Both the position numbers and the translations under genes were made by a program. 64,000 bases of DNA from a virus: the IMG/VR virus record IMGVR_UViG_3300028275_000006, positions 1 through 64,000 of that record, one strand, 5' to 3'. The notes under the pieces were generated by a model that saw nothing but the letters and a program-made list of their open reading frames with translations, searched no databases and had not been told where the DNA came from. Numbering within the stretch: the first letter of the stretch is position 1; the number at the start of each line of letters is the position of its first letter. Shown piece after piece: positions 1-64,000 of the stretch.

Positions 1-27
1 TATTATAGCAAAAATACAACAGCCGTG

Positions 28-855
28 TCAATCTTCTGCCGGTGTATTCTCTCGTTTCATTGCGTTATCGTATTCTTGATTAATCATACGGGTGTAACTT
101 GGGTTCATACCATTTTCTTGCAAGATATCGTCTCGGATGTTTTGCATTTTCTTTTCGATATTAATGACACGGACAAACGAATTCGTGACTGCCGCGGTAA
201 AATATGCGAAAGGGTTATCACTTTTGCTTTCATCAAATTGTAATCCTATTTGTGTAAGTTGAAGGATTGCTTGACCCTTCATTTCGTCATTGTAAGTATA
301 ACCTCTAACGTTACCTCTGGTAGCATATCGTTCGCAGAGTTTGATATACATACGGGCTAGTGTGTCTGTAATTTGACCATGATCTTTACTGAACTTGCCC
401 TTAATCATTCCGCCCTTCCAGTGGCTTTTACCTACACATATTAGTTCGTCATTGTCGTCAAATTTCCAGTGCTGGAACGCTGGAAAATTTACTTTCTCTC
501 TATGATCCGCCTGACTTTTTGGTGTACGTTTACGCCCAGGTTCTAGCGGAATGTGATCGTAAGTCATAATTCTAAAAACTAAATCAGTTTTTTCAATTTT
601 CTTATAATCTACTTCAAACTCGGCTACTTTAACTTTGGGGTTTACGGCTTTAGCCGCTTCAAATGCTTGTTGTTGCTGTCGTTTAGCCTTAACTCTTTTG
701 GCTTCTGCGATGGTTCTAATGTTAATTTTTTCTAAACTTGGTAGTATTAAGTCGTATTGATGGTACTCTGGCTTAACAAAACTACAGTAAGAGTTCTTAC
801 TTTTGTGTATCTCGGATAACAAATCTTTGTTATTCAGGTAGTTAACTTTTTTCAT
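28..855 (-). CDS. 55: Late-transcription sigma factor gp55
   Basis: T4 gp55-type sigma factor, which replaces sigma-70 on host RNA polymerase and recognises the TATAAATA-like element of late promoters together with the sliding clamp. The C-terminal half carries the conserved stretch DNPFAYFTAAVTNSF (about residues 210-225) followed by an Arg/Lys-rich segment typical of gp55 of aquatic T4-like phages. At 275 residues it is longer than T4 gp55 (185), the extra part being a Lys/Gln-rich N-terminal region. The ATG has GAGGAG 11 bases upstream and follows a consensus sigma-70 promoter (880-908), so it is probably expressed early. It is divergent from the late tail operon. The family assignment rests on sequence recognition; confidence is high given the late-promoter set in the same window. 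Confidence 0.88.
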   Translation of the reverse strand: MKKVNYLNNKDLLSEIHKSKNSYCSFVKPEYHQYDLILPSLEKINIRTIAEAKRVKAKRQQQQAFEAAKAVNPKVKVAEFEVDYKKIEKTDLVFRIMTYDHIPLEPGRKRTPKSQADHREKVNFPAFQHWKFDDNDELICVGKSHWKGGMIKGKFSKDHGQITDTLARMYIKLCERYATRGNVRGYTYNDEMKGQAILQLTQIGLQFDESKSDNPFAYFTAAVTNSFVRVINIEKKMQNIRDDILQENGMNPSYTRMINQEYDNAMKRENTPAED

Positions 856-879
856 TATAATTATGACTCCTCACTATAA

Positions 880-908
880 ATTATAAACTATGCACTTAAT
901 AAAGTCAA
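880..908 (-). promoter_or_regulatory. Sigma-70 early promoter of gene 55
   Basis: Read on the minus strand: -35 box TTGACT (903-908), exactly 17 bp spacer, -10 box TATAAT (880-885), then GAGGAG and the gp55 start. The match to the bacterial consensus is near perfect. Its -35 box overlaps the late promoter of the divergent tail operon. Confidence 0.85.
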
Positions 909-914
909 TAAATA
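907..914 (+). promoter_or_regulatory. T4-type late promoter of the tail operon
   Basis: AATAAATA, 22 bases before the gp48-like start codon. It matches the late -10 element recognised by gp55 (T4 consensus TATAAATA) and has the same geometry as the other late elements in this window. Transcription should start near 920, giving a short leader that holds AAGGA. Confidence 0.65.
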
Positions 915-936
915 TGTTTAACAAGGATAACCAAAA

Positions 937-1824
937 ATGCCATTAGACTTAAACAATTTTGTTAGCGGTGCTAGATCTATTGCTGGCTCTGTAGCCGGTA
1001 CATTGGGTACTATCGGGAATACGGTAAACACATTAAAAACGGAAGGGTTTGGCGCGGCATTACGTAGCGTTAATTTACTCCCGGGCGGAGAAACAGGCGC
1101 AAAAAGTAATCCAGCATCTGCAATTTTTAGTTCATCTGCAAGTAGAGATTGGAGAGTGCGTTTAAGCCTCCCAACTAACCCAGCATATAAATCTAGTTCT
1201 ATTATGCGTCCGTTGATAGAAACCAATGGTATGGTGTTTCCTTTTACGCCCTCAATACAGATGCAACATACGGCAAACTACCAGCCAATGACACCTGTAC
1301 ACAATAATTATCCTTTCTTGTCTTATGAAAACAGCAAAGTTGATGCAATGACAATTACAGGACAGTTTTTCTGCGAAGATGCTGTGGAAGCCGCATACTG
1401 GATTGCCGCAGTACATTATCTAAAATCAGTAACAAAGATGGCATTCGGTTCTGACACAAATGCAGGAGCACCTCCTCCAGTATTAAAACTTAACGGATAC
1501 GGAGATTATGTATTCAAAGATGTGCCTGTGGTAGTTACAAACTTTTCAATAGAATTACCTAATGATTGTGATTATATTTCTACAGGACTATCTGCCGGCG
1601 CACCTAGTGCAGGTGTAGTATCAAAGGCAGCATCTTTAGTTGGAATTAACATTCCAGGATCCAGCGTAGGACAAGGTGTCGCGTGGGCACCAGTTAAAAG
1701 TACAATTACAGTTACAGTACAGCCATTGTACAGTAGAGAACAAGTTAGAAACTTTAGCCTTGATAAGTTTATCAAAGGAGACTATGTACTTGGTTCAGGT
1801 AACAATAAATCAGGATTCATTTAA
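937..1824 (+). CDS. 48: Baseplate tail-tube cap protein (gp48-like)
   Basis: Structural protein of the baseplate/tail-tube junction. Residues about 95-190 hold the block seen in T4-like phages of aquatic bacteria: FTPSIQMQHTANYQ, then ITGQFFCEDAVEAAYWI and a conserved LKLNGYGDYVF segment. The protein is 295 residues, compared with 364 for T4 gp48 and 320 for gp54. It opens the plus-strand tail operon behind a late promoter, with AAGGA 10 bases before ATG, and its stop overlaps the start of the gp53-like gene. gp48 (tube cap) is preferred because of the central and C-terminal pattern, but gp54 (tube initiator) is not excluded; both act at the same place, starting or capping the tail tube on the hub. 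Confidence 0.65.
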   Translation: MPLDLNNFVSGARSIAGSVAGTLGTIGNTVNTLKTEGFGAALRSVNLLPGGETGAKSNPASAIFSSSASRDWRVRLSLPTNPAYKSSSIMRPLIETNGMVFPFTPSIQMQHTANYQPMTPVHNNYPFLSYENSKVDAMTITGQFFCEDAVEAAYWIAAVHYLKSVTKMAFGSDTNAGAPPPVLKLNGYGDYVFKDVPVVVTNFSIELPNDCDYISTGLSAGAPSAGVVSKAASLVGINIPGSSVGQGVAWAPVKSTITVTVQPLYSREQVRNFSLDKFIKGDYVLGSGNNKSGFI

Positions 1825-2123
1825 TGGTAACGTATAACAATAAAAGCCCGTGGTTTAAAACACAAGAACTTCCAGGATTTCTTGCACCTATCAATGTGCG
1901 CCCAGTTAGTGCAGAGCCAGACGATTGGGTTTATACAATTGAACCGCAGTACAATCACAGACCTGATTTATTAGCATATGACTTGTATGGCTCTACTAAA
2001 TTATGGTGGGTGTTCATGCAACGTAATATGGACACTATAAAAGATCCAATTTTTGATTTTAGATCTGGAGTAAAAATTTACATTCCTAAAAAATCTAGTT
2101 TATTCGATGTGTTAGGATTATAA
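1824..2123 (+). CDS. 53: Baseplate wedge protein gp53-like
   Basis: A small wedge protein of the gp53 family that bridges neighbouring baseplate wedges. The 99 residues carry a LysM-like fold signature: YDLYGSTKLWWVFMQRN (about 52-68), then DPIFDFRSG and IYIPKKSS, where a Tyr-Gly-Ser/Leu-Trp-Trp core is followed by a hydrophobic IYIP strand. It is about half the length of T4 gp53 (196 residues), as is usual in T4-like phages of aquatic bacteria. Its ATG overlaps the stop of the preceding tube-cap gene (TAATG), suggesting translational coupling, and the hub gene follows after one base. Confidence 0.75.
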   Translation: MVTYNNKSPWFKTQELPGFLAPINVRPVSAEPDDWVYTIEPQYNHRPDLLAYDLYGSTKLWWVFMQRNMDTIKDPIFDFRSGVKIYIPKKSSLFDVLGL

Positions 2124-2124
2124 T

Positions 2125-4560
2125 ATGCCTTTAACAGACAGTATCGGTATTAAACGAAATGTACTGGAAAAATTTTCTTCCTATAACAGCATTTTTACAA
2201 TTAGTGCTTTAACTAGTGAACAAATAAATTTTCCAGAATCATCTACAAGTTATAAAAATAATCAACTAGGACAGATTATTTTACGTAGCGGTGCAGGCAG
2301 ACCCGACAACAGAGTTATGACTGCATATACTTCAGCGGCAAACCCAACAGGAAAATACGACTTTTATATTGACAACATTGAAATAGGTAGTTTAATAACC
2401 TACGATAAAAGAACTAAAGGAACAAACTCTACAAATATAAGTTTTGAAATATTTGAACCTTATAGTTTAGGAATGTTTTTACAGACATTACAATTAGCCG
2501 CCGCCGCACAATCGGATCAAGGTATGATGGTTAACTATACAGAAATGCCTTTTTTGTTAACCATAGAATTTATTGGCTATGACAGCGCAGGAAATATTAT
2601 TCCTGTAGACGACGTTTTAAATCGACACATTCCTTTTACTTGGGGACAGATAGAAATGGATATTTCTGCCTCTGGTTGTCGATATAAATGCACAGCCATT
2701 CCTTACAACGAATCTGCACTGTCAGACGAAGTAAACACATTAAAATCAGATATAAAAATCAGCGGCACAACAGTTCAGGAAATATTACAGTCGGGTACTA
2801 ATAGTCTGCAAAGATGGGCCAATGAGCGTACAAAAGAAATGGCCAAACAAGGAAGTGAAACAGGCAAAGAAGAATATGTTCCAGACGAAATTGTTATAAT
2901 CTTTCCTAAAGACGGCGCACAGATATCATCTACAGAAATTCAAGATGATGCTGGACAATCAGCAACAGTTAATCCATCGTCGGAATCAAAAGATAAAAAA
3001 GTTCAAGAAAAATTAACATTAAACAAAAGTAGTAACTCTGTGGGCGGCACAGCAGGATCTGTAAAAATGCTCGTGCAGAATTCAGAATCTTTAAACGATA
3101 TAGGTAAATCAAAAATGGGATTTGACCTAGACACTGGCGGAGACAGTCAATTAAAACCTAAAGATCAAATACAAAAAGACCCAGACAAGCCTAACTCTAG
3201 AAAAGACAACGTCTACGATCCTAAGGATAAAGTTTTTAAATTTGGCCAAGGCACAACAATAGTTAATGCTATTACAGAAGTATTGTTGATGAGCGAATTT
3301 TGTAAAACAAACACAACGGCGCCTTCAGACAAAATGGGATTTAAAAAATGGTTTAGAATTGAAACACAGGTATTCAATTTAAAGCCACAGCCTGGAAACA
3401 ATAACAGGGCAAAGATTCCTAAACTTTATGTTTTTAAAATTGTTGAATATCTTGTACACGAGCACAGATTTAAACCTCCAGGCGCACAGCCACAGGGTTA
3501 CGATGAATTAAAAAAGAATGCAGTTAAAGAATACAATTACATTTACACTGGCAAAAACGTAGATATTCTTACTTTTAATATTCAATTAAAAGCAGGATTG
3601 TTTACAACGGCTTATGCAGATAAAAACGCACTATCCGGCGCGGTGTACCCGCAAATTAATGGCCAAGGCGTAGGTTCCGCAGGACAACCGACCAACGACG
3701 AAGCAAACAAAAATGCTGTTGAAAAAGGTGCTCCAGTTGTTCCTGTAGGCGAAACATTTAGAAGATATAAAAATGCTGGTGGCGGTCCAAACGATGACTA
3801 TCGTAGTTTAGTTGCTAAAAACTTTTACGAAGCATTACTAAACAGTCAAGCAGATTTAATGACAGCAGACATAGAAATACTAGGAGACCCTTACTATATT
3901 GCCGATAGTGGTATGGGAAATTTCAGTGACATTCCTGCAAACTTTAATGAAACATCCAGTGGCGCAATGAATTATCAAAGTGGCGAAGTCGATGTTATCG
4001 TTAATTTTAGAACACCATCGGATTATAATTCTATCACCGGAAACATGGACTTTATGTCTGGTGTTCAAAATGCAGGATTTAGTGGGTTGTATAATGTTCA
4101 AGAAGTTACAAACGTCTTTAAAGGCGGAAAATTTACACAAACATTAAAAGCAATACGCAGACCAATACAAGAACCAGTTAAAGAAGCACCGGCTGAAACT
4201 AAACAAGATGTTAAAAAACAAGAAGTTCCTGTAGCAGAACAAGCAACAAACAAACCTGAACCTCCAAAACAACAAACGTTTGCACAGGCATTTGCATCTG
4301 CAAGAAAGAGTGCAGGAAATAGCGGCGGCAGATTTACTTGGACAGATCCTAAGACAGGTAATACTGGAGTTTATCATACTGGATATAAAGGTGAAAATGT
4401 ATTACCGCCTAACACAGACGAAGGTAAATCATTAACACAACGTCCAGGAGAAACTGCTAAGAAGTCAATCGATTCTGTTTCTAAAGGATCGAGAGAAAGT
4501 CAAGTTGAATACACTAATACAGGAATACCAATTCCAGGAAGACCAAGAGGCGGCGCATAA
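2125..4560 (+). CDS. Large baseplate hub protein, gp27 position
   Basis: 811-residue virion protein between gp53- and gp5-like genes, the place where a central hub (gp27) is expected. The first 210 residues look like the beta-barrel part of a hub protein (YDFYIDNIEIGSLI, then PFLLTIEFIGYD). Residues about 270-370 are Lys/Ser/Gln-rich and probably disordered. Residues about 440-680 are again structured (KNVDILTFNIQLKAGLF; GDPYYIADSG; VDVIVNFRTPSDY), ending in VTNVFKGGKFTQTLKA, a pattern seen in hub proteins of the gpD/gp27 type. The last 120 residues are Gly/Pro/Lys-rich. It is about twice as long as T4 gp27 (391). The hub role is inferred from position and these motifs. Confidence 0.6.
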   Translation: MPLTDSIGIKRNVLEKFSSYNSIFTISALTSEQINFPESSTSYKNNQLGQIILRSGAGRPDNRVMTAYTSAANPTGKYDFYIDNIEIGSLITYDKRTKGTNSTNISFEIFEPYSLGMFLQTLQLAAAAQSDQGMMVNYTEMPFLLTIEFIGYDSAGNIIPVDDVLNRHIPFTWGQIEMDISASGCRYKCTAIPYNESALSDEVNTLKSDIKISGTTVQEILQSGTNSLQRWANERTKEMAKQGSETGKEEYVPDEIVIIFPKDGAQISSTEIQDDAGQSATVNPSSESKDKKVQEKLTLNKSSNSVGGTAGSVKMLVQNSESLNDIGKSKMGFDLDTGGDSQLKPKDQIQKDPDKPNSRKDNVYDPKDKVFKFGQGTTIVNAITEVLLMSEFCKTNTTAPSDKMGFKKWFRIETQVFNLKPQPGNNNRAKIPKLYVFKIVEYLVHEHRFKPPGAQPQGYDELKKNAVKEYNYIYTGKNVDILTFNIQLKAGLFTTAYADKNALSGAVYPQINGQGVGSAGQPTNDEANKNAVEKGAPVVPVGETFRRYKNAGGGPNDDYRSLVAKNFYEALLNSQADLMTADIEILGDPYYIADSGMGNFSDIPANFNETSSGAMNYQSGEVDVIVNFRTPSDYNSITGNMDFMSGVQNAGFSGLYNVQEVTNVFKGGKFTQTLKAIRRPIQEPVKEAPAETKQDVKKQEVPVAEQATNKPEPPKQQTFAQAFASARKSAGNSGGRFTWTDPKTGNTGVYHTGYKGENVLPPNTDEGKSLTQRPGETAKKSIDSVSKGSRESQVEYTNTGIPIPGRPRGGA

Positions 4561-5954
4561 TGTCTAATGAAAATAATAGAAGTAATGAAGTAAGCGGTGG
4601 AAGAGTTGATCCAGGCCCTCACTTGGCAAGAGTAGTTAGAAATGAAGATAACAAATATATGGGCACACTCCATGTACAGTTATTGCGTGATGTTGGTAAT
4701 ATACCAAACAGTGAAGGTAGCACATATCCTGTACAGTATCTAAGTCCATTTTATGGTGTTACTAGTTTAGAGCATGTGGGAAAAAATAATACCTATGACG
4801 ACACACAAAAAAGTTACGGTATGTGGATGGTGCCGCCAACTGAAGGAGGAATAGTTGTTGTTATTTTTATTGAAGGCGATACTAGCAAAGGTTTCTGGCT
4901 AGGCTGTGTTCAGGATGAATACATGAATTTTATGATTCCTGGAATTGCCGCAACGGAATTGAATACAAAAATTCCTCCAGCAAAAGAACCTGTAGCAGAA
5001 TACAATAAAAAACTTAATACAGGAAATCAACCTGATGCTACACAAATTAAAAAACCTGTACATCCGTTTACAGGAGTATTAAGCACACAAGGTTTACTAA
5101 CAGATGAAATTAGAGGCATAACAACTAGCTCTGCTCGCAGAGAAAGCCCAAGTAATGTATTTGGTATTAGTACCCCAGGGCCTGTAGATAGATTATCTGG
5201 ACAGGCACGCGGTACAGTTGGAACAAAAGAAAATCCTGTTAAAGGAGCCTTTGTTAGTCGTTTAGGCGGCACAACTTTAGTAATGGATGACGGCGATGAA
5301 AATTATCTACGAACAGGACATGCTTCAGAAACTGCTTCTAATTATGTGTCTGTAGATGACAAAGGCGGCAGCAAAGATATACCTCACAATGAATTATTTC
5401 GTATTAGGACAAGAACTGGACATCAGATTCTTTTACACAATAGTGAAGATTTAATTTACATAGGTAATGCTCGAGGTACTACTTGGATCGAATTGACTAG
5501 CAACGGAAAGATAGATATTTTTGCCGAAGACAGCATTAGTATCCATACTAAAAACGACCTAAATATTACAGCAGACAGAGATATTAATATGAAAGCCGGT
5601 AGAAATATAAATTTAATTGCCGGAGAAAAAATGCACACGGAAACGGGTGCAGACTGGTTAGTGTCTGTAGGTGCAGACAGCAAATTAACAGTTAGCGGAC
5701 AGAGCAATATCAGTGCCGGCGGCAACCATGTTGAAACAGCCAGCCAAATTCATATGAACGGCCCTGCGGCATCGACCTGCGGATCGGCTAGTGCGCCCAA
5801 GCGAATTCCACAGCACGAACCGTGGTCAGGACATGAAAATTTAAATCCAGCAGGCCATACTCCTGCTAAAACAGACTCTAGTTCTAGTGCAAGTGTAACA
5901 GATGGAACACAGTCTAAAATCGTTGATACCTTCAAAAAGATATCAAAAAAATAA
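4560..5954 (+). CDS. 5: Baseplate spike protein gp5-like, without lysozyme domain
   Basis: Central spike of the membrane-piercing needle. Residues about 20-125 form the OB-fold (HLARVVRNEDNKYMGTLHV; MWMVPPTEGGIVVVIFIEGD). Residues about 285-390 contain the T4 gp5C/VgrG-type beta-helix with repeating Ile/Asp strands (IDIFAEDSISIHT; LNITADRDINMKAGRNINL). The lysozyme domain present between these parts in T4 gp5 (575 residues in total) is absent from the 464 residues here. The C-terminus is Ser/Thr/Ala-rich. ATG overlaps the stop of the hub gene (TAATG). Cell-wall activity, if needed, must come from another protein. Confidence 0.85.
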   Translation: MSNENNRSNEVSGGRVDPGPHLARVVRNEDNKYMGTLHVQLLRDVGNIPNSEGSTYPVQYLSPFYGVTSLEHVGKNNTYDDTQKSYGMWMVPPTEGGIVVVIFIEGDTSKGFWLGCVQDEYMNFMIPGIAATELNTKIPPAKEPVAEYNKKLNTGNQPDATQIKKPVHPFTGVLSTQGLLTDEIRGITTSSARRESPSNVFGISTPGPVDRLSGQARGTVGTKENPVKGAFVSRLGGTTLVMDDGDENYLRTGHASETASNYVSVDDKGGSKDIPHNELFRIRTRTGHQILLHNSEDLIYIGNARGTTWIELTSNGKIDIFAEDSISIHTKNDLNITADRDINMKAGRNINLIAGEKMHTETGADWLVSVGADSKLTVSGQSNISAGGNHVETASQIHMNGPAASTCGSASAPKRIPQHEPWSGHENLNPAGHTPAKTDSSSSASVTDGTQSKIVDTFKKISKK

Positions 5955-5971
5955 GAAATAAATATTAAACT

Positions 5972-6415
5972 ATGGCAACTTATAACTCAGTCTCAGGTAG
6001 AAGTGTAATCCCTCAAAACGGAATACCAGATGCCGTTCCAACGGGCCGAGCGTACCGCGGACTAAGCACAATTAGCAACCCAACAGGTAGTTTTACACTA
6101 TATGATTTAAGTCTAATCAAGCAGGATATTGTGAATCATCTACATATTAGACAGGGTGAAAAATTAGAAAATCCTGAGTTTGGTTGTATTATTTGGGACC
6201 TTTTATTCGATCCTTTAACAGAAGAATTAAAAGATATTATTGCAGAAAACGTTACACAGATAATGAACTACGACCCTAGAGTTAAAGTAGATAGCCTTAT
6301 AGTAAGCCAATATGAAAGCGGCATTCAAGTAGAATGTAACTTAACTTATTTGCCTTATAATATTTCTGAACAACTACGCTTCAGATTTGACGAAGAAAAT
6401 AACATCCTCAGTTAA
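5972..6415 (+). CDS. 25: Baseplate wedge protein gp25
   Basis: GPW/gp25 family, part of the wedge core and start point of the contractile sheath. Conserved core: LSLIKQDIVNHLHIRQGEKL followed by NPEFGCIIWDLLFDPL, about residues 44-85. The length (147) is close to T4 gp25 (132). There is no clear Shine-Dalgarno sequence in the 17-base gap before ATG; the gap instead holds AATAAATA, too close to the start to be a normal late promoter. It is followed by the gp6 gene after 49 bases. Confidence 0.85.
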   Translation: MATYNSVSGRSVIPQNGIPDAVPTGRAYRGLSTISNPTGSFTLYDLSLIKQDIVNHLHIRQGEKLENPEFGCIIWDLLFDPLTEELKDIIAENVTQIMNYDPRVKVDSLIVSQYESGIQVECNLTYLPYNISEQLRFRFDEENNILS

Positions 6416-6438
6416 TAATCTACCCACTTTTTAGACTT

Positions 6439-6446
6439 GATAAATA
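6439..6446 (+). promoter_or_regulatory. Late promoter upstream of gene 6
   Basis: GATAAATA in the gp25-gp6 gap, 18 bases before the gp6 ATG, followed by GAGG as ribosome binding site. It fits the T4 late -10 element. Confidence 0.75.
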
Positions 6447-6464
6447 TAATATCGAGGGCTGATT

Positions 6465-9400
6465 ATGGCAAGTGTAGATAGACAAAATAAACTAATAGCG
6501 GCAGAAGACTGGAAACGAGTATACCAGAGCTTTAAAAACGCAGACTTTAAATCGTACGACTTTGACAACCTTCGTCGTACTATGATCACGTATCTACGTG
6601 AAAATTATCCAGAAGATTTTAACGATTATATTGAGTCAAGTGAATACTTGGCCCTTATTGACCTTATTGCTTTCTTGGGACAAAACCTAGCATTTAGATT
6701 TGATTTAAACGCTCGTGATAACTTCCTTGAACTAGCAGAACGTCGTGAAAGTGTGCTACGTCTAGCACGTTTACTATCCTACAACCCTAAGCGCAATCAG
6801 CCAGCCAACGGACTTTTAAAGTTCACTTCTATATCTACAACAGAATCTGTTATTGACAGCAACGGCAGAGATTTATCCAATCAGACTATTGTATGGAATG
6901 ACAGTGCTAACAGCAATTGGTACGAGCAGTTTATTAAAGTAATCAATGCTTCGTTGCCAGAAACCAGCCAATTTGGAAAACCAACAGACAGCGCAACAAT
7001 TAGTGGTGTTCCTTGCGAACAATATCGATTCAACGCATCAAATACTGAAGTGCCTATCTACGGATTTAGCAAAAATATTGATGGTAGAAATATTGATTTC
7101 GAAGTAGTATCTACATCATTTTCTGGAGCAAACTTTATCTATGAAGAACCTCCGTTTCCAACAAACAGTCTAGCATTCTTATACAGAGATGATGGCGGCG
7201 GTCCTCCTAGTAGTAACACAGGTTTCTTTGTACATTTCCGTCAAGGTACATTACAAGAAAGTACATTTACAATTGAACGACCAAGCACTAGTGAAACATT
7301 AGACATTGACAGTCCTAACGTAAACAACACAGACGTGTGGTTATACGGACTTGACAGTATTGGTTTTGAATCCACACTATGGACTAAAGTTGATTCTGTT
7401 GAAGGCAACAACATCATTTACAATAGTCTTTCTAAGAATATTAGAGATGTTTACTCTGTGCTTACACGTTCATTGGATCGTATTAGATTAATCTTTTCTG
7501 ATGGAACTTTTGGAAATTTACCACAAGGTAATTTTAAAGTTTATTACAGAACAAGTAATGGACAGTCTTATTCTATTAATCCAGCAGATATTAAAAACGT
7601 TACCATTGATATTCCTTACATCAGTCGCTCAGGAAAGAAGGAAGTTGTAACCGTTGCATTAGGATTAAAATATACAGTTACTAATGCGACTATTGCAGAA
7701 ACATCTGACGAAATTAAAAACAATGCTCCTGCAACTTATTATACACAGAGTCGAATGATCACCGGTGAAGATTATAATATTCTTCCACTAAGTGTTAATC
7801 AAGAAGTTGTTAAAATTAAATCTGTTAACAGAGTTAGCAGTGGTATTAGCCGTTATTTTGACCTAAAAGATTCTACAGGAAAATACAGCACGACTAATTT
7901 GTTTGGTACAGATGGAGTTATCTATAAAGAACCGATAGTAGATATTTTTACCTTTAGCGTAAGCACACGTTCTGATATCGAAAATGTAGTATTAAATCAA
8001 ATAGAGCCTATACTTGCTCTTAGAAAAACTATTGATTTTTATCTTGACAGATATCCAACAGTTACACTAGCACCTAATTATAGTGCATTTTATCAAAAGA
8101 CTAATGCAGTTAATTTGTCTACAGGTTATGTAGGCGACATTGAAAATGCAGCCACAAAGAAGTTAGGATCTTTTACCAGTTCTAATTTGAGATACTTAAT
8201 TCCAGGTGCCCTTGCAAAATTTATTCCACCGACAGGAAAAGTATTTGATGCAGATAATAATATTATAGATGCAACAGCGGCAGATGAAAATTCAAAAACA
8301 TACATTTGGAGCAAAGTAATTAATGTTATTTCTGATGGTACTGCTTCAAATACAGGACAATTAACTGACGGAACCGGACCGGTTATCCTTAACGATGTTA
8401 TTGCTACCGGATCATACATAGATTCTATATTACCTAAATTTGTAACAGGTTTAGAATCTAGCGTAATTACCAGAATGGTTGATTTAATATTTGCTAATAA
8501 AGAATTTGGTTTACGTTACGATGCTAATCTTACTACATGGAAAATTGTTACAGACACCAACGTCGATAAGAAAAACGATTTTAGTTTAGGTAAAGCAGGA
8601 GATGTAAGTAACCAACAATTAGACGCCAGTTGGATTATTTTATTTGAAACTAACGGTGAAACTTATACTGTTACAAGTCGCGGCACTCGCTACGTTTTTG
8701 AAAGCGAAAAAGAAATTAGATTTTTCTTTGATAGTTCAGACAAAGTATACGACACTAGTACAGGAAAAATTGTTAGAGACAAAATTTCTGTATTAGGAAT
8801 CAACCCAGAACCAGATGCCACAACACCGATTAATCAAGATGTTAATTGGGAAATTGTTGACGAATATAAAGGATCTGACGGCTACATCGATAGTAAAAAG
8901 ATTTCAATTAGTTTTTACGATCAGGACGAAGACGGTGTAGTTGACAACCCAGAAATTTTTGATGTTATTGTTGCACCAGATGTTAACCCAGAACAAAAAT
9001 TTATTTTTCAAAAGAGCAGAGTTAGTATCGATGGTATAACAGATTACTATTATATTAAGAATGAAAATAATCTAATTAAAATTTTTACGACACAGGGTGT
9101 AGTAGACAGCAATCTGTTAGACAACCAACAATTAATCTATATTATGGATGAAAACGTTGTTAAAGTTTTCTATAAAGAAAGTGTAAGTTTTGTAATCACT
9201 ACAGAGTACAGAGCATTTGTGGGCAGAGACATGTTAAAATTCCAATACGTACACGCCGCAGATGAAAGTGCAAGAATAGATCCGGCAGCAACAAATATTA
9301 TTGATGTATTCATGTTAACAAAAAACTATGACACGCAATATCGCTTGTGGCTAAACGGTGACATAACAACCAAGCCACTGCCTCCAAGCAGTGATGCACT

Positions 9401-9896
9401 ATTCATTAATTTTGGTGCAGAGTTAGGAAAAATTAAAGCAATTAGCGACGAAGTAATCTATCATCCTGTAAAATATAAAAATTTATTTGGATCTAAAGCA
9501 GATATTAGTCTACAGGCAACATTTAAAGTTGTTAAAAATAGTTCATTAGTAGTCAGCGACAATGATATTAAGACTGGAGTTGTTAGCGCAATTAAGGAAT
9601 TCTTTTCTATAGATAACTGGGACTTTGGAGATACATTCTACTTTGGAGAATTAGCAACCTATATCATGAACAGAATGAGTCCAAGAATTGCAAATATTGT
9701 TTTAGTTCCTAAAAATCAAAACTTGTCATTTGGCAGTCTTTATGAAATTAAAGCAAATCCGGATGAAATATTTGCCAGTTCTGTGTCTGTAGATAATGTT
9801 GAAATTATTTCAGAAATTACAGCGGCAAGATTAAACACAACAGGAGTTGTGCTAACATCTAGCACCACTTCAGCAAACGGCATAGTAAGTAACTAA
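6465..9896 (+). CDS. 6: Baseplate wedge protein gp6
   Basis: gp6 (baseplate J-like) family, which forms the inner ring of the baseplate with gp7 and gp53. The N-terminus has the diagnostic block DFKSYDFDNLRRTMITYLRE and the following region YLALIDLIAFLGQNLAFRFD, then FLELAERRESVLRLARLLSY (about residues 28-105). The protein is 1,143 residues, much longer than T4 gp6 (660); the extra length lies in the middle and includes a long beta-rich region. Late promoter and GAGG ribosome binding site lie immediately upstream. It is followed after 10 bases by the giant baseplate gene. Confidence 0.85.
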   Translation: MASVDRQNKLIAAEDWKRVYQSFKNADFKSYDFDNLRRTMITYLRENYPEDFNDYIESSEYLALIDLIAFLGQNLAFRFDLNARDNFLELAERRESVLRLARLLSYNPKRNQPANGLLKFTSISTTESVIDSNGRDLSNQTIVWNDSANSNWYEQFIKVINASLPETSQFGKPTDSATISGVPCEQYRFNASNTEVPIYGFSKNIDGRNIDFEVVSTSFSGANFIYEEPPFPTNSLAFLYRDDGGGPPSSNTGFFVHFRQGTLQESTFTIERPSTSETLDIDSPNVNNTDVWLYGLDSIGFESTLWTKVDSVEGNNIIYNSLSKNIRDVYSVLTRSLDRIRLIFSDGTFGNLPQGNFKVYYRTSNGQSYSINPADIKNVTIDIPYISRSGKKEVVTVALGLKYTVTNATIAETSDEIKNNAPATYYTQSRMITGEDYNILPLSVNQEVVKIKSVNRVSSGISRYFDLKDSTGKYSTTNLFGTDGVIYKEPIVDIFTFSVSTRSDIENVVLNQIEPILALRKTIDFYLDRYPTVTLAPNYSAFYQKTNAVNLSTGYVGDIENAATKKLGSFTSSNLRYLIPGALAKFIPPTGKVFDADNNIIDATAADENSKTYIWSKVINVISDGTASNTGQLTDGTGPVILNDVIATGSYIDSILPKFVTGLESSVITRMVDLIFANKEFGLRYDANLTTWKIVTDTNVDKKNDFSLGKAGDVSNQQLDASWIILFETNGETYTVTSRGTRYVFESEKEIRFFFDSSDKVYDTSTGKIVRDKISVLGINPEPDATTPINQDVNWEIVDEYKGSDGYIDSKKISISFYDQDEDGVVDNPEIFDVIVAPDVNPEQKFIFQKSRVSIDGITDYYYIKNENNLIKIFTTQGVVDSNLLDNQQLIYIMDENVVKVFYKESVSFVITTEYRAFVGRDMLKFQYVHAADESARIDPAATNIIDVFMLTKNYDTQYRLWLNGDITTKPLPPSSDALFINFGAELGKIKAISDEVIYHPVKYKNLFGSKADISLQATFKVVKNSSLVVSDNDIKTGVVSAIKEFFSIDNWDFGDTFYFGELATYIMNRMSPRIANIVLVPKNQNLSFGSLYEIKANPDEIFASSVSVDNVEIISEITAARLNTTGVVLTSSTTSANGIVSN

Positions 9897-9906
9897 AGGA
9901 CAGTAA

Positions 9907-12900
9907 ATGGCATTTACTAAAGATCAAAAAGAACCAAGTCTGCCAATCGGTACAGATACAACTAGAAGCGCGGTTAATTTTTTACCTAGATATTTTAGAA
10001 CTAGTACCAATCAGAAATTTTTAAACGGAACATTAGATCAGTTAATTTCTGTTGGCAATGTTGATAAAATTAATGCGTATATTGGTAGAAAAAATAGCAA
10101 AGCCTATGTGCCTTCGGACAACTATGTTGATGAAATATCTGTAGAACGTTCTGCCTACCAACTTGAGCCAGCAATTATTGTCAAAGATAGTTTAGAGAAT
10201 GTAACATTCTTCAGTGATTATAACGACTATATCAACCAACTTGTATATTTTAATTCTTCTGCGGTAGACCATAGCAAGATTAACAGTCAAGAGTTTTATA
10301 GTTGGAATCCTAATATAGATTGGGACAAATTTGTTAACTATAGAGAATATTACTGGCTACCAAAAGGTCCGCAGTCTATTGCAGTTAAAGGACAATCTCG
10401 TAGTATTATTAGCACATATACTGTGACTACTGTCAGCGATGTTGACAATATTGCCTATGTTTTCAGTCCAGACGGATTAACTCGCAACCCAAGTCTAAAA
10501 TTGTATAGAGGTCAAACTTATAAGTTTGATATTAATTGTCCAGGTAATGCAATCGCATTTAAGACAATCAGAGATATGGCCGATTCTTATATCTACACTG
10601 ATGGGGTTATCAGCGATACTCCTTATGTAGAAGTGGGAACTATTACTTTTACAGTTCCAGACGATGCACCAGATTTATTATATTACGTTAGTGCTAACAA
10701 TATTAATACATCTGGATTCTTTAAAATTTATGATATTGCCGAGAATACATTTATCGATGTCGAAAAAGAAATACTAGGAAAGAAAACATATAATATTGAC
10801 GGTACAACAGAGTTGTCCAACGGTATGAAAGTTTATTTTATAGGTAATGTTACTCCGGCGAAGTATGCTACAGACAACTGGTATGTTGAAGGTGTAGGTG
10901 ATAAAATTAGATTAATTGCAGAGTTTGATTTACAAACTCCATCATCTTTTGCCTTAGACAGCGACATCGAATTTGATACAGAAAACTTTGATACACAAGG
11001 TTTTGATGTTAATAGTAACTATCCTGCGGAAAAAGATTATATCACTATCAGCAGAGCAAGCAGAGATAGAAATCACTGGTCGAGATATAACCGCTGGTTC
11101 CATCGTTCAGTCATAGAAGCCAGTGCAACATATAATAATCAACCTGTTGAAATAGATCAGACTGCTAGAGCTAAACGACCTATTATTGAATTTAAACCAG
11201 ACTTACAATTATGGAATTTTGGACGTCAGGCAAAGCGTAGCGTTGATTTAGTTGACTTGTATACTAAAGATGCGTTTTCGACTGTTGAAGGTAGTATAGG
11301 TTATAATATTGACGGTGTATTATTACTAGAAGGCATGCGTGTTCTGTTTGCCGCTGATACTGATGCCATTGTAAATGGTCGTATTTTTAAAATTGGATTT
11401 ATTACACACCTTGGTGTTAAGAGAATTACACTATTAGAAGAAACAGATACTACTCCTATTGACGGTGAAACTGTACTAGTTACAGACGGCGACAATTTTA
11501 AAGGAAAAATGTTCCACTATTCTAGTGGTGCGTGGGTAGAGAGTCAGGACAAAACAGCAGTTAATGTTGCACCATTGTTTGATGTAGTTGATGTAAACGC
11601 CACAAGTTTTGGAGATAGAACAACTTATATTGGTTCTTCATTTATCGGATCTAAAGTTTTTAGTTACCAGCCAGGCGACACATATGATAATATTTTAACA
11701 CAAAATATTTCTTATAGAAACATTGGTAATATTGGAGATATTGTTTTTGACTTCAATTTACAAAAAGATTCATTTACCTATCAAGGCGAAGTTGAACTTA
11801 TCACACGAGTGCTTGACCGAGGGTATCTTCGAATTAATGATAGTCTTTCAGACTATAGACTTGTTAATGGATGGGTCAAATCTGAGTTTCAAACAAAACA
11901 ACCGGTTATACGACAAATCAATGTCCAGGCAGATTTGTTAAATTTATTCCCTATTGACGTCTATGCAAAGAGCGGAATGTTAGACGACTTAGATGTTAAG
12001 GTTTTTGTTAACAATAAGAAACGTACAGATTATGAAATTTACAGACAAAATAGTATTGCTTACATTCAGTTTACCGCAGATTTAACTGTAGACGATGTTG
12101 TAGTTATAGAAACAATGTCTTCTGCTACTAAATTAGATAACATCGGATATTATAAATTCCCAAGTAATCTTGAAAGCAACCCGCAAAATTTAAGTTTAGA
12201 AGATTTGACCTTAGGTCAAATTTCTAATCATTTAAAAACTATTTCAGAAAATTTTGTTAAGTTTGAAGGTAACATTCCAGGCATTAGTAATCTGCGCGAC
12301 CTAGGAAACATATCAGGATATGGTACACAGATAGTTCAGCATTCTGGACCTTTAGCACCAATCATGTATAGTTTTACAAATAAAAACGTTAACATTATTA
12401 AGAGTTTGCGTTATGCCAGAGACGAATATTCTAAATTCAAACGTAATTTAATTAGAACTGCAACTACATATGGTTACGATGGTATAACTCGTACACATTT
12501 AGATTTGGTGCTTAAAGAAGTAACCAAAGATAAAACAGTCGAGTCTCCATTTTATCTAAGCGACATGGTTCCGTTTGGAGTTAATTTTGTCTATGAACAA
12601 GAAGTTATTGATAATTCCTTCACTGATTATCCACTGACATTCGATTTTAATTTAGACGAAGCAAGTTCTAAAGCAGTAATGGTATATGTCAACGATGATC
12701 TTTTACTGCACGGCAGAGATTACATTTTCGTCAATACAAGTTTTGTTAGAATATTATCTGCAATACAAACTGGCGATATATTAAAAATTTATCAATACGA
12801 TCAAACTGCGGGCTGTTGTGTTCCACCGACTCCTACTAAGTTAGGATTGTATCCATTGTTTGAACCAAAGATTTTTGTCGATAACACTTATGTTACTCCT

Positions 12901-15900
12901 ACAAAAGTTATACAAGGTCACGACGGTAGTATTACTGTTGCATTTTCAAAACCAGATGAGCCAAATGAATTTAGAGACGAGTTATTACTAGAATTAGAAA
13001 CACGTATCTATAATAATATTAAAATTCGTTACAATCCAGAATTGTTTAATCTTGATACATTAATGACTGGATATTTTAGAAATGCCGATATTACTGTTGA
13101 CGAATTGAATTCTACACTAAGACAAGAGTTCTTAAACTGGACTAGTTTAATCAACGACGATTATACTAAACACAGTTTCTTTGATAGAAACGAGCCGTTT
13201 ACTTATAACTATAAGTCATTTGCTGACCCGCAAGGAAATCCGTTGCCAGGTTTCTGGAGAGGAATATACAAATATTTCTACGATACAGATCGTCCGCACA
13301 CACATCCATGGGAGATGTTAGGATTCAGTATTAAACCAAAATGGTGGGAGACTACCTACGGTCCAGCACCTTATACTAAAGATAATTTATTACTATGGAA
13401 TGACCTAGCAGAAGGCCTTGTAAGAGCTCCGGGTCAGTTACCAACACGAAACAGTTTATATGCTAGACCTGAATTGTTAAAATATGTACCTGTTAATGCG
13501 TCAGGAGAATTAATTGACCCACTAACTGTTGGACTAGTTTCAGATTTTGTTTCAGTCTTTACAGAAAAAGAATTCACTTTTGGCGATCAAACACCTATTG
13601 AAACAGCGTGGAGACGTAGCAGTCATTACGCATTTTCTTTAATTACTGCACTTACTCTATTACGTCCTGCAAAAATGTTTGCTTTAGGATTTGATAGAAT
13701 TCGCCAGTACAGAGATCAAACAGGACAAATTGTTTATAAACTTCCTACAGGTAACTTGAGATTTAATACCACAAATATGGTATTCCCAAGTACTGTTAAA
13801 GACAGCACAAGAGTGTTTACCAGCGGACTAGTAAACTATTTGTCAGACTATGGTATTAGCAAATCGTTTGCAATACTTGACAATTTTAAATCAGACTTAA
13901 CTTCTTTACAAGTAAAAATTTCCAGCAAATTAGCCGGCTTTACTACTAAAGAAAAATTTAAATTAATTTTAGATAGTCGTAGTCCTTTGAATGAAGGCAA
14001 TGTATTCATTCCTCAGGAAAACTATAACATTATTTTAAACTCTAGCACACCAGTTACTACTATTAACTATAGCGGTGTAATTATTGAAAAAACAACCAGC
14101 GGCTTTGTTATTAAAGGTTACGATAAATCTATACCAGAATTTAAGTATAAAAAAGCTCTGGATACAGTATCGGACCCGATAATCAATGTGGGCGGAATCT
14201 CTGAAACTTATATTGACTGGAATTCAAATAAATTCTACAGCAAAGGTCAAATTGTTAAGACAGATCAAAACTATTTTAGAGTTACTGTAGCGCATACAAG
14301 TACTACGGCATTTGAATCAAAGTATTTTGTTAAACTGCCATATCTACCAATTGTTGGCGGACGTCAGATTGTAATAAGAAGAAATTTTGAAAAATCTGTA
14401 AGCACATTACACTACGGCGCAGAATTAAGAACAGTACAAGAAGTCGTTGATTTCTTATTAGGTTACGGAAAATATCTAACAGATGCAGGTTTCACATTTG
14501 AATATTTTAATCCTAATTTAAAAACAGTCACAGACTGGCAAACCAGTGCCAAAGAGTTTGCGTTTTGGACTACACAAAACTGGGCCGAAGGTTCGATTAT
14601 TACTGTAAGTCCTGCCGCAGAAGAATTGATTTACAGACAAGATTATGCTGTAGTTGACAGCATTTACGATCCTTTCTATGAATATAGCCTATTCAAACAA
14701 GACGGCGTAGAATTAGAACCAAGTTTTACTAATAGCATTCGTGAAAATAATAGTTTTAGTCTGCGACCAAAAAATACAGCAGACGGTTTATATCATGCTA
14801 CATTGAATCTTGTACAAAAAGAACACGTTTTAATTTTAGATGACACTACAATTTTTAATGACATTATCTACGATCAAGTACAGGGCTATAGACAAGAACG
14901 TATTAAAGTAGTTGGATATAAAATTAGCGACTGGACAGGCGACTTTAGTATTCCAGGGTTTGTCTACGACCGTGCAGTTGTTTCAGAATGGACAGCATGG
15001 AAAGACTATGCCTTAGGTGAAACTGTAAAATACAAAGAATTTTATTATAGTGCCAGAACAAATGTTCCAGGTACAGAATTGTTTGACGACAATAATTGGT
15101 ACAGACTAGATGGAAGACCACAAAGTAAATTAATTCCTAACTGGGATTATCGTGCTACACAGTTTGAAGATTTTTATGATTTAGATACAGATAGTTTTGA
15201 TGTTGACCAACAAAAGTTTGCTCAACATTTAATCGGCTATCAAAAGCGCCAATACCTTGAGAATATTATTAATGATGATGTAAGTCAGTACAAGTTCTAT
15301 CAAGGTATGATTCAAGAAAAGGGTACACAAAACAGTTTATCTAAATTGTTTGACGCACTAAACTATGCAAACACAGATAGTTTAGAATTCTTTGAAGAGT
15401 GGGCAATTCGCTTAGGACAATACGGTGCCAGCGGTGGCTACGAGGAAGTAGAATATATTCTTAATGAAGAAAAATTCTTAATTAACCCACAGCCAATTGA
15501 ATTAGTAAATGCAGTTCCGTTTGGAGTGAACGATTTTGTTTATAGAATTACTCAGGATCAAGTTTACTTAAAACCTGACGACTATACACACGAGCCGTTC
15601 CCAGTACTAGCATCTCAGAAAGAATATATTAGAACTGCGGGCTATGTTAACTATGAAGACGTTGACTACATTATTTCTTCTAAAGATGAATTCGCCAACT
15701 ACAATATTAAAAATCTTGTAGAAGGTACATATTTCTGGTTAGGATTTGATAACAGTTCTTGGAATGTTTATAGATTTACTAATTTCGCTAAGTCTGTTAA
15801 GAGTGTATCAGAAGGTACTAACTTAAGAATTACTCTTAATACTAAACTACCTGTAGATATAGAAGTTGGATCTTATATTGGAATTAATAATACTAATGCT

Positions 15901-18900
15901 TCGTTAGAAGGCATTAAACAAGTATTAGATACAGGCTTAAACTGGTTTGAAATAACCATGCCTGCTAATTTAGATACTGCGGCAATTGCAGAAATTAATT
16001 TATTTTTAAACATTAATTTGTTTAAATTTACTCCACAACGACTATCGTCAATTAACGATTTAAATTCCTTGCCTGTTTCTGCTAAGAAAAATAATGAAAT
16101 AGTATGGACAGACGGAGTCAACAATGCTTGGAGTGTCTGGAAGTTTGCTAAAACATACACTAGCACAAAAATCACTAGTGAAGAAAATTATTTTGGAAAA
16201 GTTATTGCGGTTGATAACACAGAAACAGTATTGGCAGCAACATCAACAAATGCAGTTTTGTTCTACAGCAGACCTACATCGACATTTGGATGGGCGTTCC
16301 AGGATTCTATTTTCCCATTATCGACAGAAACATTTACCGACACTAACGGAAGTTTCGGTGATAGTTTATGCTTTAATGCCGACGGATCTTACTTATTTGT
16401 AGGCGCACCGCGTTACGGTATTACATCTGAACCAGGTGCTCTACCAACAGATCCTCCAATCATTACAGAAGTGGATATTGGTTATGTGGCACAGTACACA
16501 AAAAATATCTACGGCAGTTACGAATTTACAAGAGTAATTCAAAGTGCTACACCAACACAGTTCCAATATTTTGGACAGAAGATACAGGTAAATGGAAATG
16601 TATTATACATTGTTTCTAAAGGCAATGGATCTTCAGTTCCAGCAGCCGTGTCTGCGTATAACTTAACAACAAACACTTTCCTAGCAACACTAACTCTACC
16701 AACAGGTATTAGTATAACTGACATAGATATTAGTTCGAGCAATATTGTAGCAATATCTAAAAATGACGAATCTGTTTTAGTTGTTCGTTTAGCAGGAACA
16801 GCCTTTACAACAGTACAAGAAATCAATGTTAGCGATTTTACATCACTAGAAGTTTTAGAAACAGGTAGTAATTTTGGCACATCTGTAGCAATTACAAAAG
16901 ATTCAACTTTTGTTGCTGTTGGTGTACCAGGGTATTCAGGCGTAGCATCTAATCAAGGAGCAGTTGCACTATTCAAATTAAATGCTTCAACATACGTTGC
17001 TGATGATTTTATTACAAGTCCGCTAAACCAAGACAGTGAAAAATTTGGATATAGAGTAAGATTTAATCTAGACAATGATAGATTAGTAATTTATAGTTAC
17101 GGTGGTAGTCAAACAATTGAAACAATAATTGACTCCGGCGAAACAACATTTGATTTAAATGTAACTACATTTATCGAAGAACAAGAATTTACTGGCAGTG
17201 TTCGTGTTTATGAAAAATACGACGCCAAGTTCTTAATCGGCGACGAATTAGAACCAACAGCAGTTTCTGGAATTAACTACGGCGATGCGTTTGTTGTAGC
17301 AAGAAAAATTTATATTAACGATCAAACATCGATTAACGGATCATTCCATGAGTTTTCTGGAAGCACTAAATCTTGGACTAAGTTCCGCGAACCGGAACCT
17401 AGTGTTAACTTATCTAAGATTAAATCATTGTTCTTATATAATACAAGAACAAACAGCGTAGTTGCCAACTTAGATTTTATCGATCCAATTACAGGAAAGA
17501 TTTTAGGAATCGCTGAACAAGAATTAACATTCAAAACATACTACGATCCAGCAATATATACAGTTGGTGTAGAATCTGTAGTAGTAGATTTACTAATGGG
17601 ATGGACAACACCTCATGTTGGTAAATTATGGTGGGATCTCAGCACTATTAAATTTGCTAATCCCCTACAAGGATCTATTGTATATAAAGCCAACACTTGG
17701 AATAATGTCTACAATGATTCCACTGTGGATATCTACGAATGGGTAGAATCTGAATACACACCGAGCGAATGGGATTCGTTAGCAGATACTGAAACTGGAC
17801 TAGCATTAGGTATTAGCGGAACATCTAAGTACGGCGACCTTGCATACAGTATTAAACAAAAATATGATACTATAAGCAAAACATTTACCAACACTTATTA
17901 TTTCTGGGTTAAAAATAAAACTACAGTACCTGACGTTACCTTTAGAAAAACGTCTGCCAGCGATGTTGCAAATTTAATATCCAATCCTAAAGGTCAGGGC
18001 ATTCAGTATGCTACTTTATTAGGTAAAAATCAATTTGCATTAGTGAACTGCAAAGGATTAATCACAGGCAAAGATGTTGCACTAAATGTTCGTTACTGGA
18101 CAGTGAATAATACTGAAAACAATATTCATGCACATTATCAGTTATTAGCAGAAGGAAACACTAATAAAAAACTTAACAAGTATGTTGAACAGAAATGGTT
18201 TGACAGTTTAATCGGTTACGATATCAACGGCGCAGAAGTGCCAGATCCTAGATTGCCTGCTAAATTGAAATACGGTATTCTAAACAAACCTCGTCAAGGT
18301 ATGTTTGTTAACAGACTTGAAGCTCTAAAACAATTTATAGAGCGTGTTAACTCTGTATTAATACAACGTGCAATTATTGACGACTTTGATTTTACAGCAT
18401 TAAACTCTAAAGAAGAACCTCCGACTGAATTATCAGGAAAGTACGATATTGCAATCGACAGTCAAAGTCAAATACGTTTTGTTGGCTCTACAGGATTTAT
18501 TCAAGCCACTGCTGTTCCGGTAGTAGAAGCAGGAAAGATTGTACGTGTTGTAGTTACAAATCCAGGCCGTGGATATAAAATTGCTCCAGAAATTATAGTT
18601 AATGGTGCAGGCACTGGCGTAAAATTAACAGCAAAGATTAACACTATTGGCGAAGTTACTGGTGTAACAGTTGATAACTTTGGCCGAGATTATTTAGATT
18701 CTACTACATTGTATATTAGACCATTTACAATTTTAGTCAACAATGATGAAACAGCGGCTAATAAATGGAGTTTATACATTTGGGATAGTGTCAAAGGCGA
18801 CTGGTTCAGATCAAAAACTCAAATTTATGATGTAACCAAGCATTGGGATTATGCCGACTGGTATGCCGATGGCTACAGCGCATTTACTAAAGTTGACCAT

Positions 18901-21900
18901 TTAGTTGACTTCTCATATGAAATGAGTTTCATAGATATTGCTGTAGGCGATTTAGTAAAAATTAAAAATGAAAAATCTGGTGGTTGGATTCTTTTAGAAA
19001 GAATTAATACACTAGTTACAGATAACATTTCTTTAAATTACACAACAGTAGGTCGTCAAAACGGAACAATCCAATTCAATAGTAATTTGTACAAGTTTAC
19101 AAATAGTAATATTGGATTTGATAGTTTTACCTATGATGGCGATGTATACGACGACGAACCAAAAGAAGAATTAAGAATTATTCTCGATGTCATTAAAAAT
19201 AATTTATTAATAGACGATTTAGAAGTAGAGTATAATAAGTTATTCTTTGCAAGTCTGCGTTACGTATTCTCAGAACAAACATTTGTTGATTGGGCATTTA
19301 AGACTTCGTTCGTTAAGAGTCAACACAACCTTGGCGAATTAAAACAAAAAGTTAATTATAAAAATGACAATCTTGCTAGTTACGAAGAATACATTAATGA
19401 AGTAAAACCTTACAGAACTAAAGTTAGAGAATTTATCAGCAATTACACAGCAACTGATAATACATATACAGGAACTACAGACTTTGACCTTCCAGCACGT
19501 TATGATACTGAAGAAGGAAAAATTCTTCCGTTTGATGTAAAAGTCAATAATTCTGTAATTACATATAACTCATCTGCAATATTAAATGCACCATACAGTG
19601 ATTGGTTAGATCATGCTGGATATCGTGTTACAGAAATTGTTGTTGTTGACGGTGGCTCAGGATACCAAGCCGCACCTGCTGTTGAAGTAGTTGGTGTGTG
19701 CAAAACTAAAGCCACTGCTAAAGCGTATATTTCACAAGGATCAGTAACAAAGATTGCAGTAGAAACTAAAGGAGAAGGTTACCTAACTACACCTACTATA
19801 GTTATTAGCGGATCAGTTGGCGCAAGCGGAGTAACAGCCAAGGCTACAGCAATTCTTGGAGAAGGCGTTACAAGAACAAACACCATTGGTGTTAAATTTG
19901 ACAGAATTATTCCGGAGTATCAAGTAAGTTCTATTACAATGTCGCAGACATTCGATGGTACAGGATCTAGAACATTGTTCCAGTTAAACTGGCCTATTGA
20001 TATTAGAACAAACAAGACTGCGGTAACAGTATCTAACGAAGAATTATTGTCTAGTGATTTTACAGTTTATAATAAGAAAGATACTTCGTTAGGATATACA
20101 CGTTATATTGGTATATTAGAGTTATCTACTGCGGCAGAAGTTGGCAGTTCTAATATTACTGTAACTTATACTAAAGATATAAGACTTCTTACAGCCGCAG
20201 ATAGAATTCAATATTACTATAGTCCAATAACAGGACAGATTGGTAAAGACCTAGGACAGTTAATGTCTGGAGTTGACTACGGCGGCGTTGAAATTACAGG
20301 GCTAGGATTTGAAATAAGTTCTGGTTGGGACGGACTTCCATGGTTTACTGCTGGCTGGGACGACTTCGATGAAGATTATACAGACTTTTTAGTTGTATCA
20401 GATGGTACAACACGTTCTTATAATCTGCCATATATTCCTGCAGATGGAGAACAGATTAACGTTTATATTAATGGTGTAAGAATTGATGACATTAATTATG
20501 ACGTTTACACCAGTGCCGAAACTGCATATAATACCGCAGCCGCATTATTAGAAGTTTATACTGCTGAAGAGATTGCTCTACAAGCAGATAAAGACGCTAA
20601 AGAAATAACAGTTAATTCTCTAACACAAGAGCTTATTGATACACAGGCAGTTATTGCTGACTTACAAGCACAGTTAGAAATTACCTCCCCAAGCGATCCT
20701 TTATACTTTGCTTTACAAACTACATTGGCAGAAAATCAAGCACAGGAAACACAGTTAATTTCAGACTTGACCATTGCCCAAGGCGAACTAGACGATGCAG
20801 AAGCATTACTAACAGCCAAACAAGTACAAGTGGCTAACAAAACTCTTGATGTTGCCGCAAAGTTAGCAACATTAAATGCAACCGATGAAATTACAAATCC
20901 AGATGCACAGATGCAGACATTTGTAGGAGACGGAAGCACTGATACTCCTATAGTCATTCCTGCATACGTAGATGTAAACAGCGGAGATACTATTATCTTC
21001 CGTAAGAGTACCAGCGATGGTAGTTTTAGACCAAACCAGCAATATTTAGACTCTGAAATCAGCGGCGGAGATTTTACATATACTACTGCCCGAGGCATTC
21101 GTGCAGAAGACATCAATCTTGACGGCGACAATTTTGTAACACCAACTAACAGCCATGCACCGGAAGAAGTAGTTACGGGACAGGTTGTAGACTCTGTAGC
21201 AATTACAGTCTACCATACTGTAGAAGACGGTACACCTATTATTGTCACAAGACATTATATAACAACAGAGCCAGAAAACGAGTTCTTAATTGGACAGCGT
21301 CCAAACAGCACTCAAGCGGCAGTTGTTAAATTAAACGGATTAATTAAAAAGCAAGATGTAGATTATACACTAAATTACGCTATGCAAAAAGTTGTGTTCC
21401 CAACTAACTTGCCTGTGGGCAGTGAAGTTGTGATTACTTCTATGAGCAAAAACGGTACAAGCATTCTTGATTCCGATTCATTTACTGGCGATGGTGTTTC
21501 TGTAGATTTTGTAACAGTAGCACGTTGGGATGGAGATTATTCTGCACTAGTTACTGTTAACGGTGTACCAGCCACAGTAACAACATTTGTAACAGATAAT
21601 ACTTACAGCGAAGTTGGAAACATTGGAATTAGATTTGCTACAGCACCAGTCAATACGGCAATTATCGACTACACGATTATTGGTACAGCATTAAACACAG
21701 TAAGTCGTGTTTCAACAGAAACTGTTGTTTATGACGGCACAAGTCAGGTGTATAGTTTAACAAATACACCGGCCAACTTACGTCCGTTTGATAATAACGT
21801 ATTAGTTGAATATGCTGGAAGAATTTTACGTCCGGCAGATACTGTTTATTTTGATGTCGTAGGAACAGTTCGTACTTACACAGTAAGCACAGTTGACTAT

Positions 21901-23991
21901 GCTATTAATACCATTGATGCAAACAAGGTTAGAGTTTTCTTAAACGGCACCGAACTAGCAATTTCAAGACAATTTACTTGGAAGTCATCTAGCAATCAGT
22001 TAACAATTAAGCGTGGAGTTGCTAAAGTTGGCGATAAAATTGCATTGGTAATTTTAGAAAATGCAGAATACTACATTGACGAAGACTCAACAGGTGCTCA
22101 ATTGCGCTTAGTAGATAGTTACTCGGTTAACGATAAATTTGCAGTTACTACATTTACTAATCACGATATTTTAGATATCGAACGTAATAGTGATTATATT
22201 ACATCTGCAAGTATTGTGACTGTAGGAACTACCGACTACTATAGATTAAATCAATTATTAGCAGGACGCATCCAACTTAGAAACCCTGCGTTGGGCGCAC
22301 AGTATATTTGGTTAGCATTGAACGGAGAATTGTTAACTCCTGAAATCGATTATATCTTAGAAGATAATTTAACTTATATTCAAATTGATAGAAACAGAGT
22401 GTTAACATCTACAGATGTAATAGACCTTATTGTATTCAGTAGCGATGTAACTACTGGTAGACCTTTTGGTTATAGAATATTCAAAGATATGTTAAACAGA
22501 ACAATCTATAAGAGATTAGATTCTGAAGCATCGGCAGTATTAGCACAGCCATTAAATTATTATGATACAACTATTGTGTTAGAAGATGCCAGCGGCTTAG
22601 TTGAACCATTGCGTAGTCAGAATCAAGCAGGTATTGTTCTAATTGATAAAGAGCGTATAGAATATCTTGAAAAAGATGGAAATACATTAAAATATCTACG
22701 CAGAGGTACACTAGGAACTGGAGTTCCTGAAGTGCATCCAGTAGGAACAGCAGTACTTGATGCAAGTACAAACCAAACTGTTCCTTATAAAGATGAAACA
22801 GAAACTGTTGTTTTAGTTGCTGGCGGATACTCACAGGCATCTGAAATATATGAAAACAGTTTTGGTATCAATGTTACTTCAGTCAAGTATAATTTTAACA
22901 ATACTACAGCGTTCCCATTAGGCGGACAAGTTGTGACTGTAAAAGGAACTGGATTCAAGGAAAACGTTGAAGTTGTTATCGGTGACCCTACACTAAAAAC
23001 AACATTTGTAGCCACAGAAGTTAATTCTGCCAATGAAATAATTGTTAGCAACATCGATAGATTATTTGTAGGCAAGGAAGTTGTATTCAGCGGCGCAGTT
23101 TTTGGCGGTATTGATTCTTCTATTTCTTATTATATTTTAACTTATGGACAGGATGTAGTTACAGAAGAATATTATATTACAGTTAGCGAAACAGTAAACG
23201 GCAGTCCGGTGTCATTATCAGTAAGTACTGGCGAAATGACCGGTTCTCATATGAGAGCTAAGTGCAACACTACTTATGTAAGTAGTACTGAATTGACATT
23301 TATCAGTCAAGCAGAAGTAGTTGGTGCGTACGATTTAGTAATAGTAAATCCGTCGTTTAGTGTTGGACCAGTTACAGTGGCACAAACTAGTTACGTAGCA
23401 CCAGCGGCTATAAAATATGTACAAATCTTGTTACCGTTTAGCCCAATAGTTAATACTATTACCACAAGAAACCCAGCAGAAACTGGTGAGTGGTATAAGG
23501 AAACTGCCGAAATTAGTGTGGCAAATATTCAAGTAGGAAGAGGTTATAAGATTAAAACCATTGGTACAACAGATTACATGAGTATCGGCGCAAGTTCTAA
23601 CACAATTGGTACAGAATTTATAGCAACAGCAGTGGGTTCAGGCACAGGTACAGTATTAGACTATACAAGTATTCCTTTAGAATACTGGGAAGGTTTGGAT
23701 ATTGAAGTGTTTGTAGCAGGCCGCCGCTTGCGTAAAAATCCAACATCAGTATGGGACGAAAGTTTAGGCCCAGATAGCCCAAGTGGTGACAAACAATTAC
23801 AAGCAGAATTTGCAGTAAACAAGAATGTGGGTGCTTATGTACGTTTAACAGAGCCTCCAACAAATGGCGCAAAAGTTATTGTACAGAAGAAAGTGGGTCA
23901 AGCGTGGGTAGCACAAGGTCAGAGCCTTGTTGATGCACAAACTGACCAAGCAAAATTCGTTCGTGCAAAGACTGCGAATTTGCCTCGATAA
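9907..23991 (+). CDS. Giant baseplate structural protein (gp7 position)
   Basis: A single open frame of 4,694 codons, directly after gp6 where T4 has gp7 (1,032 residues). The N-terminus has FLPRYFRTSTNQKFLNGT and a region DWDKFVNYREYYWLPKG found in very large structural proteins of T4-like aquatic phages. Parts visible in order: several adhesion-like beta segments; FG-GAP-like propeller repeats (about 2095-2390, motif FGDSLCFNADGSYLFVGAP and a related GTSVAITKDSTFVAVGVPG); GxGY beta repeats (about 2860-2940 and 3245-3315, such as GGSGYQAAPAVEVVG); a coiled coil of about 130 residues (about 3535-3665); a segment IDKERIEYLEKDGNTLKYLR near 4240; an IPT/TIG-like domain (about 4322-4382). It may replace gp7 and other peripheral baseplate proteins. 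AAAGGAC lies before the start. Role in the baseplate is inferred from order; no enzyme motif was recognised. Confidence 0.75.
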   Translation: MAFTKDQKEPSLPIGTDTTRSAVNFLPRYFRTSTNQKFLNGTLDQLISVGNVDKINAYIGRKNSKAYVPSDNYVDEISVERSAYQLEPAIIVKDSLENVTFFSDYNDYINQLVYFNSSAVDHSKINSQEFYSWNPNIDWDKFVNYREYYWLPKGPQSIAVKGQSRSIISTYTVTTVSDVDNIAYVFSPDGLTRNPSLKLYRGQTYKFDINCPGNAIAFKTIRDMADSYIYTDGVISDTPYVEVGTITFTVPDDAPDLLYYVSANNINTSGFFKIYDIAENTFIDVEKEILGKKTYNIDGTTELSNGMKVYFIGNVTPAKYATDNWYVEGVGDKIRLIAEFDLQTPSSFALDSDIEFDTENFDTQGFDVNSNYPAEKDYITISRASRDRNHWSRYNRWFHRSVIEASATYNNQPVEIDQTARAKRPIIEFKPDLQLWNFGRQAKRSVDLVDLYTKDAFSTVEGSIGYNIDGVLLLEGMRVLFAADTDAIVNGRIFKIGFITHLGVKRITLLEETDTTPIDGETVLVTDGDNFKGKMFHYSSGAWVESQDKTAVNVAPLFDVVDVNATSFGDRTTYIGSSFIGSKVFSYQPGDTYDNILTQNISYRNIGNIGDIVFDFNLQKDSFTYQGEVELITRVLDRGYLRINDSLSDYRLVNGWVKSEFQTKQPVIRQINVQADLLNLFPIDVYAKSGMLDDLDVKVFVNNKKRTDYEIYRQNSIAYIQFTADLTVDDVVVIETMSSATKLDNIGYYKFPSNLESNPQNLSLEDLTLGQISNHLKTISENFVKFEGNIPGISNLRDLGNISGYGTQIVQHSGPLAPIMYSFTNKNVNIIKSLRYARDEYSKFKRNLIRTATTYGYDGITRTHLDLVLKEVTKDKTVESPFYLSDMVPFGVNFVYEQEVIDNSFTDYPLTFDFNLDEASSKAVMVYVNDDLLLHGRDYIFVNTSFVRILSAIQTGDILKIYQYDQTAGCCVPPTPTKLGLYPLFEPKIFVDNTYVTPTKVIQGHDGSITVAFSKPDEPNEFRDELLLELETRIYNNIKIRYNPELFNLDTLMTGYFRNADITVDELNSTLRQEFLNWTSLINDDYTKHSFFDRNEPFTYNYKSFADPQGNPLPGFWRGIYKYFYDTDRPHTHPWEMLGFSIKPKWWETTYGPAPYTKDNLLLWNDLAEGLVRAPGQLPTRNSLYARPELLKYVPVNASGELIDPLTVGLVSDFVSVFTEKEFTFGDQTPIETAWRRSSHYAFSLITALTLLRPAKMFALGFDRIRQYRDQTGQIVYKLPTGNLRFNTTNMVFPSTVKDSTRVFTSGLVNYLSDYGISKSFAILDNFKSDLTSLQVKISSKLAGFTTKEKFKLILDSRSPLNEGNVFIPQENYNIILNSSTPVTTINYSGVIIEKTTSGFVIKGYDKSIPEFKYKKALDTVSDPIINVGGISETYIDWNSNKFYSKGQIVKTDQNYFRVTVAHTSTTAFESKYFVKLPYLPIVGGRQIVIRRNFEKSVSTLHYGAELRTVQEVVDFLLGYGKYLTDAGFTFEYFNPNLKTVTDWQTSAKEFAFWTTQNWAEGSIITVSPAAEELIYRQDYAVVDSIYDPFYEYSLFKQDGVELEPSFTNSIRENNSFSLRPKNTADGLYHATLNLVQKEHVLILDDTTIFNDIIYDQVQGYRQERIKVVGYKISDWTGDFSIPGFVYDRAVVSEWTAWKDYALGETVKYKEFYYSARTNVPGTELFDDNNWYRLDGRPQSKLIPNWDYRATQFEDFYDLDTDSFDVDQQKFAQHLIGYQKRQYLENIINDDVSQYKFYQGMIQEKGTQNSLSKLFDALNYANTDSLEFFEEWAIRLGQYGASGGYEEVEYILNEEKFLINPQPIELVNAVPFGVNDFVYRITQDQVYLKPDDYTHEPFPVLASQKEYIRTAGYVNYEDVDYIISSKDEFANYNIKNLVEGTYFWLGFDNSSWNVYRFTNFAKSVKSVSEGTNLRITLNTKLPVDIEVGSYIGINNTNASLEGIKQVLDTGLNWFEITMPANLDTAAIAEINLFLNINLFKFTPQRLSSINDLNSLPVSAKKNNEIVWTDGVNNAWSVWKFAKTYTSTKITSEENYFGKVIAVDNTETVLAATSTNAVLFYSRPTSTFGWAFQDSIFPLSTETFTDTNGSFGDSLCFNADGSYLFVGAPRYGITSEPGALPTDPPIITEVDIGYVAQYTKNIYGSYEFTRVIQSATPTQFQYFGQKIQVNGNVLYIVSKGNGSSVPAAVSAYNLTTNTFLATLTLPTGISITDIDISSSNIVAISKNDESVLVVRLAGTAFTTVQEINVSDFTSLEVLETGSNFGTSVAITKDSTFVAVGVPGYSGVASNQGAVALFKLNASTYVADDFITSPLNQDSEKFGYRVRFNLDNDRLVIYSYGGSQTIETIIDSGETTFDLNVTTFIEEQEFTGSVRVYEKYDAKFLIGDELEPTAVSGINYGDAFVVARKIYINDQTSINGSFHEFSGSTKSWTKFREPEPSVNLSKIKSLFLYNTRTNSVVANLDFIDPITGKILGIAEQELTFKTYYDPAIYTVGVESVVVDLLMGWTTPHVGKLWWDLSTIKFANPLQGSIVYKANTWNNVYNDSTVDIYEWVESEYTPSEWDSLADTETGLALGISGTSKYGDLAYSIKQKYDTISKTFTNTYYFWVKNKTTVPDVTFRKTSASDVANLISNPKGQGIQYATLLGKNQFALVNCKGLITGKDVALNVRYWTVNNTENNIHAHYQLLAEGNTNKKLNKYVEQKWFDSLIGYDINGAEVPDPRLPAKLKYGILNKPRQGMFVNRLEALKQFIERVNSVLIQRAIIDDFDFTALNSKEEPPTELSGKYDIAIDSQSQIRFVGSTGFIQATAVPVVEAGKIVRVVVTNPGRGYKIAPEIIVNGAGTGVKLTAKINTIGEVTGVTVDNFGRDYLDSTTLYIRPFTILVNNDETAANKWSLYIWDSVKGDWFRSKTQIYDVTKHWDYADWYADGYSAFTKVDHLVDFSYEMSFIDIAVGDLVKIKNEKSGGWILLERINTLVTDNISLNYTTVGRQNGTIQFNSNLYKFTNSNIGFDSFTYDGDVYDDEPKEELRIILDVIKNNLLIDDLEVEYNKLFFASLRYVFSEQTFVDWAFKTSFVKSQHNLGELKQKVNYKNDNLASYEEYINEVKPYRTKVREFISNYTATDNTYTGTTDFDLPARYDTEEGKILPFDVKVNNSVITYNSSAILNAPYSDWLDHAGYRVTEIVVVDGGSGYQAAPAVEVVGVCKTKATAKAYISQGSVTKIAVETKGEGYLTTPTIVISGSVGASGVTAKATAILGEGVTRTNTIGVKFDRIIPEYQVSSITMSQTFDGTGSRTLFQLNWPIDIRTNKTAVTVSNEELLSSDFTVYNKKDTSLGYTRYIGILELSTAAEVGSSNITVTYTKDIRLLTAADRIQYYYSPITGQIGKDLGQLMSGVDYGGVEITGLGFEISSGWDGLPWFTAGWDDFDEDYTDFLVVSDGTTRSYNLPYIPADGEQINVYINGVRIDDINYDVYTSAETAYNTAAALLEVYTAEEIALQADKDAKEITVNSLTQELIDTQAVIADLQAQLEITSPSDPLYFALQTTLAENQAQETQLISDLTIAQGELDDAEALLTAKQVQVANKTLDVAAKLATLNATDEITNPDAQMQTFVGDGSTDTPIVIPAYVDVNSGDTIIFRKSTSDGSFRPNQQYLDSEISGGDFTYTTARGIRAEDINLDGDNFVTPTNSHAPEEVVTGQVVDSVAITVYHTVEDGTPIIVTRHYITTEPENEFLIGQRPNSTQAAVVKLNGLIKKQDVDYTLNYAMQKVVFPTNLPVGSEVVITSMSKNGTSILDSDSFTGDGVSVDFVTVARWDGDYSALVTVNGVPATVTTFVTDNTYSEVGNIGIRFATAPVNTAIIDYTIIGTALNTVSRVSTETVVYDGTSQVYSLTNTPANLRPFDNNVLVEYAGRILRPADTVYFDVVGTVRTYTVSTVDYAINTIDANKVRVFLNGTELAISRQFTWKSSSNQLTIKRGVAKVGDKIALVILENAEYYIDEDSTGAQLRLVDSYSVNDKFAVTTFTNHDILDIERNSDYITSASIVTVGTTDYYRLNQLLAGRIQLRNPALGAQYIWLALNGELLTPEIDYILEDNLTYIQIDRNRVLTSTDVIDLIVFSSDVTTGRPFGYRIFKDMLNRTIYKRLDSEASAVLAQPLNYYDTTIVLEDASGLVEPLRSQNQAGIVLIDKERIEYLEKDGNTLKYLRRGTLGTGVPEVHPVGTAVLDASTNQTVPYKDETETVVLVAGGYSQASEIYENSFGINVTSVKYNFNNTTAFPLGGQVVTVKGTGFKENVEVVIGDPTLKTTFVATEVNSANEIIVSNIDRLFVGKEVVFSGAVFGGIDSSISYYILTYGQDVVTEEYYITVSETVNGSPVSLSVSTGEMTGSHMRAKCNTTYVSSTELTFISQAEVVGAYDLVIVNPSFSVGPVTVAQTSYVAPAAIKYVQILLPFSPIVNTITTRNPAETGEWYKETAEISVANIQVGRGYKIKTIGTTDYMSIGASSNTIGTEFIATAVGSGTGTVLDYTSIPLEYWEGLDIEVFVAGRRLRKNPTSVWDESLGPDSPSGDKQLQAEFAVNKNVGAYVRLTEPPTNGAKVIVQKKVGQAWVAQGQSLVDAQTDQAKFVRAKTANLPR

Positions 23992-23994
23992 ATA
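23987..23994 (+). promoter_or_regulatory. Late promoter before the 204-residue gene
   Basis: GATAAATA overlapping the stop codon of the giant gene, 21 bases before the next ATG. Same sequence and spacing as the other late elements here. Confidence 0.7.
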
Positions 23995-24015
23995 TAGAAT
24001 ACAGGTGATTTTAAC

Positions 24016-24630
24016 ATGACAACAAAACCAAACGAAAATTCAGGAATCCGAGTACAAGGACATATAAAAATATTTGATCCAACTACTAAGGAAGTCTTTA
24101 TTGATAAGAAAAACGCTATTCACTACGAAAATATGAGTATAGCCCTGGCAGAAAGTCTTGCAAACGCAGGCAAAGGGTTTATATATGAGATGGTGTTTGG
24201 CAATGGCGGCACTTCGGTGGACCCAACAGGAGTTATTACATACCTTACTCCTAACAGCACAGGGTCTAATGCCAGTTTATACAACGAAACATACACTAAA
24301 GTAGTTGATGATAGAAGCACAAATAATTTAGATCCAACTAGAAATAAGATAGAAACACGTCATGTTACTGGTACAAACTACACAGACATCTTAATCACTT
24401 GTTTATTAGACTACGGCGAGCCTAGCAATCAAGACGCATTTGACAACGCCACGTACACAGACGGCGAATATGTGTTTGATGAACTAGGTTTAAGAGGTTA
24501 CGATCCTGCTGGAACAGGTCGTTTACTAACACACGTTATCTTCCACCCTGTACAAAAGAGTTTAAACCGTTTAATTCAAATAGACTACACAGTTAGAGTA
24601 CAGAGCTTAACCGGTTTTAATGAGGCTTAA
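24016..24630 (+). CDS. Virion structural protein, baseplate/fibre junction
   Basis: 204-residue protein between the giant baseplate gene and the fibre genes. It starts IRVQGHIKIFDPTTKEVFID followed by KKNAIHYENMSIALAESLA, a pattern seen in structural proteins of several large myoviruses. It ends with a beta-rich segment (LTHVIFHPVQKSLNRLIQID). No enzymatic motif. Start has AGGTG 9 bases upstream and its own late promoter. It takes the place of gp8-gp10 in T4 order but cannot be equated with any of them by sequence. A role in attaching fibres to the baseplate is an inference from position. Confidence 0.6.
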   Translation: MTTKPNENSGIRVQGHIKIFDPTTKEVFIDKKNAIHYENMSIALAESLANAGKGFIYEMVFGNGGTSVDPTGVITYLTPNSTGSNASLYNETYTKVVDDRSTNNLDPTRNKIETRHVTGTNYTDILITCLLDYGEPSNQDAFDNATYTDGEYVFDELGLRGYDPAGTGRLLTHVIFHPVQKSLNRLIQIDYTVRVQSLTGFNEA

Positions 24631-24632
24631 TT

Positions 24633-26945
24633 ATGTCATACCAAGTTAGATATACAGATTCAACAAATTTAGACAAACCAGCATTAACGGTAGAAGATAA
24701 TACCATTAATGATTCAACATCGTTACAATTTCCAGGTCGTAATGTTACTGGTTATGGCACAATTATTGCAGAAAACTTTTTACACTTATTAGAAAATTTT
24801 GCTAACGACAGCGCACCAACAAATCCAATAGAAGGACAATTATGGTACGATAATACTGCTGGTGTTAACCAACTAAAAGTGTGGGACGGTACTAGTTGGT
24901 CTAGTGCTGGCGGTTTAAAGAAAGGCAACGTTGAGCCAGAATTGGCAACTAGTTTACCAGGAGACCTATGGGTAAACACCGATACACAACAATTATACCT
25001 ATACACAGGTTCAGGTTGGATCTTAGTTGGTCCAAGATTTAGTGAAGGTGCTCGTACTGGTGCTGAACCAGAGTTTATCGAAGACACATTAAGCAACGCT
25101 CAGCCAGTGGTTTCTAACTATATTAATGGTGAGCGTGTTTGTATTATTAGTAAAACAGCGTTTACACCAAAAACTTTAATCACAGGCTTTCAAACAATCA
25201 AAGCAGGTGTTAATTTAAACTCTAACTACAATACATATTGGGGTACTGCTGAAAAGGCAGCGGCGCTGTTAGTAGGTACCACTACAGTTTCTGCATCAAA
25301 CTTCCTAAGAGGCGATGCAACTAGTAATACAACATTTCCAATCAACGTTAGAAATGCAGGCGGTATTGCAATCGGTGAAGATACTCAGTTAAATTTAGGT
25401 ATTGACGGTGCCGCAGGTGTAATTTTTCACAAAACATCTGGTAGTAACTTAGATATTCGTATGAACAACAACGGTGCTATCCGTACAGTTGTTCGTGTTG
25501 ACAGTTCAGAGCGTGTTGGTATTAATAATATTAACCCACAGACTGACTTAGATGTAGGCGGAGACTTTAACGCATCCGGTAACATTACCGCAGACGGTAG
25601 TGCTACATTTGGCGGCGGACTTACAGTAACAGGCGCATTAGATATTGCAGGTGATGTATCGTTTGGTACAGACAATACAAATACAGTAACAGTATCTGGT
25701 GTTATTTTACCAGACGTAAACTTAGGTGCAGATATTGGTACTGTAGATAAAAAGTTTCAAAGAATTTGGAGTTCACGCTTTGACGGTGAATTTTATGGAA
25801 ACGTGTTTGGTTCGTTAACTGGTAATGCCAGCGGATCGTCTACTAAACTAGCATCTCCAACAATCTTTGACTTAGACGGTGACATTACATCTAACGAAGT
25901 TGAATTTGATGGACAAACAGGTACTCCGACACTTAATACTCTAACAGCATCAGGTACAGGCACAGAAGCAACATTGACATTTGTGGCACAGACAGTTGCT
26001 CCGTATCCAACAGGATCTACTATTGTAGTATCTGGTGTTGCTCCAACAGGATATCGCGGAACTTACACAGTTACAGACGGTGGACTAGACTATGTTAAGT
26101 ATGCTAGTACACAAACTGGCCCACAAACATCGGCAGGTGCTGTTTCAAGATTTGGGTTATCAGGAAATAGAAAACGTTTTTACACACAATTAAGCGAAAC
26201 CTTTATTGCAGATAAACCAGAAGTTACAAGTATTCAAGAAGGTGATGAATTTGTTGTACAGCGTGGAGCAGAAGGTCTTAAAAAGATTACAAAACAAAGT
26301 CTGTGGACAGCAATACCTGTAACACCTTGCGGAGTAGTGCTACCATTTGCTGGTTTAGTTGCACCTACAGGATGGCTATTCTGCGACGGTTCAGAAGTAT
26401 TAATATCGAGCTACCCAGAATTGTTTGATATCATAGGATATCAGTTCGGCGACATTACTACATTATTAGGACTTGGTACTTTCAAACTTCCAGATATGCG
26501 AGGCAGAATGGCTCTTGCTATGGATAGTATGAATAATGGTATTACAGTTCCAAGCAAATTAGATCCAACACAGCAAATTAGCACAGGCGGCGGCGCCGCA
26601 AATAGAGTAACAGATGCAACTGCTGATATTGTTGGCCAAGGCGGCGGCGTTGAGAAGAAGTTAATTGACACTTCTGAAATACCAGATCACGTACACGATT
26701 TAATCGGCGACGATGAAAACAAATACTATGCGTTTAGAAACGTTCCAGGAGATCCAACTGATACTAATGCTATTAGCGGAGAAGGTTCTACTACTACAGC
26801 CCGAGGACAATACATGTCAGACTCTGGTGGCATTTTAGGATATCCAAAAACTGCTGGCGGCGAATCTATACAATCACAATTCAATGTTATGAATCCATAC
26901 TTAACATTGAACTACATTATTAATACTGGACGAAACGTACTATGA
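24633..26945 (+). CDS. Tail fibre protein with phage tail collar domain (gp12-like)
   Basis: 770 residues. N-terminal module (about 1-135) with the repeated pattern EGQLWYDNTAG, then GDLWVNTDTQQLYLYTGSGW, shared with the two following genes. The middle is beta-rich shaft. The C-terminus carries a phage tail collar domain: PFAGLVAPTGWLFCDGSEV (about 570-590), followed by LGTFKLPDMRGRMALAMD. This domain is found in T4 gp12 short tail fibres and other receptor-binding fibres. Near the end, IPDHVHDL gives His residues of the type that coordinate metal in gp12 trimers. The stop overlaps the next start by four bases. Confidence 0.8.
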   Translation: MSYQVRYTDSTNLDKPALTVEDNTINDSTSLQFPGRNVTGYGTIIAENFLHLLENFANDSAPTNPIEGQLWYDNTAGVNQLKVWDGTSWSSAGGLKKGNVEPELATSLPGDLWVNTDTQQLYLYTGSGWILVGPRFSEGARTGAEPEFIEDTLSNAQPVVSNYINGERVCIISKTAFTPKTLITGFQTIKAGVNLNSNYNTYWGTAEKAAALLVGTTTVSASNFLRGDATSNTTFPINVRNAGGIAIGEDTQLNLGIDGAAGVIFHKTSGSNLDIRMNNNGAIRTVVRVDSSERVGINNINPQTDLDVGGDFNASGNITADGSATFGGGLTVTGALDIAGDVSFGTDNTNTVTVSGVILPDVNLGADIGTVDKKFQRIWSSRFDGEFYGNVFGSLTGNASGSSTKLASPTIFDLDGDITSNEVEFDGQTGTPTLNTLTASGTGTEATLTFVAQTVAPYPTGSTIVVSGVAPTGYRGTYTVTDGGLDYVKYASTQTGPQTSAGAVSRFGLSGNRKRFYTQLSETFIADKPEVTSIQEGDEFVVQRGAEGLKKITKQSLWTAIPVTPCGVVLPFAGLVAPTGWLFCDGSEVLISSYPELFDIIGYQFGDITTLLGLGTFKLPDMRGRMALAMDSMNNGITVPSKLDPTQQISTGGGAANRVTDATADIVGQGGGVEKKLIDTSEIPDHVHDLIGDDENKYYAFRNVPGDPTDTNAISGEGSTTTARGQYMSDSGGILGYPKTAGGESIQSQFNVMNPYLTLNYIINTGRNVL

Positions 26946-28789
26946 CATATAGAATTAACAAAACTGACGGCAATCAATTAACAGATATCCCAGACGGTAC
27001 GTTTGATACCAGCACAACATCACTAACGTTAATTGGTAAAAACGTTACAGCATTTGGAGAAGCATACAATGAGAACTTGGTAAAGTTGCTAGAAAACTTT
27101 GCTAGTTCTAGCGCACCAGAATCGGCATTAAAAGGGCAGTTGTGGTACGATACTGGTAGTGGAAGATTAAATGTATATGACGGCAGCGACTTTAGAGCAG
27201 CCGGTGGTCCTATTGTTAGTAACAGAGAACCAACTAATTTAGTTGCAGGAGATTTGTGGATCAACAATGAAACTAATCAGTTATGGTTTTATGATGGCAC
27301 TGACTTAACACTTGCTGGTCCTATATACAACAATATTCAAGGTACTACAGGATTTGTAGTAGAAACAGTACTGGACAACTTTAATAGAGGCCATACAGTT
27401 GCAAAATTATATGTGGCCAGCACTTTACTAGGGTTGTTTAGTAAAGATGCATTTACACCTGCACAGCCAATTGTTGGATATGCAGAAGGAATCAAAGATA
27501 TTCAAGTTGGATTTAATGCTGGTTCGTTAACAGACATGAAATTTGATGCTATTGTGACTCGTGCTGAAAATATTTTAACAGCAGTAGGTGATTTAAAATC
27601 AGCAGAACAAATTGTCTATAACGACGAAGATCAGGTTATTGTTGGTAGTTTAACACTACAATCAGATGCAGGGTTAATCATAGGTTCTTCAGAAGACGTT
27701 GATTTAAAAGTTGATGGCGGAAAATTTACCATTGAGCACAAACTTACAGGACAAGATATTGGTATTAAAATTAAATCACCAACAGGTACTATTGAAGCCA
27801 TTACTATAGATTCAGTGAATTCAAGAGTTGGTATTTTCCAAGAAATTCCAACATCGACTATGGACATCAACGGCAATTTAAAAGTTGCAGGGGACTTATT
27901 TGTTGGAGGAGATACTGTAACATTAAACACTACAGTACTTGAAGTTGAAGATAAAAACATAGTTTTAGGTAAAACACTTAGCACACCTACAGATTCGTCA
28001 GCCGATGGCGGTGGTATTATATTACAAGGAACTACTGATAAAAGTATCTTGTATGATTTAGCAACTGTAAGTTGGAGTTCTAATCTTAATTGGAATTTAA
28101 CAACAGGAAACTCTTATAGAGTTAACAATGTTTCTGTACTGTCTAACAATACCCTGGGCGCAGGTGTGTTATATTCTAGTTTACAAACATTAGGAGCACT
28201 ACAAACTCTTAACGTTGATGATGCTACCTATATCAATAATACAACTATTAGTACCTCTGCAAATAATTTAATTTTAAATCCTGCAGATAACGTTGCAATT
28301 AGCAGTAAAAGAATTGTTGACCTAGCAGATCCTGTAGATGAACAGGATGCGGCTACTAAAAATTATACAGATGCTCGTGTGTTTGACCGCGGTCTTTCTA
28401 TGAGCATGGACGTAACTGGATTATCAAACAACCAAATTGCTACAATTTTAGATACTATTGCTCCGTATTATGATCCAATAACAGCGCCAGAAGGTGTAGC
28501 CAAAGACGGTACTAGACTTCGTTTACATGCAACTACACTATCAGCGTCTTCAGGAAATATTACATACAGTCCTACAGTGGGCGTAGAGTTCCAGACTATT
28601 TTAGTTGATAAAGCAGGCGGTTCAGAAAATCAAGCAGTTGTAAGCGACCTAGCAGTAGGACAAACTATTACTGGTCCTAGCGTGTCAATTAGCGTAGTTA
28701 GACAGGATAAATTATTTGTTATGGGCGGTGGTTTAACACCTACTCCAGGACAATGGGGATTTGAGAGCGATATCAATGCACCTTATTAA
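26942..28789 (+). CDS. Tail fibre protein, paralogue 2
   Basis: 615-residue fibre protein whose first 130 residues match the collar-domain fibre upstream (GKNVTAFGEAYNENLVKLLE; KGQLWYDTGSGRLNVYDG; GDLWINNETNQLWFYDG). The shaft contains VAGDLFVGGDTVTLNTTVLE and a DPVDEQDAATKNYTD segment typical of phage fibres. No tail collar domain is present; the C-terminus (after about residue 470) is unlike its neighbours and probably forms a different tip. Starts inside the previous stop (ATGA overlap). Role in receptor binding is inferred. Confidence 0.7.
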   Translation: MTYRINKTDGNQLTDIPDGTFDTSTTSLTLIGKNVTAFGEAYNENLVKLLENFASSSAPESALKGQLWYDTGSGRLNVYDGSDFRAAGGPIVSNREPTNLVAGDLWINNETNQLWFYDGTDLTLAGPIYNNIQGTTGFVVETVLDNFNRGHTVAKLYVASTLLGLFSKDAFTPAQPIVGYAEGIKDIQVGFNAGSLTDMKFDAIVTRAENILTAVGDLKSAEQIVYNDEDQVIVGSLTLQSDAGLIIGSSEDVDLKVDGGKFTIEHKLTGQDIGIKIKSPTGTIEAITIDSVNSRVGIFQEIPTSTMDINGNLKVAGDLFVGGDTVTLNTTVLEVEDKNIVLGKTLSTPTDSSADGGGIILQGTTDKSILYDLATVSWSSNLNWNLTTGNSYRVNNVSVLSNNTLGAGVLYSSLQTLGALQTLNVDDATYINNTTISTSANNLILNPADNVAISSKRIVDLADPVDEQDAATKNYTDARVFDRGLSMSMDVTGLSNNQIATILDTIAPYYDPITAPEGVAKDGTRLRLHATTLSASSGNITYSPTVGVEFQTILVDKAGGSENQAVVSDLAVGQTITGPSVSISVVRQDKLFVMGGGLTPTPGQWGFESDINAPY

Positions 28790-28815
28790 GCACAGACTTC
28801 AAATAAGCAGGCAGC

Positions 28816-28823
28816 GATAAATA
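28816..28823 (+). promoter_or_regulatory. Late promoter of the third fibre gene
   Basis: GATAAATA in the 56-base gap between fibre genes 2 and 3, 22 bases before the start, followed by AGGGG. Confidence 0.75.
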
Positions 28824-28845
28824 ACATATATTAGGGGTTATAAGA

Positions 28846-30789
28846 ATGGCGTACACAATAAACCGATGGGACGGAACAGCGATTGCAGTAATCGAAGACG
28901 GTACCGTCAATCAAAGTTTAGACATTAAGTTAATCGGTAAAAATTATGCCGGCTACGGTGAAATTCAGAACGAAAACACAGTATTCATGTTGGAGAATTT
29001 CGCAAGCGGAACAAGTCCAGCAAACGCAGTACGTGGACAGTTATGGTACGATAGCGGTAATAAAAAGTTAAAGATTTATACAGGCGATATAGTCGGTGCT
29101 GTAAAGCAATGGAAGCAAATTGGCGGAGCAGAATACGGCAGCACAGAACCAAGTTATCCTAACAACGGTGATTTTTGGTTTGATGTAAATCGAGATCAAC
29201 TTAAAGTAAGAAACGGAGATAGTTGGCTAGCAATCGGACCTCAAAGTGCTGGTGCTGGCGTAACGCAAATGGTTTCTAAGCAAGTTCGTGGATTCCCTGT
29301 AGGCAGTACAACTCCTCAAACTTATTCTATCATTATTGCTAATATTAATGATATTCCTGTTTATATTACTTCTAGAGAAGAATTTACACTAGATACTAGC
29401 GACCCTGATTCTATTATTGTTGGTTTTAATCTAATTAAGAAAGGTTTAACACTACAAGAAGTAGACGATACAACCGGTGTCAGCGGAACTCCAACATACT
29501 TATATTGGGGTACATCTAGTAACGCATTACGACTAGGCGGATTCCTAGCATCAGATTATGTACGTTCAGGTAGTTCAAACTTTACAGCCACAGTTCGTTT
29601 TAGCGATTTAGGCTATACCGTAGGCGACAGTAACGACCTGGCAGTATTCATTGAAACAGGTACAGAGCCAGTAATTCAAAATACTACAGGTCCCAGAGTT
29701 TATTTTAGAGTTAGAGACGGTTCAGATGTTAAGAACCCATTAACAATTAATGCAACTAAACTTGAACCAGGTGTTGATAACACATTTAGTATCGGTACTA
29801 GTCTTAAAAAATGGAAAGAAGTTTATGCTACAAACTTCTACGGTATTGCAGATAATGCAAATGCACTTCAAGTAGAAGCAGGAGTTTATCGTGTAGCCAG
29901 CACAAGTGCAGGTGTTAATACTATTGCCGCTCGCGACAGCAGTGGTAATTTAACAGCAAATACATTTAATGGTAACGCTACTAGTGCTACTAAATTAGCA
30001 ACTATTAGAACTATTAACGGTGTAAACTTTGATGGTACTACAAATATTATTATCGAAGACGATACAAAAGTTAGAATAGACGGTAGTACAATGACTGGCT
30101 ATTTGACTTTAAATGGCGATCCAACATCATTAAATCATGCCGCTACAAAAAACTATGTTGATGCACAGTTTGGTGTAGGCGGTGTATTAAGTATTGCAAG
30201 AGGTGGTTCTGGTGCAAGCACAGCCGCTAATGCTAGATCTAACTTAGACGTTCCAACACGCACAGGTGGAGACGCCAGTGGTACATGGAACATTAACATT
30301 TCTGGATCAGCCGCACAATTAAACGGATATGCAAGTTCAACATCTGCGACAGGCGATACTATTGCTAGACGAGATAGTAGTGGTAATTTAACTGCTAACG
30401 TGTTTAGCGGTACTGCTACTTCAGCACGTTACGCTGACTTGGCAGAAAAGTATATTCCAGATAACAATTACGAAGTTGGAACAGTTGTAATGGTAGGCGG
30501 CGAAAAAGAAGTCACTGCGTGTACATTTGGCTCACGTGCAATCGGCGCAATATCTGGTAACCCTGCTTATATGATGAACAGCGGCTTAGAAGGCGGCGTA
30601 TATGTTGCACTAAAAGGTCGTGTTCCAGTTAAAGTAACTGGCCGTGTTAAGAAAGGTGATCGCATGATTGCTAGTGAAGGCGGTGTTGCTATAGCAGGTC
30701 AATTCCACTCAAACGCAGATGTATTTGCCATTGCGTTAGAATCAAACGATAATATAGATATTAAAATAGTGGAGTGTTTAATTCTTTAA
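28846..30789 (+). CDS. Tail fibre protein, paralogue 3
   Basis: 647 residues. The N-terminal module again resembles the two genes before it (GKNYAGYGEIQNENTVFMLE; RGQLWYDSGNKKLKIYTG). Residues about 360-530 carry fibre repeats: a RDSSGNLTAN unit twice, LNHAATKNYVDAQFG, and GGSGASTAANARSNLDV. The last 130 residues (from LAEKYIPDNNYEVGTVVMVG) form a beta-rich terminal domain common in fibres of T4-like aquatic phages; it could be an assembly or tip domain. The gene ends the plus-strand operon, its stop overlapping the end of the convergent thyA gene by four bases, with a terminator just beyond. Confidence 0.72.
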   Translation: MAYTINRWDGTAIAVIEDGTVNQSLDIKLIGKNYAGYGEIQNENTVFMLENFASGTSPANAVRGQLWYDSGNKKLKIYTGDIVGAVKQWKQIGGAEYGSTEPSYPNNGDFWFDVNRDQLKVRNGDSWLAIGPQSAGAGVTQMVSKQVRGFPVGSTTPQTYSIIIANINDIPVYITSREEFTLDTSDPDSIIVGFNLIKKGLTLQEVDDTTGVSGTPTYLYWGTSSNALRLGGFLASDYVRSGSSNFTATVRFSDLGYTVGDSNDLAVFIETGTEPVIQNTTGPRVYFRVRDGSDVKNPLTINATKLEPGVDNTFSIGTSLKKWKEVYATNFYGIADNANALQVEAGVYRVASTSAGVNTIAARDSSGNLTANTFNGNATSATKLATIRTINGVNFDGTTNIIIEDDTKVRIDGSTMTGYLTLNGDPTSLNHAATKNYVDAQFGVGGVLSIARGGSGASTAANARSNLDVPTRTGGDASGTWNINISGSAAQLNGYASSTSATGDTIARRDSSGNLTANVFSGTATSARYADLAEKYIPDNNYEVGTVVMVGGEKEVTACTFGSRAIGAISGNPAYMMNSGLEGGVYVALKGRVPVKVTGRVKKGDRMIASEGGVAIAGQFHSNADVFAIALESNDNIDIKIVECLIL

Positions 30790-31631
30790 ACAGCCATATC
30801 TGCTTTAATAGCAGGATCTGGATTATAGTTTTCCAACATAAAATCGTCGACTACATAGTCGGCGATTTTTTTTCCTACTGTAATAAACAATGTTGGTAAT
30901 TGCTTTGGGGTGCGGGCTAGTTGTTCATTGACTGCGTCAATATGATTATTGTAGATGTGACAGTCTCCCCCAGTCCATACAAAATCGCCTACTTTTAAAT
31001 TACACTCTCTAGCAATAATATGTGTAAGTAAACTGTAACTGGCAATGTTAAATGGTACACCTAAGAACATATCGCAACTACGTTGATATAGTTGACAACT
31101 TAGATACCCGTCAGTAACATTAAATTGACTTAATATATGACATGGCGGTAATGCCATTTGATCGAGCTCTCCGGGATTCCATGCAGTCATAATATGTCTA
31201 CGACTACCTGGATCTTTCTTAATCCCTTCGATTAAATTCTCAAGTTGATCGATGTCGGAGTTTAGAAAAGGTCGTTGCCAATGACGCCATTGTACTCCGT
31301 AAACCCGACCTAGATCGCCTTCGAACTTTGCTTTTGGTTTCCAGTAATCTGCTTCTGCATTAGCAGTCCAAATAGTATTTTTACTGGAGTCTCTTGTGCC
31401 ATGTAGGATTTCTGCAAGACGGCGTTCGTCGCCGCTACCTTCTAAAAACCAAAGAAGTTCCGAAACTACTGCTCGCCAAGCGAGCTTCTTAGTAGTAACT
31501 GCGGGAAAACCTTCTTGCAGATTAAAACGCATTTGATAACCAAACACGCTACGAGTACCTACACCCGTCCTATCAGTCTTGTTCTTTCCGTTTTCTAGTA
31601 TTTGTTTTAGTGCTTCGTGATATTGTTTCAT
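30786..31631 (-). CDS. thyA: Thymidylate synthase
   Basis: Converts dUMP to dTMP using methylene-tetrahydrofolate (EC 2.1.1.45), supplying dTTP for phage replication. The 281 residues match the ThyA family throughout: DRTGVGT near the N-terminus (phosphate-binding Arg), catalytic Cys164 in LPPCHILSQF, then YQRSCDMFLGVPFNIASYSL and HIYNNHIDAVNEQL. Length is close to E. coli ThyA (264) and T4 td (286); no intron is present, unlike T4 td. It follows the DHFR gene with a 59-base overlap, the enzyme that recycles its dihydrofolate product. The 3' end contains the tail-operon terminator on the opposite strand. Confidence 0.96.
   Translation of the reverse strand: MKQYHEALKQILENGKNKTDRTGVGTRSVFGYQMRFNLQEGFPAVTTKKLAWRAVVSELLWFLEGSGDERRLAEILHGTRDSSKNTIWTANAEADYWKPKAKFEGDLGRVYGVQWRHWQRPFLNSDIDQLENLIEGIKKDPGSRRHIMTAWNPGELDQMALPPCHILSQFNVTDGYLSCQLYQRSCDMFLGVPFNIASYSLLTHIIARECNLKVGDFVWTGGDCHIYNNHIDAVNEQLARTPKQLPTLFITVGKKIADYVVDDFMLENYNPDPAIKADMAV
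30841..30873 (+). terminator. Intrinsic terminator of the tail operon, inside thyA
   Basis: Hairpin on the plus strand: AAATCG-T-CGACT, loop ACAT, AGTCG-G-CGATTT (12 pairs including one G-U), followed by eight T (30866-30873). It lies 50 bases past the stop of the last fibre gene and within the 3' part of thyA on the other strand. In the opposite direction there is no comparable T run, so it acts for the plus strand only. Confidence 0.8.
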
Positions 31632-32106
31632 TGTGATATTCTTCTACTATACAGGTTCCTAAGTTAACAGTTTGATGTAATTTCATACCATCTAAGAACT
31701 CTGTTAAATCTATACTAGTATCGTTTAAGTATTCGCCTTGTATTCTAGTTAAGTAAACTTTATCTAAAACTGGTTTGCTTTGTAATAGTAAATTTGGTCC
31801 ACCGATTACAAATATGTTTTTGCGTCTATTTGTCTGTTTTAAACTTTTTAATGCTTCGCAGGCATCGCCGCGAATTTGTTCTATATCTTCACGTTCTAAA
31901 AACTTGTTAGTAAAAAGAACATTTAATCGTCCAGGTAATGGGCTAGGCATATCGGGACTTTCCCAAGTCTTACGACCCATAACAACGACTTGATTTTGTG
32001 TAACGGATTTAAACCATTTCATATCGTCCTTGTTACTAGGCCACGGTAACGACCCTTTCCACCCCATACCACCTATATCATCTACTGCAAATAAAGCCGC
32101 TATCAT
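31573..32106 (-). CDS. folA: Dihydrofolate reductase
   Basis: Reduces dihydrofolate to tetrahydrofolate with NADPH (EC 1.5.1.3); equivalent to T4 frd. Recognisable features: N-terminal AALFAVDDIGGMGWKGSLPW (residues 3-22, including the Met20-type loop), VVMGRKTWES (about 41-50), LPGRLNVLFT, and the glycine pair region NIFVIGGPNLL (about 114-124). Length 177 is close to T4 DHFR (193) and E. coli FolA (159). Its last 19 codons overlap the start of thyA in another frame, so the Arg/Lys-rich tail may simply be forced by the overlap. The pair forms a dTMP synthesis cycle. Confidence 0.93.
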   Translation of the reverse strand: MIAALFAVDDIGGMGWKGSLPWPSNKDDMKWFKSVTQNQVVVMGRKTWESPDMPSPLPGRLNVLFTNKFLEREDIEQIRGDACEALKSLKQTNRRKNIFVIGGPNLLLQSKPVLDKVYLTRIQGEYLNDTSIDLTEFLDGMKLHQTVNLGTCIVEEYHNETISRSTKTNTRKRKEQD

Positions 32107-32109
32107 AAT

Positions 32110-32424
32110 TTATTTTTTTGGTTTTTTAAGAAAACTCTTTGTTTGTTTCATTACATCTTTCTTCACACGCTCAACGTCTAACCTGAAGTCTATATGTTCA
32201 ATAGAATCCTCATAGGTTGTGATTAGTTCAGAAAGATGTGCTTCAAGATCGTCTATGCTGTTTTTTCTAGCGTGATCGTCGATGTTAATATCCCATACCT
32301 TCCCATCTTTGAAGATGATTCTCATCGAATACAAATATGGGATAGGTATTGCTTTTACATCTACATCGCTAAAAACCTCTGGCCATTGATCTACAACATC
32401 TTTTGGCAGAGATTTTTTCTTCAC
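32110..32424 (-). CDS. Conserved T4-like phage protein of unknown function
   Basis: 104 residues, charged, with a short beta-like core YLYSMRIIFKDGKVWDINID (about 30-49) followed by an acidic helix and a Lys-rich C-terminus (KSFLKKPKK). Similar small proteins occur in T4-like phages of aquatic bacteria, but no function is known to me. Its ATG overlaps the stop of the preceding gene (ATGA) and DHFR begins three bases after its stop, so it is co-translated in the VWA-to-thyA operon. Confidence 0.6.
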   Translation of the reverse strand: MKKKSLPKDVVDQWPEVFSDVDVKAIPIPYLYSMRIIFKDGKVWDINIDDHARKNSIDDLEAHLSELITTYEDSIEHIDFRLDVERVKKDVMKQTKSFLKKPKK

Positions 32425-33038
32425 GCTTCAGCAGTAGCCTTCTTCTTAGTCGGTACCAGTGCTTCTGCTTGACGACGAAGTTCAGCGGCTTCTTTGCTCA
32501 AACGATCTGCTTGGCTTCGATAAGACTTTGCTAGGTCCTCGTCAGATAAAGGTTGCTCATTAATTTTTGCAACTTGGCTTTCGGCTACAACATCTGTCTT
32601 AGTAGTTTCTGTAATGTCTTTTACAGTAGCAACTTCAGTGGCTTGGGATCCATTGCCCAGTGCTAAGTCATTAACACTAATGCCTCTTTGCTCTGCAATG
32701 ATTTGATTAAGTTGATCTAAACTAATAGTCGACTGCATCGTTGGAATCATTTCAATTTCAGATGTTTTAACTTTAAGCAATTTGCTATTAAAATGCAAAT
32801 TGGCAAGCATGATACTACCGTCTGGGAAATTTGTACGAGCCATTGCTTCTGCAAATTCGTATGCACTTTGTCCTGCTGGGCTTTCGACTAATTTAATAAG
32901 AGAATCATGTTGATCATCAGATAAACTAGCAGTATCGATAACTAGTGCGGCATCACTTTCACCGGGTAGTGTTCTATAAGCAACGATAACTTTACGTCCG
33001 TTTGCTTTAATGCGTCCTACGTGTTTTAAATTAACCAT
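32421..33038 (-). CDS. Conserved phage protein of unknown function
   Basis: 205 residues from the chosen start MVNLKHVGRIK, preferred over an ATG 24 bases upstream because AAGGA lies 11 bases before it and the overlap with the previous gene falls to eight bases. The first 105 residues look like a compact domain (KHVGRIKANGRKVIVAYRTL; SAYEFAEAMARTNFPDGSIM). The rest is a helical, Glu/Ala/Lys-rich region with RSQADRLSKEAAELRRQAEA (about 170-190), a probable coiled coil. Proteins of this type are found in T4-like aquatic phages. Function unknown. Confidence 0.6.
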   Translation of the reverse strand: MVNLKHVGRIKANGRKVIVAYRTLPGESDAALVIDTASLSDDQHDSLIKLVESPAGQSAYEFAEAMARTNFPDGSIMLANLHFNSKLLKVKTSEIEMIPTMQSTISLDQLNQIIAEQRGISVNDLALGNGSQATEVATVKDITETTKTDVVAESQVAKINEQPLSDEDLAKSYRSQADRLSKEAAELRRQAEALVPTKKKATAEA

Positions 33039-33264
33039 TTTGTTGTTGTCCTTGTTTAGCAACGCCCTCTAAAAATCCATTGAGTTTGTTATAAACTCCG
33101 CCCACGGCCGCCATTTCGCCAGGTTTAAATGCACCACGCTGTGCCGCAAGGTCGATGATGCTTCTTAGTAGGTTTAAATCTTGAACATTTAAGTCTACTG
33201 ATTGTTGCGCTTCTGCTGGCGCAGGTTGTTGTGCTACTTCTTGAGTTTCGGTTTTTTCGGTCAT
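33031..33264 (-). CDS. Small conserved phage protein
   Basis: 77 residues with a Gln/Ala/Pro-rich N-terminus (about 1-25) and a helical C-terminal half, LRSIIDLAAQRGAFKPGEM then GGVYNKLNGFLEGVAKQG. Seen in T4-like aquatic phages next to the preceding type of gene; no function known. AAAGGAG lies 9 bases before ATG. A TATAAT sequence sits in the short gap upstream but lacks a matching -35 box. Confidence 0.6.
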   Translation of the reverse strand: MTEKTETQEVAQQPAPAEAQQSVDLNVQDLNLLRSIIDLAAQRGAFKPGEMAAVGGVYNKLNGFLEGVAKQGQQQNG

Positions 33265-33296
33265 AATTATACTCCTTTGTATTATTATATATGCAG

Positions 33297-33581
33297 TTAA
33301 TTATTTAGATACTTTAAATGTGAACACGCCAGTAAAAAGAAACTGGCTTCTTTTGGCTCTTCAAAACCAACTTTAATTTTGGTTTGATATTGATTATTTT
33401 CTAACACTAAACACTCGCCAATATAAAATCGGTGTTTAAGATTTTCGTAAATCCAATCCTTAACGGATGCTACAATATTATATTTTAGATCCAAATAGTA
33501 GTAATGGAAATAGGGAGGCGGATCCTGCACCTCCCTACAGCCTAACACATTAAGTGGATTTATTTTAGCATTATTTGCCAT
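33297..33581 (-). CDS. Hypothetical phage protein
   Basis: 94 residues, aromatic-rich (PPPYFHYYYLDLKYNIV, about 21-37) with a likely single small domain and no recognised motif. The start codon directly overlaps the stop of the VWA gene (TAATG), so translation is probably coupled to it. Function unknown; the coding call rests on position, spacing and the lack of any competing frame. Confidence 0.55.
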   Translation of the reverse strand: MANNAKINPLNVLGCREVQDPPPYFHYYYLDLKYNIVASVKDWIYENLKHRFYIGECLVLENNQYQTKIKVGFEEPKEASFFLLACSHLKYLNN

Positions 33582-34759
33582 TATTTCTTATCAGGAAACT
33601 CGTAGTATGCGTATGTACCAAATGGCGGAACAATAGTGTCGTTACCGTGAATAATAAAAATTGTATCACAGTAATCTTCATCACCCCAACTGTCCCAAGG
33701 ATAACCGTCTGTGAACATGATAAACTTCTTAGGGTTAATGTCATGTTCTTTCATGTATTCCCAGTTACAATCAAAGTCAGTGCCGCCACCGCCCATTAAT
33801 TCATACTCGCCAATTTCTTCAGAAGTATATCCGTTAAAGTCTTGTTCATTATATACCTTAGTGTCAAAGCACCAGATTTTAATGTTGAAGTCTTTAAACT
33901 CTTCCATAATGCCTTTAATTTCGCCTAGGAAGTCTGAACCCATAGCATCAGTAATACTACCAGACATATCCAAAGATACACAAATATCGATGCTAGTATC
34001 AAAATTACAACCAGGCAAAATTGCGCCAGTCATTTGACCTTTGCGACTTGGACGAGCCCAACTAAAGTCGTTTTTAATTGTGCTCTGGATTTGCTGACGT
34101 AACAGTTCACGCCAGTTCATCTTTGGTTCAGTCATTTCCTTAATCATACGAGCAATATCACCAGGCACATTACCTGCGCCTGCGGCCTGTGCGGCTTGAA
34201 TCATTGCTTCTTTGATTTCGTCGCGAATCTTTTTCAATTCTTCTTTACTATATTTTGGACCTTTGCCGTCGCCGTCTTTATCCGGATCCAAATGTTCGTC
34301 CAACAGTTCGCCAAGTGCGGCTAATTGTTCATCGTCGTATTTGCTATAGATTTCGTCATACACTTGTTCCGCACTCCAACCGTCATACTTGCGGTCATAG
34401 AAAAATTTAACTGGAGGATCGTCTCCGATACGTTCGCGTTTTAGCAAACCGTTTACGCAATAGTCAGCGGCAATATTCCAAACTTTCTTATCGCGACTTT
34501 CTACACGCATCATATGGTCATAAACACAATGCAAAATTTCGTGTGCTACAACGAATTCAACTTGTCTAGGAGTCATCTTTTCGAAGAACTCTCTGTTAAA
34601 GTAAAAATTACGGAAGTCTGTTGCGGCAGTGGGCAACCAATCGCTTGCATCGACAAGTTTCATGCGAGTAGCCATATTGCCAAAAAATGGATGACGTAAT
34701 AGCAAACCAACTCGTGCTACAACAATCTTGTCGATAATTGGATCTAGTGAATGTGACAT
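33581..34759 (-). CDS. VWA-domain protein with metallopeptidase-like N-terminus (DUF2201-type)
   Basis: 392 residues. The N-terminal half has HEILHCVYDHM (HExxH at 73-77), the signature of the putative metallopeptidase domain that precedes VWA-like domains in the DUF2201 family. The C-terminal third has a VWA metal-ion site, DMSGS at about residues 264-268, with GGGGTDFDCNW and MFTDGYPWD further on. A Lys/Asp-rich linker (about 155-175) joins them. Directly upstream is a MoxR-type AAA+ ATPase; MoxR-VWA pairs act in bacteria as chaperone-like systems that insert metals or remodel complexes. The substrate here is unknown. Own sigma-70 promoter and CGGAG ribosome binding site. Confidence 0.8.
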   Translation of the reverse strand: MSHSLDPIIDKIVVARVGLLLRHPFFGNMATRMKLVDASDWLPTAATDFRNFYFNREFFEKMTPRQVEFVVAHEILHCVYDHMMRVESRDKKVWNIAADYCVNGLLKRERIGDDPPVKFFYDRKYDGWSAEQVYDEIYSKYDDEQLAALGELLDEHLDPDKDGDGKGPKYSKEELKKIRDEIKEAMIQAAQAAGAGNVPGDIARMIKEMTEPKMNWRELLRQQIQSTIKNDFSWARPSRKGQMTGAILPGCNFDTSIDICVSLDMSGSITDAMGSDFLGEIKGIMEEFKDFNIKIWCFDTKVYNEQDFNGYTSEEIGEYELMGGGGTDFDCNWEYMKEHDINPKKFIMFTDGYPWDSWGDEDYCDTIFIIHGNDTIVPPFGTYAYYEFPDKK

Positions 34760-34789
34760 TTATGCTCCGTTTCTTTACTGTATGTTTAT

Positions 34790-34818
34790 ATTATACAGTC
34801 ACTTCTATACTTTGTCAA
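34790..34818 (-). promoter_or_regulatory. Sigma-70 promoter of the VWA-to-thyA operon
   Basis: Minus strand: TTGACA (34813-34818), 17 bp spacer, TATAAT (34790-34795), 31 bases before the VWA start. Exact consensus boxes. Confidence 0.85.
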
Positions 34819-34821
34819 GGT

Positions 34822-34845
34822 TAGAGGTGCATCTCTGCACCTCTA
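34822..34845 (-). other. Hairpin between the MoxR gene and the VWA promoter
   Basis: Inverted repeat TAGAGGTGC / GCACCTCTA (9 bp, 6-base loop), seven bases past the MoxR stop. No T run follows on the minus strand, so a simple intrinsic terminator is doubtful; it may protect the 3' end of the transcript or weakly attenuate. It ends four bases before the -35 box of the VWA promoter. Confidence 0.45.
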
Positions 34846-34851
34846 TTTTGG

Positions 34852-35952
34852 TTATCGCTTGTCCTGAGCGGCCGCGATGTACTTACCAAACTTTTCGTGG
34901 AACTCATCGAAACACTCGATTTCGTCTGGATCTAACGGAAGTTGATATTGGGTAAGTGCAAGTTTGGTGCCCATAACAACCAATTCAGTTTCAAAATTAT
35001 CCATCATAAAACGGAAGAAGTTATTAACCTTCTCGTCAAATTTCTTGTCTTGCTTTTCGGTTGCATCTTTCAACTCGTAGCACATAGACACAGTCAAAGA
35101 ATACATAGCAGAAATTTCAATTTTGGAATCTAATTTCTTAACTTTACCGGCCAAAATATCTTCTGGCTTAGGCAGTTTGCTAGACACTTTTCGGTGTGCC
35201 ATAAACTTAAGAGCAAGACCTTCACCCACTGCACCGGAAATCAAATCCATCAGCGTTTCATCGTTTGTGTCATCTTCCTCTAAAAGCTCAGAAACGAAAC
35301 TCCAAGAACGGGGTGTTGCAAATGCACGGCTTGAAGACTTAGGATCGAAGTCGTACAAGTCTTTCTTGGCAAAAGTAACGTAGCCGACAACATCTTTGTG
35401 TACACGGTTGTTAGTAGCCCACAAAGACCAGTCATCAAAGTCTACACGCATTTCCAAGTGAACGAAACGATTAGCCAACGGTGCTGGCATACGATATGTA
35501 ACACCTTTGTCTGCTTCGCGGTTACCAGCCGCAACAATCAAAACGTTATCTGGCAGTTTGTACTGTCCCACACGACGGTTCAAAATAAGTTGATAAGCGG
35601 CGGCTTGTACGCTAGGAGCCGCAGAGTTCATTTCGTCCAAGAACAAAATTACATTAGGGAATTTAGATGCAAGTTCTTCGGTGGGTAGTTCGCTTGGGCT
35701 ACCCCAAACCATAGTGCCTGAATTGGTATCAAAATATGGAATACCTTTGATATCTGTAGGTTCCCAAAGGCTTAGGCGAATGTCAATGACATGGGCACCC
35801 ATCTCTGCACCAATTTGGTGAATAATATCGGATTTACCAATGCCCGGAGGACCCCAAAGGAACAACGGACGCTGTTTCTTAAATGCCTTACGAATAGCGT
35901 TCTTTGCACCGTTCGGGCTAACTTGACGATTGACTACTTCTGCTTTTGCCAT
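34852..35952 (-). CDS. MoxR-type AAA+ ATPase
   Basis: 366 residues from the chosen start MAKAEVV, which has GGAG eight bases upstream; an ATG 30 bases earlier has no such site. Walker A WGPPGIGKS (33-41) and Walker B VILFLDEMN (101-109) are intact, with LIVAAGNREAD as the sensor 1 strand and PAPLANRFVHLEM holding the Arg-finger region. These mark the MoxR branch of AAA+ ATPases, which work with VWA-domain partners such as the protein encoded just downstream. The pair recurs in large phages of aquatic bacteria. Its target (metal insertion, complex remodelling) is unknown. Own sigma-70 promoter. Confidence 0.87.
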   Translation of the reverse strand: MAKAEVVNRQVSPNGAKNAIRKAFKKQRPLFLWGPPGIGKSDIIHQIGAEMGAHVIDIRLSLWEPTDIKGIPYFDTNSGTMVWGSPSELPTEELASKFPNVILFLDEMNSAAPSVQAAAYQLILNRRVGQYKLPDNVLIVAAGNREADKGVTYRMPAPLANRFVHLEMRVDFDDWSLWATNNRVHKDVVGYVTFAKKDLYDFDPKSSSRAFATPRSWSFVSELLEEDDTNDETLMDLISGAVGEGLALKFMAHRKVSSKLPKPEDILAGKVKKLDSKIEISAMYSLTVSMCYELKDATEKQDKKFDEKVNNFFRFMMDNFETELVVMGTKLALTQYQLPLDPDEIECFDEFHEKFGKYIAAAQDKR

Positions 35953-36001
35953 TACATGCTCCTGTGTTAAAAATGATTGCAATTAATTTCGCAGTATCAT
36001 T

Positions 36002-36030
36002 AGTATAACGCCACTCCGCAGGAATGTCAA
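36002..36030 (-). promoter_or_regulatory. Sigma-70 promoter of the MoxR gene
   Basis: Minus strand: TTGACA (36025-36030), 17 bp spacer, TATACT (36002-36007), in the 86-base gap before the MoxR start. Confidence 0.8.
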
Positions 36031-36038
36031 CGTGATTT

Positions 36039-36440
36039 TTAAAAAGTTTTGTGGGTTTTTGGTAATTCGCGCTTCATAGCCTTAATCAAACCATATTTTC
36101 GAACATCGCCCGAAAATAAGTGTAGTTCTATGGCTTTACGCTCGCTCAAAACTGTAATTGAGTCTTCTGTAAGATGATATGGACAGTCCAAAAATTTGTC
36201 CAAATATAATAGTACCTGTGGTTTTAAATCCAAATCAGGTGGAAACGGAACTTCGTAAACTTTGATATCCAAAACTTCAGTTATGTAACGCAGGCCTTCG
36301 TCTGTTAGTCTGAGACTTTCACGCTCTTTGGCTCTGTTGTTTTTCCACCACAATCTTGTTTTAATTTTAAGATTTTCTTCGCTCAAAGCCTCTCCAGATT
36401 CTTTAATAAAAATCTTAGTATAGGCCTGCTTGGTGTTCAT
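36039..36440 (-). CDS. Conserved phage protein of unknown function
   Basis: 133 residues, mostly helical with a Trp-containing motif KTRLWWKNNRAKERESLRL (about 27-45), then TDEGLRYITEVLDI. The pattern resembles small DNA-associated proteins but no named fold could be assigned. ATG overlaps the preceding stop (ATGA), so it should be expressed with the 94-residue gene upstream, from the late promoter at 36750. Function unknown. Confidence 0.55.
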   Translation of the reverse strand: MNTKQAYTKIFIKESGEALSEENLKIKTRLWWKNNRAKERESLRLTDEGLRYITEVLDIKVYEVPFPPDLDLKPQVLLYLDKFLDCPYHLTEDSITVLSERKAIELHLFSGDVRKYGLIKAMKRELPKTHKTF

Positions 36441-36721
36441 TTAAGTTCTTCGCCAGTGGTTAGTTTGTAAACAGCAAAGTCGGTTGAATTGAAAAGTGTA
36501 TTAAGTTTCTTTGCCAAATTGTGTGCATGGCCAGGATTGCTAAAACTAACTTTTTTATATTTGCTTCCTGGATAACCGCTAAGACTATTTTGACTTTTTA
36601 AGTTAAAAGGTTTACCCTGATAGAATACCGCCCAAATTGCCTCGGCTTCTAAAATTTGGTCACTTTTAAATGTCTTCTTGTTAATTTTTTCCAATACAAC
36701 TGTTGGCTTTGGGCGACTCAT
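36437..36721 (-). CDS. Small conserved phage protein, late promoter upstream
   Basis: 94 residues from MSRPKPTVVLEKI, chosen because GAGG sits nine bases upstream; an earlier in-frame ATG (36760) would lie inside the late promoter. Contains an aromatic/beta segment (AEAIWAVFYQGKPFNL) and a GYPGSKYKKVSFSNPGHA stretch. No recognised domain. It sits in the middle of an otherwise early-type region but is preceded by a GATAAATA late element, so it and the next gene are probably made late. Confidence 0.6.
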   Translation of the reverse strand: MSRPKPTVVLEKINKKTFKSDQILEAEAIWAVFYQGKPFNLKSQNSLSGYPGSKYKKVSFSNPGHAHNLAKKLNTLFNSTDFAVYKLTTGEELK

Positions 36722-36749
36722 ATATACGTTCCTCAATAATATACGTATA

Positions 36750-36757
36750 TATTTATC
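36750..36757 (-). promoter_or_regulatory. Late promoter within the early gene block
   Basis: GATAAATA on the minus strand, 28 bases before the 94-residue gene, which has GAGG before its ATG. Same element as upstream of the structural genes. Confidence 0.65.
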
Positions 36758-36763
36758 CAAAAA

Positions 36764-37009
36764 TTACATCTTTTGGTCCCAACTTCCTCCGTCCATTTCG
36801 ACCTTAACTACAGTATCGTCCTTGCGAGATTCTTGTATTAGACCTTCATAGTTACCTGCTAGTCTAGTCATAACCATACCTAATGTATAGGCAAGATTTT
36901 TAGCAGTAGCCATGTCGAATCTAACTTCTCTTTGATTGCCTAAATCGGCACCCTTAATGGTTTGAAGCACCTGTTGTATTACCGCGGTATTGATTTTATT
37001 TTCTTGCAT
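36764..37009 (-). CDS. Small hypothetical protein
   Basis: 81 residues, helical, with no recognised motif (segments QVLQTIKGADLGNQREVRF and AKNLAYTLGMVMTRLAGNYE). Its start overlaps the end of the preceding gene by 14 bases, which supports it as part of the same transcript. Function unknown. Confidence 0.55.
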   Translation of the reverse strand: MQENKINTAVIQQVLQTIKGADLGNQREVRFDMATAKNLAYTLGMVMTRLAGNYEGLIQESRKDDTVVKVEMDGGSWDQKM

Positions 37010-37475
37010 TTGATAACCTGTGTTTCATTTCTATTTCTGTTTTAAACGGTCCTTCATACGGATAACGTTCGATAGTAATTAGTTTAGGACAGAAACTACG
37101 CACCCAACCTTTATCAAATTTAATAATATAATATCCGGCGCAGTAAACACTTTTAGATTTATTACTCTTTGTAAACAACGGTAAATGACGTTTAACATCG
37201 AATAACGGATTGTATGGAAGTGTGCTAGTTGGATAACCGTGTACTTCTAAATCTTCTTCGGACTTAACTTTCTTTTCTAAAGTTTTCTTTATAAAAAATT
37301 CAGGACCAAATCGTTCTACAATTTTCTTTTTTGTATCGAATGTAGTAATAGCATTTTTAGAACTAAAGATATATTTCTTTTGTTCGGTGATTTTTAATAC
37401 ACCTACTTTATTGCCATTTTCTTCTACTATCCAAAACTTACCATCGACTACGGGTTTGGCGTGTATCTCTGTCAT
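36996..37475 (-). CDS. Conserved phage protein of unknown function
   Basis: 159 residues from MTEIHAKPVVDGKFWIVEE. This start has GGAG at a 7-base spacing. An alternative ATG at 37538 overlaps the stop of the nuclease gene (ATGA) and would add 21 residues with three Cys; either start is possible. The body is Lys/aromatic-rich (KVGVLKITEQKKYIFSS; VYCAGYYIIKFDKGWVRSF) and has no known domain. Similar proteins occur near replication genes of T4-like aquatic phages. Function unknown. Confidence 0.6.
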   Translation of the reverse strand: MTEIHAKPVVDGKFWIVEENGNKVGVLKITEQKKYIFSSKNAITTFDTKKKIVERFGPEFFIKKTLEKKVKSEEDLEVHGYPTSTLPYNPLFDVKRHLPLFTKSNKSKSVYCAGYYIIKFDKGWVRSFCPKLITIERYPYEGPFKTEIEMKHRLSNARK

Positions 37476-37534
37476 ATTAGGACTCCAACAATTTTCTGTT
37501 TTGTTTTCACAAGTATCTTCGTACTGGCAAATTT

Positions 37535-38503
37535 TCATTTATGATATCTCGCATTGAGTGGTTCGGCATACTGCTGTGCTTGATCTGAAATCTTTTTAAG
37601 ATCATATAATTGACAAAACTTAAGAAGACGTATACCGACCTGGCTTACATTCTTTTCTTTGTCGATATTATCTTTAATGGTACCGAAGATTTTTTCTTTA
37701 ATATCGCTAGGTTGTGCCGCTAAATCTATTAACTGTCTATTACGTTCGTAGTCATCTTTAACACGATGTTCGACTCCGTTATGGTCTACCCAACGTTGCA
37801 ACATGAGATTGTTCCAAGCGAATCCCTGTGCTTCTCTGTCTTTAAATGCTTCTTGTAGTTTGTTTACACGCACCTTAGGATATGCACTAAACACGTTATC
37901 GCTACTATCTCCACGAATACATTTTTCAAACAATAACCACTTTGGATCAGGAATTGCCTTAGGTTCTTTAGTTTTGTTATCTATAACAAGTTTACCTTTC
38001 TTGTCAAAGATACCTTCGTGTGTAATATGATGTTCTTGAACACCGTTATACTGACTCACGTTGGGCGCAATTAACTGTACAAAATCGCTGTCTGTTGAGA
38101 TAATCACGTGCTTGTCTTCTGGATGACTCTGAATCCACCCAGCAATTAAGTCATCTGCTTCTAGTTCGCCGTGCTGTAGTACAGTACAGTTAGTTTTTTC
38201 AATAATAAATTCTTTGAACTTATCAAAACTTTCCCAGAATAGTTGATCCTCTTCTTGTTCTTTGACAGTTAATGCCGCACGAGCATCGCTACGATTGCGT
38301 TTGTACGGTTCGTAGTAATCTTTGCGCCATGAGCGACCTTCGAGGCAGAATACTACATGGCTACCGCCAAAGTCTTGCCAGGCCTTTTTGATACTGTTTA
38401 AAGTGATGTGAAACGCCATGCCAAGTTTAATGTCAGCATCGCCCTTAATTACGTGTCTAGCACGAAAGAATGTGTTAGCAGTATCTACTAAAATATATGT
38501 CAT
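37535..38503 (-). CDS. rnh: FEN-family 5'-3' nuclease (T4 RNase H type)
   Basis: 322 residues. Flap endonuclease/5'-3' exonuclease family, the same family as T4 RNase H, which removes RNA primers from lagging-strand fragments. Active-site acidic residues are in place: Asp7 in YILVDTANTFF, Glu115, Asp117 and Asp118 in HGELEADDLIAGW, Asp138 and Asp140 in STDSDFVQL, and the helix-hairpin region around IRGDSSDNVFSAYPKV. Length close to T4 Rnh (305). Its start overlaps the preceding stop and it lies among replication and nucleotide genes. The assignment to the primer-removing role follows T4 and is inferred. Confidence 0.88.
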   Translation of the reverse strand: MTYILVDTANTFFRARHVIKGDADIKLGMAFHITLNSIKKAWQDFGGSHVVFCLEGRSWRKDYYEPYKRNRSDARAALTVKEQEEDQLFWESFDKFKEFIIEKTNCTVLQHGELEADDLIAGWIQSHPEDKHVIISTDSDFVQLIAPNVSQYNGVQEHHITHEGIFDKKGKLVIDNKTKEPKAIPDPKWLLFEKCIRGDSSDNVFSAYPKVRVNKLQEAFKDREAQGFAWNNLMLQRWVDHNGVEHRVKDDYERNRQLIDLAAQPSDIKEKIFGTIKDNIDKEKNVSQVGIRLLKFCQLYDLKKISDQAQQYAEPLNARYHK

Positions 38504-38952
38504 GAAACCTCAGACTTGCCTTCGGCAATCTTTTTAACATTAATAAATCCAGCACCTCTATCTGACATATCGATGCCCTCTTCGCTGGCTACATTTTTGC
38601 ATAGTTCTCTAAACCAACGATCCACAATTTCTTCATCAGGATCGCCATCAAATCCATAACCCGCTTGTTTTAATTGTACTACAAATTCATCGTTCCAGTC
38701 AATCTCGAAGAAACCATTCTTTAAGTTATCTTTATTGACATGTGTCTCCAAAACAGCGACCCAAGGTTCTCCTTTGGCTGTAGCACGGTCTTTTGGAGTC
38801 ATTTTAGCCAATTCTTCTTCGCGTTTGGCTACTGCTTCTTTGGCTGTTGCTTCTTCAGCACGGGCAAGTGCTTCTGCACGTTCTTTTTCTAGACGTTCTT
38901 TTTCTGCTTCTAATTTGTCTATGCCAAATAATTTTTTAATAATTGCTTTCAT
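38500..38952 (-). CDS. Conserved phage protein with N-terminal coiled coil
   Basis: 150 residues from MKAIIKKLFGIDKLE, selected because GGGGGAA lies just before it; the frame is open 90 bases further up but without a ribosome binding site. Residues 13-55 form a long charged helix (KLEAEKERLEKERAEALARA), then a compact domain with KGEPWVAVLETHVNKDN and GFFEIDWNDEFVVQL. The combination is typical of a protein seen in T4-like aquatic phages; function is unknown to me. Confidence 0.65.
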   Translation of the reverse strand: MKAIIKKLFGIDKLEAEKERLEKERAEALARAEEATAKEAVAKREEELAKMTPKDRATAKGEPWVAVLETHVNKDNLKNGFFEIDWNDEFVVQLKQAGYGFDGDPDEEIVDRWFRELCKNVASEEGIDMSDRGAGFINVKKIAEGKSEVS

Positions 38953-39619
38953 GTTTCCCCCATACCCGCGATTGCGGATAAAAAAATGCGTTTTCGTTTT
39001 GCCCCATATCCCAAATAATACTGCCCATTGTATTTCTTTCATTTAGTGGCAACGATTGAATAAAAGTATTTGTACTATAACGAACACCTTTAGTTATTGG
39101 TTTAACTTCGTGTACCCAAAGAGGATCTGCTGGAAAAATCATAGCATCTCCTTTATTCAATTTAACTTCGTATCTGCCATTCCAAAAAGTAAATTCGCCA
39201 CCTTCATAGTCGTCATTTAATGAAATAGTACAACTGGCGTGAATCATTTCCTCCCAATCCACATGAGGATGTATCCATTCGCCGACTTCGTATTTCATAA
39301 GTCGGTGCATGTGGGAAAATCTTAAAGATTTTTTTAATGCTGTAGTGTGAAACGCTTTAAACTCTTCTAGATATGTTATCCAATCTTCGATAATTTTATT
39401 TGTATGATTATGTACTACTAAAAAGTTTTCTGTATCAGGAATTAACTCTACTCTTTTAAAAGTAGAAGTAGTCATTTTATTAGTTACGGCGTGTATGCAA
39501 CTTTCTTGAACCGCACTGGCAGAACGCAATTCGTATTCGTCAATTAACGAATTGCATTGGTCTTCTGTTAATGCGTTTCTAACAACAAAAATTAAATCGG
39601 ATAACTTTATATCTTCCAT
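38936..39619 (-). CDS. 2-oxoglutarate/Fe(II)-dependent oxygenase
   Basis: 227 residues with the double-stranded beta-helix fold of the prolyl 4-hydroxylase-like 2OG-Fe(II) oxygenases. Iron ligands: His119 and Asp121 in IHPHVDWEE, distal His170 in PLWVHEVKP; Arg180 in GVRYSTNTF should hold 2-oxoglutarate. YEGGEFTFW (138-146) is the characteristic core strand. T4-like aquatic phages often carry such enzymes; substrates may be protein or nucleic acid and are not known here. It starts directly after the QueE stop and overlaps the following gene by 17 bases. Confidence 0.87.
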   Translation of the reverse strand: MEDIKLSDLIFVVRNALTEDQCNSLIDEYELRSASAVQESCIHAVTNKMTTSTFKRVELIPDTENFLVVHNHTNKIIEDWITYLEEFKAFHTTALKKSLRFSHMHRLMKYEVGEWIHPHVDWEEMIHASCTISLNDDYEGGEFTFWNGRYEVKLNKGDAMIFPADPLWVHEVKPITKGVRYSTNTFIQSLPLNERNTMGSIIWDMGQNENAFFYPQSRVWGKHESNY

Positions 39620-40483
39620 TTATGTTCCCCACTCATTTTTAAAGAGTGGAACTTGTAATCTATCGCTGTAGCGTAAACCGTTTTTCATTGCTAGTTCCGC
39701 TACACGCCTGTTGTTAAGAGTATAGACACTTTCAACGCCACCCACGGGCATAAGATATATAGGACCGGTAAAACCATTTTCTCTATAAATGTCAGCAGTT
39801 TCAATTGCTTCCTCCGCATCTTCTTCTGTGGCCACTACAAATTTAAGATATGTATGACCGTATTCTTCGTATTCACAAACTACGTCTGGACGAATTGCTT
39901 CGTGACGTTCTTCACCGGAGCAACTTAATTTAGCACTAACACTAAATGTAACTTCTCGCCAAAAATCTTTATCGCTGTGATATTTCCATGTGTGCAGATA
40001 TTGCTTGAACTCGTCGGTGAGTTTTTGAGTACCATTCGTTTCAAATGTAATCTCTTTTAAGTTTGTCATTTTTGGATGGTCGAGCAAGTCTGGATACGCT
40101 CGTTGCCATCCAAGCAAAGGTTCCCCTCCGGTAATGACCAAGTGTTCGTCTCGCCATTCGTTGAAGGGTAGAATCTCTGCGATCCTGTCTGCGATGGCGT
40201 CTGAAGTGAGCATTGGACTAAGATCCTTAAAGCGAGGATCCCAACTAGCATAACTATCACAGCCCGTAGATACCAAAGGAAGTTCTTCATATTTTTTATA
40301 TGGGGTTCGTTCATGTTGGATTGCAATATCTTCAACTTCTGTACTTAGTTCACCTTTTGGTAATCCAAAGCCAGCACATTTAAAGTTACAACCAAATGTT
40401 CTCAAGAAAACAGACGGTACACCCATGTAACGTCCTTCGCCTTGAATACTATAAAATAATTCTGCAATTTTTAATTTGCTCAT
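39620..40483 (-). CDS. queE: 7-carboxy-7-deazaguanine synthase QueE
   Basis: Radical SAM enzyme that ring-contracts 6-carboxy-tetrahydropterin to 7-carboxy-7-deazaguanine (CDG), the third step to preQ0. N-terminus YSIQGEGRYMGVPSVFLRTF is the QueE signature. The iron-sulfur Cys are Cys32 and Cys36 (GCNFKC) with the third probably Cys75 (STGCDSYAS), about 38 residues later than in the usual close-spaced motif; insertions of this kind are seen in phage QueE. VITGGEPLL is the SAM-binding GGE motif. FolE is encoded four genes upstream in the same operon; QueD-like and DpdA-like proteins are in the clamp operon. Confidence 0.9.
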   Translation of the reverse strand: MSKLKIAELFYSIQGEGRYMGVPSVFLRTFGCNFKCAGFGLPKGELSTEVEDIAIQHERTPYKKYEELPLVSTGCDSYASWDPRFKDLSPMLTSDAIADRIAEILPFNEWRDEHLVITGGEPLLGWQRAYPDLLDHPKMTNLKEITFETNGTQKLTDEFKQYLHTWKYHSDKDFWREVTFSVSAKLSCSGEERHEAIRPDVVCEYEEYGHTYLKFVVATEEDAEEAIETADIYRENGFTGPIYLMPVGGVESVYTLNNRRVAELAMKNGLRYSDRLQVPLFKNEWGT

Positions 40484-40944
40484 ATACAGTCACCTTGTTC
40501 TGCCAGTTTACTGGCGCTTGATTTTTCTTTACCTGCTTGTCTAAACAGTTTAACATCTTTAATTGCAGATTTCAATGTTTCGGCATAATTCAGTGCCTGT
40601 TGTTCAGTCATAGAAATAGTTGTTTCAACGGTCACTGCACCAGTTGTCCAAAGTTGCCAAGTTACTTTCAAACGAGTCCATAGCCCATTAATTAAATCTT
40701 TAACAAACCAATCAATCTCTTGTAGATACGGACTATCAATATCGTATCTTTTTTCAACTAGTTCAGACCAATAATCAGTTTTAGCAGTTGCGTAAATGTT
40801 TACATTAATACCAGTCTCACTAGATTCAACTTCTACATTGTGATCGTGATACTCTTGCCCGCAACCGCAGACAATTTGATAAAACTTAGTGTCGCCAAAG
40901 TCACTGCGTTTTAGAATTCCTTCTGCTGGTTGCTCTAATTTCAT
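40480..40944 (-). CDS. Conserved phage protein of unknown function
   Basis: 154 residues. A paired Cys motif near the N-terminus, QIVCGCGQEYHDHN (about 23-36), could bind metal. The rest is beta-strands (INVNIYATAKTDYWSELVE; VTWQLWTTGAVTVETTISM) and a helical C-terminus. Starts inside the previous stop and its own stop overlaps the QueE start (ATGA), so the two proteins are probably made together. Function unknown; participation in the deazaguanine pathway would be a guess. Confidence 0.58.
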   Translation of the reverse strand: MKLEQPAEGILKRSDFGDTKFYQIVCGCGQEYHDHNVEVESSETGINVNIYATAKTDYWSELVEKRYDIDSPYLQEIDWFVKDLINGLWTRLKVTWQLWTTGAVTVETTISMTEQQALNYAETLKSAIKDVKLFRQAGKEKSSASKLAEQGDCI

Positions 40945-41261
40945 TGTTTGAACATCTCTAAGTTAATAATTTTAGCAACACGCTCGCCAATATCTTCTCC
41001 GTTAGGAATCACATAAGTTTGACTTTCGTGTCTATCTTTACGGTCATCGTAGTGTCTTACATTTAAAATTTTACCACCGACGGCGGTGCTTAATTCGAAA
41101 GTGATTCGTCCTTCACCTTCTGCACGACCGCGTTCTATTGCTTGTGCTGTTCCGATTGCCAATTTATACTCTCTTTCTTTCATAGTTGCTTCTTCGTACT
41201 TGTGTCGATTATCCCACATATCGCGGACTTTTCCATACAACCATTTATCGACAAAATTCAT
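40941..41261 (-). CDS. Conserved phage protein of unknown function
   Basis: 106 residues from MNFVDKWLYGK. This start overlaps the preceding stop (ATGA) and has GGAG eight bases upstream, unlike two earlier ATGs. Sequence is helical at the N-terminus (VRDMWDNRHKYEEATMKERE) and beta-like later (GRITFELSTAVGGKILNVRH). No domain recognised. Part of the folE-queE operon. Confidence 0.58.
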   Translation of the reverse strand: MNFVDKWLYGKVRDMWDNRHKYEEATMKEREYKLAIGTAQAIERGRAEGEGRITFELSTAVGGKILNVRHYDDRKDRHESQTYVIPNGEDIGERVAKIINLEMFKQ

Positions 41262-41473
41262 TTGCATGTCTCCAACCATTTATCAAGAATATTTACAGCA
41301 TCATTGAAATCGATACCATATACTTCTGCACTGATAACATTGTCTTTGATTTGTATATCAAACGGAACAGTTCCGTTAAATCGAAAATCTTCGGGAACAT
41401 CTGTCTCTACAATATACTTGTGTAGATTTTTTGCTCTATTAATTAAATTAGTCGCCATGTCTACTGAATTCAT
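41258..41473 (-). CDS. Small hypothetical protein in the folE operon
   Basis: 71 residues, acidic, no recognised motif (segments NLINRAKNLHKYIVETD and VYGIDFNDAVNILDKWLE). ATG overlaps the folE stop (ATGA) and its own stop overlaps the next start in the same way. Function unknown. Confidence 0.55.
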   Translation of the reverse strand: MNSVDMATNLINRAKNLHKYIVETDVPEDFRFNGTVPFDIQIKDNVISAEVYGIDFNDAVNILDKWLETCK

Positions 41474-42168
41474 CTTGGTGCAAACTCCTGTTGTAGTTTA
41501 ATGTTATCAAAGAACTCTTTCTTTGTACCAGCATCGTCTTTGAACGCACCTTTAAGTACAGTAGTTTGAGTTAATGAACTATGTGCCATAATGCCACGAT
41601 TCTCACAGCATCCATGAACTGCCTGAATATAAACGCCAATATCACTTGCGCCAGTGGCCTTTTCAATTTCTCTGGCTATGTCGTTACACAATTCTTCCTG
41701 TAAGGTACCACGACGAGCGCACCATTGCGCGATTCGTGTGTATTTTGACAGCCCAATGAGTTTTTGGGCGGCGATGATTCCGATGTAGGCAACACCAGAA
41801 ACAGGCTGATGATGATGACTACACATACTACGAAGCTCACTCCTAACCACCAACATACCCTCATAACGATCTTCGCTATCGTTAGGAAACGCTGTTGCAT
41901 CTGGTGCTGGTTCATATCTTCCTGCCATTATTTCGTTAAAGTACATTTTTGCTAATCGTTTCGCTGTACCGTGCGAGTTAGGATCTGTCTCTCTGTCAAT
42001 AAGAAGTTTGTCTAAAACACTTTCAAATGCCTCAGTTGCTTCTTTGATTAGTTGTTCTTTGACTAGATCAGATTCGATGTATTCGCTGATGTTATCTCCT
42101 GCCCAGAATCTTTTTCCGTCTAGGACCATCTTTTCGCGAATCGCTTGTGCTAAATTTTTTTCTGACAT
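41470..42168 (-). CDS. folE: GTP cyclohydrolase I
   Basis: Converts GTP to dihydroneopterin triphosphate (EC 3.5.4.16), the first step of both folate and 7-deazaguanine synthesis. Conserved family features: zinc/active site MCSHHHQPVSGVAYIG (Cys116 and the following His), LIGLSKYTRIAQWCARR, and AVHGCCENRGI (His185, Cys187 and Cys188). Length 232 matches the family (about 220). First gene of an operon that also encodes QueE, with its own sigma-70 promoter and CGGAG before ATG. With a QueD-like protein and a DpdA-like protein in this window, a deazaguanine role is more likely than a folate one. Confidence 0.93.
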   Translation of the reverse strand: MSEKNLAQAIREKMVLDGKRFWAGDNISEYIESDLVKEQLIKEATEAFESVLDKLLIDRETDPNSHGTAKRLAKMYFNEIMAGRYEPAPDATAFPNDSEDRYEGMLVVRSELRSMCSHHHQPVSGVAYIGIIAAQKLIGLSKYTRIAQWCARRGTLQEELCNDIAREIEKATGASDIGVYIQAVHGCCENRGIMAHSSLTQTTVLKGAFKDDAGTKKEFFDNIKLQQEFAPR

Positions 42169-42205
42169 TATTTCTCCGAGTTATAGACGAGGATGTCTAT
42201 GTAAT

Positions 42206-42234
42206 ATAATATAGTTTATTTAGGTTTTTGTCAA
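42206..42234 (-). promoter_or_regulatory. Sigma-70 promoter of the folE-queE operon
   Basis: Minus strand: TTGACA (42229-42234), 17 bp spacer, TATTAT (42206-42211), 38 bases before the folE start. The spacer includes AAAACCTAAATA, which is nearly repeated in the spacer of the clamp promoter. Confidence 0.82.
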
Positions 42235-42447
42235 CTAAGTGCGTATACTTTTCTTATCAATATGTTGTTGTTCATATCGTAATCTACGGCATTCTTCCCT
42301 GACTGTATTAGGGATATCAGGATGCCATTCTGCCATCCCGCAATCATAGATGCGAGTTTGACTACCGTAATCGGTAAAAATAAGAATAAGCACAGCCGCT
42401 ATTAAAGCGACTGCGGCTGTAATCTTTCCGATAATAGTATCCGACAT
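42235..42447 (-). CDS. Small membrane protein
   Basis: 70 residues with one membrane segment near the N-terminus (KITAAVALIAAVLILIF, about 8-24) followed by a soluble tail containing IYDCGMAEWHPDIP and a charged helix (REECRRLRYEQQ). Start has AGGA nine bases upstream. A protein with this tail pattern is common in T4-like aquatic phages; no function known. Its stop lies at the -35 box of the folE promoter. Confidence 0.62.
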   Translation of the reverse strand: MSDTIIGKITAAVALIAAVLILIFTDYGSQTRIYDCGMAEWHPDIPNTVREECRRLRYEQQHIDKKSIRT

Positions 42448-42635
42448 AAGTCAGCATCCTTTTTTGATTTGAATGTAAATTTCATGTAGTCGTGTTGTGG
42501 ATGACTTTCGTATCTTCCGCCAGGTAGGCCAAATACTTCGAGCACCATGGCGCAAGTTTCATTCCACCAAAAACCTGATTGCCCGTCCCAATGGACGTAG
42601 ATATTATTCTGATCTTCCACTGGTGCAACTATCAT
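42402..42635 (-). CDS. Small hypothetical protein
   Basis: 77 residues, aromatic-rich (NIYVHWDGQSGFWWNETCAM), no recognised motif. It overlaps both neighbours (32 bases upstream, 46 downstream), so the true start may be the in-frame GTG at codon 6 region rather than the first ATG, which has only a weak ribosome binding site. Function unknown. Confidence 0.5.
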   Translation of the reverse strand: MIVAPVEDQNNIYVHWDGQSGFWWNETCAMVLEVFGLPGGRYESHPQHDYMKFTFKSKKDADLCRILLSERLQPQSL

Positions 42636-42804
42636 TCCAAAGTTCTTGTGCTCTGCGCTTATAGTCTTCTAATTCCCACACGGCTAATTTTTCACGAAAT
42701 ACTTCTTCGCTTAATCCGTGCCAGCCGATACAGTCTCCTGTAGGACTACGACCACAACCGCAAGTTCCAATTTTCTTTCCTTCTTCAGGTACTCTTACTT
42801 GCAT
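42604..42804 (-). CDS. Small Cys/His protein resembling a CDGSH-type iron-sulfur motif
   Basis: 66 residues from MQVRVPEEGKKIGTC, which has AGGA nine bases upstream; the open frame extends 63 bases further but without a ribosome binding site. Residues 15-29 read CGCGRSPTGDCIGWH, close to the CDGSH pattern (C-x-C-x2-S...C-D-G-x-H) but one residue shorter and with Ile for Asp. The rest is a charged helix. Iron-sulfur or zinc binding is possible but not established. The start lies inside the end of the HIT gene. Confidence 0.6.
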   Translation of the reverse strand: MQVRVPEEGKKIGTCGCGRSPTGDCIGWHGLSEEVFREKLAVWELEDYKRRAQELWNDSCTSGRSE

Positions 42805-43168
42805 TTTTATAATTTCCTTTACTTGGTATAACGTGACGAACCCCGCCACGAGGGTCTTCCATATCACCCTTGCGTCTAGGGATCATGTGTATATGAGGAT
42901 ACATTACTGTTTGGCCAGCAGTCTCGCCACAGTTTTGTCCGACATTAAAAGCGTCCCAACGTTCAGATTGGACACCATCGAACCCGAACTTGTATGCTCC
43001 TTTGAAACATTCGACGATGTTGGTAAAACGTTCATAGGTTGGCACAAAAAGCAAATGTCCTTCCGTAACTGGGTAGGCATCGTTGAAGACCCAATAGTCT
43101 TTTGTTCTGTACTCGATACTAGTCCATGGTGCTCTGCGTTCATCTAGTGCCCTTTCTAAATCAGTCAT
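42785..43168 (-). CDS. HIT-family protein
   Basis: 127 residues from MTDLERALDERRAPW, whose ATG overlaps the preceding stop (ATGA). The HIT motif is GQTVMYPHIHMIPR: aligned with GQTVxHxHxHxIPR, the first His is Tyr90, while His92 (nucleophile) and His94 are kept. The N-terminal DYWVFNDAYPVTEGHLLFVP is the usual HIT opening. HIT enzymes hydrolyse or transfer nucleotides (for example Ap4A or nucleoside phosphoramidates); the substrate here is unknown. Neighbour of a phosphoribosyltransferase gene. Confidence 0.85.
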   Translation of the reverse strand: MTDLERALDERRAPWTSIEYRTKDYWVFNDAYPVTEGHLLFVPTYERFTNIVECFKGAYKFGFDGVQSERWDAFNVGQNCGETAGQTVMYPHIHMIPRRKGDMEDPRGGVRHVIPSKGNYKNASKST

Positions 43169-43716
43169 AACCAAAATTCTTCCCAAGGATAAACAAGCCA
43201 ACAATCTTCTTGTCGCTTGTCTACGGTCCAAACATGATAGTCTGGATCTTTAAACTCACTGCCGTAATTATGTGTTAATACAGCAAAACGAACATTGTCT
43301 CCCCATACTTGATTCCATGCTTCATCGTTAGGAAAACAACCACTGGGCCAATCTTTCTTAATCCAATTAAGAGTAGATCCTTGATCGTTAATATCGTCTA
43401 CAATTAAGATTTTCTTTTTAAGACGTTCTAAATGTTTGTGATCGCCCCAAATGTGCCTTTCGTCATTGGGAACAACTCCCAAGGCATCTTCGGCCATCCA
43501 AAGATTACTTTCGCAATCGTTTTTATTATCGCGAAGGCTGACATTAAGTGTGTGCATCTTAATGCCAGTATATTGACTTAGTAAGTTAGCCGGAACAAGA
43601 CCACCGCGTGTAATACCTACAATATAGTCAGGCCTCCAATTATGTTCAGACATTTGGCGAGCAATTTCTAAACATGCGCCTTCAACTTGTGACCAACTGT
43701 AGTATACTTTCTTCAT
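43165..43716 (-). CDS. Type I phosphoribosyltransferase
   Basis: 183 residues from MKKVYYSWSQVEG, with ATGA overlap to the preceding gene; an ATG 30 bases upstream was rejected. PRPP-binding motif ILIVDDINDQGST (103-115), preceded by YIVGITRGGLVPANL (31-45) for the phosphate-side loop. Fold matches purine (hypoxanthine/xanthine/guanine) phosphoribosyltransferases. In this setting a purine or deazaguanine base may be its substrate, but the sequence does not settle this. It sits between QueD-like and FolE genes, within the clamp operon. Confidence 0.8.
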   Translation of the reverse strand: MKKVYYSWSQVEGACLEIARQMSEHNWRPDYIVGITRGGLVPANLLSQYTGIKMHTLNVSLRDNKNDCESNLWMAEDALGVVPNDERHIWGDHKHLERLKKKILIVDDINDQGSTLNWIKKDWPSGCFPNDEAWNQVWGDNVRFAVLTHNYGSEFKDPDYHVWTVDKRQEDCWLVYPWEEFWL

Positions 43717-43943
43717 GCAGTTAACCCATAGGCCAATGATTGACATTCTTCTTTAGTCATAAAGAAATTATAAGTTTGTGTACCAACAACTTCACCGTCT
43801 TTAAGACTTTCTTGAACCATATCGATACTAAACAAACCTTTAGGGCTTAGTACTTCGTGTTTCTTTAATGTTAGCCTAAAACCGGCGTGTTCTTTGACAA
43901 CCATTTCTTTATAAGTATCTCTAACTGATTCATGTAGTTCCAT
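43713..43943 (-). CDS. Small conserved phage protein
   Basis: 76 residues, with a beta-like core (AGFRLTLKKHEVLSPKGLF; GTQTYNFFMTKEECQSL). AAAGGAG is followed by three ATG codons in a row; the third is taken as start for best spacing. It overlaps the end of the preceding gene and couples to the phosphoribosyltransferase through an ATGA overlap. Function unknown. Confidence 0.55.
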   Translation of the reverse strand: MELHESVRDTYKEMVVKEHAGFRLTLKKHEVLSPKGLFSIDMVQESLKDGEVVGTQTYNFFMTKEECQSLAYGLTA

Positions 43944-44382
43944 CATCATCTCCTTTAATTGCGTCCCACGTTCTATATTTGGCTAATGCCTTAATATAGT
44001 CATCATACATCTTTTTTAACTTTGGATGCTTCTTTTCTAGTTTAACATCTCGCTCGGGAATTTGCAAGACTTTTTCAATTGTGTTTAACCTTTCTTCTAG
44101 GTCAACACCATTTAATACCATTCGACCTTTAACTTCTAACTCCGGTGGATCGTTTTTGGCAACCATCACCGGATTGGTAGTAGGATTAGCCCAAGTTACA
44201 TTTGTACCTGTAGTATAAGTTAACGGCACAGATGTAGTGCCGGCTCCGGTTGAAATCGTATATCCACTGCCAGAGCCGCCTGTGCCGTTCGATACTAAAA
44301 CACTACCTGAACCGGCACCGGAACCTGCTATGCCGCCGGCTGTATTAAGTATTACGCTTCCGTGATTGTAAGTATAGCTCAT
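43930..44382 (-). CDS. Gly/Ser/Thr-rich protein with conserved C-terminus, unknown function
   Basis: 150 residues. The first 80 are low-complexity Gly/Ser/Thr (GSGAGSGSVLVSNGTGGSGS), like surface or fibre-tip sequence. Residues 84-140 are conserved among T4-like phages: LEVKGRMVLNGVDLEERLNT, then VLQIPERDVKLEKKHPKLKK and MYDDYIKALAKYRTW. Although encoded in the early clamp operon it looks like a virion-associated or head protein. GGA before ATG; overlaps the preceding gene by 38 bases. Function not known. Confidence 0.58.
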   Translation of the reverse strand: MSYTYNHGSVILNTAGGIAGSGAGSGSVLVSNGTGGSGSGYTISTGAGTTSVPLTYTTGTNVTWANPTTNPVMVAKNDPPELEVKGRMVLNGVDLEERLNTIEKVLQIPERDVKLEKKHPKLKKMYDDYIKALAKYRTWDAIKGDDDGTT

Positions 44383-44800
44383 TTGGTATCCATTTATTAT
44401 TAACGAGAAATCCCCATTCTCTCTTTTGCGGACCTGGCATAAAAAGTGTCCAACACTCTACGTTGGGATCAATTTCAATTCTATGAAAACTGTTGGCACT
44501 ACAAATTCTAAAGTGTCCAGGCTTTCTCCATTTGGCAATTTCACAGACCTTTACTCCCTGGCTGTTAAATTGAGGAATCCATTCCCAATAGCCACCTTTT
44601 AGAATAAGTGTGGCATAAGGCCATGGGTGATCATGCACATCATCTGGATCACCTTTATGAAACTTGTGTAAGAATACATTAAATGGAAACCATTTACGAT
44701 CCTTTAAAAATAGATAATAACGTGTAAGTAACGGCTCGTCACAGGTACGATCCATAATAATACGCTTGCGACCGAGACGTTCTAACAGTTTTAATATCAT
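44345..44800 (-). CDS. Cupin-like protein
   Basis: 151 residues with a likely double-stranded beta-helix. His/Asp cluster DPDDVHDHPWPYATLILKGG (about 51-70) followed by RKPGHFRICSANSFHRIEI (about 92-110) gives candidate metal ligands His56, His58 and His106, a cupin arrangement. ECWTLFMPGPQKREWGF closes the domain. Cupin proteins of this type are found in many T4-like phages near sugar-related genes; the reaction is unknown. ATG overlaps the stop of the glycosyltransferase gene, suggesting joint function. Confidence 0.7.
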   Translation of the reverse strand: MILKLLERLGRKRIIMDRTCDEPLLTRYYLFLKDRKWFPFNVFLHKFHKGDPDDVHDHPWPYATLILKGGYWEWIPQFNSQGVKVCEIAKWRKPGHFRICSANSFHRIEIDPNVECWTLFMPGPQKREWGFLVNNKWIPNELYLQSRKRNT

Positions 44801-45870
44801 ACAAGTCTTTCTAAGAGTCCATTTGCAGAAAAGAAATTTTCAGTTAAGTCTTGAGTTTGTTTTCTAAGTTGTGGTAAAAACTTTTCATAGTTATCCATAT
44901 ACTGGATAATCTTTGCACATATTTCTGGACGGTGTGCTTTATATGCTTCGAAACTTTCAGTCCATTCACTAGGATACTTAAAAGTATCATAGCCCATTTC
45001 ACTGTAACTAAGTCTATCTGGCACCATAGGAATAGCATCTACAACAGCGCCTTCATACCAACTAATCCCTAATGTCTCTTGTAAGTTTGCAGAGAACACT
45101 AATTTCGATTCGCCTAACAAGTTATGATATTCATTTTTTGTTAGTTGTTGATCCTGACAGACTACGAACTCGTACTGTGGCAAGTGTTCTTTTAAATCTC
45201 TAAAAATTTCAACTTGCTTCTCGGGTGCGATGCGATGAGGGAAAAGAATTAAATCACGTTTTTTCATCCCTTTATATGGAGTTAATGTATCTTCCATATA
45301 CTCCATTGGCCAACCTGTGCGTACAATTTTTCCTTTATCGATATATGATGCTTTTGCAGTATCGTAATCTATGTTTAAAAGATTATGACAAAACATTTCA
45401 ATATGGAATGTTGTAGCAAAGTAGTTATGATCTATAGCATGAAAGAAACTCTTTTCAGCATTTCTGACCCAAGGAGCATCGCCAATTAGACGACCTAAAA
45501 AGTCCTGTGGATCGTAACTACCGGCATGCCATAGTGCGTGAATAGTTACAGGAATCTGTAACAGTTCACTCATATACTTTAGGTTGATGATACCAGGGTG
45601 CCAAGCATCAGTAAAGATGAAGTGATCATTAGGAGCCACTGATCCGGCGCAAAACAACCTACCCATTTGCTCAACTTGAGCAGACTTGTATATATTGGTG
45701 CCACCAAAATTAAGAAAAGCACCAGGAGTAGTGGCTGAAGGAATATCCGTAGGCCCAGATAAAACTTGAACATCGTGTCCTCTCTTTCTCAGGATAGCCG
45801 GTAGGTGGGTCTTCCACTGCGCTGTATAGCGTGTTTCTACCGGCTCAAGGTCTACTAAGTAGACGGTCAT
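44797..45870 (-). CDS. GT4-like glycosyltransferase
   Basis: 357 residues with the two-domain layout of GT-B glycosyltransferases. The N-terminal domain begins VYLVDLEPVETRYTAQWKTH; the C-terminal domain has LILFPHRIAPEKQVEIFRDL (about 206-225), the usual opening of the donor-binding part, and SANLQETLGISWYEGAVVDA (about 265-284), the E-x7-E region. Possible acceptors are modified DNA bases, phage protein or a host surface glycan; the context with deazaguanine genes makes DNA attractive but unproven. ATGA overlaps join it to both neighbours. Confidence 0.78.
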   Translation of the reverse strand: MTVYLVDLEPVETRYTAQWKTHLPAILRKRGHDVQVLSGPTDIPSATTPGAFLNFGGTNIYKSAQVEQMGRLFCAGSVAPNDHFIFTDAWHPGIINLKYMSELLQIPVTIHALWHAGSYDPQDFLGRLIGDAPWVRNAEKSFFHAIDHNYFATTFHIEMFCHNLLNIDYDTAKASYIDKGKIVRTGWPMEYMEDTLTPYKGMKKRDLILFPHRIAPEKQVEIFRDLKEHLPQYEFVVCQDQQLTKNEYHNLLGESKLVFSANLQETLGISWYEGAVVDAIPMVPDRLSYSEMGYDTFKYPSEWTESFEAYKAHRPEICAKIIQYMDNYEKFLPQLRKQTQDLTENFFSANGLLERLV

Positions 45871-46100
45871 TGGCGACCATTCCTGTAGTTGTTATTGTAC
45901 CCGTTGTTATTACGGGGACGATTTTCAAATCGTCTGTCGTTGTTATAACGACGAGGACGCTTAGACGCCTCGTAAGCCTGCCAAGTTTTACTTTGGCGGT
46001 TATACAAGTCTGCCTCATTGTAAGGCAGAAGGTTGAATCTGCAAAAATCTAGCAGATTGTCAAGATCGTCAAAAATTTGAACGACTTCTTTTTTCATCAT
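45867..46100 (-). CDS. Small protein with Asn/Arg-rich tail
   Basis: 77 residues. N-terminal helix (EVVQIFDDLDNLLDFCRFNL) and a C-terminal low-complexity tail of Arg, Asn and Tyr (about 50-77), suggesting nucleic-acid binding. Found in similar form in T4-like aquatic phages. Function unknown. Confidence 0.58.
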   Translation of the reverse strand: MMKKEVVQIFDDLDNLLDFCRFNLLPYNEADLYNRQSKTWQAYEASKRPRRYNNDRRFENRPRNNNGYNNNYRNGRQ

Positions 46101-46108
46101 TGTTTCCT

Positions 46109-46504
46109 TTAGTATTTGATGAATGAACCATTTTCTCCGTCTTCGGAGACCTCAATCCAAATCTCGCGATTTGGATACTTCTTGCTAATGATGTCATGTA
46201 ATTCGTCAGACATCATTTCACAACTCTTGTAGTCAAGGCTTATAGTGGCACCTTGACCATTATACAACGACTCGAGCCATCGTTTGAATTGGATGAATTC
46301 GATGTCCCTGTCATTGTGTTGCACACTGATCCACACCCTGAAATGAAAGATGTGGCGATGAGGGTGACCCAAAAACGATACGTCATATTCGTCTCCTGTT
46401 GCTAGATTAGGATCTGTTAGTGCCGCAGGATACTTATGGATACCTTCTTTGCGGAAAGTTACCCAGATCATTTTGTTTGGTCTAATGTCTTGTTTGATAA
46501 TCAT
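46109..46504 (-). CDS. queD: QueD/6-pyruvoyl-tetrahydropterin-synthase-like protein
   Basis: 131 residues from MIIKQDIRPNK, which overlaps the preceding stop (ATGA). Order of elements fits the T-fold QueD family: FRKEGIHKYP with His23; HPHRHIFHFRVWISV (His49, His51, in the place of the zinc-binding HGH); DIEFIQFKRWLESLY in the place of the conserved DF..LK helix; SCEMMSDELHDII, then IWIEVSEDGENG with the family's C-terminal Glu. The catalytic Cys in the CxxxHGH motif is missing or moved. QueD makes 6-carboxy-tetrahydropterin from dihydroneopterin triphosphate, between FolE and QueE. Divergent, so the call is moderate. Confidence 0.62.
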   Translation of the reverse strand: MIIKQDIRPNKMIWVTFRKEGIHKYPAALTDPNLATGDEYDVSFLGHPHRHIFHFRVWISVQHNDRDIEFIQFKRWLESLYNGQGATISLDYKSCEMMSDELHDIISKKYPNREIWIEVSEDGENGSFIKY

Positions 46505-47040
46505 GTTGGTGTATCTTGAGTGTACAAATCCCAATGAGTATACTTGTCTTTAGTCATTAGGCTTTGTAAATGATGTGTCCACACACCTGGATTTGTAGCA
46601 CCCCAAGTTCGGTCATCCAGTTTGAGTGTGGCATTGTAGTTGAGTTGATTAATGTAGGGTAACTTGACACTAATCATAGGTACAAACTTGGGATATTCGT
46701 TATAAGCAGACTCTAGTACGCCTTCGATGTGTTCAACACCAAAGTCTAGAGCTACCCAATAGCCTGCTTTTAGACAGCCTATAATAACTTCGTCCCATGC
46801 TTTGTATTCTTCGTGTGAAATACTTTTAGGATTAAAACTTTGACTAGTGCCAAAGTAAATTTGTTTAATGCGTTTGTTTTCGTCTAAGTATGCTTGTGTG
46901 TCACCAGCAATACGTAGTATTTCTTCTAGCGGAGGAGTGCCTACTACAAATAGTGTATACATACCATAGCAAATAGTATGTTCGACTTCGTAGCCTGTAA
47001 AGTAGACAATGTCTTGTCTTTCTTCAGTGTTTAATCCCAT
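46501..47040 (-). CDS. Conserved phage protein of unknown function, next to queD-like gene
   Basis: 179 residues. Contains AYLDENKRIKQIYFGTSQSF, GCLKAGYWVALDFGVEHIEG and the C-terminal HHLQSLMTKDKYTHWDLYTQ, a tail shared by proteins of this kind in T4-like aquatic phages. No known fold assigned; the alternating hydrophobic segments suggest a TIM-barrel-like or other alpha/beta protein. It is translationally coupled to the QueD-like gene (ATGA) and overlaps the dehydrogenase gene by 10 bases. A role in the same pathway is possible but unproven. Confidence 0.6.
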   Translation of the reverse strand: MGLNTEERQDIVYFTGYEVEHTICYGMYTLFVVGTPPLEEILRIAGDTQAYLDENKRIKQIYFGTSQSFNPKSISHEEYKAWDEVIIGCLKAGYWVALDFGVEHIEGVLESAYNEYPKFVPMISVKLPYINQLNYNATLKLDDRTWGATNPGVWTHHLQSLMTKDKYTHWDLYTQDTPT

Positions 47041-47921
47041 TTAATATAACCTCTGCTATAACCATTTGGACGATCCACACCATCCGCAAATGCTTGTTGC
47101 CATTCTGTGTTACGATTATAACCTTTTGTCCAGAAAGAATCAACCTCTAGTTTACCGTTTTCAATCATCCAACGTGCTTCAAACATAGCACCAATAAATT
47201 CTTCTGTTCTTGGACTTGGTTTAACTGTAGTAACAGCCTTCCAAAGTTGTTGTTGTGCTTCTTCTTTACTTACTGCTTTACCAACAGCATCAATGATTAC
47301 TGCATTGTTATTTAGATTAATGTCGGTACCTAGTTGATATTTTCCAGATAAATCTACTATCAAATCGTAACTGTCGGTAGTACCTAACAGTAACGCATCT
47401 CCCCAAAGTTCCTGATTACTAGAACCTAGTACATCTACTTCAAGTTCTGGAAAATGATGTGCCAGGTTATTAAAAACTACCCATGCAAGGAAACCACTAC
47501 CTAGGATTAAGCATTTACCATTTTGTCTACGTTCAAAAAGAGTATACGCTTGTCTAATACAGTTAACACCACAGGCCACTGGTTCTAAAATGTAACGTGG
47601 ATGTAGTTCTAAAACTGTTACAAACTCACCGTCACGACAGTTGTAATAATCTGCGTATGCTGGTTCGCCGCGGGTAGCAACATAATCGCCTACTTTAACA
47701 CCTAATACACTGGCACCGACTTTAGTTACGATTCCTAGACCTTCGTGACCTTGCATGTGTAGTGGTAAAGGTCCAAAGTTGCCCTGCATCATATCTATGT
47801 CACTGCGACATACACCAGTCATAACTGCTTTAACTTCAATTTCAGTTGACGTAGGTTCTGGCTTTGCATATTCTACTTCTTCAAAGTAACCTTGTCCAGT
47901 TGTTTGTAGACAGCGTGTCAT
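47031..47921 (-). CDS. Zinc-type alcohol dehydrogenase-like (MDR) protein
   Basis: 296 residues from MTRCLQTTGQ, whose ATG overlaps the preceding stop. GroES-like catalytic domain with zinc ligand Cys38 (TGVCRSDID), His59-Glu60 (MQGHEGLG) and the Pro-Val-Ala-Cys-Gly-Val turn (113-119); the structural-zinc loop of alcohol dehydrogenases is absent. The NAD(P)-binding domain has GSGFLA at 141-146, a GxGxxA motif. It is shorter than usual MDR enzymes (about 340). Pairs with a Gfo/Idh/MocA oxidoreductase upstream; sugar or polyol oxidation is a guess. Confidence 0.8.
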   Translation of the reverse strand: MTRCLQTTGQGYFEEVEYAKPEPTSTEIEVKAVMTGVCRSDIDMMQGNFGPLPLHMQGHEGLGIVTKVGASVLGVKVGDYVATRGEPAYADYYNCRDGEFVTVLELHPRYILEPVACGVNCIRQAYTLFERRQNGKCLILGSGFLAWVVFNNLAHHFPELEVDVLGSSNQELWGDALLLGTTDSYDLIVDLSGKYQLGTDINLNNNAVIIDAVGKAVSKEEAQQQLWKAVTTVKPSPRTEEFIGAMFEARWMIENGKLEVDSFWTKGYNRNTEWQQAFADGVDRPNGYSRGYIKWD

Positions 47922-48796
47922 AGTTTTTCTATTCTTTCGTGTATCCAAAGGTCAATTTCTAACTGTACTTTCCAGTACTCGTCATTATTTAGGTTTTCTA
48001 CAGCATCTTTAATCATATTTAGGTACGCTTCTTCTGGACACCAGCCTAACTCAAATACATCTTTGGTATTATCTTGATTAATAAATGTAATAGCACTACG
48101 TTCAACAGTCATACTGCGCCAGTTAGCACGGCAGTTCCATTTAGAACCAAATCCAATGTGACACTGGTCGTCTACATCATAAGTTCCATTTGGGTTTACA
48201 GTACCATACTCTGTGCTTTCGATATCTTTTAACAGCCATGATTGTATAGATGATTCGCCGTTAACTTTTTCTATGCGCCAGTCTGGATGTAGTGCAATAT
48301 ACAAACTTAATAAGTGTGGCATTAAGTCCCTACTAACTCCGCCAAATGCTAGTTTGCGTGTAGTAAACCAACTACCTGGGCTAGGAATACAGTTCTTTCT
48401 AATCCATTCGATGTCTACATTCTTTGCTACTTTAGCCTTTTCCTGTAATTCTGCAATATTGTCACGCCACATATTATTTTTAACCATCATAAATCGTGTG
48501 CGTGGAAATCTTTTACATAATTTAGCCCATTCGTTTCTATTAATCAGTCCAGGCTTTTCAATAAAGACAATTTTACTGATAGGAGCCAGTTTAACGGCTA
48601 ATTCTAAATGCGTAAAATTTGGTGTGCAAATATGTACGGTGTCAAAAGACCCGTGAAGTAATATGGCTGGTTCTATACTAGGGAAGTCGGCATTTTTATT
48701 AATGTCTGTATCGACAGTACAAACTTCATAACCTAATTGAGTTAGGACAGATTTATATAACTGTCCTATTCCCATTCCTACAACTAAACTTTTCAT
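47918..48796 (-). CDS. Gfo/Idh/MocA-family oxidoreductase
   Basis: 292 residues. N-terminal Rossmann motif VVGMGIGQLY (Gly7, Gly9, Gly11) and the family signature Glu80-Lys81-Pro82 (KIVFIEKPGL), which holds the catalytic Lys. The C-terminal alpha/beta domain has SWFTTRKLAFGGVSRDLMPH, where His is the usual conserved residue. The enzymes oxidise or reduce sugars and related compounds with NAD(P). ATGA overlaps tie it to the MDR dehydrogenase and to the small secreted protein upstream. Substrate unknown. Confidence 0.82.
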   Translation of the reverse strand: MKSLVVGMGIGQLYKSVLTQLGYEVCTVDTDINKNADFPSIEPAILLHGSFDTVHICTPNFTHLELAVKLAPISKIVFIEKPGLINRNEWAKLCKRFPRTRFMMVKNNMWRDNIAELQEKAKVAKNVDIEWIRKNCIPSPGSWFTTRKLAFGGVSRDLMPHLLSLYIALHPDWRIEKVNGESSIQSWLLKDIESTEYGTVNPNGTYDVDDQCHIGFGSKWNCRANWRSMTVERSAITFINQDNTKDVFELGWCPEEAYLNMIKDAVENLNNDEYWKVQLEIDLWIHERIEKL

Positions 48797-49050
48797 CTAT
48801 ATGTTGGTAGTTCGTTAACACATTTAATAAGAGATCCGGATTGTTTGCCCGCTAATTGATGTAGCGCATAATCCGGAGAGGATACACAGGCTTCGTGCCC
48901 ATTGAATTTATCTGCTAGGGCAATGGTGTTGCCAGTTTCTGCAAATTTAATTACAAGATAGTAGTCGTTTGGACCCACGGCATCTGCCGTTTTATAAAAC
49001 AAACCAAAACTTAATACTGCTAAAACACCAATGCCTAGTAGTTTTTTCAT
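48793..49050 (-). CDS. Small secreted protein with signal peptide
   Basis: 85 residues. Clear signal peptide: Lys-Lys, then GIGVLAVLSFGLFY and a likely cleavage after ADA (about residue 24). The mature part is about 60 residues with two Cys (55 and 77) that could form a disulfide in the periplasm. No recognised domain. It lies between the DpdA-like and Gfo/Idh genes with ATGA overlaps on both sides. It may act in the cell envelope, for example in exclusion of other phages, but this is only a guess. Confidence 0.62.
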   Translation of the reverse strand: MKKLLGIGVLAVLSFGLFYKTADAVGPNDYYLVIKFAETGNTIALADKFNGHEACVSSPDYALHQLAGKQSGSLIKCVNELPTYR

Positions 49051-50594
49051 TTTACGCCTTCTTCGAGTTCGTCAAGTTTAGCAATTTCATCATCGGTAAA
49101 TTCTTCACCGTGCTCTAATTGTACACTCTCTTCCTCTACTTCGTCAAACAGTTTGGCAAATTGTGTACTTGCGTTTACAGTCTTCTTACCTACTGCTCCG
49201 CGAGTTCCAATAATACTTTGCCAAAATTTATTATACTCTTCAACGACTTTGTCTGCTTCTGCACGACTACTAGTAGCAAAAATGGCTTCTACTACATCTT
49301 TAAAGAATAGTCTATCAAACCGTTCTTCTACTAACATAGCAGGAACAATGCCCAAATCGTATTGACGATTGGCTTCTTGTACAGCATTAATGTGCATCCA
49401 AACATTATGGCCCATTAAGATAGCGTAACTAAAACTATCCCACGAAGTTTTACCTTCCTTGCCAATCTTGTTTAGATCCCCGGGCCCGTAAATACAAACA
49501 TCTTTAATTTGAACCCCGTCAATAATTGGACTATTGTCAAAGTTTTTAAAATGTCCGTCCTGTACTACTGCATCGCGGAATAGTCTAGTATCTTTACTAT
49601 ATTTTTTATTATCGATACTAGGTAACATTCTATATACCCACTTAGTTCTGTCTTGTGTTTCTGTTTGAACGTATACTTGTCCGTTTGCAGTTGCTAAGAA
49701 TGGACTAGCACAGTCGAAACTAATTGTAAAGTTAGGATTGTGATACTTGCGTACAGCACGTTGAATGTCTGTTAATAAACAAGCCCACTCTAATTTACTA
49801 GTACCTAAGAAGTGCATCCAGTCTTGTTTGCCCTGTTCAAGTAATCCGTCAAATCGTAATGCTACTAGGCGTTTTAATACCAAGTGTACATCACACATAT
49901 TCTGACCACCCATGGCCCAACCGTTAAATGCACGGTCACCGTAGACAGTAGGATCGCAGTACTTCTTCATTCGGTCATACCAATCGTCTGCATCGGTATG
50001 ATTTTCACCTTGGAGAACGTTTAAGAATTTACAATTACCATTGCGATTGTTTACAAACCAATCGTTGTTAATGTAAGTACCTTGAACTGCTTCTGCGTAT
50101 GTAGTAATGCCTGTGGCTTTTTGTCCAGCAGGGCTACGAGCTACCCAAGCAGGGATATCAAGACACATACCATAGTCCATTAGACTATCCATCCACTTAA
50201 GAACCTGTTCACGTTTCTTTTGTGCTTTAGGACAGTTGGGATTCTTCCAATCGCCTTCCCATACACCTTTACCAATTTGGAAACCACCGGAGTCGCCTAG
50301 TACCCAACTAGTACTGCGATCTCTATTACGAAACATATCTTCGCTGTGATCAACTTTGTTAAGGTCTAGATTAGCATGACCTGCACTATACAAGCAGTGG
50401 TCATAGTAGAACGCACCTTTTTCCGGTTCTAAGTAGTTTAGACTTTCTACTCCGTTTTTAAAACTAGCAGGAACTCTTGCCGGATCAACATAGTTTCCAT
50501 ATCTTTGTTTACCTATAAAGGTACTATAGAAACCGCTAGTTGCCGGCAAAAAGTATGCGTAGTCGTTTTGTGTTGCGGTTAAATTTTTATTCAT
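49047..50594 (-). CDS. dpdA: DpdA-like DNA deazaguanine transglycosylase (TGT family)
   Basis: 515 residues. Motifs of tRNA-guanine transglycosylase occur in the right order: VLGDSGGFQIG (98-108), LDIPAW with Asp146, LNVLQGENH (191-199) for the QGG loop, FNGWAMGGQ (223-231) for the GGL loop, HFLGTSKLEW (261-270) for LMGVG, and ISFDCASP (291-298), where Asp294 corresponds to the nucleophile. The C-terminal CxCxxC zinc site of tRNA enzymes is not seen, and the protein is longer than TGT (about 375). DpdA enzymes exchange guanine for preQ0 or a relative in DNA. FolE, QueE and a QueD-like protein encoded nearby would supply the base. It lies in the sliding-clamp operon, so it should act during replication. 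Confidence 0.8.
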   Translation of the reverse strand: MNKNLTATQNDYAYFLPATSGFYSTFIGKQRYGNYVDPARVPASFKNGVESLNYLEPEKGAFYYDHCLYSAGHANLDLNKVDHSEDMFRNRDRSTSWVLGDSGGFQIGKGVWEGDWKNPNCPKAQKKREQVLKWMDSLMDYGMCLDIPAWVARSPAGQKATGITTYAEAVQGTYINNDWFVNNRNGNCKFLNVLQGENHTDADDWYDRMKKYCDPTVYGDRAFNGWAMGGQNMCDVHLVLKRLVALRFDGLLEQGKQDWMHFLGTSKLEWACLLTDIQRAVRKYHNPNFTISFDCASPFLATANGQVYVQTETQDRTKWVYRMLPSIDNKKYSKDTRLFRDAVVQDGHFKNFDNSPIIDGVQIKDVCIYGPGDLNKIGKEGKTSWDSFSYAILMGHNVWMHINAVQEANRQYDLGIVPAMLVEERFDRLFFKDVVEAIFATSSRAEADKVVEEYNKFWQSIIGTRGAVGKKTVNASTQFAKLFDEVEEESVQLEHGEEFTDDEIAKLDELEEGVK

Positions 50595-50811
50595 TAAGTT
50601 GTATCCAAATTTCGTAGTAAGGGTCGTAAGCCCAGCCTAACGGAGGATCCAACGGATCATAATGCTCTGGATGCGTCAGGGGAGTTACTGAAATTTTATA
50701 ACGCTTATTATAAGCCTCGTATATTTCTTTTCTAACAGACGCATTAGTATAATCGTGAGCCATTGGACCTTCAGTTATTGTTTCGTAACGATTCCAATTA
50801 AATAGTTTCAT
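50587..50811 (-). CDS. Small conserved phage protein
   Basis: 74 residues from MKLFNWNRYETITEG, overlapping the preceding stop (ATGA). The C-terminal part has HPEHYDPLDPPLGWAYDPYY, a Pro/Tyr-rich segment found in small proteins of T4-like aquatic phages. It overlaps the dpdA-like start by eight bases. Function unknown. Confidence 0.58.
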   Translation of the reverse strand: MKLFNWNRYETITEGPMAHDYTNASVRKEIYEAYNKRYKISVTPLTHPEHYDPLDPPLGWAYDPYYEIWIQLNE

Positions 50812-51161
50812 TTTATTAAATGCTGTGCCAATACCATACAACTAATCCAAGTCCATACAGTATTAAACCCTACTAAAGTTGGCAAAAACTTTTTATTACT
50901 GGCCCAAATTAATGCTAGACTAGTAGCCAAAGTCAAAAAGTACAACCACCAAAGGCTAATGCCAAAGATTAATCCTGGCACAATAATCAATGCCTTAGCA
51001 AACCAACTTACAAATTCTACAGTATTATAATTAGTCCAATACTCTTTTGTAAACCACATGCCGTAGCATTCTTTAACTTTTTGCCAACCTGTTCTATGAT
51101 AAACGATAACCAATAAAACTACGGCGGCAATGTTAGCGTATAGTAATTGTTCAATAGTCAT
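50808..51161 (-). CDS. Membrane protein of unknown function
   Basis: 117 residues with about three or four hydrophobic segments: 6-20 (LLYANIAAVVLLVIV), about 50-66 (FVSWFAKALIIVPGLIF), 68-87 (ISLWWLYFLTLATSLALIWA) and about 95-112. Lys-rich loops between them suggest an inner-membrane protein. Encoded two bases after the clamp gene stop. No family recognised. Confidence 0.58.
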   Translation of the reverse strand: MTIEQLLYANIAAVVLLVIVYHRTGWQKVKECYGMWFTKEYWTNYNTVEFVSWFAKALIIVPGLIFGISLWWLYFLTLATSLALIWASNKKFLPTLVGFNTVWTWISCMVLAQHLIK

Positions 51162-51163
51162 GA

Positions 51164-51898
51164 TTATTTGCTCTGTGCTGGCAAGATGTAATCATATACA
51201 GCAACACCGCTGTCAACAGTAATCTGCATAGCACCTGCATCTGCAATCTTCATAGTAATATTACCATCGAGATTTAAAATGCTTTGTACTTGTGCAACAG
51301 GCCATGACCATGTGTGCTTTAACTTGCCGCCAACATCGTGTTGGAATACAAAAGAACCTGCGTGTGTACTTGCATCACCGAAGAAGAATACAAGATTGTT
51401 ATCTTCTGTACGAACTTGGAAAACAGTTTCTTCACTGTGTGCCGCACTTTGTAACTTCAAACGACCAATTGCCGCCATGCTTGGTTCAAACTCAACTTCC
51501 CATGTTGCACCTTTGAACTTAACAGATTTTAGTTTTTCGTTAATAAGTTCTGATGCCATGAAACGATAATCGTTTTGGAAGTCACCTGCTTGGTTTTCAA
51601 AGTGCAAACCTACTGGAACTGTGTTGCCGTTACGTTCCGCAGTAACTACATCGATCTTTGCGTTTTCTTTATACTCTGGATTCTTCAAGTGAAGATTTAA
51701 CTTGTCCAAGTTTGGCATACCAAATGTGCCATCAAACTCTGATACTGGCTTGTGTGCAGTAGCAGTAACAATAACGCTACGATCCTCTGCCATTGATTCG
51801 ATAGTTGTGCTATCTTTAGCACCTGTAATTTTTACCAAAGGCAAAAAGCCTAGGCTATGTGTATGTGCTACGATGTCGGTTAGAATATCTTTAATCAT
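51164..51898 (-). CDS. 45: Sliding clamp (gp45-like)
   Basis: 244 residues, similar in length to T4 gp45 (228). PCNA-like clamp with a typical two-domain repeat; the C-terminus MQITVDSGVAVYDYILPAQS is characteristic of clamps of T4-like aquatic phages. The clamp tethers DNA polymerase and, with gp55, is the mobile enhancer of late transcription. Its gene has a consensus sigma-70 promoter, and AAGGAG before ATG. The polymerase gene lies directly upstream; the long operon downstream carries the DpdA-like and QueD-like genes. Confidence 0.87.
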   Translation of the reverse strand: MIKDILTDIVAHTHSLGFLPLVKITGAKDSTTIESMAEDRSVIVTATAHKPVSEFDGTFGMPNLDKLNLHLKNPEYKENAKIDVVTAERNGNTVPVGLHFENQAGDFQNDYRFMASELINEKLKSVKFKGATWEVEFEPSMAAIGRLKLQSAAHSEETVFQVRTEDNNLVFFFGDASTHAGSFVFQHDVGGKLKHTWSWPVAQVQSILNLDGNITMKIADAGAMQITVDSGVAVYDYILPAQSK

Positions 51899-51919
51899 TT
51901 ATAGTTCTCCTTAATGTTG

Positions 51920-51948
51920 ATTATATTTAGGTTTTTGGTCAAAGTCAA
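51920..51948 (-). promoter_or_regulatory. Sigma-70 promoter of the clamp operon
   Basis: Minus strand: TTGACT (51943-51948), 17 bp spacer, TATAAT (51920-51925), 22 bases before the gp45 start. It overlaps the end of the polymerase gene region. Confidence 0.85.
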
Positions 51949-51952
51949 GTCT

Positions 51953-54622
51953 TTAAAACTCAAACAGTTGATTAAATGTGTTCTTTTCTTCTGTGGATTT
52001 AATATCCCAGTTAAGAACTCCAATTAAGTTTTCTAGTTTGTTATCTATAATAGTTTGTTCCATTTCTGCATCGTCGAATGGAAGTTCCATAAACCATTTA
52101 GGCAAACGTAGTTCGTCTACAGGATATGCTACCGATGTGTACCCTAGCGGATTTGCTTTGAGTTTACATACAATAACTTTTTGGCCGTCTGTGACCTGCA
52201 TACTATACTTGTCCGAATTCATTCGACGCAGAGTATTCCAATTAATACTTGCACGAACGTGTCCAGGCATATTAGCCTTGCCCTGTTTCTTTTCTTTGGC
52301 TTCGTACTCAGTAATGTTGTTGGCTCGCTTAGGAGAACCTTTCTCCCAACCAGGACGGGCCTTAAACTCTGTACGGAATTGAGTAATGTGATCTAATACT
52401 TGTTCTTCTGTAGCACCAGTTAGAACTTTCTCAAGTACATCACTTAAAAAGTCTTGAATAAATGCAGGAGTATCACTGCGCTTCAAGTCTAAGCCCATGG
52501 CCTTGATCTTGCCTGGTTTACCATCTACGTCTGCACGTTTGCCTTCTTTATCATAGTAAAGTACAGCATAACGTTTCTTAGTAATAAACAATCCTTTACT
52601 AGCAACAATTTCTCGACCTGCTCGAATAACATCACCACGACTTGGCGGGCAATGAAATGCCTGCTCCATAAACTTAACGAATGTACTGTTTACTTCCTCG
52701 CCAATTTGGTCATAGAGTGCAGTAACGTTTTCCTTAGTCCAAGGAATAACTCCAGATTCGATGTCTTTCTTTAATGTAGTATATGCACTGAAATAACAAG
52801 AGTCTGTATCACCATAGATAACTGCCTTACCTACGTGATTGTATTCACCTGTGATAATTTCATTTACTTTACTAGCCATGTGTTTGGCAATTTGTCTACC
52901 GACTAGAGTAGTTGACTGTCCAATACGTTTATCGAAGAATCTACAACCTGGGTTAAGAATAGCACCATACAAACTGTTCAAGTTAATCTTTTTAACTAAC
53001 TGACGTTTATCCCAATACTCTTCTTCGACCTTGTTACCTGCCTGAATACATTCTTTTAATTTGGCCTGCATTTCTTTACGTTCAGCATACCAACGCTTTA
53101 ACAGTCCAGGAATAATACCTTCCTTTTCGTAGGTAAAGATTGTACCATTTGCCGAAAGCATCCAAGGCTGATGACTATCAAAAATAACTTTATATACTTC
53201 TGCACCACTGTGTACAGTACTGTTGCCATCTTCCCAGTCTATGGTAATTTCCACATCTTTACGTTGTGCCATAACTGCTTCGTATTCGTCAGTTCCAAAC
53301 TTGCCTTCCCAACTGCCTGCAAACGATTTCTTTTTAAGAGTCATTTGTTCATGGATAAATGCTTCTGTCATTGTAGGACGTAATTGACCTACAATAGTTT
53401 CCGGACCCATGTTAAGCGCACGAATGGCGCTTGGATAAAGACTGTTAATATCCAGCGATCCAATCCAATCTTGCAGACCTTCTTTCGGATGTGCTACATA
53501 AGCACCAGCAGCCGCAGTATTTTCATCGTCATCTCGTTTAGGACGATTAGGAACTTGGAAACCTCTACGATGCGCTTCGTTAATAATAGCCTGTTCGGTA
53601 ACAGCCACAGCACCCATTGTAGTCTGTAATAATACAGTATTTTCATGTGCAATTTTATTAGCAAGGTCAATGAATTTAAGTTTTTCATCTAGTTTGTTTA
53701 ATAGTGCAACGTCTTGTCTGTTATACACAATAAATCTTTTAAAGTCATTGTTGTATAGTTGATCAAGTGTGCCTTCGTAAACAGTTTTGTTCTCGCCAAT
53801 TTCCATTTCACCGATGGCATCTAATCGATAGGTGTGTCGTTCTTCGTAGGTAAACTTGCGATAAAGTTCTAGACTGTCTAAGTGTACACGACCAATTAAG
53901 TCATATGTTTGTGCAGTCTTGCCATACTTTTCATATTCTCTACGTTTAGGAAATTGATTCCATAGACAGAAACGTCTTGTATCTTCTTTACTTAACACCT
54001 GTGTCACACGGTTAACAGTATAAGGAATATCATAGCCTTCGCTGTTCCAACCTGTGATAATGTCTGCATCTTGAATTAAATCTAAGAATGTTTCCAACAT
54101 ATCTGCTTCATTAGTAAACAGATGTGTATCTGGAATATCGGCTACTAACGCTTCGGCTTCAGCAAAGGTTAATGTCTTTGGAGGAAGAGCCAGTGTAATT
54201 AATTTGTCTAACCATTTTAGGTGAACTGTGATAGCAGTAATTGGCATAAACGCATCTTCAGGAGTGCTATAGCCGCGTTCTGGATCGAAGTCCACCTCAA
54301 TGTCGAAGAAGCAAATATTTAGATTAGGTGCATCTTGATTTAGATAGTTTTCGCTTAGATGTACAAAAATTGGATTGATGTCGCTTTCGTATAAGTCCTT
54401 ACCACTGTTAATGGCTAATTCTTTTCGAAAGTCTTTGGTGTTTTTACAAACTACCCTAGTCAGCGGATCGCCGTAAATGCTAGTAAACTTGCCTTTTTGA
54501 TCCGGATAGTAAAACGTGTAGCGTACAGGATGTTCTTTGAAAACCCGTTCGCCTTGGTCGTTTCGCTCTACGACCTTAATAATATCATTCTCTCTGTCAA
54601 AGAGAGCGTCAACGTAACTCAT
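51953..54622 (-). CDS. 43: Family B DNA polymerase gp43
   Basis: 889 residues, nearly the size of T4 gp43 (898). Exonuclease motif CFFDIEVDFDP (Asp107, Glu109), polymerase motif A SLDINSLYPS (about 390), motif B KINLNSLYGA and motif C YGDTDSCYFS (about 604), all intact. The C-terminus, NTFNQLFEF, resembles the clamp-binding tail of T4 gp43. Replicative polymerase with proofreading. A hairpin with a 5 bp stem and an 8-base loop sits just before the GGAG ribosome binding site, as in the T4 gene 43 operator. It lies upstream of the clamp gene and downstream of a small membrane-protein gene. Confidence 0.96.
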   Translation of the reverse strand: MSYVDALFDRENDIIKVVERNDQGERVFKEHPVRYTFYYPDQKGKFTSIYGDPLTRVVCKNTKDFRKELAINSGKDLYESDINPIFVHLSENYLNQDAPNLNICFFDIEVDFDPERGYSTPEDAFMPITAITVHLKWLDKLITLALPPKTLTFAEAEALVADIPDTHLFTNEADMLETFLDLIQDADIITGWNSEGYDIPYTVNRVTQVLSKEDTRRFCLWNQFPKRREYEKYGKTAQTYDLIGRVHLDSLELYRKFTYEERHTYRLDAIGEMEIGENKTVYEGTLDQLYNNDFKRFIVYNRQDVALLNKLDEKLKFIDLANKIAHENTVLLQTTMGAVAVTEQAIINEAHRRGFQVPNRPKRDDDENTAAAGAYVAHPKEGLQDWIGSLDINSLYPSAIRALNMGPETIVGQLRPTMTEAFIHEQMTLKKKSFAGSWEGKFGTDEYEAVMAQRKDVEITIDWEDGNSTVHSGAEVYKVIFDSHQPWMLSANGTIFTYEKEGIIPGLLKRWYAERKEMQAKLKECIQAGNKVEEEYWDKRQLVKKINLNSLYGAILNPGCRFFDKRIGQSTTLVGRQIAKHMASKVNEIITGEYNHVGKAVIYGDTDSCYFSAYTTLKKDIESGVIPWTKENVTALYDQIGEEVNSTFVKFMEQAFHCPPSRGDVIRAGREIVASKGLFITKKRYAVLYYDKEGKRADVDGKPGKIKAMGLDLKRSDTPAFIQDFLSDVLEKVLTGATEEQVLDHITQFRTEFKARPGWEKGSPKRANNITEYEAKEKKQGKANMPGHVRASINWNTLRRMNSDKYSMQVTDGQKVIVCKLKANPLGYTSVAYPVDELRLPKWFMELPFDDAEMEQTIIDNKLENLIGVLNWDIKSTEEKNTFNQLFEF

Positions 54623-54634
54623 ATTTTAATTTTT

Positions 54635-54658
54635 CTCCTATGCCATTTAGGGCTGGCA
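54635..54658 (-). promoter_or_regulatory. Possible translational operator of gene 43
   Basis: Minus strand: TGCCA, loop GCCCTAAA, TGGCA (54641-54658), then TA and GGAG (54635-54638), the ribosome binding site of gp43. T4 gp43 represses its own translation by binding a hairpin with a 5 bp stem and 8-base loop next to its ribosome binding site. The geometry is the same here; the loop sequence differs. Confidence 0.5.
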
Positions 54659-54702
54659 AATACCAAACAAGTCATTTGTGGCTGACTAAACCTTTCTTTA
54701 TA

Positions 54703-54996
54703 TTAGTTAATTAGCATTCTGATCAAGCCAACTGTGTCGATAGTGGTTAGCAAGATATAGTTGGCTAGCATACCAAATGATTTTCTAGTATAAGCGGCCC
54801 ACGCATACATCGCACAGCCGCTAATCCATACAGGATACAGAGCAAGCAATGGCGGATTAGGTACAGTAACGGCCATAGTAATACTACAGCCAATACTAAC
54901 AGCCCAGGCAAGTAACTCAACAATAAATCGAAATGGATGACTATTCCAGTCATCCTTGATCCATTGTATAGTTGGCCCAAAAATAGCGTCTATCAT
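54703..54996 (-). CDS. Small inner-membrane protein
   Basis: 97 residues with three to four membrane segments (FIVELLAWAVSIGCSITMAV; LLALYPVWISGCAMYAWAAY; MLANYILLTTIDTVGLIRML). The pattern is common in T4-like aquatic phages; no transporter or enzyme motif was recognised. Starts inside the stop of the DsbA-like gene (ATGA) and precedes the polymerase gene by 80 bases. Confidence 0.62.
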   Translation of the reverse strand: MIDAIFGPTIQWIKDDWNSHPFRFIVELLAWAVSIGCSITMAVTVPNPPLLALYPVWISGCAMYAWAAYTRKSFGMLANYILLTTIDTVGLIRMLIN

Positions 54997-55253
54997 TTGT
55001 CTTTGCCAACAGTAACGATAATTGTTTCTAAATCATCGAAATCACTGAATACATCGTTCCAGTTGCCTTTGTGTGCAATACTGATTGCTTTGTTAATTAG
55101 TGCAGGTTTGATTTCTAATTCTTCTGCTACTGCCTTAACTGTTTCTTTTAAGCCTTCTGTCAGACTTTCAATTTCATATTTGACTTGAACGCCTTCGTTA
55201 ATTAGTCGCTCTAGTTTGGCCTTTTCTTCTGGTCCATAGGTTCTATTGCCCAT
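54993..55253 (-). CDS. dsbA: DsbA-like double-stranded DNA-binding protein
   Basis: 86 residues, charged and helical: KAKLERLINEGVQVKYEIES, TEGLKETVKAVAEELEIKPA, LINKAISIAHKGNWNDVF, then an acidic end. The size and arrangement match T4 DsbA (89 residues), a protein that binds double-stranded DNA and helps transcription from late promoters; similar proteins occur in T4-like aquatic phages. AAGGAG before ATG and a consensus sigma-70 promoter. The match is by pattern, so other small helical DNA-binding proteins are not excluded. Confidence 0.55.
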   Translation of the reverse strand: MGNRTYGPEEKAKLERLINEGVQVKYEIESLTEGLKETVKAVAEELEIKPALINKAISIAHKGNWNDVFSDFDDLETIIVTVGKDK

Positions 55254-55277
55254 GATATCTCCTTAGTAATAAGTTTA

Positions 55278-55306
55278 ATTATATATGTTTATTTGATCAG
55301 AGTCAA
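55278..55306 (-). promoter_or_regulatory. Sigma-70 promoter of the DsbA-gp43 operon
   Basis: Minus strand: TTGACT (55301-55306), 17 bp spacer, TATAAT (55278-55283), 24 bases before the DsbA-like start. A second TTGACA lies 15 bases further upstream but without a matching -10. Confidence 0.85.
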
Positions 55307-55324
55307 CGAATATTTTGTCAAAAG

Positions 55325-55352
55325 ACAAAAAAAGCGGCCGAAGCCGCTTTTT
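55325..55352 (-). terminator. Intrinsic terminator after the late 592-residue gene
   Basis: Minus strand: stem AAAAAGCGGC, loop TTCG, GCCGCTTTTT (10 pairs), with the 3' arm running into a stretch of T. It ends the late block before the DsbA promoter. The TTCG loop is a very stable type. Confidence 0.92.
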
Positions 55353-55365
55353 AAGTGTTAGTATT

Positions 55366-57144
55366 TTACTTTGCTGGAGCCGCAGGTGCTGCCGCAGGAG
55401 CCGCAGGTTGTTGTCCGCCTGCTGCCTTAGCCTTTTTAAGTTTGTCTAACTTGGAAATTACAACATCTAGACGTTTTTGGACATCTGCTGGTAAGCCTGC
55501 TTTGATTGCAGGATCTTGTCCATATTGATCTAGAACTTTCAAATGCTTCTGTAGTTCTGCTAGATCTTTTGGATCCATTTCAATGTCACCGCCGCTAAAT
55601 GCTTTCCATAGTGCGCCTAGTGCCAATGCCCCACCAACAGCGGCAGTTGCAATAGCCGCTTTTGGATTCTTTAGTACACCAAGTGCCTTTGATCCTGCGC
55701 CTTTGACAAAGTCCATGGCACGTTGTCCCCAACTTGGTTTTGGAGTAATGTCTCTGAATGGAACATCGATGACGTTTGGATTAGCACCACCTGGTGTAGA
55801 TAGTGCCGGTAGTTTGCCGCCAGGACCAGGTAGTGCTGGCACAGGTGCTTCACTTAGATAATCTCTTGTAATAGCAATTTGTTCTGCTTCGCTAAAGTAT
55901 TTGATATTTTTCATAACAAACGCTCTTGCTTCGTTTTCAGTCATTGCTAATACATCTTCTTCAGTTACACTTTCAGAAATTTTGTACTTAGTAACGATTG
56001 CTTCGATAGCAGTTAATGATTGTGTTAACTGACTACGTGCAACGATATTTTTACCGTCTGCCAATAGTGTAGATAGTTCAGGAGTAACTTTACCAGTTTC
56101 TGGTTTGCCTGCCATCTTTTCAAATGCTTTAATACCAGCAACAGTTTTAGGACCCATCTTACCATCGATTGGACCAGGGTCAACACCTAATGCTTTTAGT
56201 TGTTCTTGAATTTTCTGAATTGCAGGATCTGCACCAGCAGTCTTCTTATCTTGTGCAGTCTTATCTTGTGCAGTCTTGTCTTGAGATGCTTTAGTATCAG
56301 CGGCAACTTTATCTGCTTCTGCACTTGCGGCATCTAAGTCTTTATCCATCTTTGCATCGTATTTTGCTTTTTCGGCTGCTTCAACATCTGCAACAGTTTT
56401 CTTAGCATCATCGATTGCTTTACGTACTTCTGGATCATCTCCTAAAGTTTCTAATTCGTCAATTAACGCATTAATTTGATCTGCCACTGCCTTGGCTTCT
56501 GGACTTAGTTGCTCTTGCATTGGTACATCACCAACTACGTCTTGGAATTCTCTCATCAATGATTCAAAGATACTTCCTTCACCAACTTTTAATCCACCAA
56601 GTTTTGGAGCATTAGCAGTCATGCCTGGCATCTTAAGTCCAGTTCCGCTACTTGCTGTTCCGGTATCTGATCCACCAGTAATAGATTGTAACTTTTTAAC
56701 CAAGTCCGCTAATTGCGGAAGTTTTTCTGCTTTAATTTCGGCAGTCTGGCGATCTTTATTAACTTTGTCACTAGTACCTTTAACTGCGGTATCGTGTTCG
56801 CCTTTGTCGTCGCCACGGAACATACGTCCTAGTGCTGTAGATGTTTTTGCGTTTTGTGGAACTAAACCTAGATCTGCAAGTGTTTTATCTGCGCTTGATG
56901 TTGCAGTTGCGGCAATACTGTATTTGCCACCCATGCTGTTTGGCTGTCCTTGCTTGCCAACAAAGTAACCGCTAACAGGATCATACAAACCTGGTAGTTT
57001 GTGTTTCCATGCTAGGTCATTAAGGATCTCTGCACGTTCTTGCTCGTCTGATTTACCAGCAACTGCGGCTTCAACGTCTTTGATTGTGATAGCCTCTGCA
57101 AGTACTACAGTATCCAATTTGTTTAGAATTGATCTAATATCCAT
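55366..57144 (-). CDS. Late virion protein with peptidoglycan-binding domain
   Basis: 592 residues, late promoter and GGGG ribosome binding site upstream. Starts MDIRSILNKLDTVVLAEA, with L-A-E before Ala18, a site of the prohead-protease type (L/I-x-E). Residues about 200-305 are charged and Ala/Asp/Lys-rich with KTAQD repeats. Residues about 305-362 form a peptidoglycan-binding-1-like domain (IQKIQEQLKALGVDPG; IDGKMGPKTVAGIKAF). A membrane-like Ala/Gly segment (about 487-510) and a Pro/Ala tail follow. Probably an internal or ejected protein that meets the cell wall at entry; gp5 has no lysozyme domain. Whether it is catalytic cannot be seen. Confidence 0.68.
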   Translation of the reverse strand: MDIRSILNKLDTVVLAEAITIKDVEAAVAGKSDEQERAEILNDLAWKHKLPGLYDPVSGYFVGKQGQPNSMGGKYSIAATATSSADKTLADLGLVPQNAKTSTALGRMFRGDDKGEHDTAVKGTSDKVNKDRQTAEIKAEKLPQLADLVKKLQSITGGSDTGTASSGTGLKMPGMTANAPKLGGLKVGEGSIFESLMREFQDVVGDVPMQEQLSPEAKAVADQINALIDELETLGDDPEVRKAIDDAKKTVADVEAAEKAKYDAKMDKDLDAASAEADKVAADTKASQDKTAQDKTAQDKKTAGADPAIQKIQEQLKALGVDPGPIDGKMGPKTVAGIKAFEKMAGKPETGKVTPELSTLLADGKNIVARSQLTQSLTAIEAIVTKYKISESVTEEDVLAMTENEARAFVMKNIKYFSEAEQIAITRDYLSEAPVPALPGPGGKLPALSTPGGANPNVIDVPFRDITPKPSWGQRAMDFVKGAGSKALGVLKNPKAAIATAAVGGALALGALWKAFSGGDIEMDPKDLAELQKHLKVLDQYGQDPAIKAGLPADVQKRLDVVISKLDKLKKAKAAGGQQPAAPAAAPAAPAK

Positions 57145-57170
57145 TTGTTTGTCCCCAAAATCTTATTAAG

Positions 57171-57178
57171 TATTTATC
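57171..57178 (-). promoter_or_regulatory. Late promoter of the 592-residue gene
   Basis: GATAAATA on the minus strand, 26 bases before the ATG. Confidence 0.78.
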
Positions 57179-57183
57179 AGTGC

Positions 57184-57365
57184 TCACTTTAAATCGTCAG
57201 GGTAGCGAATCCGTTGATTAGCCCAGCAGCCGGGCACATAACCCCAAACGGTCCTAGGGTATGTTCTTACAATTCATAAGGAATTCCGGCTAATCCGCAT
57301 CCAAAGCGAGCTAACCCTTCTACAATGTCATTAAACAGGGCTGTAAGGGTTTCTCGGACGGTCAT
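57184..57365 (-). pseudogene. Small gene interrupted by an apparent -1 frameshift
   Basis: From the ATG at 57365 the frame MTVRETLTALFNDIVEGLAR is open for 32 codons and stops at TAA (57267-57269) after GIPYEL. Just before this, the frame shifted by one base (-1) continues as IVRTYPRTVWGYVPGCWANQ and ends at TGA (57184). One missing A in the GAATTG run (near 57273-57274) would join both into a smooth 60-residue protein. GAGG lies nine bases before the start. It may be a sequencing/assembly error, a mutation, or programmed slippage; the sequence alone cannot tell. It follows the Dps-like gene in the late operon. Confidence 0.55.
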
Positions 57366-57405
57366 AGCCATCTTCCTCTGGGTAAACTGGATATTCGTTT
57401 TCCAT
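57331..57405 (-). CDS. Possible 24-residue microprotein
   Basis: Short frame of 24 codons starting TAATG over the stop of the Dps-like gene; acidic and Tyr/Pro-rich (ENEYPVYPEEDGYDRPRNPY). The last 35 bases overlap the next small gene in another frame. Spacing supports coupled translation; without protein or conservation data this remains a weak call. Confidence 0.35.
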   Translation of the reverse strand: MENEYPVYPEEDGYDRPRNPYSPV

Positions 57406-57839
57406 TATTTTAGAGTTGCTCGCAACATCCATGAATGTTTGCGATGAGCATCTTGACGATCTGCTAGGAAATTAGCAAGACCAAATTCATTGTTTGTTTC
57501 TGCAATTTTGTACACTAGGCCAAATAAGTTAGCCATTTTATCAGAGTCTTCTAATAAAATTTGTGTCATAGATAGTGCATCTGGAATCTCTGTTTCATCA
57601 TCAATTTTAGTAAGCATAGTGAAACGTTCAAAACTACCAGGAGTGTAACTACCACTCTTGCGAATATTTTCTGCAAAAGTATCTATACTTCCATATACTT
57701 CTTCGTAGATGTTACCAAATAGTTCATGAAATTCTGCAAAATCAGGTCCTTCTACGTTCCAGTGAAAGTAGTGTGCCTTTAGATAAAAACTAAATTCTGA
57801 TGCGAATACTATTTTAAGTGCTTTTGCTAATTCTTCCAT
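57405..57839 (-). CDS. Dps-like ferritin-family protein
   Basis: 144 residues of the Dps/ferritin-like four-helix fold. YLKAHYFHWNVEGPDFAEFH (19-38) and ELFGNIYEEVYGSIDTFAEN (39-58) carry the ferroxidase ligands expected in Dps: His26, His38, Asp53 and Glu57. Dps proteins oxidise iron and shield DNA; length matches bacterial Dps of the shorter kind (about 150). It lies in the late operon with head-type proteins, so it may be packed in the virion or protect DNA late in infection. Starts one base after the stop of the 77-residue gene. Confidence 0.82.
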   Translation of the reverse strand: MEELAKALKIVFASEFSFYLKAHYFHWNVEGPDFAEFHELFGNIYEEVYGSIDTFAENIRKSGSYTPGSFERFTMLTKIDDETEIPDALSMTQILLEDSDKMANLFGLVYKIAETNNEFGLANFLADRQDAHRKHSWMLRATLK

Positions 57840-58073
57840 TTATGCCACCTGTGCTACTGCGTATACGGCTGTGACTAACATAGTTTTTAAATTTATGTCG
57901 TCTGCCTCTTCTTCTAATTTATCTGTTCTGACTAGGTCTAGCATTAATTCTCTAAACTCGTCTTCGCCTATTTGTCCTTGCTGACGTGCTTCACATATCT
58001 GCAATGCCACTGCGGCACGTTCAGCCGCCCATGGGCGACCACATTGTGTTAACATCTGCAACTGTTCTATCAT
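57840..58073 (-). CDS. Small conserved phage protein
   Basis: 77 residues, helical (AAERAAVALQICEARQQGQI; FRELMLDLVRTDKLEEEADD), acidic C-terminus. ATG overlaps the stop of the lipoprotein gene by one base (TAATG). Part of the late operon 60751-57184. Function unknown. Confidence 0.58.
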   Translation of the reverse strand: MIEQLQMLTQCGRPWAAERAAVALQICEARQQGQIGEDEFRELMLDLVRTDKLEEEADDINLKTMLVTAVYAVAQVA

Positions 58074-58459
58074 TAGAATCTCCCAAGAACTGCACTAGCG
58101 GCTTTATCCGCTTGTGTAGCCATTAATTTCTTTTTAATTTCGCAGTAAGTTTCGCTACCCTGCTTTTCTGTACTGCGTTTATAAAAGTCATCTACAGTTT
58201 CCTGCATAGGTTTAACTAACTTAAGAACGTCCTGTTGACGCCAACCTTTGCTTTCACTATAAAGTTGAAACCATTCTAAATTATCTTTGATAATTTTAAC
58301 CTGTGGTGCGTGTGCTTGTTTACAATCTAATTGTGCTACACTTTGACGCACGTCTATAATACGTGCTGATTGATTAGGATCGCTGAAACTAGGAATCCAA
58401 CTCTTAACAGTAGCGCAACCTGTTAATGATATTGCTAATGCTAAGACAAGGGCTCTCAT
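58073..58459 (-). CDS. Lipoprotein
   Basis: 128 residues. N-terminal signal peptide MRALVLALAISLTGCATVKS with lipobox LTGC; lipidation at Cys15 would anchor the protein in the inner or outer membrane facing the periplasm. The mature protein is helical and has two more Cys (in QLDCKQAHA and ETYCEIKKK) that may pair. Probably envelope-active late in infection, for example a spanin-like or exclusion protein, but no motif confirms this. ATGA overlap with the gene before it. Confidence 0.75.
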   Translation of the reverse strand: MRALVLALAISLTGCATVKSWIPSFSDPNQSARIIDVRQSVAQLDCKQAHAPQVKIIKDNLEWFQLYSESKGWRQQDVLKLVKPMQETVDDFYKRSTEKQGSETYCEIKKKLMATQADKAASAVLGRF

Positions 58460-59331
58460 TTTCCATCCTTGACACAGTTATCAACAGTCTTACCGCCTTT
58501 CTGTTTGGTACCCATACGTTTGTAACCATCCCAGCAAGCCTTACCATCGACACCTTTTTGCTTTTCTTCTGCTAATGTAAGGTAGTCTAAGAAAGATTTT
58601 TTAGTTTCCATAGTTGCTGGTTGTTGCTGTTGTACTACGTGTGTGGCAGCACCGTCAGGAACAGATGCTGTATTAGTTACATTCTTGTTAGCATCTTGTT
58701 GACGTCTAACTTTTGCAACACCTAAATCGTATTCGGCATCACTGGCACCTGTTTCCTTGCCAGTTTTGTCATAGGTCTTAACAACATTTAATGGACCGTT
58801 CATATACTTTACAGTAATATTGCCAGTGACTAAATCGTGTTCCTGACTATAGCCGTTAAACATTGGACTAGAATATTTGATTGCTTTACCTGCTTTGTCG
58901 TAGGTAAATGAACCAAACCCGCTATCGTGTACTCTAGTACCGTCTTGCTTTACTGTAAGTTTCTCACCGCCTTCTAAATCGTAACGACCTGGTTTAGAAA
59001 AATCGCCCTGTGGAAATGCAGGAGCATTTGGAATTTGTAGATTGGGTTTAAAACCCGGCTCCCCAGGTCTGCCTGCTTCTTCTAGATCGCTGTCTTCTTT
59101 TTTATTTGCAGTTTTAATATTATACATCTTAGCCACTGCTTTTTCATCATACGGTCTAAAGTCGCTGAGTTTTTCTTTTGCGGCATCAGCGGCAGACGCA
59201 ACTTTGTCAGCAACTGTTTTTAATGTATTGTTTTCCTGCACAATAGACACGAAACGGCGCATGTCATTTGCGCCTTCTACTCTACGACTAGATGCTTTAT
59301 CTAGTGCTTGTAAAATTTGTTTCATGTCCAT
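58456..59331 (-). CDS. Late structural protein with conserved C-terminal Cys motif
   Basis: 291 residues. N-terminus MDMKQILQALDKASSRR is similar in style to the 592-residue late protein. L83-E84-E85 before Ala86 is a site of the prohead-protease type. The middle is beta-rich with Gly/Asp turns. The C-terminus KACWDGYKRMGTKQKGGKTV then DNCV (two Cys) is a motif shared by late proteins of T4-like aquatic phages. Four bases separate it from the gene upstream. Location in the head interior is inferred. Confidence 0.62.
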   Translation of the reverse strand: MDMKQILQALDKASSRRVEGANDMRRFVSIVQENNTLKTVADKVASAADAAKEKLSDFRPYDEKAVAKMYNIKTANKKEDSDLEEAGRPGEPGFKPNLQIPNAPAFPQGDFSKPGRYDLEGGEKLTVKQDGTRVHDSGFGSFTYDKAGKAIKYSSPMFNGYSQEHDLVTGNITVKYMNGPLNVVKTYDKTGKETGASDAEYDLGVAKVRRQQDANKNVTNTASVPDGAATHVVQQQQPATMETKKSFLDYLTLAEEKQKGVDGKACWDGYKRMGTKQKGGKTVDNCVKDGK

Positions 59332-59335
59332 GATA

Positions 59336-60751
59336 TTATAGGCCTGATAAGAATTTCAAACGAGATAAGTCAGTAGATTCTTTAACTGTTTCTTTTTTCT
59401 TATCTGCTTTGCCGCCCATTTCGTCTTTGCCTAAACGACCAGCAACTACATCACCTTTGGTTACTTTGTCATATGGTTTAGCATTGTTGGCTAAGTTACC
59501 ATCGCCCTTTTTCTTTTCAGCAACAACTTTTCTAACAATAGACTTAACTAGGTTAGATTCTTGTACTGCTGGCGTAGGAGCAGTTGTACCACCTTCGGCT
59601 TCTAATTTCTTTCTAAGAGCACTAATAGTTCTTGCTAAGTTTGTCTTATCGGCACCTGTAGCAGTTTTGTATTGTTCTTCGTATTTTGCGAGTGCTTTTG
59701 CAGTTGGGCTATCTGCTTCAGCACCTTCTTTAAATGCTGGATTTGTAGGACCAGGAGTCTTTTCGCTCCACTCTTTACCCTTGTTTGGACCAGAAGTTAC
59801 TTTTGGATACTTGCCAGTCTTTGGATCTTTCTTAGGAGCGGCTGTAGCACCATCTGGTGGGCTCATTACTTGACCTTCGTCAGTTTTCTTTTTCTTTTCT
59901 GGAAGACCTTTATGCTTTGTACTAGCAAAGTCTTTGGCATCTTTGTCTTTCATGCCTTTAGCAACTTTAGCAACTTCCTTACTGGCTGGCTTTTCGCCTT
60001 TCTTTGCGGCGTGTACCATGCCCATAAATTTTTGTTGTGCTTTGCTTACAGCCTTTTCGACTACTTGTGTAAGGGCTTCCTTAATCATCTTGTCTTTTTC
60101 TTTCTTGTTCTTGGCGTCTTTTTCAGCCTTGGCAATTTTTTCTGCGGCTTCGTCGATTTCATCCTTAACACGGATGCTGGCCACAGTCCAACCTGGATTG
60201 TCGCGTTTCATACGATCACGTACTTCGCCTTGGCTTTCGCCTTCGTCGGCAACAGTAGTAACACCACGAGTTTTGTTATCTTTTTCAAGTTTAACAAAGT
60301 ATTGTTTCTTTTCTGATTTATCAACTTGACCTTTCTTTTTGTCAGTTGCACGTACACCAGACGCTTCTTTAACAGCACCTTCTAACAAGGATGCTAATTT
60401 TTGTTCATATGTAGTCATTTCGTCAATTTTCCTTTCTTCGTCATCCATGTCAGACACTGGCTCTTCGCTTGGTAGCTCTTGTTCAGCATCACCTGTAATG
60501 TCGTCGATGTTGGATGCGTTGCTGCCATCGCCGAACTTAACTTGGTACTCCATATAGTGATATACACTATCTAAGTAATCTGCAGATTTAGTAATTTTAG
60601 CCTGTACCCAACCTTCTAAATCTTGTCCGTCTTGAATCATTTGGAACAATTTCATAGAGTACTTTGCGGCTCTATATAGTTCTGAACGTGCCATAGCCCC
60701 TTCGTGGTCGTCCACTGGTCCTGGCATAACTGGTCTCATCTGGTCGTGCAT
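59336..60751 (-). CDS. Late Lys/Glu-rich protein with DUF3008-like segment
   Basis: 471 residues, first gene of a late operon. N-terminal domain (about 20-75) LYRAAKYSMKLFQMIQDGQD then WVQAKITKSADYLDSVYHYM is common in T4-like aquatic phages. The middle has QKFMGMVHAAKKGEKPASKE and VAKGMKDKDAKDFASTKHKG, resembling the DUF3008 family. The remaining sequence is highly charged and Gly/Lys/Asp-rich, like prohead core or internal head proteins. L122-L123-E124 before Gly125 and IKE before Ala (about 210) are prohead-protease-type sites. AGGAG and a late promoter precede the ATG. Confidence 0.65.
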   Translation of the reverse strand: MHDQMRPVMPGPVDDHEGAMARSELYRAAKYSMKLFQMIQDGQDLEGWVQAKITKSADYLDSVYHYMEYQVKFGDGSNASNIDDITGDAEQELPSEEPVSDMDDEERKIDEMTTYEQKLASLLEGAVKEASGVRATDKKKGQVDKSEKKQYFVKLEKDNKTRGVTTVADEGESQGEVRDRMKRDNPGWTVASIRVKDEIDEAAEKIAKAEKDAKNKKEKDKMIKEALTQVVEKAVSKAQQKFMGMVHAAKKGEKPASKEVAKVAKGMKDKDAKDFASTKHKGLPEKKKKTDEGQVMSPPDGATAAPKKDPKTGKYPKVTSGPNKGKEWSEKTPGPTNPAFKEGAEADSPTAKALAKYEEQYKTATGADKTNLARTISALRKKLEAEGGTTAPTPAVQESNLVKSIVRKVVAEKKKGDGNLANNAKPYDKVTKGDVVAGRLGKDEMGGKADKKKETVKESTDLSRLKFLSGL

Positions 60752-60772
60752 GGTTAAAATCTCCTGGTGTTG

Positions 60773-60780
60773 TATTTATC
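60773..60780 (-). promoter_or_regulatory. Late promoter of the 60751-57184 operon
   Basis: GATAAATA on the minus strand, 21 bases before the 471-residue gene, followed by AGGAG. Confidence 0.78.
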
Positions 60781-61435
60781 GTTTTGCTATACTGCCGCCT
60801 GTTAACAGATTAGCCTTCATATCTAGGGCATTTTTAGCAGTACCGTCTTTATTTTTAGGTGTTTTTCCGGCTTTATTTTTGTATACAGGACCCACACTAA
60901 CCATACCTGCACTAGTGCCTCCCGGTGTTGCAGTTTCGTCAAACTTATCGATTCCACGACTCTGCATTCCGCCCTTCTTACGTTTAGCGGCTAATTCTTC
61001 TAAACCGTGACGTACTTGCTCTAAATTCTGTTCTAAACCCATGAACATGCCGCCTTTGGCTAACTTAGTAATTTGATGCCAAGTTGCTAGGTCATCGCTT
61101 TCTGCCATACGTGCTAATTCTTGTAACTGTTTACGTGTTTGCAAAATGCGTCCTTTTAACGTCATAGGATTTGCTTTATTGTGACTGTGAATCATAGGAT
61201 CCATAGGATCATCTGTAGCGGCAATAGGTGCTTCTAAGGTAAGTTGATCTGCAACAGTTTCGCTCATCTGTGCCATTTGTACAGCCTGCGCGGCCAATCT
61301 TGCAGGAATACCTTCTTTAACAAGTTTATCCTGTGCTTGTTGTTCGCTTAGTCCTTGTGCTAATAATGCCTTGGCACGTTTAGCCAAAGCCATCATATCA
61401 ATAACACCTTCGTTTATAATGTCTATCAATCTCAT
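60776..61435 (-). CDS. Late internal-type protein
   Basis: 219 residues. Starts MRLIDIINEGVID, with I7-N8-E9 before Gly10: very like the short, cleaved capsid-targeting N-termini of T4 internal head proteins. Then helical segments (ALLAQGLSEQQAQDKLVKEG; PARLAAQAVQMAQMSETVAD; KGRILQTRKQLQELARMAES) and a Lys/Gly-rich tail. No enzyme motif. ATGA overlap with the preceding gene. Head-interior role is inferred. Confidence 0.6.
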   Translation of the reverse strand: MRLIDIINEGVIDMMALAKRAKALLAQGLSEQQAQDKLVKEGIPARLAAQAVQMAQMSETVADQLTLEAPIAATDDPMDPMIHSHNKANPMTLKGRILQTRKQLQELARMAESDDLATWHQITKLAKGGMFMGLEQNLEQVRHGLEELAAKRKKGGMQSRGIDKFDETATPGGTSAGMVSVGPVYKNKAGKTPKNKDGTAKNALDMKANLLTGGSIAKR

Positions 61436-63177
61436 TTCTTTTTTCCTTGACGCATATTAATTTGCCAGTGTGCTAATTGTTTTTTACGTGGACTAGCAGA
61501 ATCGCTACTGCGTATCTTTTTTAACTGTGCTATGCTCATGCCTTTAGTGATGCCGTGACGTTTACTATCACCTTTATCTTGTGGATTTTTTCCATCGGCA
61601 AAGTTTTCATCTACATTAAATGTCGGATCAACTTTTTGACGCGGCATATTCTTAGGCCGCTTTGGATCAACCGGGTCAATGTCTGTGGTATCAAGGCCCA
61701 ACTTTTTCAAAGCCGCAATATATTTGTGCTCTTCTTCTTCACTGCCAAAAGATACAATAGTACTAGGAGGCCCTTTACCAAAATCTTTATTTGATAAATT
61801 TTTTAAGTTGGCAATATTCTTACCTAACTTGTACCAATCATACACATCACTTACATCAACTCTAACAGTGCCTCTAGGCATTGTAGGTTTAATTTCAGGA
61901 CCTCTTGGTTTTTCATTAGGGTGCTGGTCTTCTTCTGCGTGTTTAAAATATTGTACTTGACGTTCACGTTTCTCTGCACCGGCGCGAGTTGGATACTTAC
62001 CTAAGTTCTTATTACCATGTTTGCTTTTTAATTCGTAACCGCCTTTAACTTTAACAATATGTTCGTTAAACTGTTCTGGATTCATTTTACCCCAGTAACG
62101 TAGCAATACTCCAGCAAGAGCATTGGCTTCGTTTTCGTCTGGACTGCCAGTTGCACCATCTAATTCTCTTGCTTCGTTTTGTTTGCGATGCACTAATTCG
62201 TGTGCTAGTGTTCGCATAATATCCATTTGATGTCTATCTTTAACAGATACAACTATGTCTTGTGTTTCAGGATCAAAGTATCCAAGTGCAGTAGTCTTTG
62301 TATCACCTACTAATTTAATACGTGGTGCTTGTTCTATTTCTAAAAGTTTGATAGCCCATAATGCAAAGTCTTTGATACGTTGCTTTTTATCTGGAGTCCA
62401 TGCTTCCATCAATCCGCCGCCGTCACCGCCGTCTCCCGCAGGCACACTACCTACACCACTGTAGCCTGCATCGGTACCATATAGTCCGTAAGGACCTGGT
62501 CCATATAACGCACCGTATTTGTTTCTGCGTTTTTTCTTACGACCTTCGTCTACATCTTTGTCACCACTAGTGGCAATTAATTTTCCTTGACTTCTATCTA
62601 GACTTTTTAACTGCTGTGGTTCGTGTTCTTCTTCACCTTGTCCCACACGTTTAGCACGTTTAAGTCCATCTAATATTACTTGTAAACTATCTTCGTCTGC
62701 TTGATATTTGATACCAATACCGCCAGCGGCTTCCCAAGCACTGATATTACTACCTCTGTCGTCAATTAATACGTTAGGCATTCCGCTAGGATTTCTAGCG
62801 TACTTGGCTTTGTTTGAAACAATGTAAATGTTGTCTGGCAGTTGATTTAAGTGTTCATCGATCCAAATACGTTTGTATTTTTCACTGCCTTCGTGGTCGC
62901 CGCGTAATGGGCTAGAACAAATATTGTAGCCACCGGCCACATCAACTACAATATCAATTAGTTTGTCTGCTGTAGGAAACTTTGGTAGACGTGCAAAAAA
63001 GTCTGTTCCTACCATTTTGTTTAATGTAGGATCAGTCTTCGCTGGTGGAATGTCTCTGTAGTTTCCGCTTTTAATGCCAGCAAGTTTAGCATACTCTGTG
63101 AAAAAGTCTGCAAGAACTCCGTCCATGTCTACATAGACTTCCATGCCTTGGGGTAATTCTAAATCGCTTGCTCTCAT
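61432..63177 (-). CDS. Fusion of HAD-like and zinc-metallopeptidase-like domains
   Basis: 581 residues. Residues about 12-180: HAD-like phosphohydrolase domain, catalytic motif VYVDMDGVLADFF (Asp16, Asp18), further on VLIDDRGSNISAW, resembling phage 5'-nucleotidases. After a Lys/Gly linker comes L-M-E before Ala (about 256-259), then a domain with IMRTLAHELVHRKQNEAREL (HExxH at about 324-328), a zinc peptidase motif. A third region has VSDVYDWYKLGKNIANLKNL and SEEEEHKYIAALKKLGL, found in virion proteins of T4-like aquatic phages. Processing between the first two parts by the prohead protease is possible. Late block; function unknown. Confidence 0.7.
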   Translation of the reverse strand: MRASDLELPQGMEVYVDMDGVLADFFTEYAKLAGIKSGNYRDIPPAKTDPTLNKMVGTDFFARLPKFPTADKLIDIVVDVAGGYNICSSPLRGDHEGSEKYKRIWIDEHLNQLPDNIYIVSNKAKYARNPSGMPNVLIDDRGSNISAWEAAGGIGIKYQADEDSLQVILDGLKRAKRVGQGEEEHEPQQLKSLDRSQGKLIATSGDKDVDEGRKKKRRNKYGALYGPGPYGLYGTDAGYSGVGSVPAGDGGDGGGLMEAWTPDKKQRIKDFALWAIKLLEIEQAPRIKLVGDTKTTALGYFDPETQDIVVSVKDRHQMDIMRTLAHELVHRKQNEARELDGATGSPDENEANALAGVLLRYWGKMNPEQFNEHIVKVKGGYELKSKHGNKNLGKYPTRAGAEKRERQVQYFKHAEEDQHPNEKPRGPEIKPTMPRGTVRVDVSDVYDWYKLGKNIANLKNLSNKDFGKGPPSTIVSFGSEEEEHKYIAALKKLGLDTTDIDPVDPKRPKNMPRQKVDPTFNVDENFADGKNPQDKGDSKRHGITKGMSIAQLKKIRSSDSASPRKKQLAHWQINMRQGKKK

Positions 63178-63461
63178 TTTTTATTTACCGGTTTTTCGCC
63201 TGTCATGTAAGGTAAACTAAACCATAACTGAAACCACTCAGGTGTTCCAGGTTTAATGTTTTGTTCTCTCTGTATTCTGCCTTTATCACTGCCAGTAACA
63301 CTGATGTTACTGCCCTGATACTCGTGTAGTCTTGCGGCATGACCTAAGCCTGCAAGATACTGCATAGATTTAATTTCGTATATAGGATCAGAAGGATCAA
63401 GTAAGCAGTCGTCTGGACTGTCTTGATTTAAATTTTCTGTACTGATTCTATATTGTTTCAT
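63174..63461 (-). CDS. Small conserved late protein
   Basis: 95 residues, with YLAGLGHAARLHEYQGSNIS (about 35-54) and NIKPGTPEWFQLWFSLPYMT near the C-terminus, both well conserved in T4-like aquatic phages. No known domain. Starts three bases after the stop of the preceding gene and joins the next by an ATGA overlap. Function unknown; likely a structural or head-associated protein from its location. Confidence 0.62.
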   Translation of the reverse strand: MKQYRISTENLNQDSPDDCLLDPSDPIYEIKSMQYLAGLGHAARLHEYQGSNISVTGSDKGRIQREQNIKPGTPEWFQLWFSLPYMTGEKPVNKK

Positions 63462-63464
63462 TTA

Positions 63465-64000
63465 TTATGAAACCTTAACAACAGTAAATCCTGCTTTTAC
63501 GTAGTGATCGTGAGCATAATTCTTTGCGTGTTCGCGACCTTTAGTAGTAGTTACACGGGGTGTTCTTTCAACTTCATTTCCGTCCTTGTCAATAAGAGTA
63601 AAACGGAATGAATACTCTTCTGGATCCGGTCCATTAACATATTCATCATCTTCGCGTTCACGACGTCCAAAGCCTGTGCGACTAGAATCGTAATCGCGTT
63701 GATACGCATCGTAACTACCGTAACGGCCTTCTTCTAATTCTGACATTTTCATAGCATCTTTTTCCTTCTTAGGTTCTTTTTCTTTTTTAGGCTCTTCTTT
63801 TTTCTTAGGTTCTTCTTTTTTCTTAGAATCTTTTTTCTTTGCTTTTTCCTTCGCCTTTTCTTCATAGGGCATCAAGTACTCGGCAACTAAGTCAAAGAAT
63901 GGTTTACCCATAACAGGTGTTTCTGAACTTACGCCAGCGGCATCGCTAAATGCTTGTCTGTCGCCTTTGGCTACTGCTTCACGTAAACTTGTAGCAGAGC
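63465..64000 (-). CDS. Lys/Glu-rich late protein, N-terminus outside the window
   Basis: The frame is open to the right edge, so the true start lies beyond 64000; an internal ATG at 63911 is not needed. Readable part: LREAVAKGDRQAFSDAAGV, FFDLVAEYLMPYEEKAKEKA, a stretch of Lys/Glu/Pro repeats (KKKEEPKKKEEPKKEKEPKK), then MSELEEGRYGSYDAYQRDYD, and a compact C-terminal domain with FRFTLIDKDGNEVERTP. L-E-E before Gly is a prohead-protease-type site at the border between repeat and C-terminal domain. The charged composition suggests a prohead core or internal head protein. Confidence 0.58.
   Translation of the reverse strand, partial: SATSLREAVAKGDRQAFSDAAGVSSETPVMGKPFFDLVAEYLMPYEEKAKEKAKKKDSKKKEEPKKKEEPKKEKEPKKEKDAMKMSELEEGRYGSYDAYQRDYDSSRTGFGRREREDDEYVNGPDPEEYSFRFTLIDKDGNEVERTPRVTTTKGREHAKNYAHDHYVKAGFTVVKVS

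Follow-up and report, generated by a model that had tools for sequence, protein, structure and literature searches.

A conserved phage gene module with a divergent DpdA-like transglycosylase, a DpdL-type T-fold protein, and a GT4 glycosyltransferase: a probable 7-deazaguanine DNA modification route

The viral contig IMGVR_UViG_3300028275_000006 (212,542 bp) possesses a conserved block of genes for which a role in the 7-deazaguanine modification of phage DNA is well supported. We analyzed positions 1–64,000 of this contig (hereafter, the window), where all the module genes described below, except for QueD, lie on the minus strand between 39,620 and 51,898. A first-pass annotation had proposed such a route and had placed FolE, QueE, and the DpdA-like gene where we also find them. 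With moderate confidence, we favor the following route. The phage's own FolE, QueD (encoded outside the window), and QueE would convert GTP to 7-carboxy-7-deazaguanine (CDG), which a DpdL-type T-fold protein would decarboxylate to 7-deazaguanine. A DpdA-like transglycosylase would then swap this base for guanine in the phage DNA, and a GT4 enzyme, perhaps together with a 179-aa protein (designated as p179), probably acts on the base or on the DNA carrying it. The regular company of the glycosyltransferase hints at a sugar-bearing base, which may help the phage to evade bacterial DNA-cutting defences.

Three orphan families come together in the module: a DpdA lineage that no family profile recognizes, the 179-aa protein, and a lineage of GT4 enzymes. 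The module occurs in over 120 distinct viral loci as well as in contigs from bacteria. If the glycosyltransferase acts on the base, DNA hypermodification gains a new class; otherwise, the module is a widespread pathway to 7-deazaguanine (dDG) with a transglycosylase of a new lineage.

The division of the route over two operons, as initially described, is not borne out by the relatives, which carry the clamp, DpdA, p179, DpdL, the glycosyltransferase, FolE, and QueE as one same-direction block. Among 126 distinct IMG/VR loci, DpdL and the glycosyltransferase are each present in 122 and p179 in 118; the two latter proteins are conserved in the block and had not been mentioned in the first-pass annotation. 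Cultured phages with the module are the PA5oct group (with MIJ3, Callisto, and Paride), ACP17, X1, and Phosso. No DNA modification is reported in the literature on PA5oct, MIJ3, Callisto, and Paride, and the association of GT4 and p179 with the module is undescribed as far as we found.

A DpdA-like protein beside the sliding clamp

The gene at 49047–50594 codes for a 515-aa protein that has no match in Pfam, PHROG, or NCBIfam, and the Pfam TGT profile has no match across the entire contig. We assign it as a DpdA-like DNA-guanine transglycosylase of a divergent lineage on the basis of its predicted fold and invariant residues. The 29 best PDB matches of its AlphaFold2 model (pLDDT 88.9, pTM 0.85) are all TGT/QTRT proteins (best E 1.1e-6, prob 1.00), and D101, D146, and D294 are invariant among about 220 unique relatives. 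We take D101, D294, and D146 to be the counterparts of D102, D280, and D156, the catalytic and base-binding aspartates of TGT. The first-pass annotation had rightly recognized a DpdA that sequence profiles miss: the kinship with TGT/DpdA finds no backing in matches to family profiles and is upheld by the predicted structure, with the aspartates kept.

By the profiles available, the protein could be assigned to none of DpdA1, DpdA2, and the bacterial DpdA of PADLOC. It has no PHROG match to the 9g type (DpdA1, PHROG 887) or the nt-1 type (DpdA2, PHROG 10773), and hhalign gave probabilities of 0.1 against 9g DpdA and 0.5 against the nt-1 enzyme. The PADLOC model also did not match, a model that barely reaches 9g DpdA itself (0.02). 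Distant profile homology was detected with the enzymes of ACP17, X1, and BUCT-ZZ01 (prob 92.9, E 3.7e-7; in a second alignment, prob 89.5, E 2e-6). The latter belong to DpdA2, as does the enzyme of nt-1 (1.5e-46). A viral scan with PA5oct DpdA as the query returned no matches. Judged by sequence comparison, the window enzyme lies outside both DpdA1 and DpdA2.

Directly upstream of the DpdA-like gene is a sliding clamp gene (51164–51898), the product of which is 33% identical to the annotated clamp of Phosso. The clamp is present in 120 of the 126 distinct loci; the link between DpdA and the clamp, which had been pointed out from the window only, is hence real and conserved. This linkage, together with that to the pathway genes, suggests DNA as the substrate of the DpdA-like enzyme.

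Precursor genes, T-fold protein, and glycosyltransferase

FolE (GTP cyclohydrolase I, 41470–42168) matches Pfam GTP_cyclohydroI at 1.4e-38, above the Pfam cut-off, and its PHROG at 2.6e-44. The QueE-like 7-carboxy-7-deazaguanine synthase (39620–40483) matches PHROG 2076 (QueE-like) at 2.1e-54 and scores below the NCBIfam equivalog cut-offs. In place of the CX3CX2C cluster motif, it has CX3C and, after an insertion, GCDS, an arrangement common to 112 of 124 relatives; the third cluster cysteine is thus displaced, and three cysteines (C32, C36, and C75) are still there. The true QueD of the phage is encoded at 97,001–97,528 of the contig (E 8e-28). The lack of QueC noted earlier for the window extends, by profile search, to the whole 212,542-bp contig. 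No QueC over the cut-off was found in nine large relatives, and no full-length QueC in 11 DpdL-bearing phages, among which D479 has a partial QueC-profile match above the cut-off and X1 a match below it. Three QueC phages, chosen as references for this comparison, all lack DpdL. QueF was found in none of the relatives.

The 131-aa product of 46109–46504 had been described as QueD-like. It belongs to a separate family, PHROG 17812, which has the QueD fold and matches no PTPS/QueD profile of Pfam or NCBIfam. The best PDB match of its AlphaFold2 model (pLDDT 89.2) is E. coli QueD (E 6.6e-4, prob 1.00), and H23, H49, H51, R66, E69, and E96, including the zinc triad and the anchor Glu, are invariant in about 220 homologues. 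The position of the QueD catalytic Cys, four residues ahead of the HxH motif, is occupied by Leu45 in all 222 family sequences, whereas the Cys is invariant among true phage QueDs; hhalign against the latter gave a probability of 17.5, over the C-terminal part only. Of 11 reference phages with this family, 10 encode a true QueD as another gene. The missing profile match, Leu45, and the separate QueD exclude the identification as QueD itself. The protein is best read as a QueD paralogue and probable CDG decarboxylase of the DpdL type, because cassettes of FolE, QueD, QueE, and DpdA carry the T-fold family in the place of QueC. The name DpdL denotes a CDG decarboxylase, and its use for this family is provisional. 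The window protein shares 57% identity with its ACP17 homologue and 34% with that of phiST. In three Amycolatopsis loci, DpdL is directly followed by QueD, QueE, and FolE, and one of these has a DpdA-like reading frame in front.

The gene at 44797–45870 codes for a 357-aa GT4-family (GT-B) glycosyltransferase, a core component of the module, identified through homologues and conserved residues. Homologues adjoining DpdL are found in Phosso (49%), PA5oct (41%), and ACP17 (36%). The X1 relative matches PF00534 at 8e-12; taken by itself, the window protein hits no glycosyltransferase family in Pfam. The GT4 motifs R-x3-EK and E-x7-E are conserved, with R213, K218, and E273 invariant. The other core protein, p179 (46501–47040), is also present in ACP17 and PA5oct, and its profile search of the PDB returned nothing notable. 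On visual inspection, p179 had looked like a degenerate QueE, which hhalign did not support. PDB sequence searches with the DpdA, DpdL, glycosyltransferase, and p179 profiles gave nothing useful.

Among the accessory genes, a purine (xanthine/guanine-type) phosphoribosyltransferase (43165–43746; Pfam 2.2e-13, NCBIfam XPRT-like 1.4e-12) is frequent (91 of 126 loci) and could possibly salvage the released guanine. A Cupin/cysteine-dioxygenase-like protein (44345–44800; PHROG 4786, 4.6e-35) and a HIT-domain protein (42785–43231; Pfam HIT 1.1e-7) are found in 88 and 67 loci, respectively. The zinc alcohol-dehydrogenase-like gene (47031–47948; Pfam ADH_N 5.1e-12) is optional (34 loci) and is always paired with a GFO/IDH/MocA-type oxidoreductase gene (47918–48796; Pfam 1.9e-5), which is present in 34/34 of these loci.

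The inserted base and its possible glycosylation

GT4 may be a mere neighbour whose target is the host surface, the capsid, some other phage component, or a different DNA base. Phages often carry glycosyltransferases, and 7-deazaguanine has no obvious O-acceptor or hydroxyl, which we counted against a sugar step. DpdL is also found without the glycosyltransferase, in phiST, MA9V-3, D479, Ahp1, Bakedbeans, RHph_I1_18, and Amycolatopsis, and thus the glycosyltransferase would be dispensable for insertion of the base. However, DpdL is accompanied by the glycosyltransferase on the same strand in 122/122 distinct IMG/VR loci, the pairing recurs in five divergent reference phages, and the two genes are also close in Magnetospirillum, Methylobacterium, and MAGs, with bacterial as well as archaeal contigs from several phyla among them. 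Such persistence would not be expected of a neighbour by chance, and we regard an unrelated function as rather unlikely while still a serious contender. As a tentative extension of the favored route, GT4 and p179, with the new DpdA lineage, might produce a glycosylated 7-deazaguanine DNA base bearing the sugar at the 2-amino group, C7, or a residual carboxyl. Such a base would be the DNA analogue of the glycosylated queuosine known from tRNA and would occur broadly among uncultured phages, as well as in some bacteria through the module in their genomes.

The first-pass annotation had considered CDG or host-supplied preQ0 as the inserted base; given the DpdL-type gene in the place of QueC, 7-deazaguanine is more likely. 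Insertion of CDG itself, with a T-fold protein that is no decarboxylase and a glycosyltransferase that may form a sugar ester of the carboxylate, would fit the absence of QueC from the contig and its large relatives and would provide the glycosyltransferase with an acceptor; a carboxy base has been raised for phage Bipper, in which QueC alone is missing (PMC6884629). We consider it improbable, since the zinc triad, the anchor Glu, and the other invariant residues of the T-fold protein, as well as its occurrence in cassettes without a glycosyltransferase, fit an enzymatic step that follows QueE and precedes DpdA. Still less probable is the insertion of preQ0 made by the host, with the phage enzymes only raising the flux to CDG for host QueC. 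QueC is common in bacteria, and Vibrio phage 2.275.O combines this DpdA lineage with QueC and QueF, so that the enzyme may accept preQ0 or preQ1; however, the conserved DpdL would be left without a role, and the QueC-bearing 2.275.O has neither DpdL nor the glycosyltransferase. FolE and QueD also act in tRNA pathways. A service to host tRNA queuosine or folate/biopterin metabolism rather than to phage DNA, as suggested for phages without DpdA (PMC6884629), is highly unlikely for a DpdA-like protein that is not a canonical TGT, adjoins a sliding clamp, and is accompanied by neither QueC (contig and large relatives) nor QueF (relatives).

By analogy with related phages (PMC6884629), 7-deazaguanine in the DNA would protect this phage from restriction. 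The contig contains 95 AGCT sites versus 648 expected, and G-containing 4-mer palindromes occur at 0.735 of expectation, compared with 1.007 for AT-only ones. Complete protection is doubtful because AGCT is strongly avoided and other G-containing palindromes are avoided as well, which would be needless if every G were protected; this suggests that any protection is incomplete.

Relation to known systems

The preQ1-type cluster of Vibrio phage 2.275.O has the same DpdA lineage, likewise adjoining the clamp, together with FolE and QueE, and differs in having QueC, QueF, and a Vut_1-type transporter in the absence of DpdL and the glycosyltransferase. Cui et al. in 2023 reportedly described 7-deazaguanine (dDG) DNA modification with DpdL, in which FolE, QueD, and QueE without QueC are joined by a small decarboxylase. 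The present phage would share this composition, as would ACP17 and phiST; the window DpdA, however, does not belong to the DpdA2 type found in ACP17 and differs greatly from the short protein of phiST.

Phage DNA modification by the preQ0/archaeosine route is known in 9g, CAjan, and nt-1 (PMC6884629), which share FolE, QueD, QueE, and a TGT-fold transglycosylase with the present phage; dpdA of 9g also adjoins its clamp. Compared with these phages, the module lacks QueC, Gat-QueC, and QueF, has the DpdL-type T-fold protein, GT4, and p179, and employs another DpdA lineage. The huimycin pathway yields a small molecule, includes QueC and a methyltransferase, and has no DpdA and no DNA target; it nevertheless combines FolE/QueD/QueE homologues with a glycosyltransferase for a 7-deazaguanine-derived base, which is proposed to add a sugar at the 2-amino group (PMC7439116).

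The transglycosylase and the precursor enzymes

The four genes in which the first-pass annotation had read a 7-deazaguanine DNA modification route are open reading frames on the minus strand, at the coordinates it gave. Profile matches bore out FolE (41470–42168) and QueE (39620–40483). QueE lacks the usual CX3CX2C motif, its cysteines being C32, C36 and, past an insertion, C75 in GCDS; this split motif is common to 112 of 124 unique relatives, and nine carry the canonical motif.

The protein annotated as a DpdA-like transglycosylase (49047–50594) had no family match in Pfam, PHROG or NCBIfam, and the Pfam TGT profile, run over the contig, did not pick it up. Its relatives found by tblastn (28–33% identity) come from the PA5oct group, Phosso and Vibrio phage 2.275.O, where they are annotated as hypothetical proteins. 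A plain profile test, which the annotation had named as a refuter of its reading, would thus have rejected the DpdA call, but the call proved right: the structure that AlphaFold2 predicted with 55 relatives as input (pLDDT 88.9, pTM 0.85) retrieved a tRNA-guanine transglycosylase as every one of its best 29 PDB matches (top E-value, 1.1e-6), and D101 (DSGGFQ), D146 (LDIP), G196 and D294 (SFD) are invariant in approximately 220 sequences. The enzyme would insert 7-deazaguanine into DNA. Its lineage matches neither PHROG 887, whose members include phage 9g DpdA and an enzyme from a Bacteroides MAG, nor PHROG 10773 (DpdA2), which occurs in ACP17, X1, BUCT-ZZ01 and also nt-1; the alignment with DpdA2 is distant and covers the core alone. 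The PADLOC bacterial DpdA model gave no match either. DpdA3 and DpdA4 are reportedly DpdA types of Cui 2023; our comparison covered PHROG 887, DpdA2 and the PADLOC model.

The T-fold protein and QueC

The "QueD-like" protein (46109–46504) did not stand as QueD: no QueD match was found by profile, and the true QueD of the phage lies at 97,001–97,528 of the contig. Its model (pLDDT 89.2) shows the T-fold arrangement b-b-a-a-b-b, with E. coli QueD as the best PDB matches, and the protein retains H23, H49 and H51 as zinc histidines along with the anchor E121. True phage QueDs have an invariant catalytic Cys four residues ahead of the HxH pair; here that position is Leu45 (222/222 sequences); R66, E69 and E96 are invariant, and H63 and C95 almost so. 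Relatives are found in ACP17, phiST, PA5oct, Phosso, X1, BUCT-ZZ01 and other genomes, all of which also carry a true QueD except Vibrio phage D479, where none was detected. In Bakedbeans (L248, 14182–15363) and MA9V-3 (L253, 11461–12345), it forms the C-terminal portion of longer proteins.

QueC is absent from the whole 212,542-bp contig. No full-length QueC was found in 11 phages with the T-fold protein, and the T-fold protein is absent from 9g, nt-1 and 2.275.O, all with QueC; since these three were chosen as references, the exclusion is a pattern rather than an unbiased test. Phage 2.275.O combines the window-type DpdA lineage with QueC and QueF, without the T-fold protein or the glycosyltransferase. 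D479 has a partial QueC-profile match (positions 133–201; OZ195776.1, 153872–154066), possibly one exception to the pattern. These occurrence patterns, and the Amycolatopsis gene order given below, fit DpdL, reportedly the 7-carboxy-7-deazaguanine (CDG) decarboxylase of Cui 2023; the T-fold protein is probably this enzyme and would then decarboxylate CDG.

The gene order at three Amycolatopsis loci is T-fold protein, QueD, QueE, FolE; at one (L346), a DpdA-like reading frame precedes the block and terminase/portal-like genes follow it, as read by eye. Streptomyces sp. NEAU-Y11 (L348/L349, 7962–9630) has DpdL, QueD and FolE together with no recognised DpdA; the nearby genes look like natural-product biosynthesis, and a 7-deazapurine product is possible.

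Cohesion of the module

Module HMMs were built on the loci collected in this study and then run over all loci. Among 126 distinct DpdA-anchored IMG/VR loci, each covering no less than 1 kb upstream and 5.5 kb downstream, DpdL and the GT4 glycosyltransferase (GT; 44797–45870) were each present in 122, p179 (46501–47040), a core member without a recognisable fold, in 118, and the sliding clamp (51164–51898) in 120; with 9 kb downstream, each was present in 66 of 66. DpdL without GT occurred at none of the DpdA-anchored loci. The four loci without DpdL are closest to Phosso, whose DpdL–GT pair lies approximately 170 kb from DpdA. The genes typically run clamp, DpdA, p179, DpdL and GT, followed by FolE, cupin, PRT, HIT and QueE in variable order. 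Because the loci were baited with the module's own genes and come mostly from one broad phage group, these counts measure cohesion, not independence. More independent evidence comes from five divergent reference phages (Phosso, PA5oct, ACP17, X1 and BUCT-ZZ01) and from a GTDB scan with the DpdL profile, which placed GT near DpdL in contigs of Magnetospirillum and Rhodospirillaceae, Methylobacterium, Rhodobacteraceae, Deltaproteobacteria, Bacteroides, Bacillota and Altiarchaeales; several are MAG contigs that may be phage DNA in origin. In a Bacteroides MAG, DpdL and GT flank a marginal p179 relative (E 0.021; L342, 8372–8920).

The purine phosphoribosyltransferase (PRT; 43165–43746) is a frequent companion (91/126 loci), adjoins QueE in BUCT-ZZ01 and PA5oct (L250, 10459–10932; L003, 9166–9600) and could salvage the guanine that DpdA releases. 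The GFO/IDH-like and ADH-like genes between DpdA and p179 (47031–48796) are optional, paired in 34 of 34 cases, and possibly tailor a sugar donor.

Possible sugar addition, restriction sites and known systems

The window GT by itself had no GT match in Pfam; its X1 relative matched Glycos_transf_1 (8e-12). The enzyme looks catalytically intact, because R213, K218 and E273, the last being the second Glu in the E-x7-E motif, do not vary among 192 sequences. It may add a sugar to the modified base. In the cyanophage BUCT-ZZ01 (L250), two GT4-like genes (12388–13731 and 15379–16545) lie on either side of the DpdA2 and DpdL genes.

Palindrome avoidance counts against complete protection by the modification. 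G-containing 4-mer palindromes are avoided over the whole contig (observed/expected, 0.735; AT-only, 1.007), AGCT the most: 95 were observed against 648 expected, an approximately sevenfold under-representation in every piece of the contig. This suggests either that a host nuclease is only partly blocked by the modification or that the modification itself is incomplete. AGCT avoidance was not seen in the PA5oct, Phosso and ACP17 stretches.

The literature searched yielded neither DNA-modification data for PA5oct-group phages nor a glycosyltransferase linked to 7-deazaguanine DNA. 7-Deazaguanine has no hydroxyl group. In huimycin, a 7-deazaguanine-type base bears GlcNAc at its 2-amino group, and a glycosyltransferase is proposed to attach it (PMC7439116). 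Restriction protection has been demonstrated in related phages (PMC6884629), and modification by this module may likewise protect the present phage.
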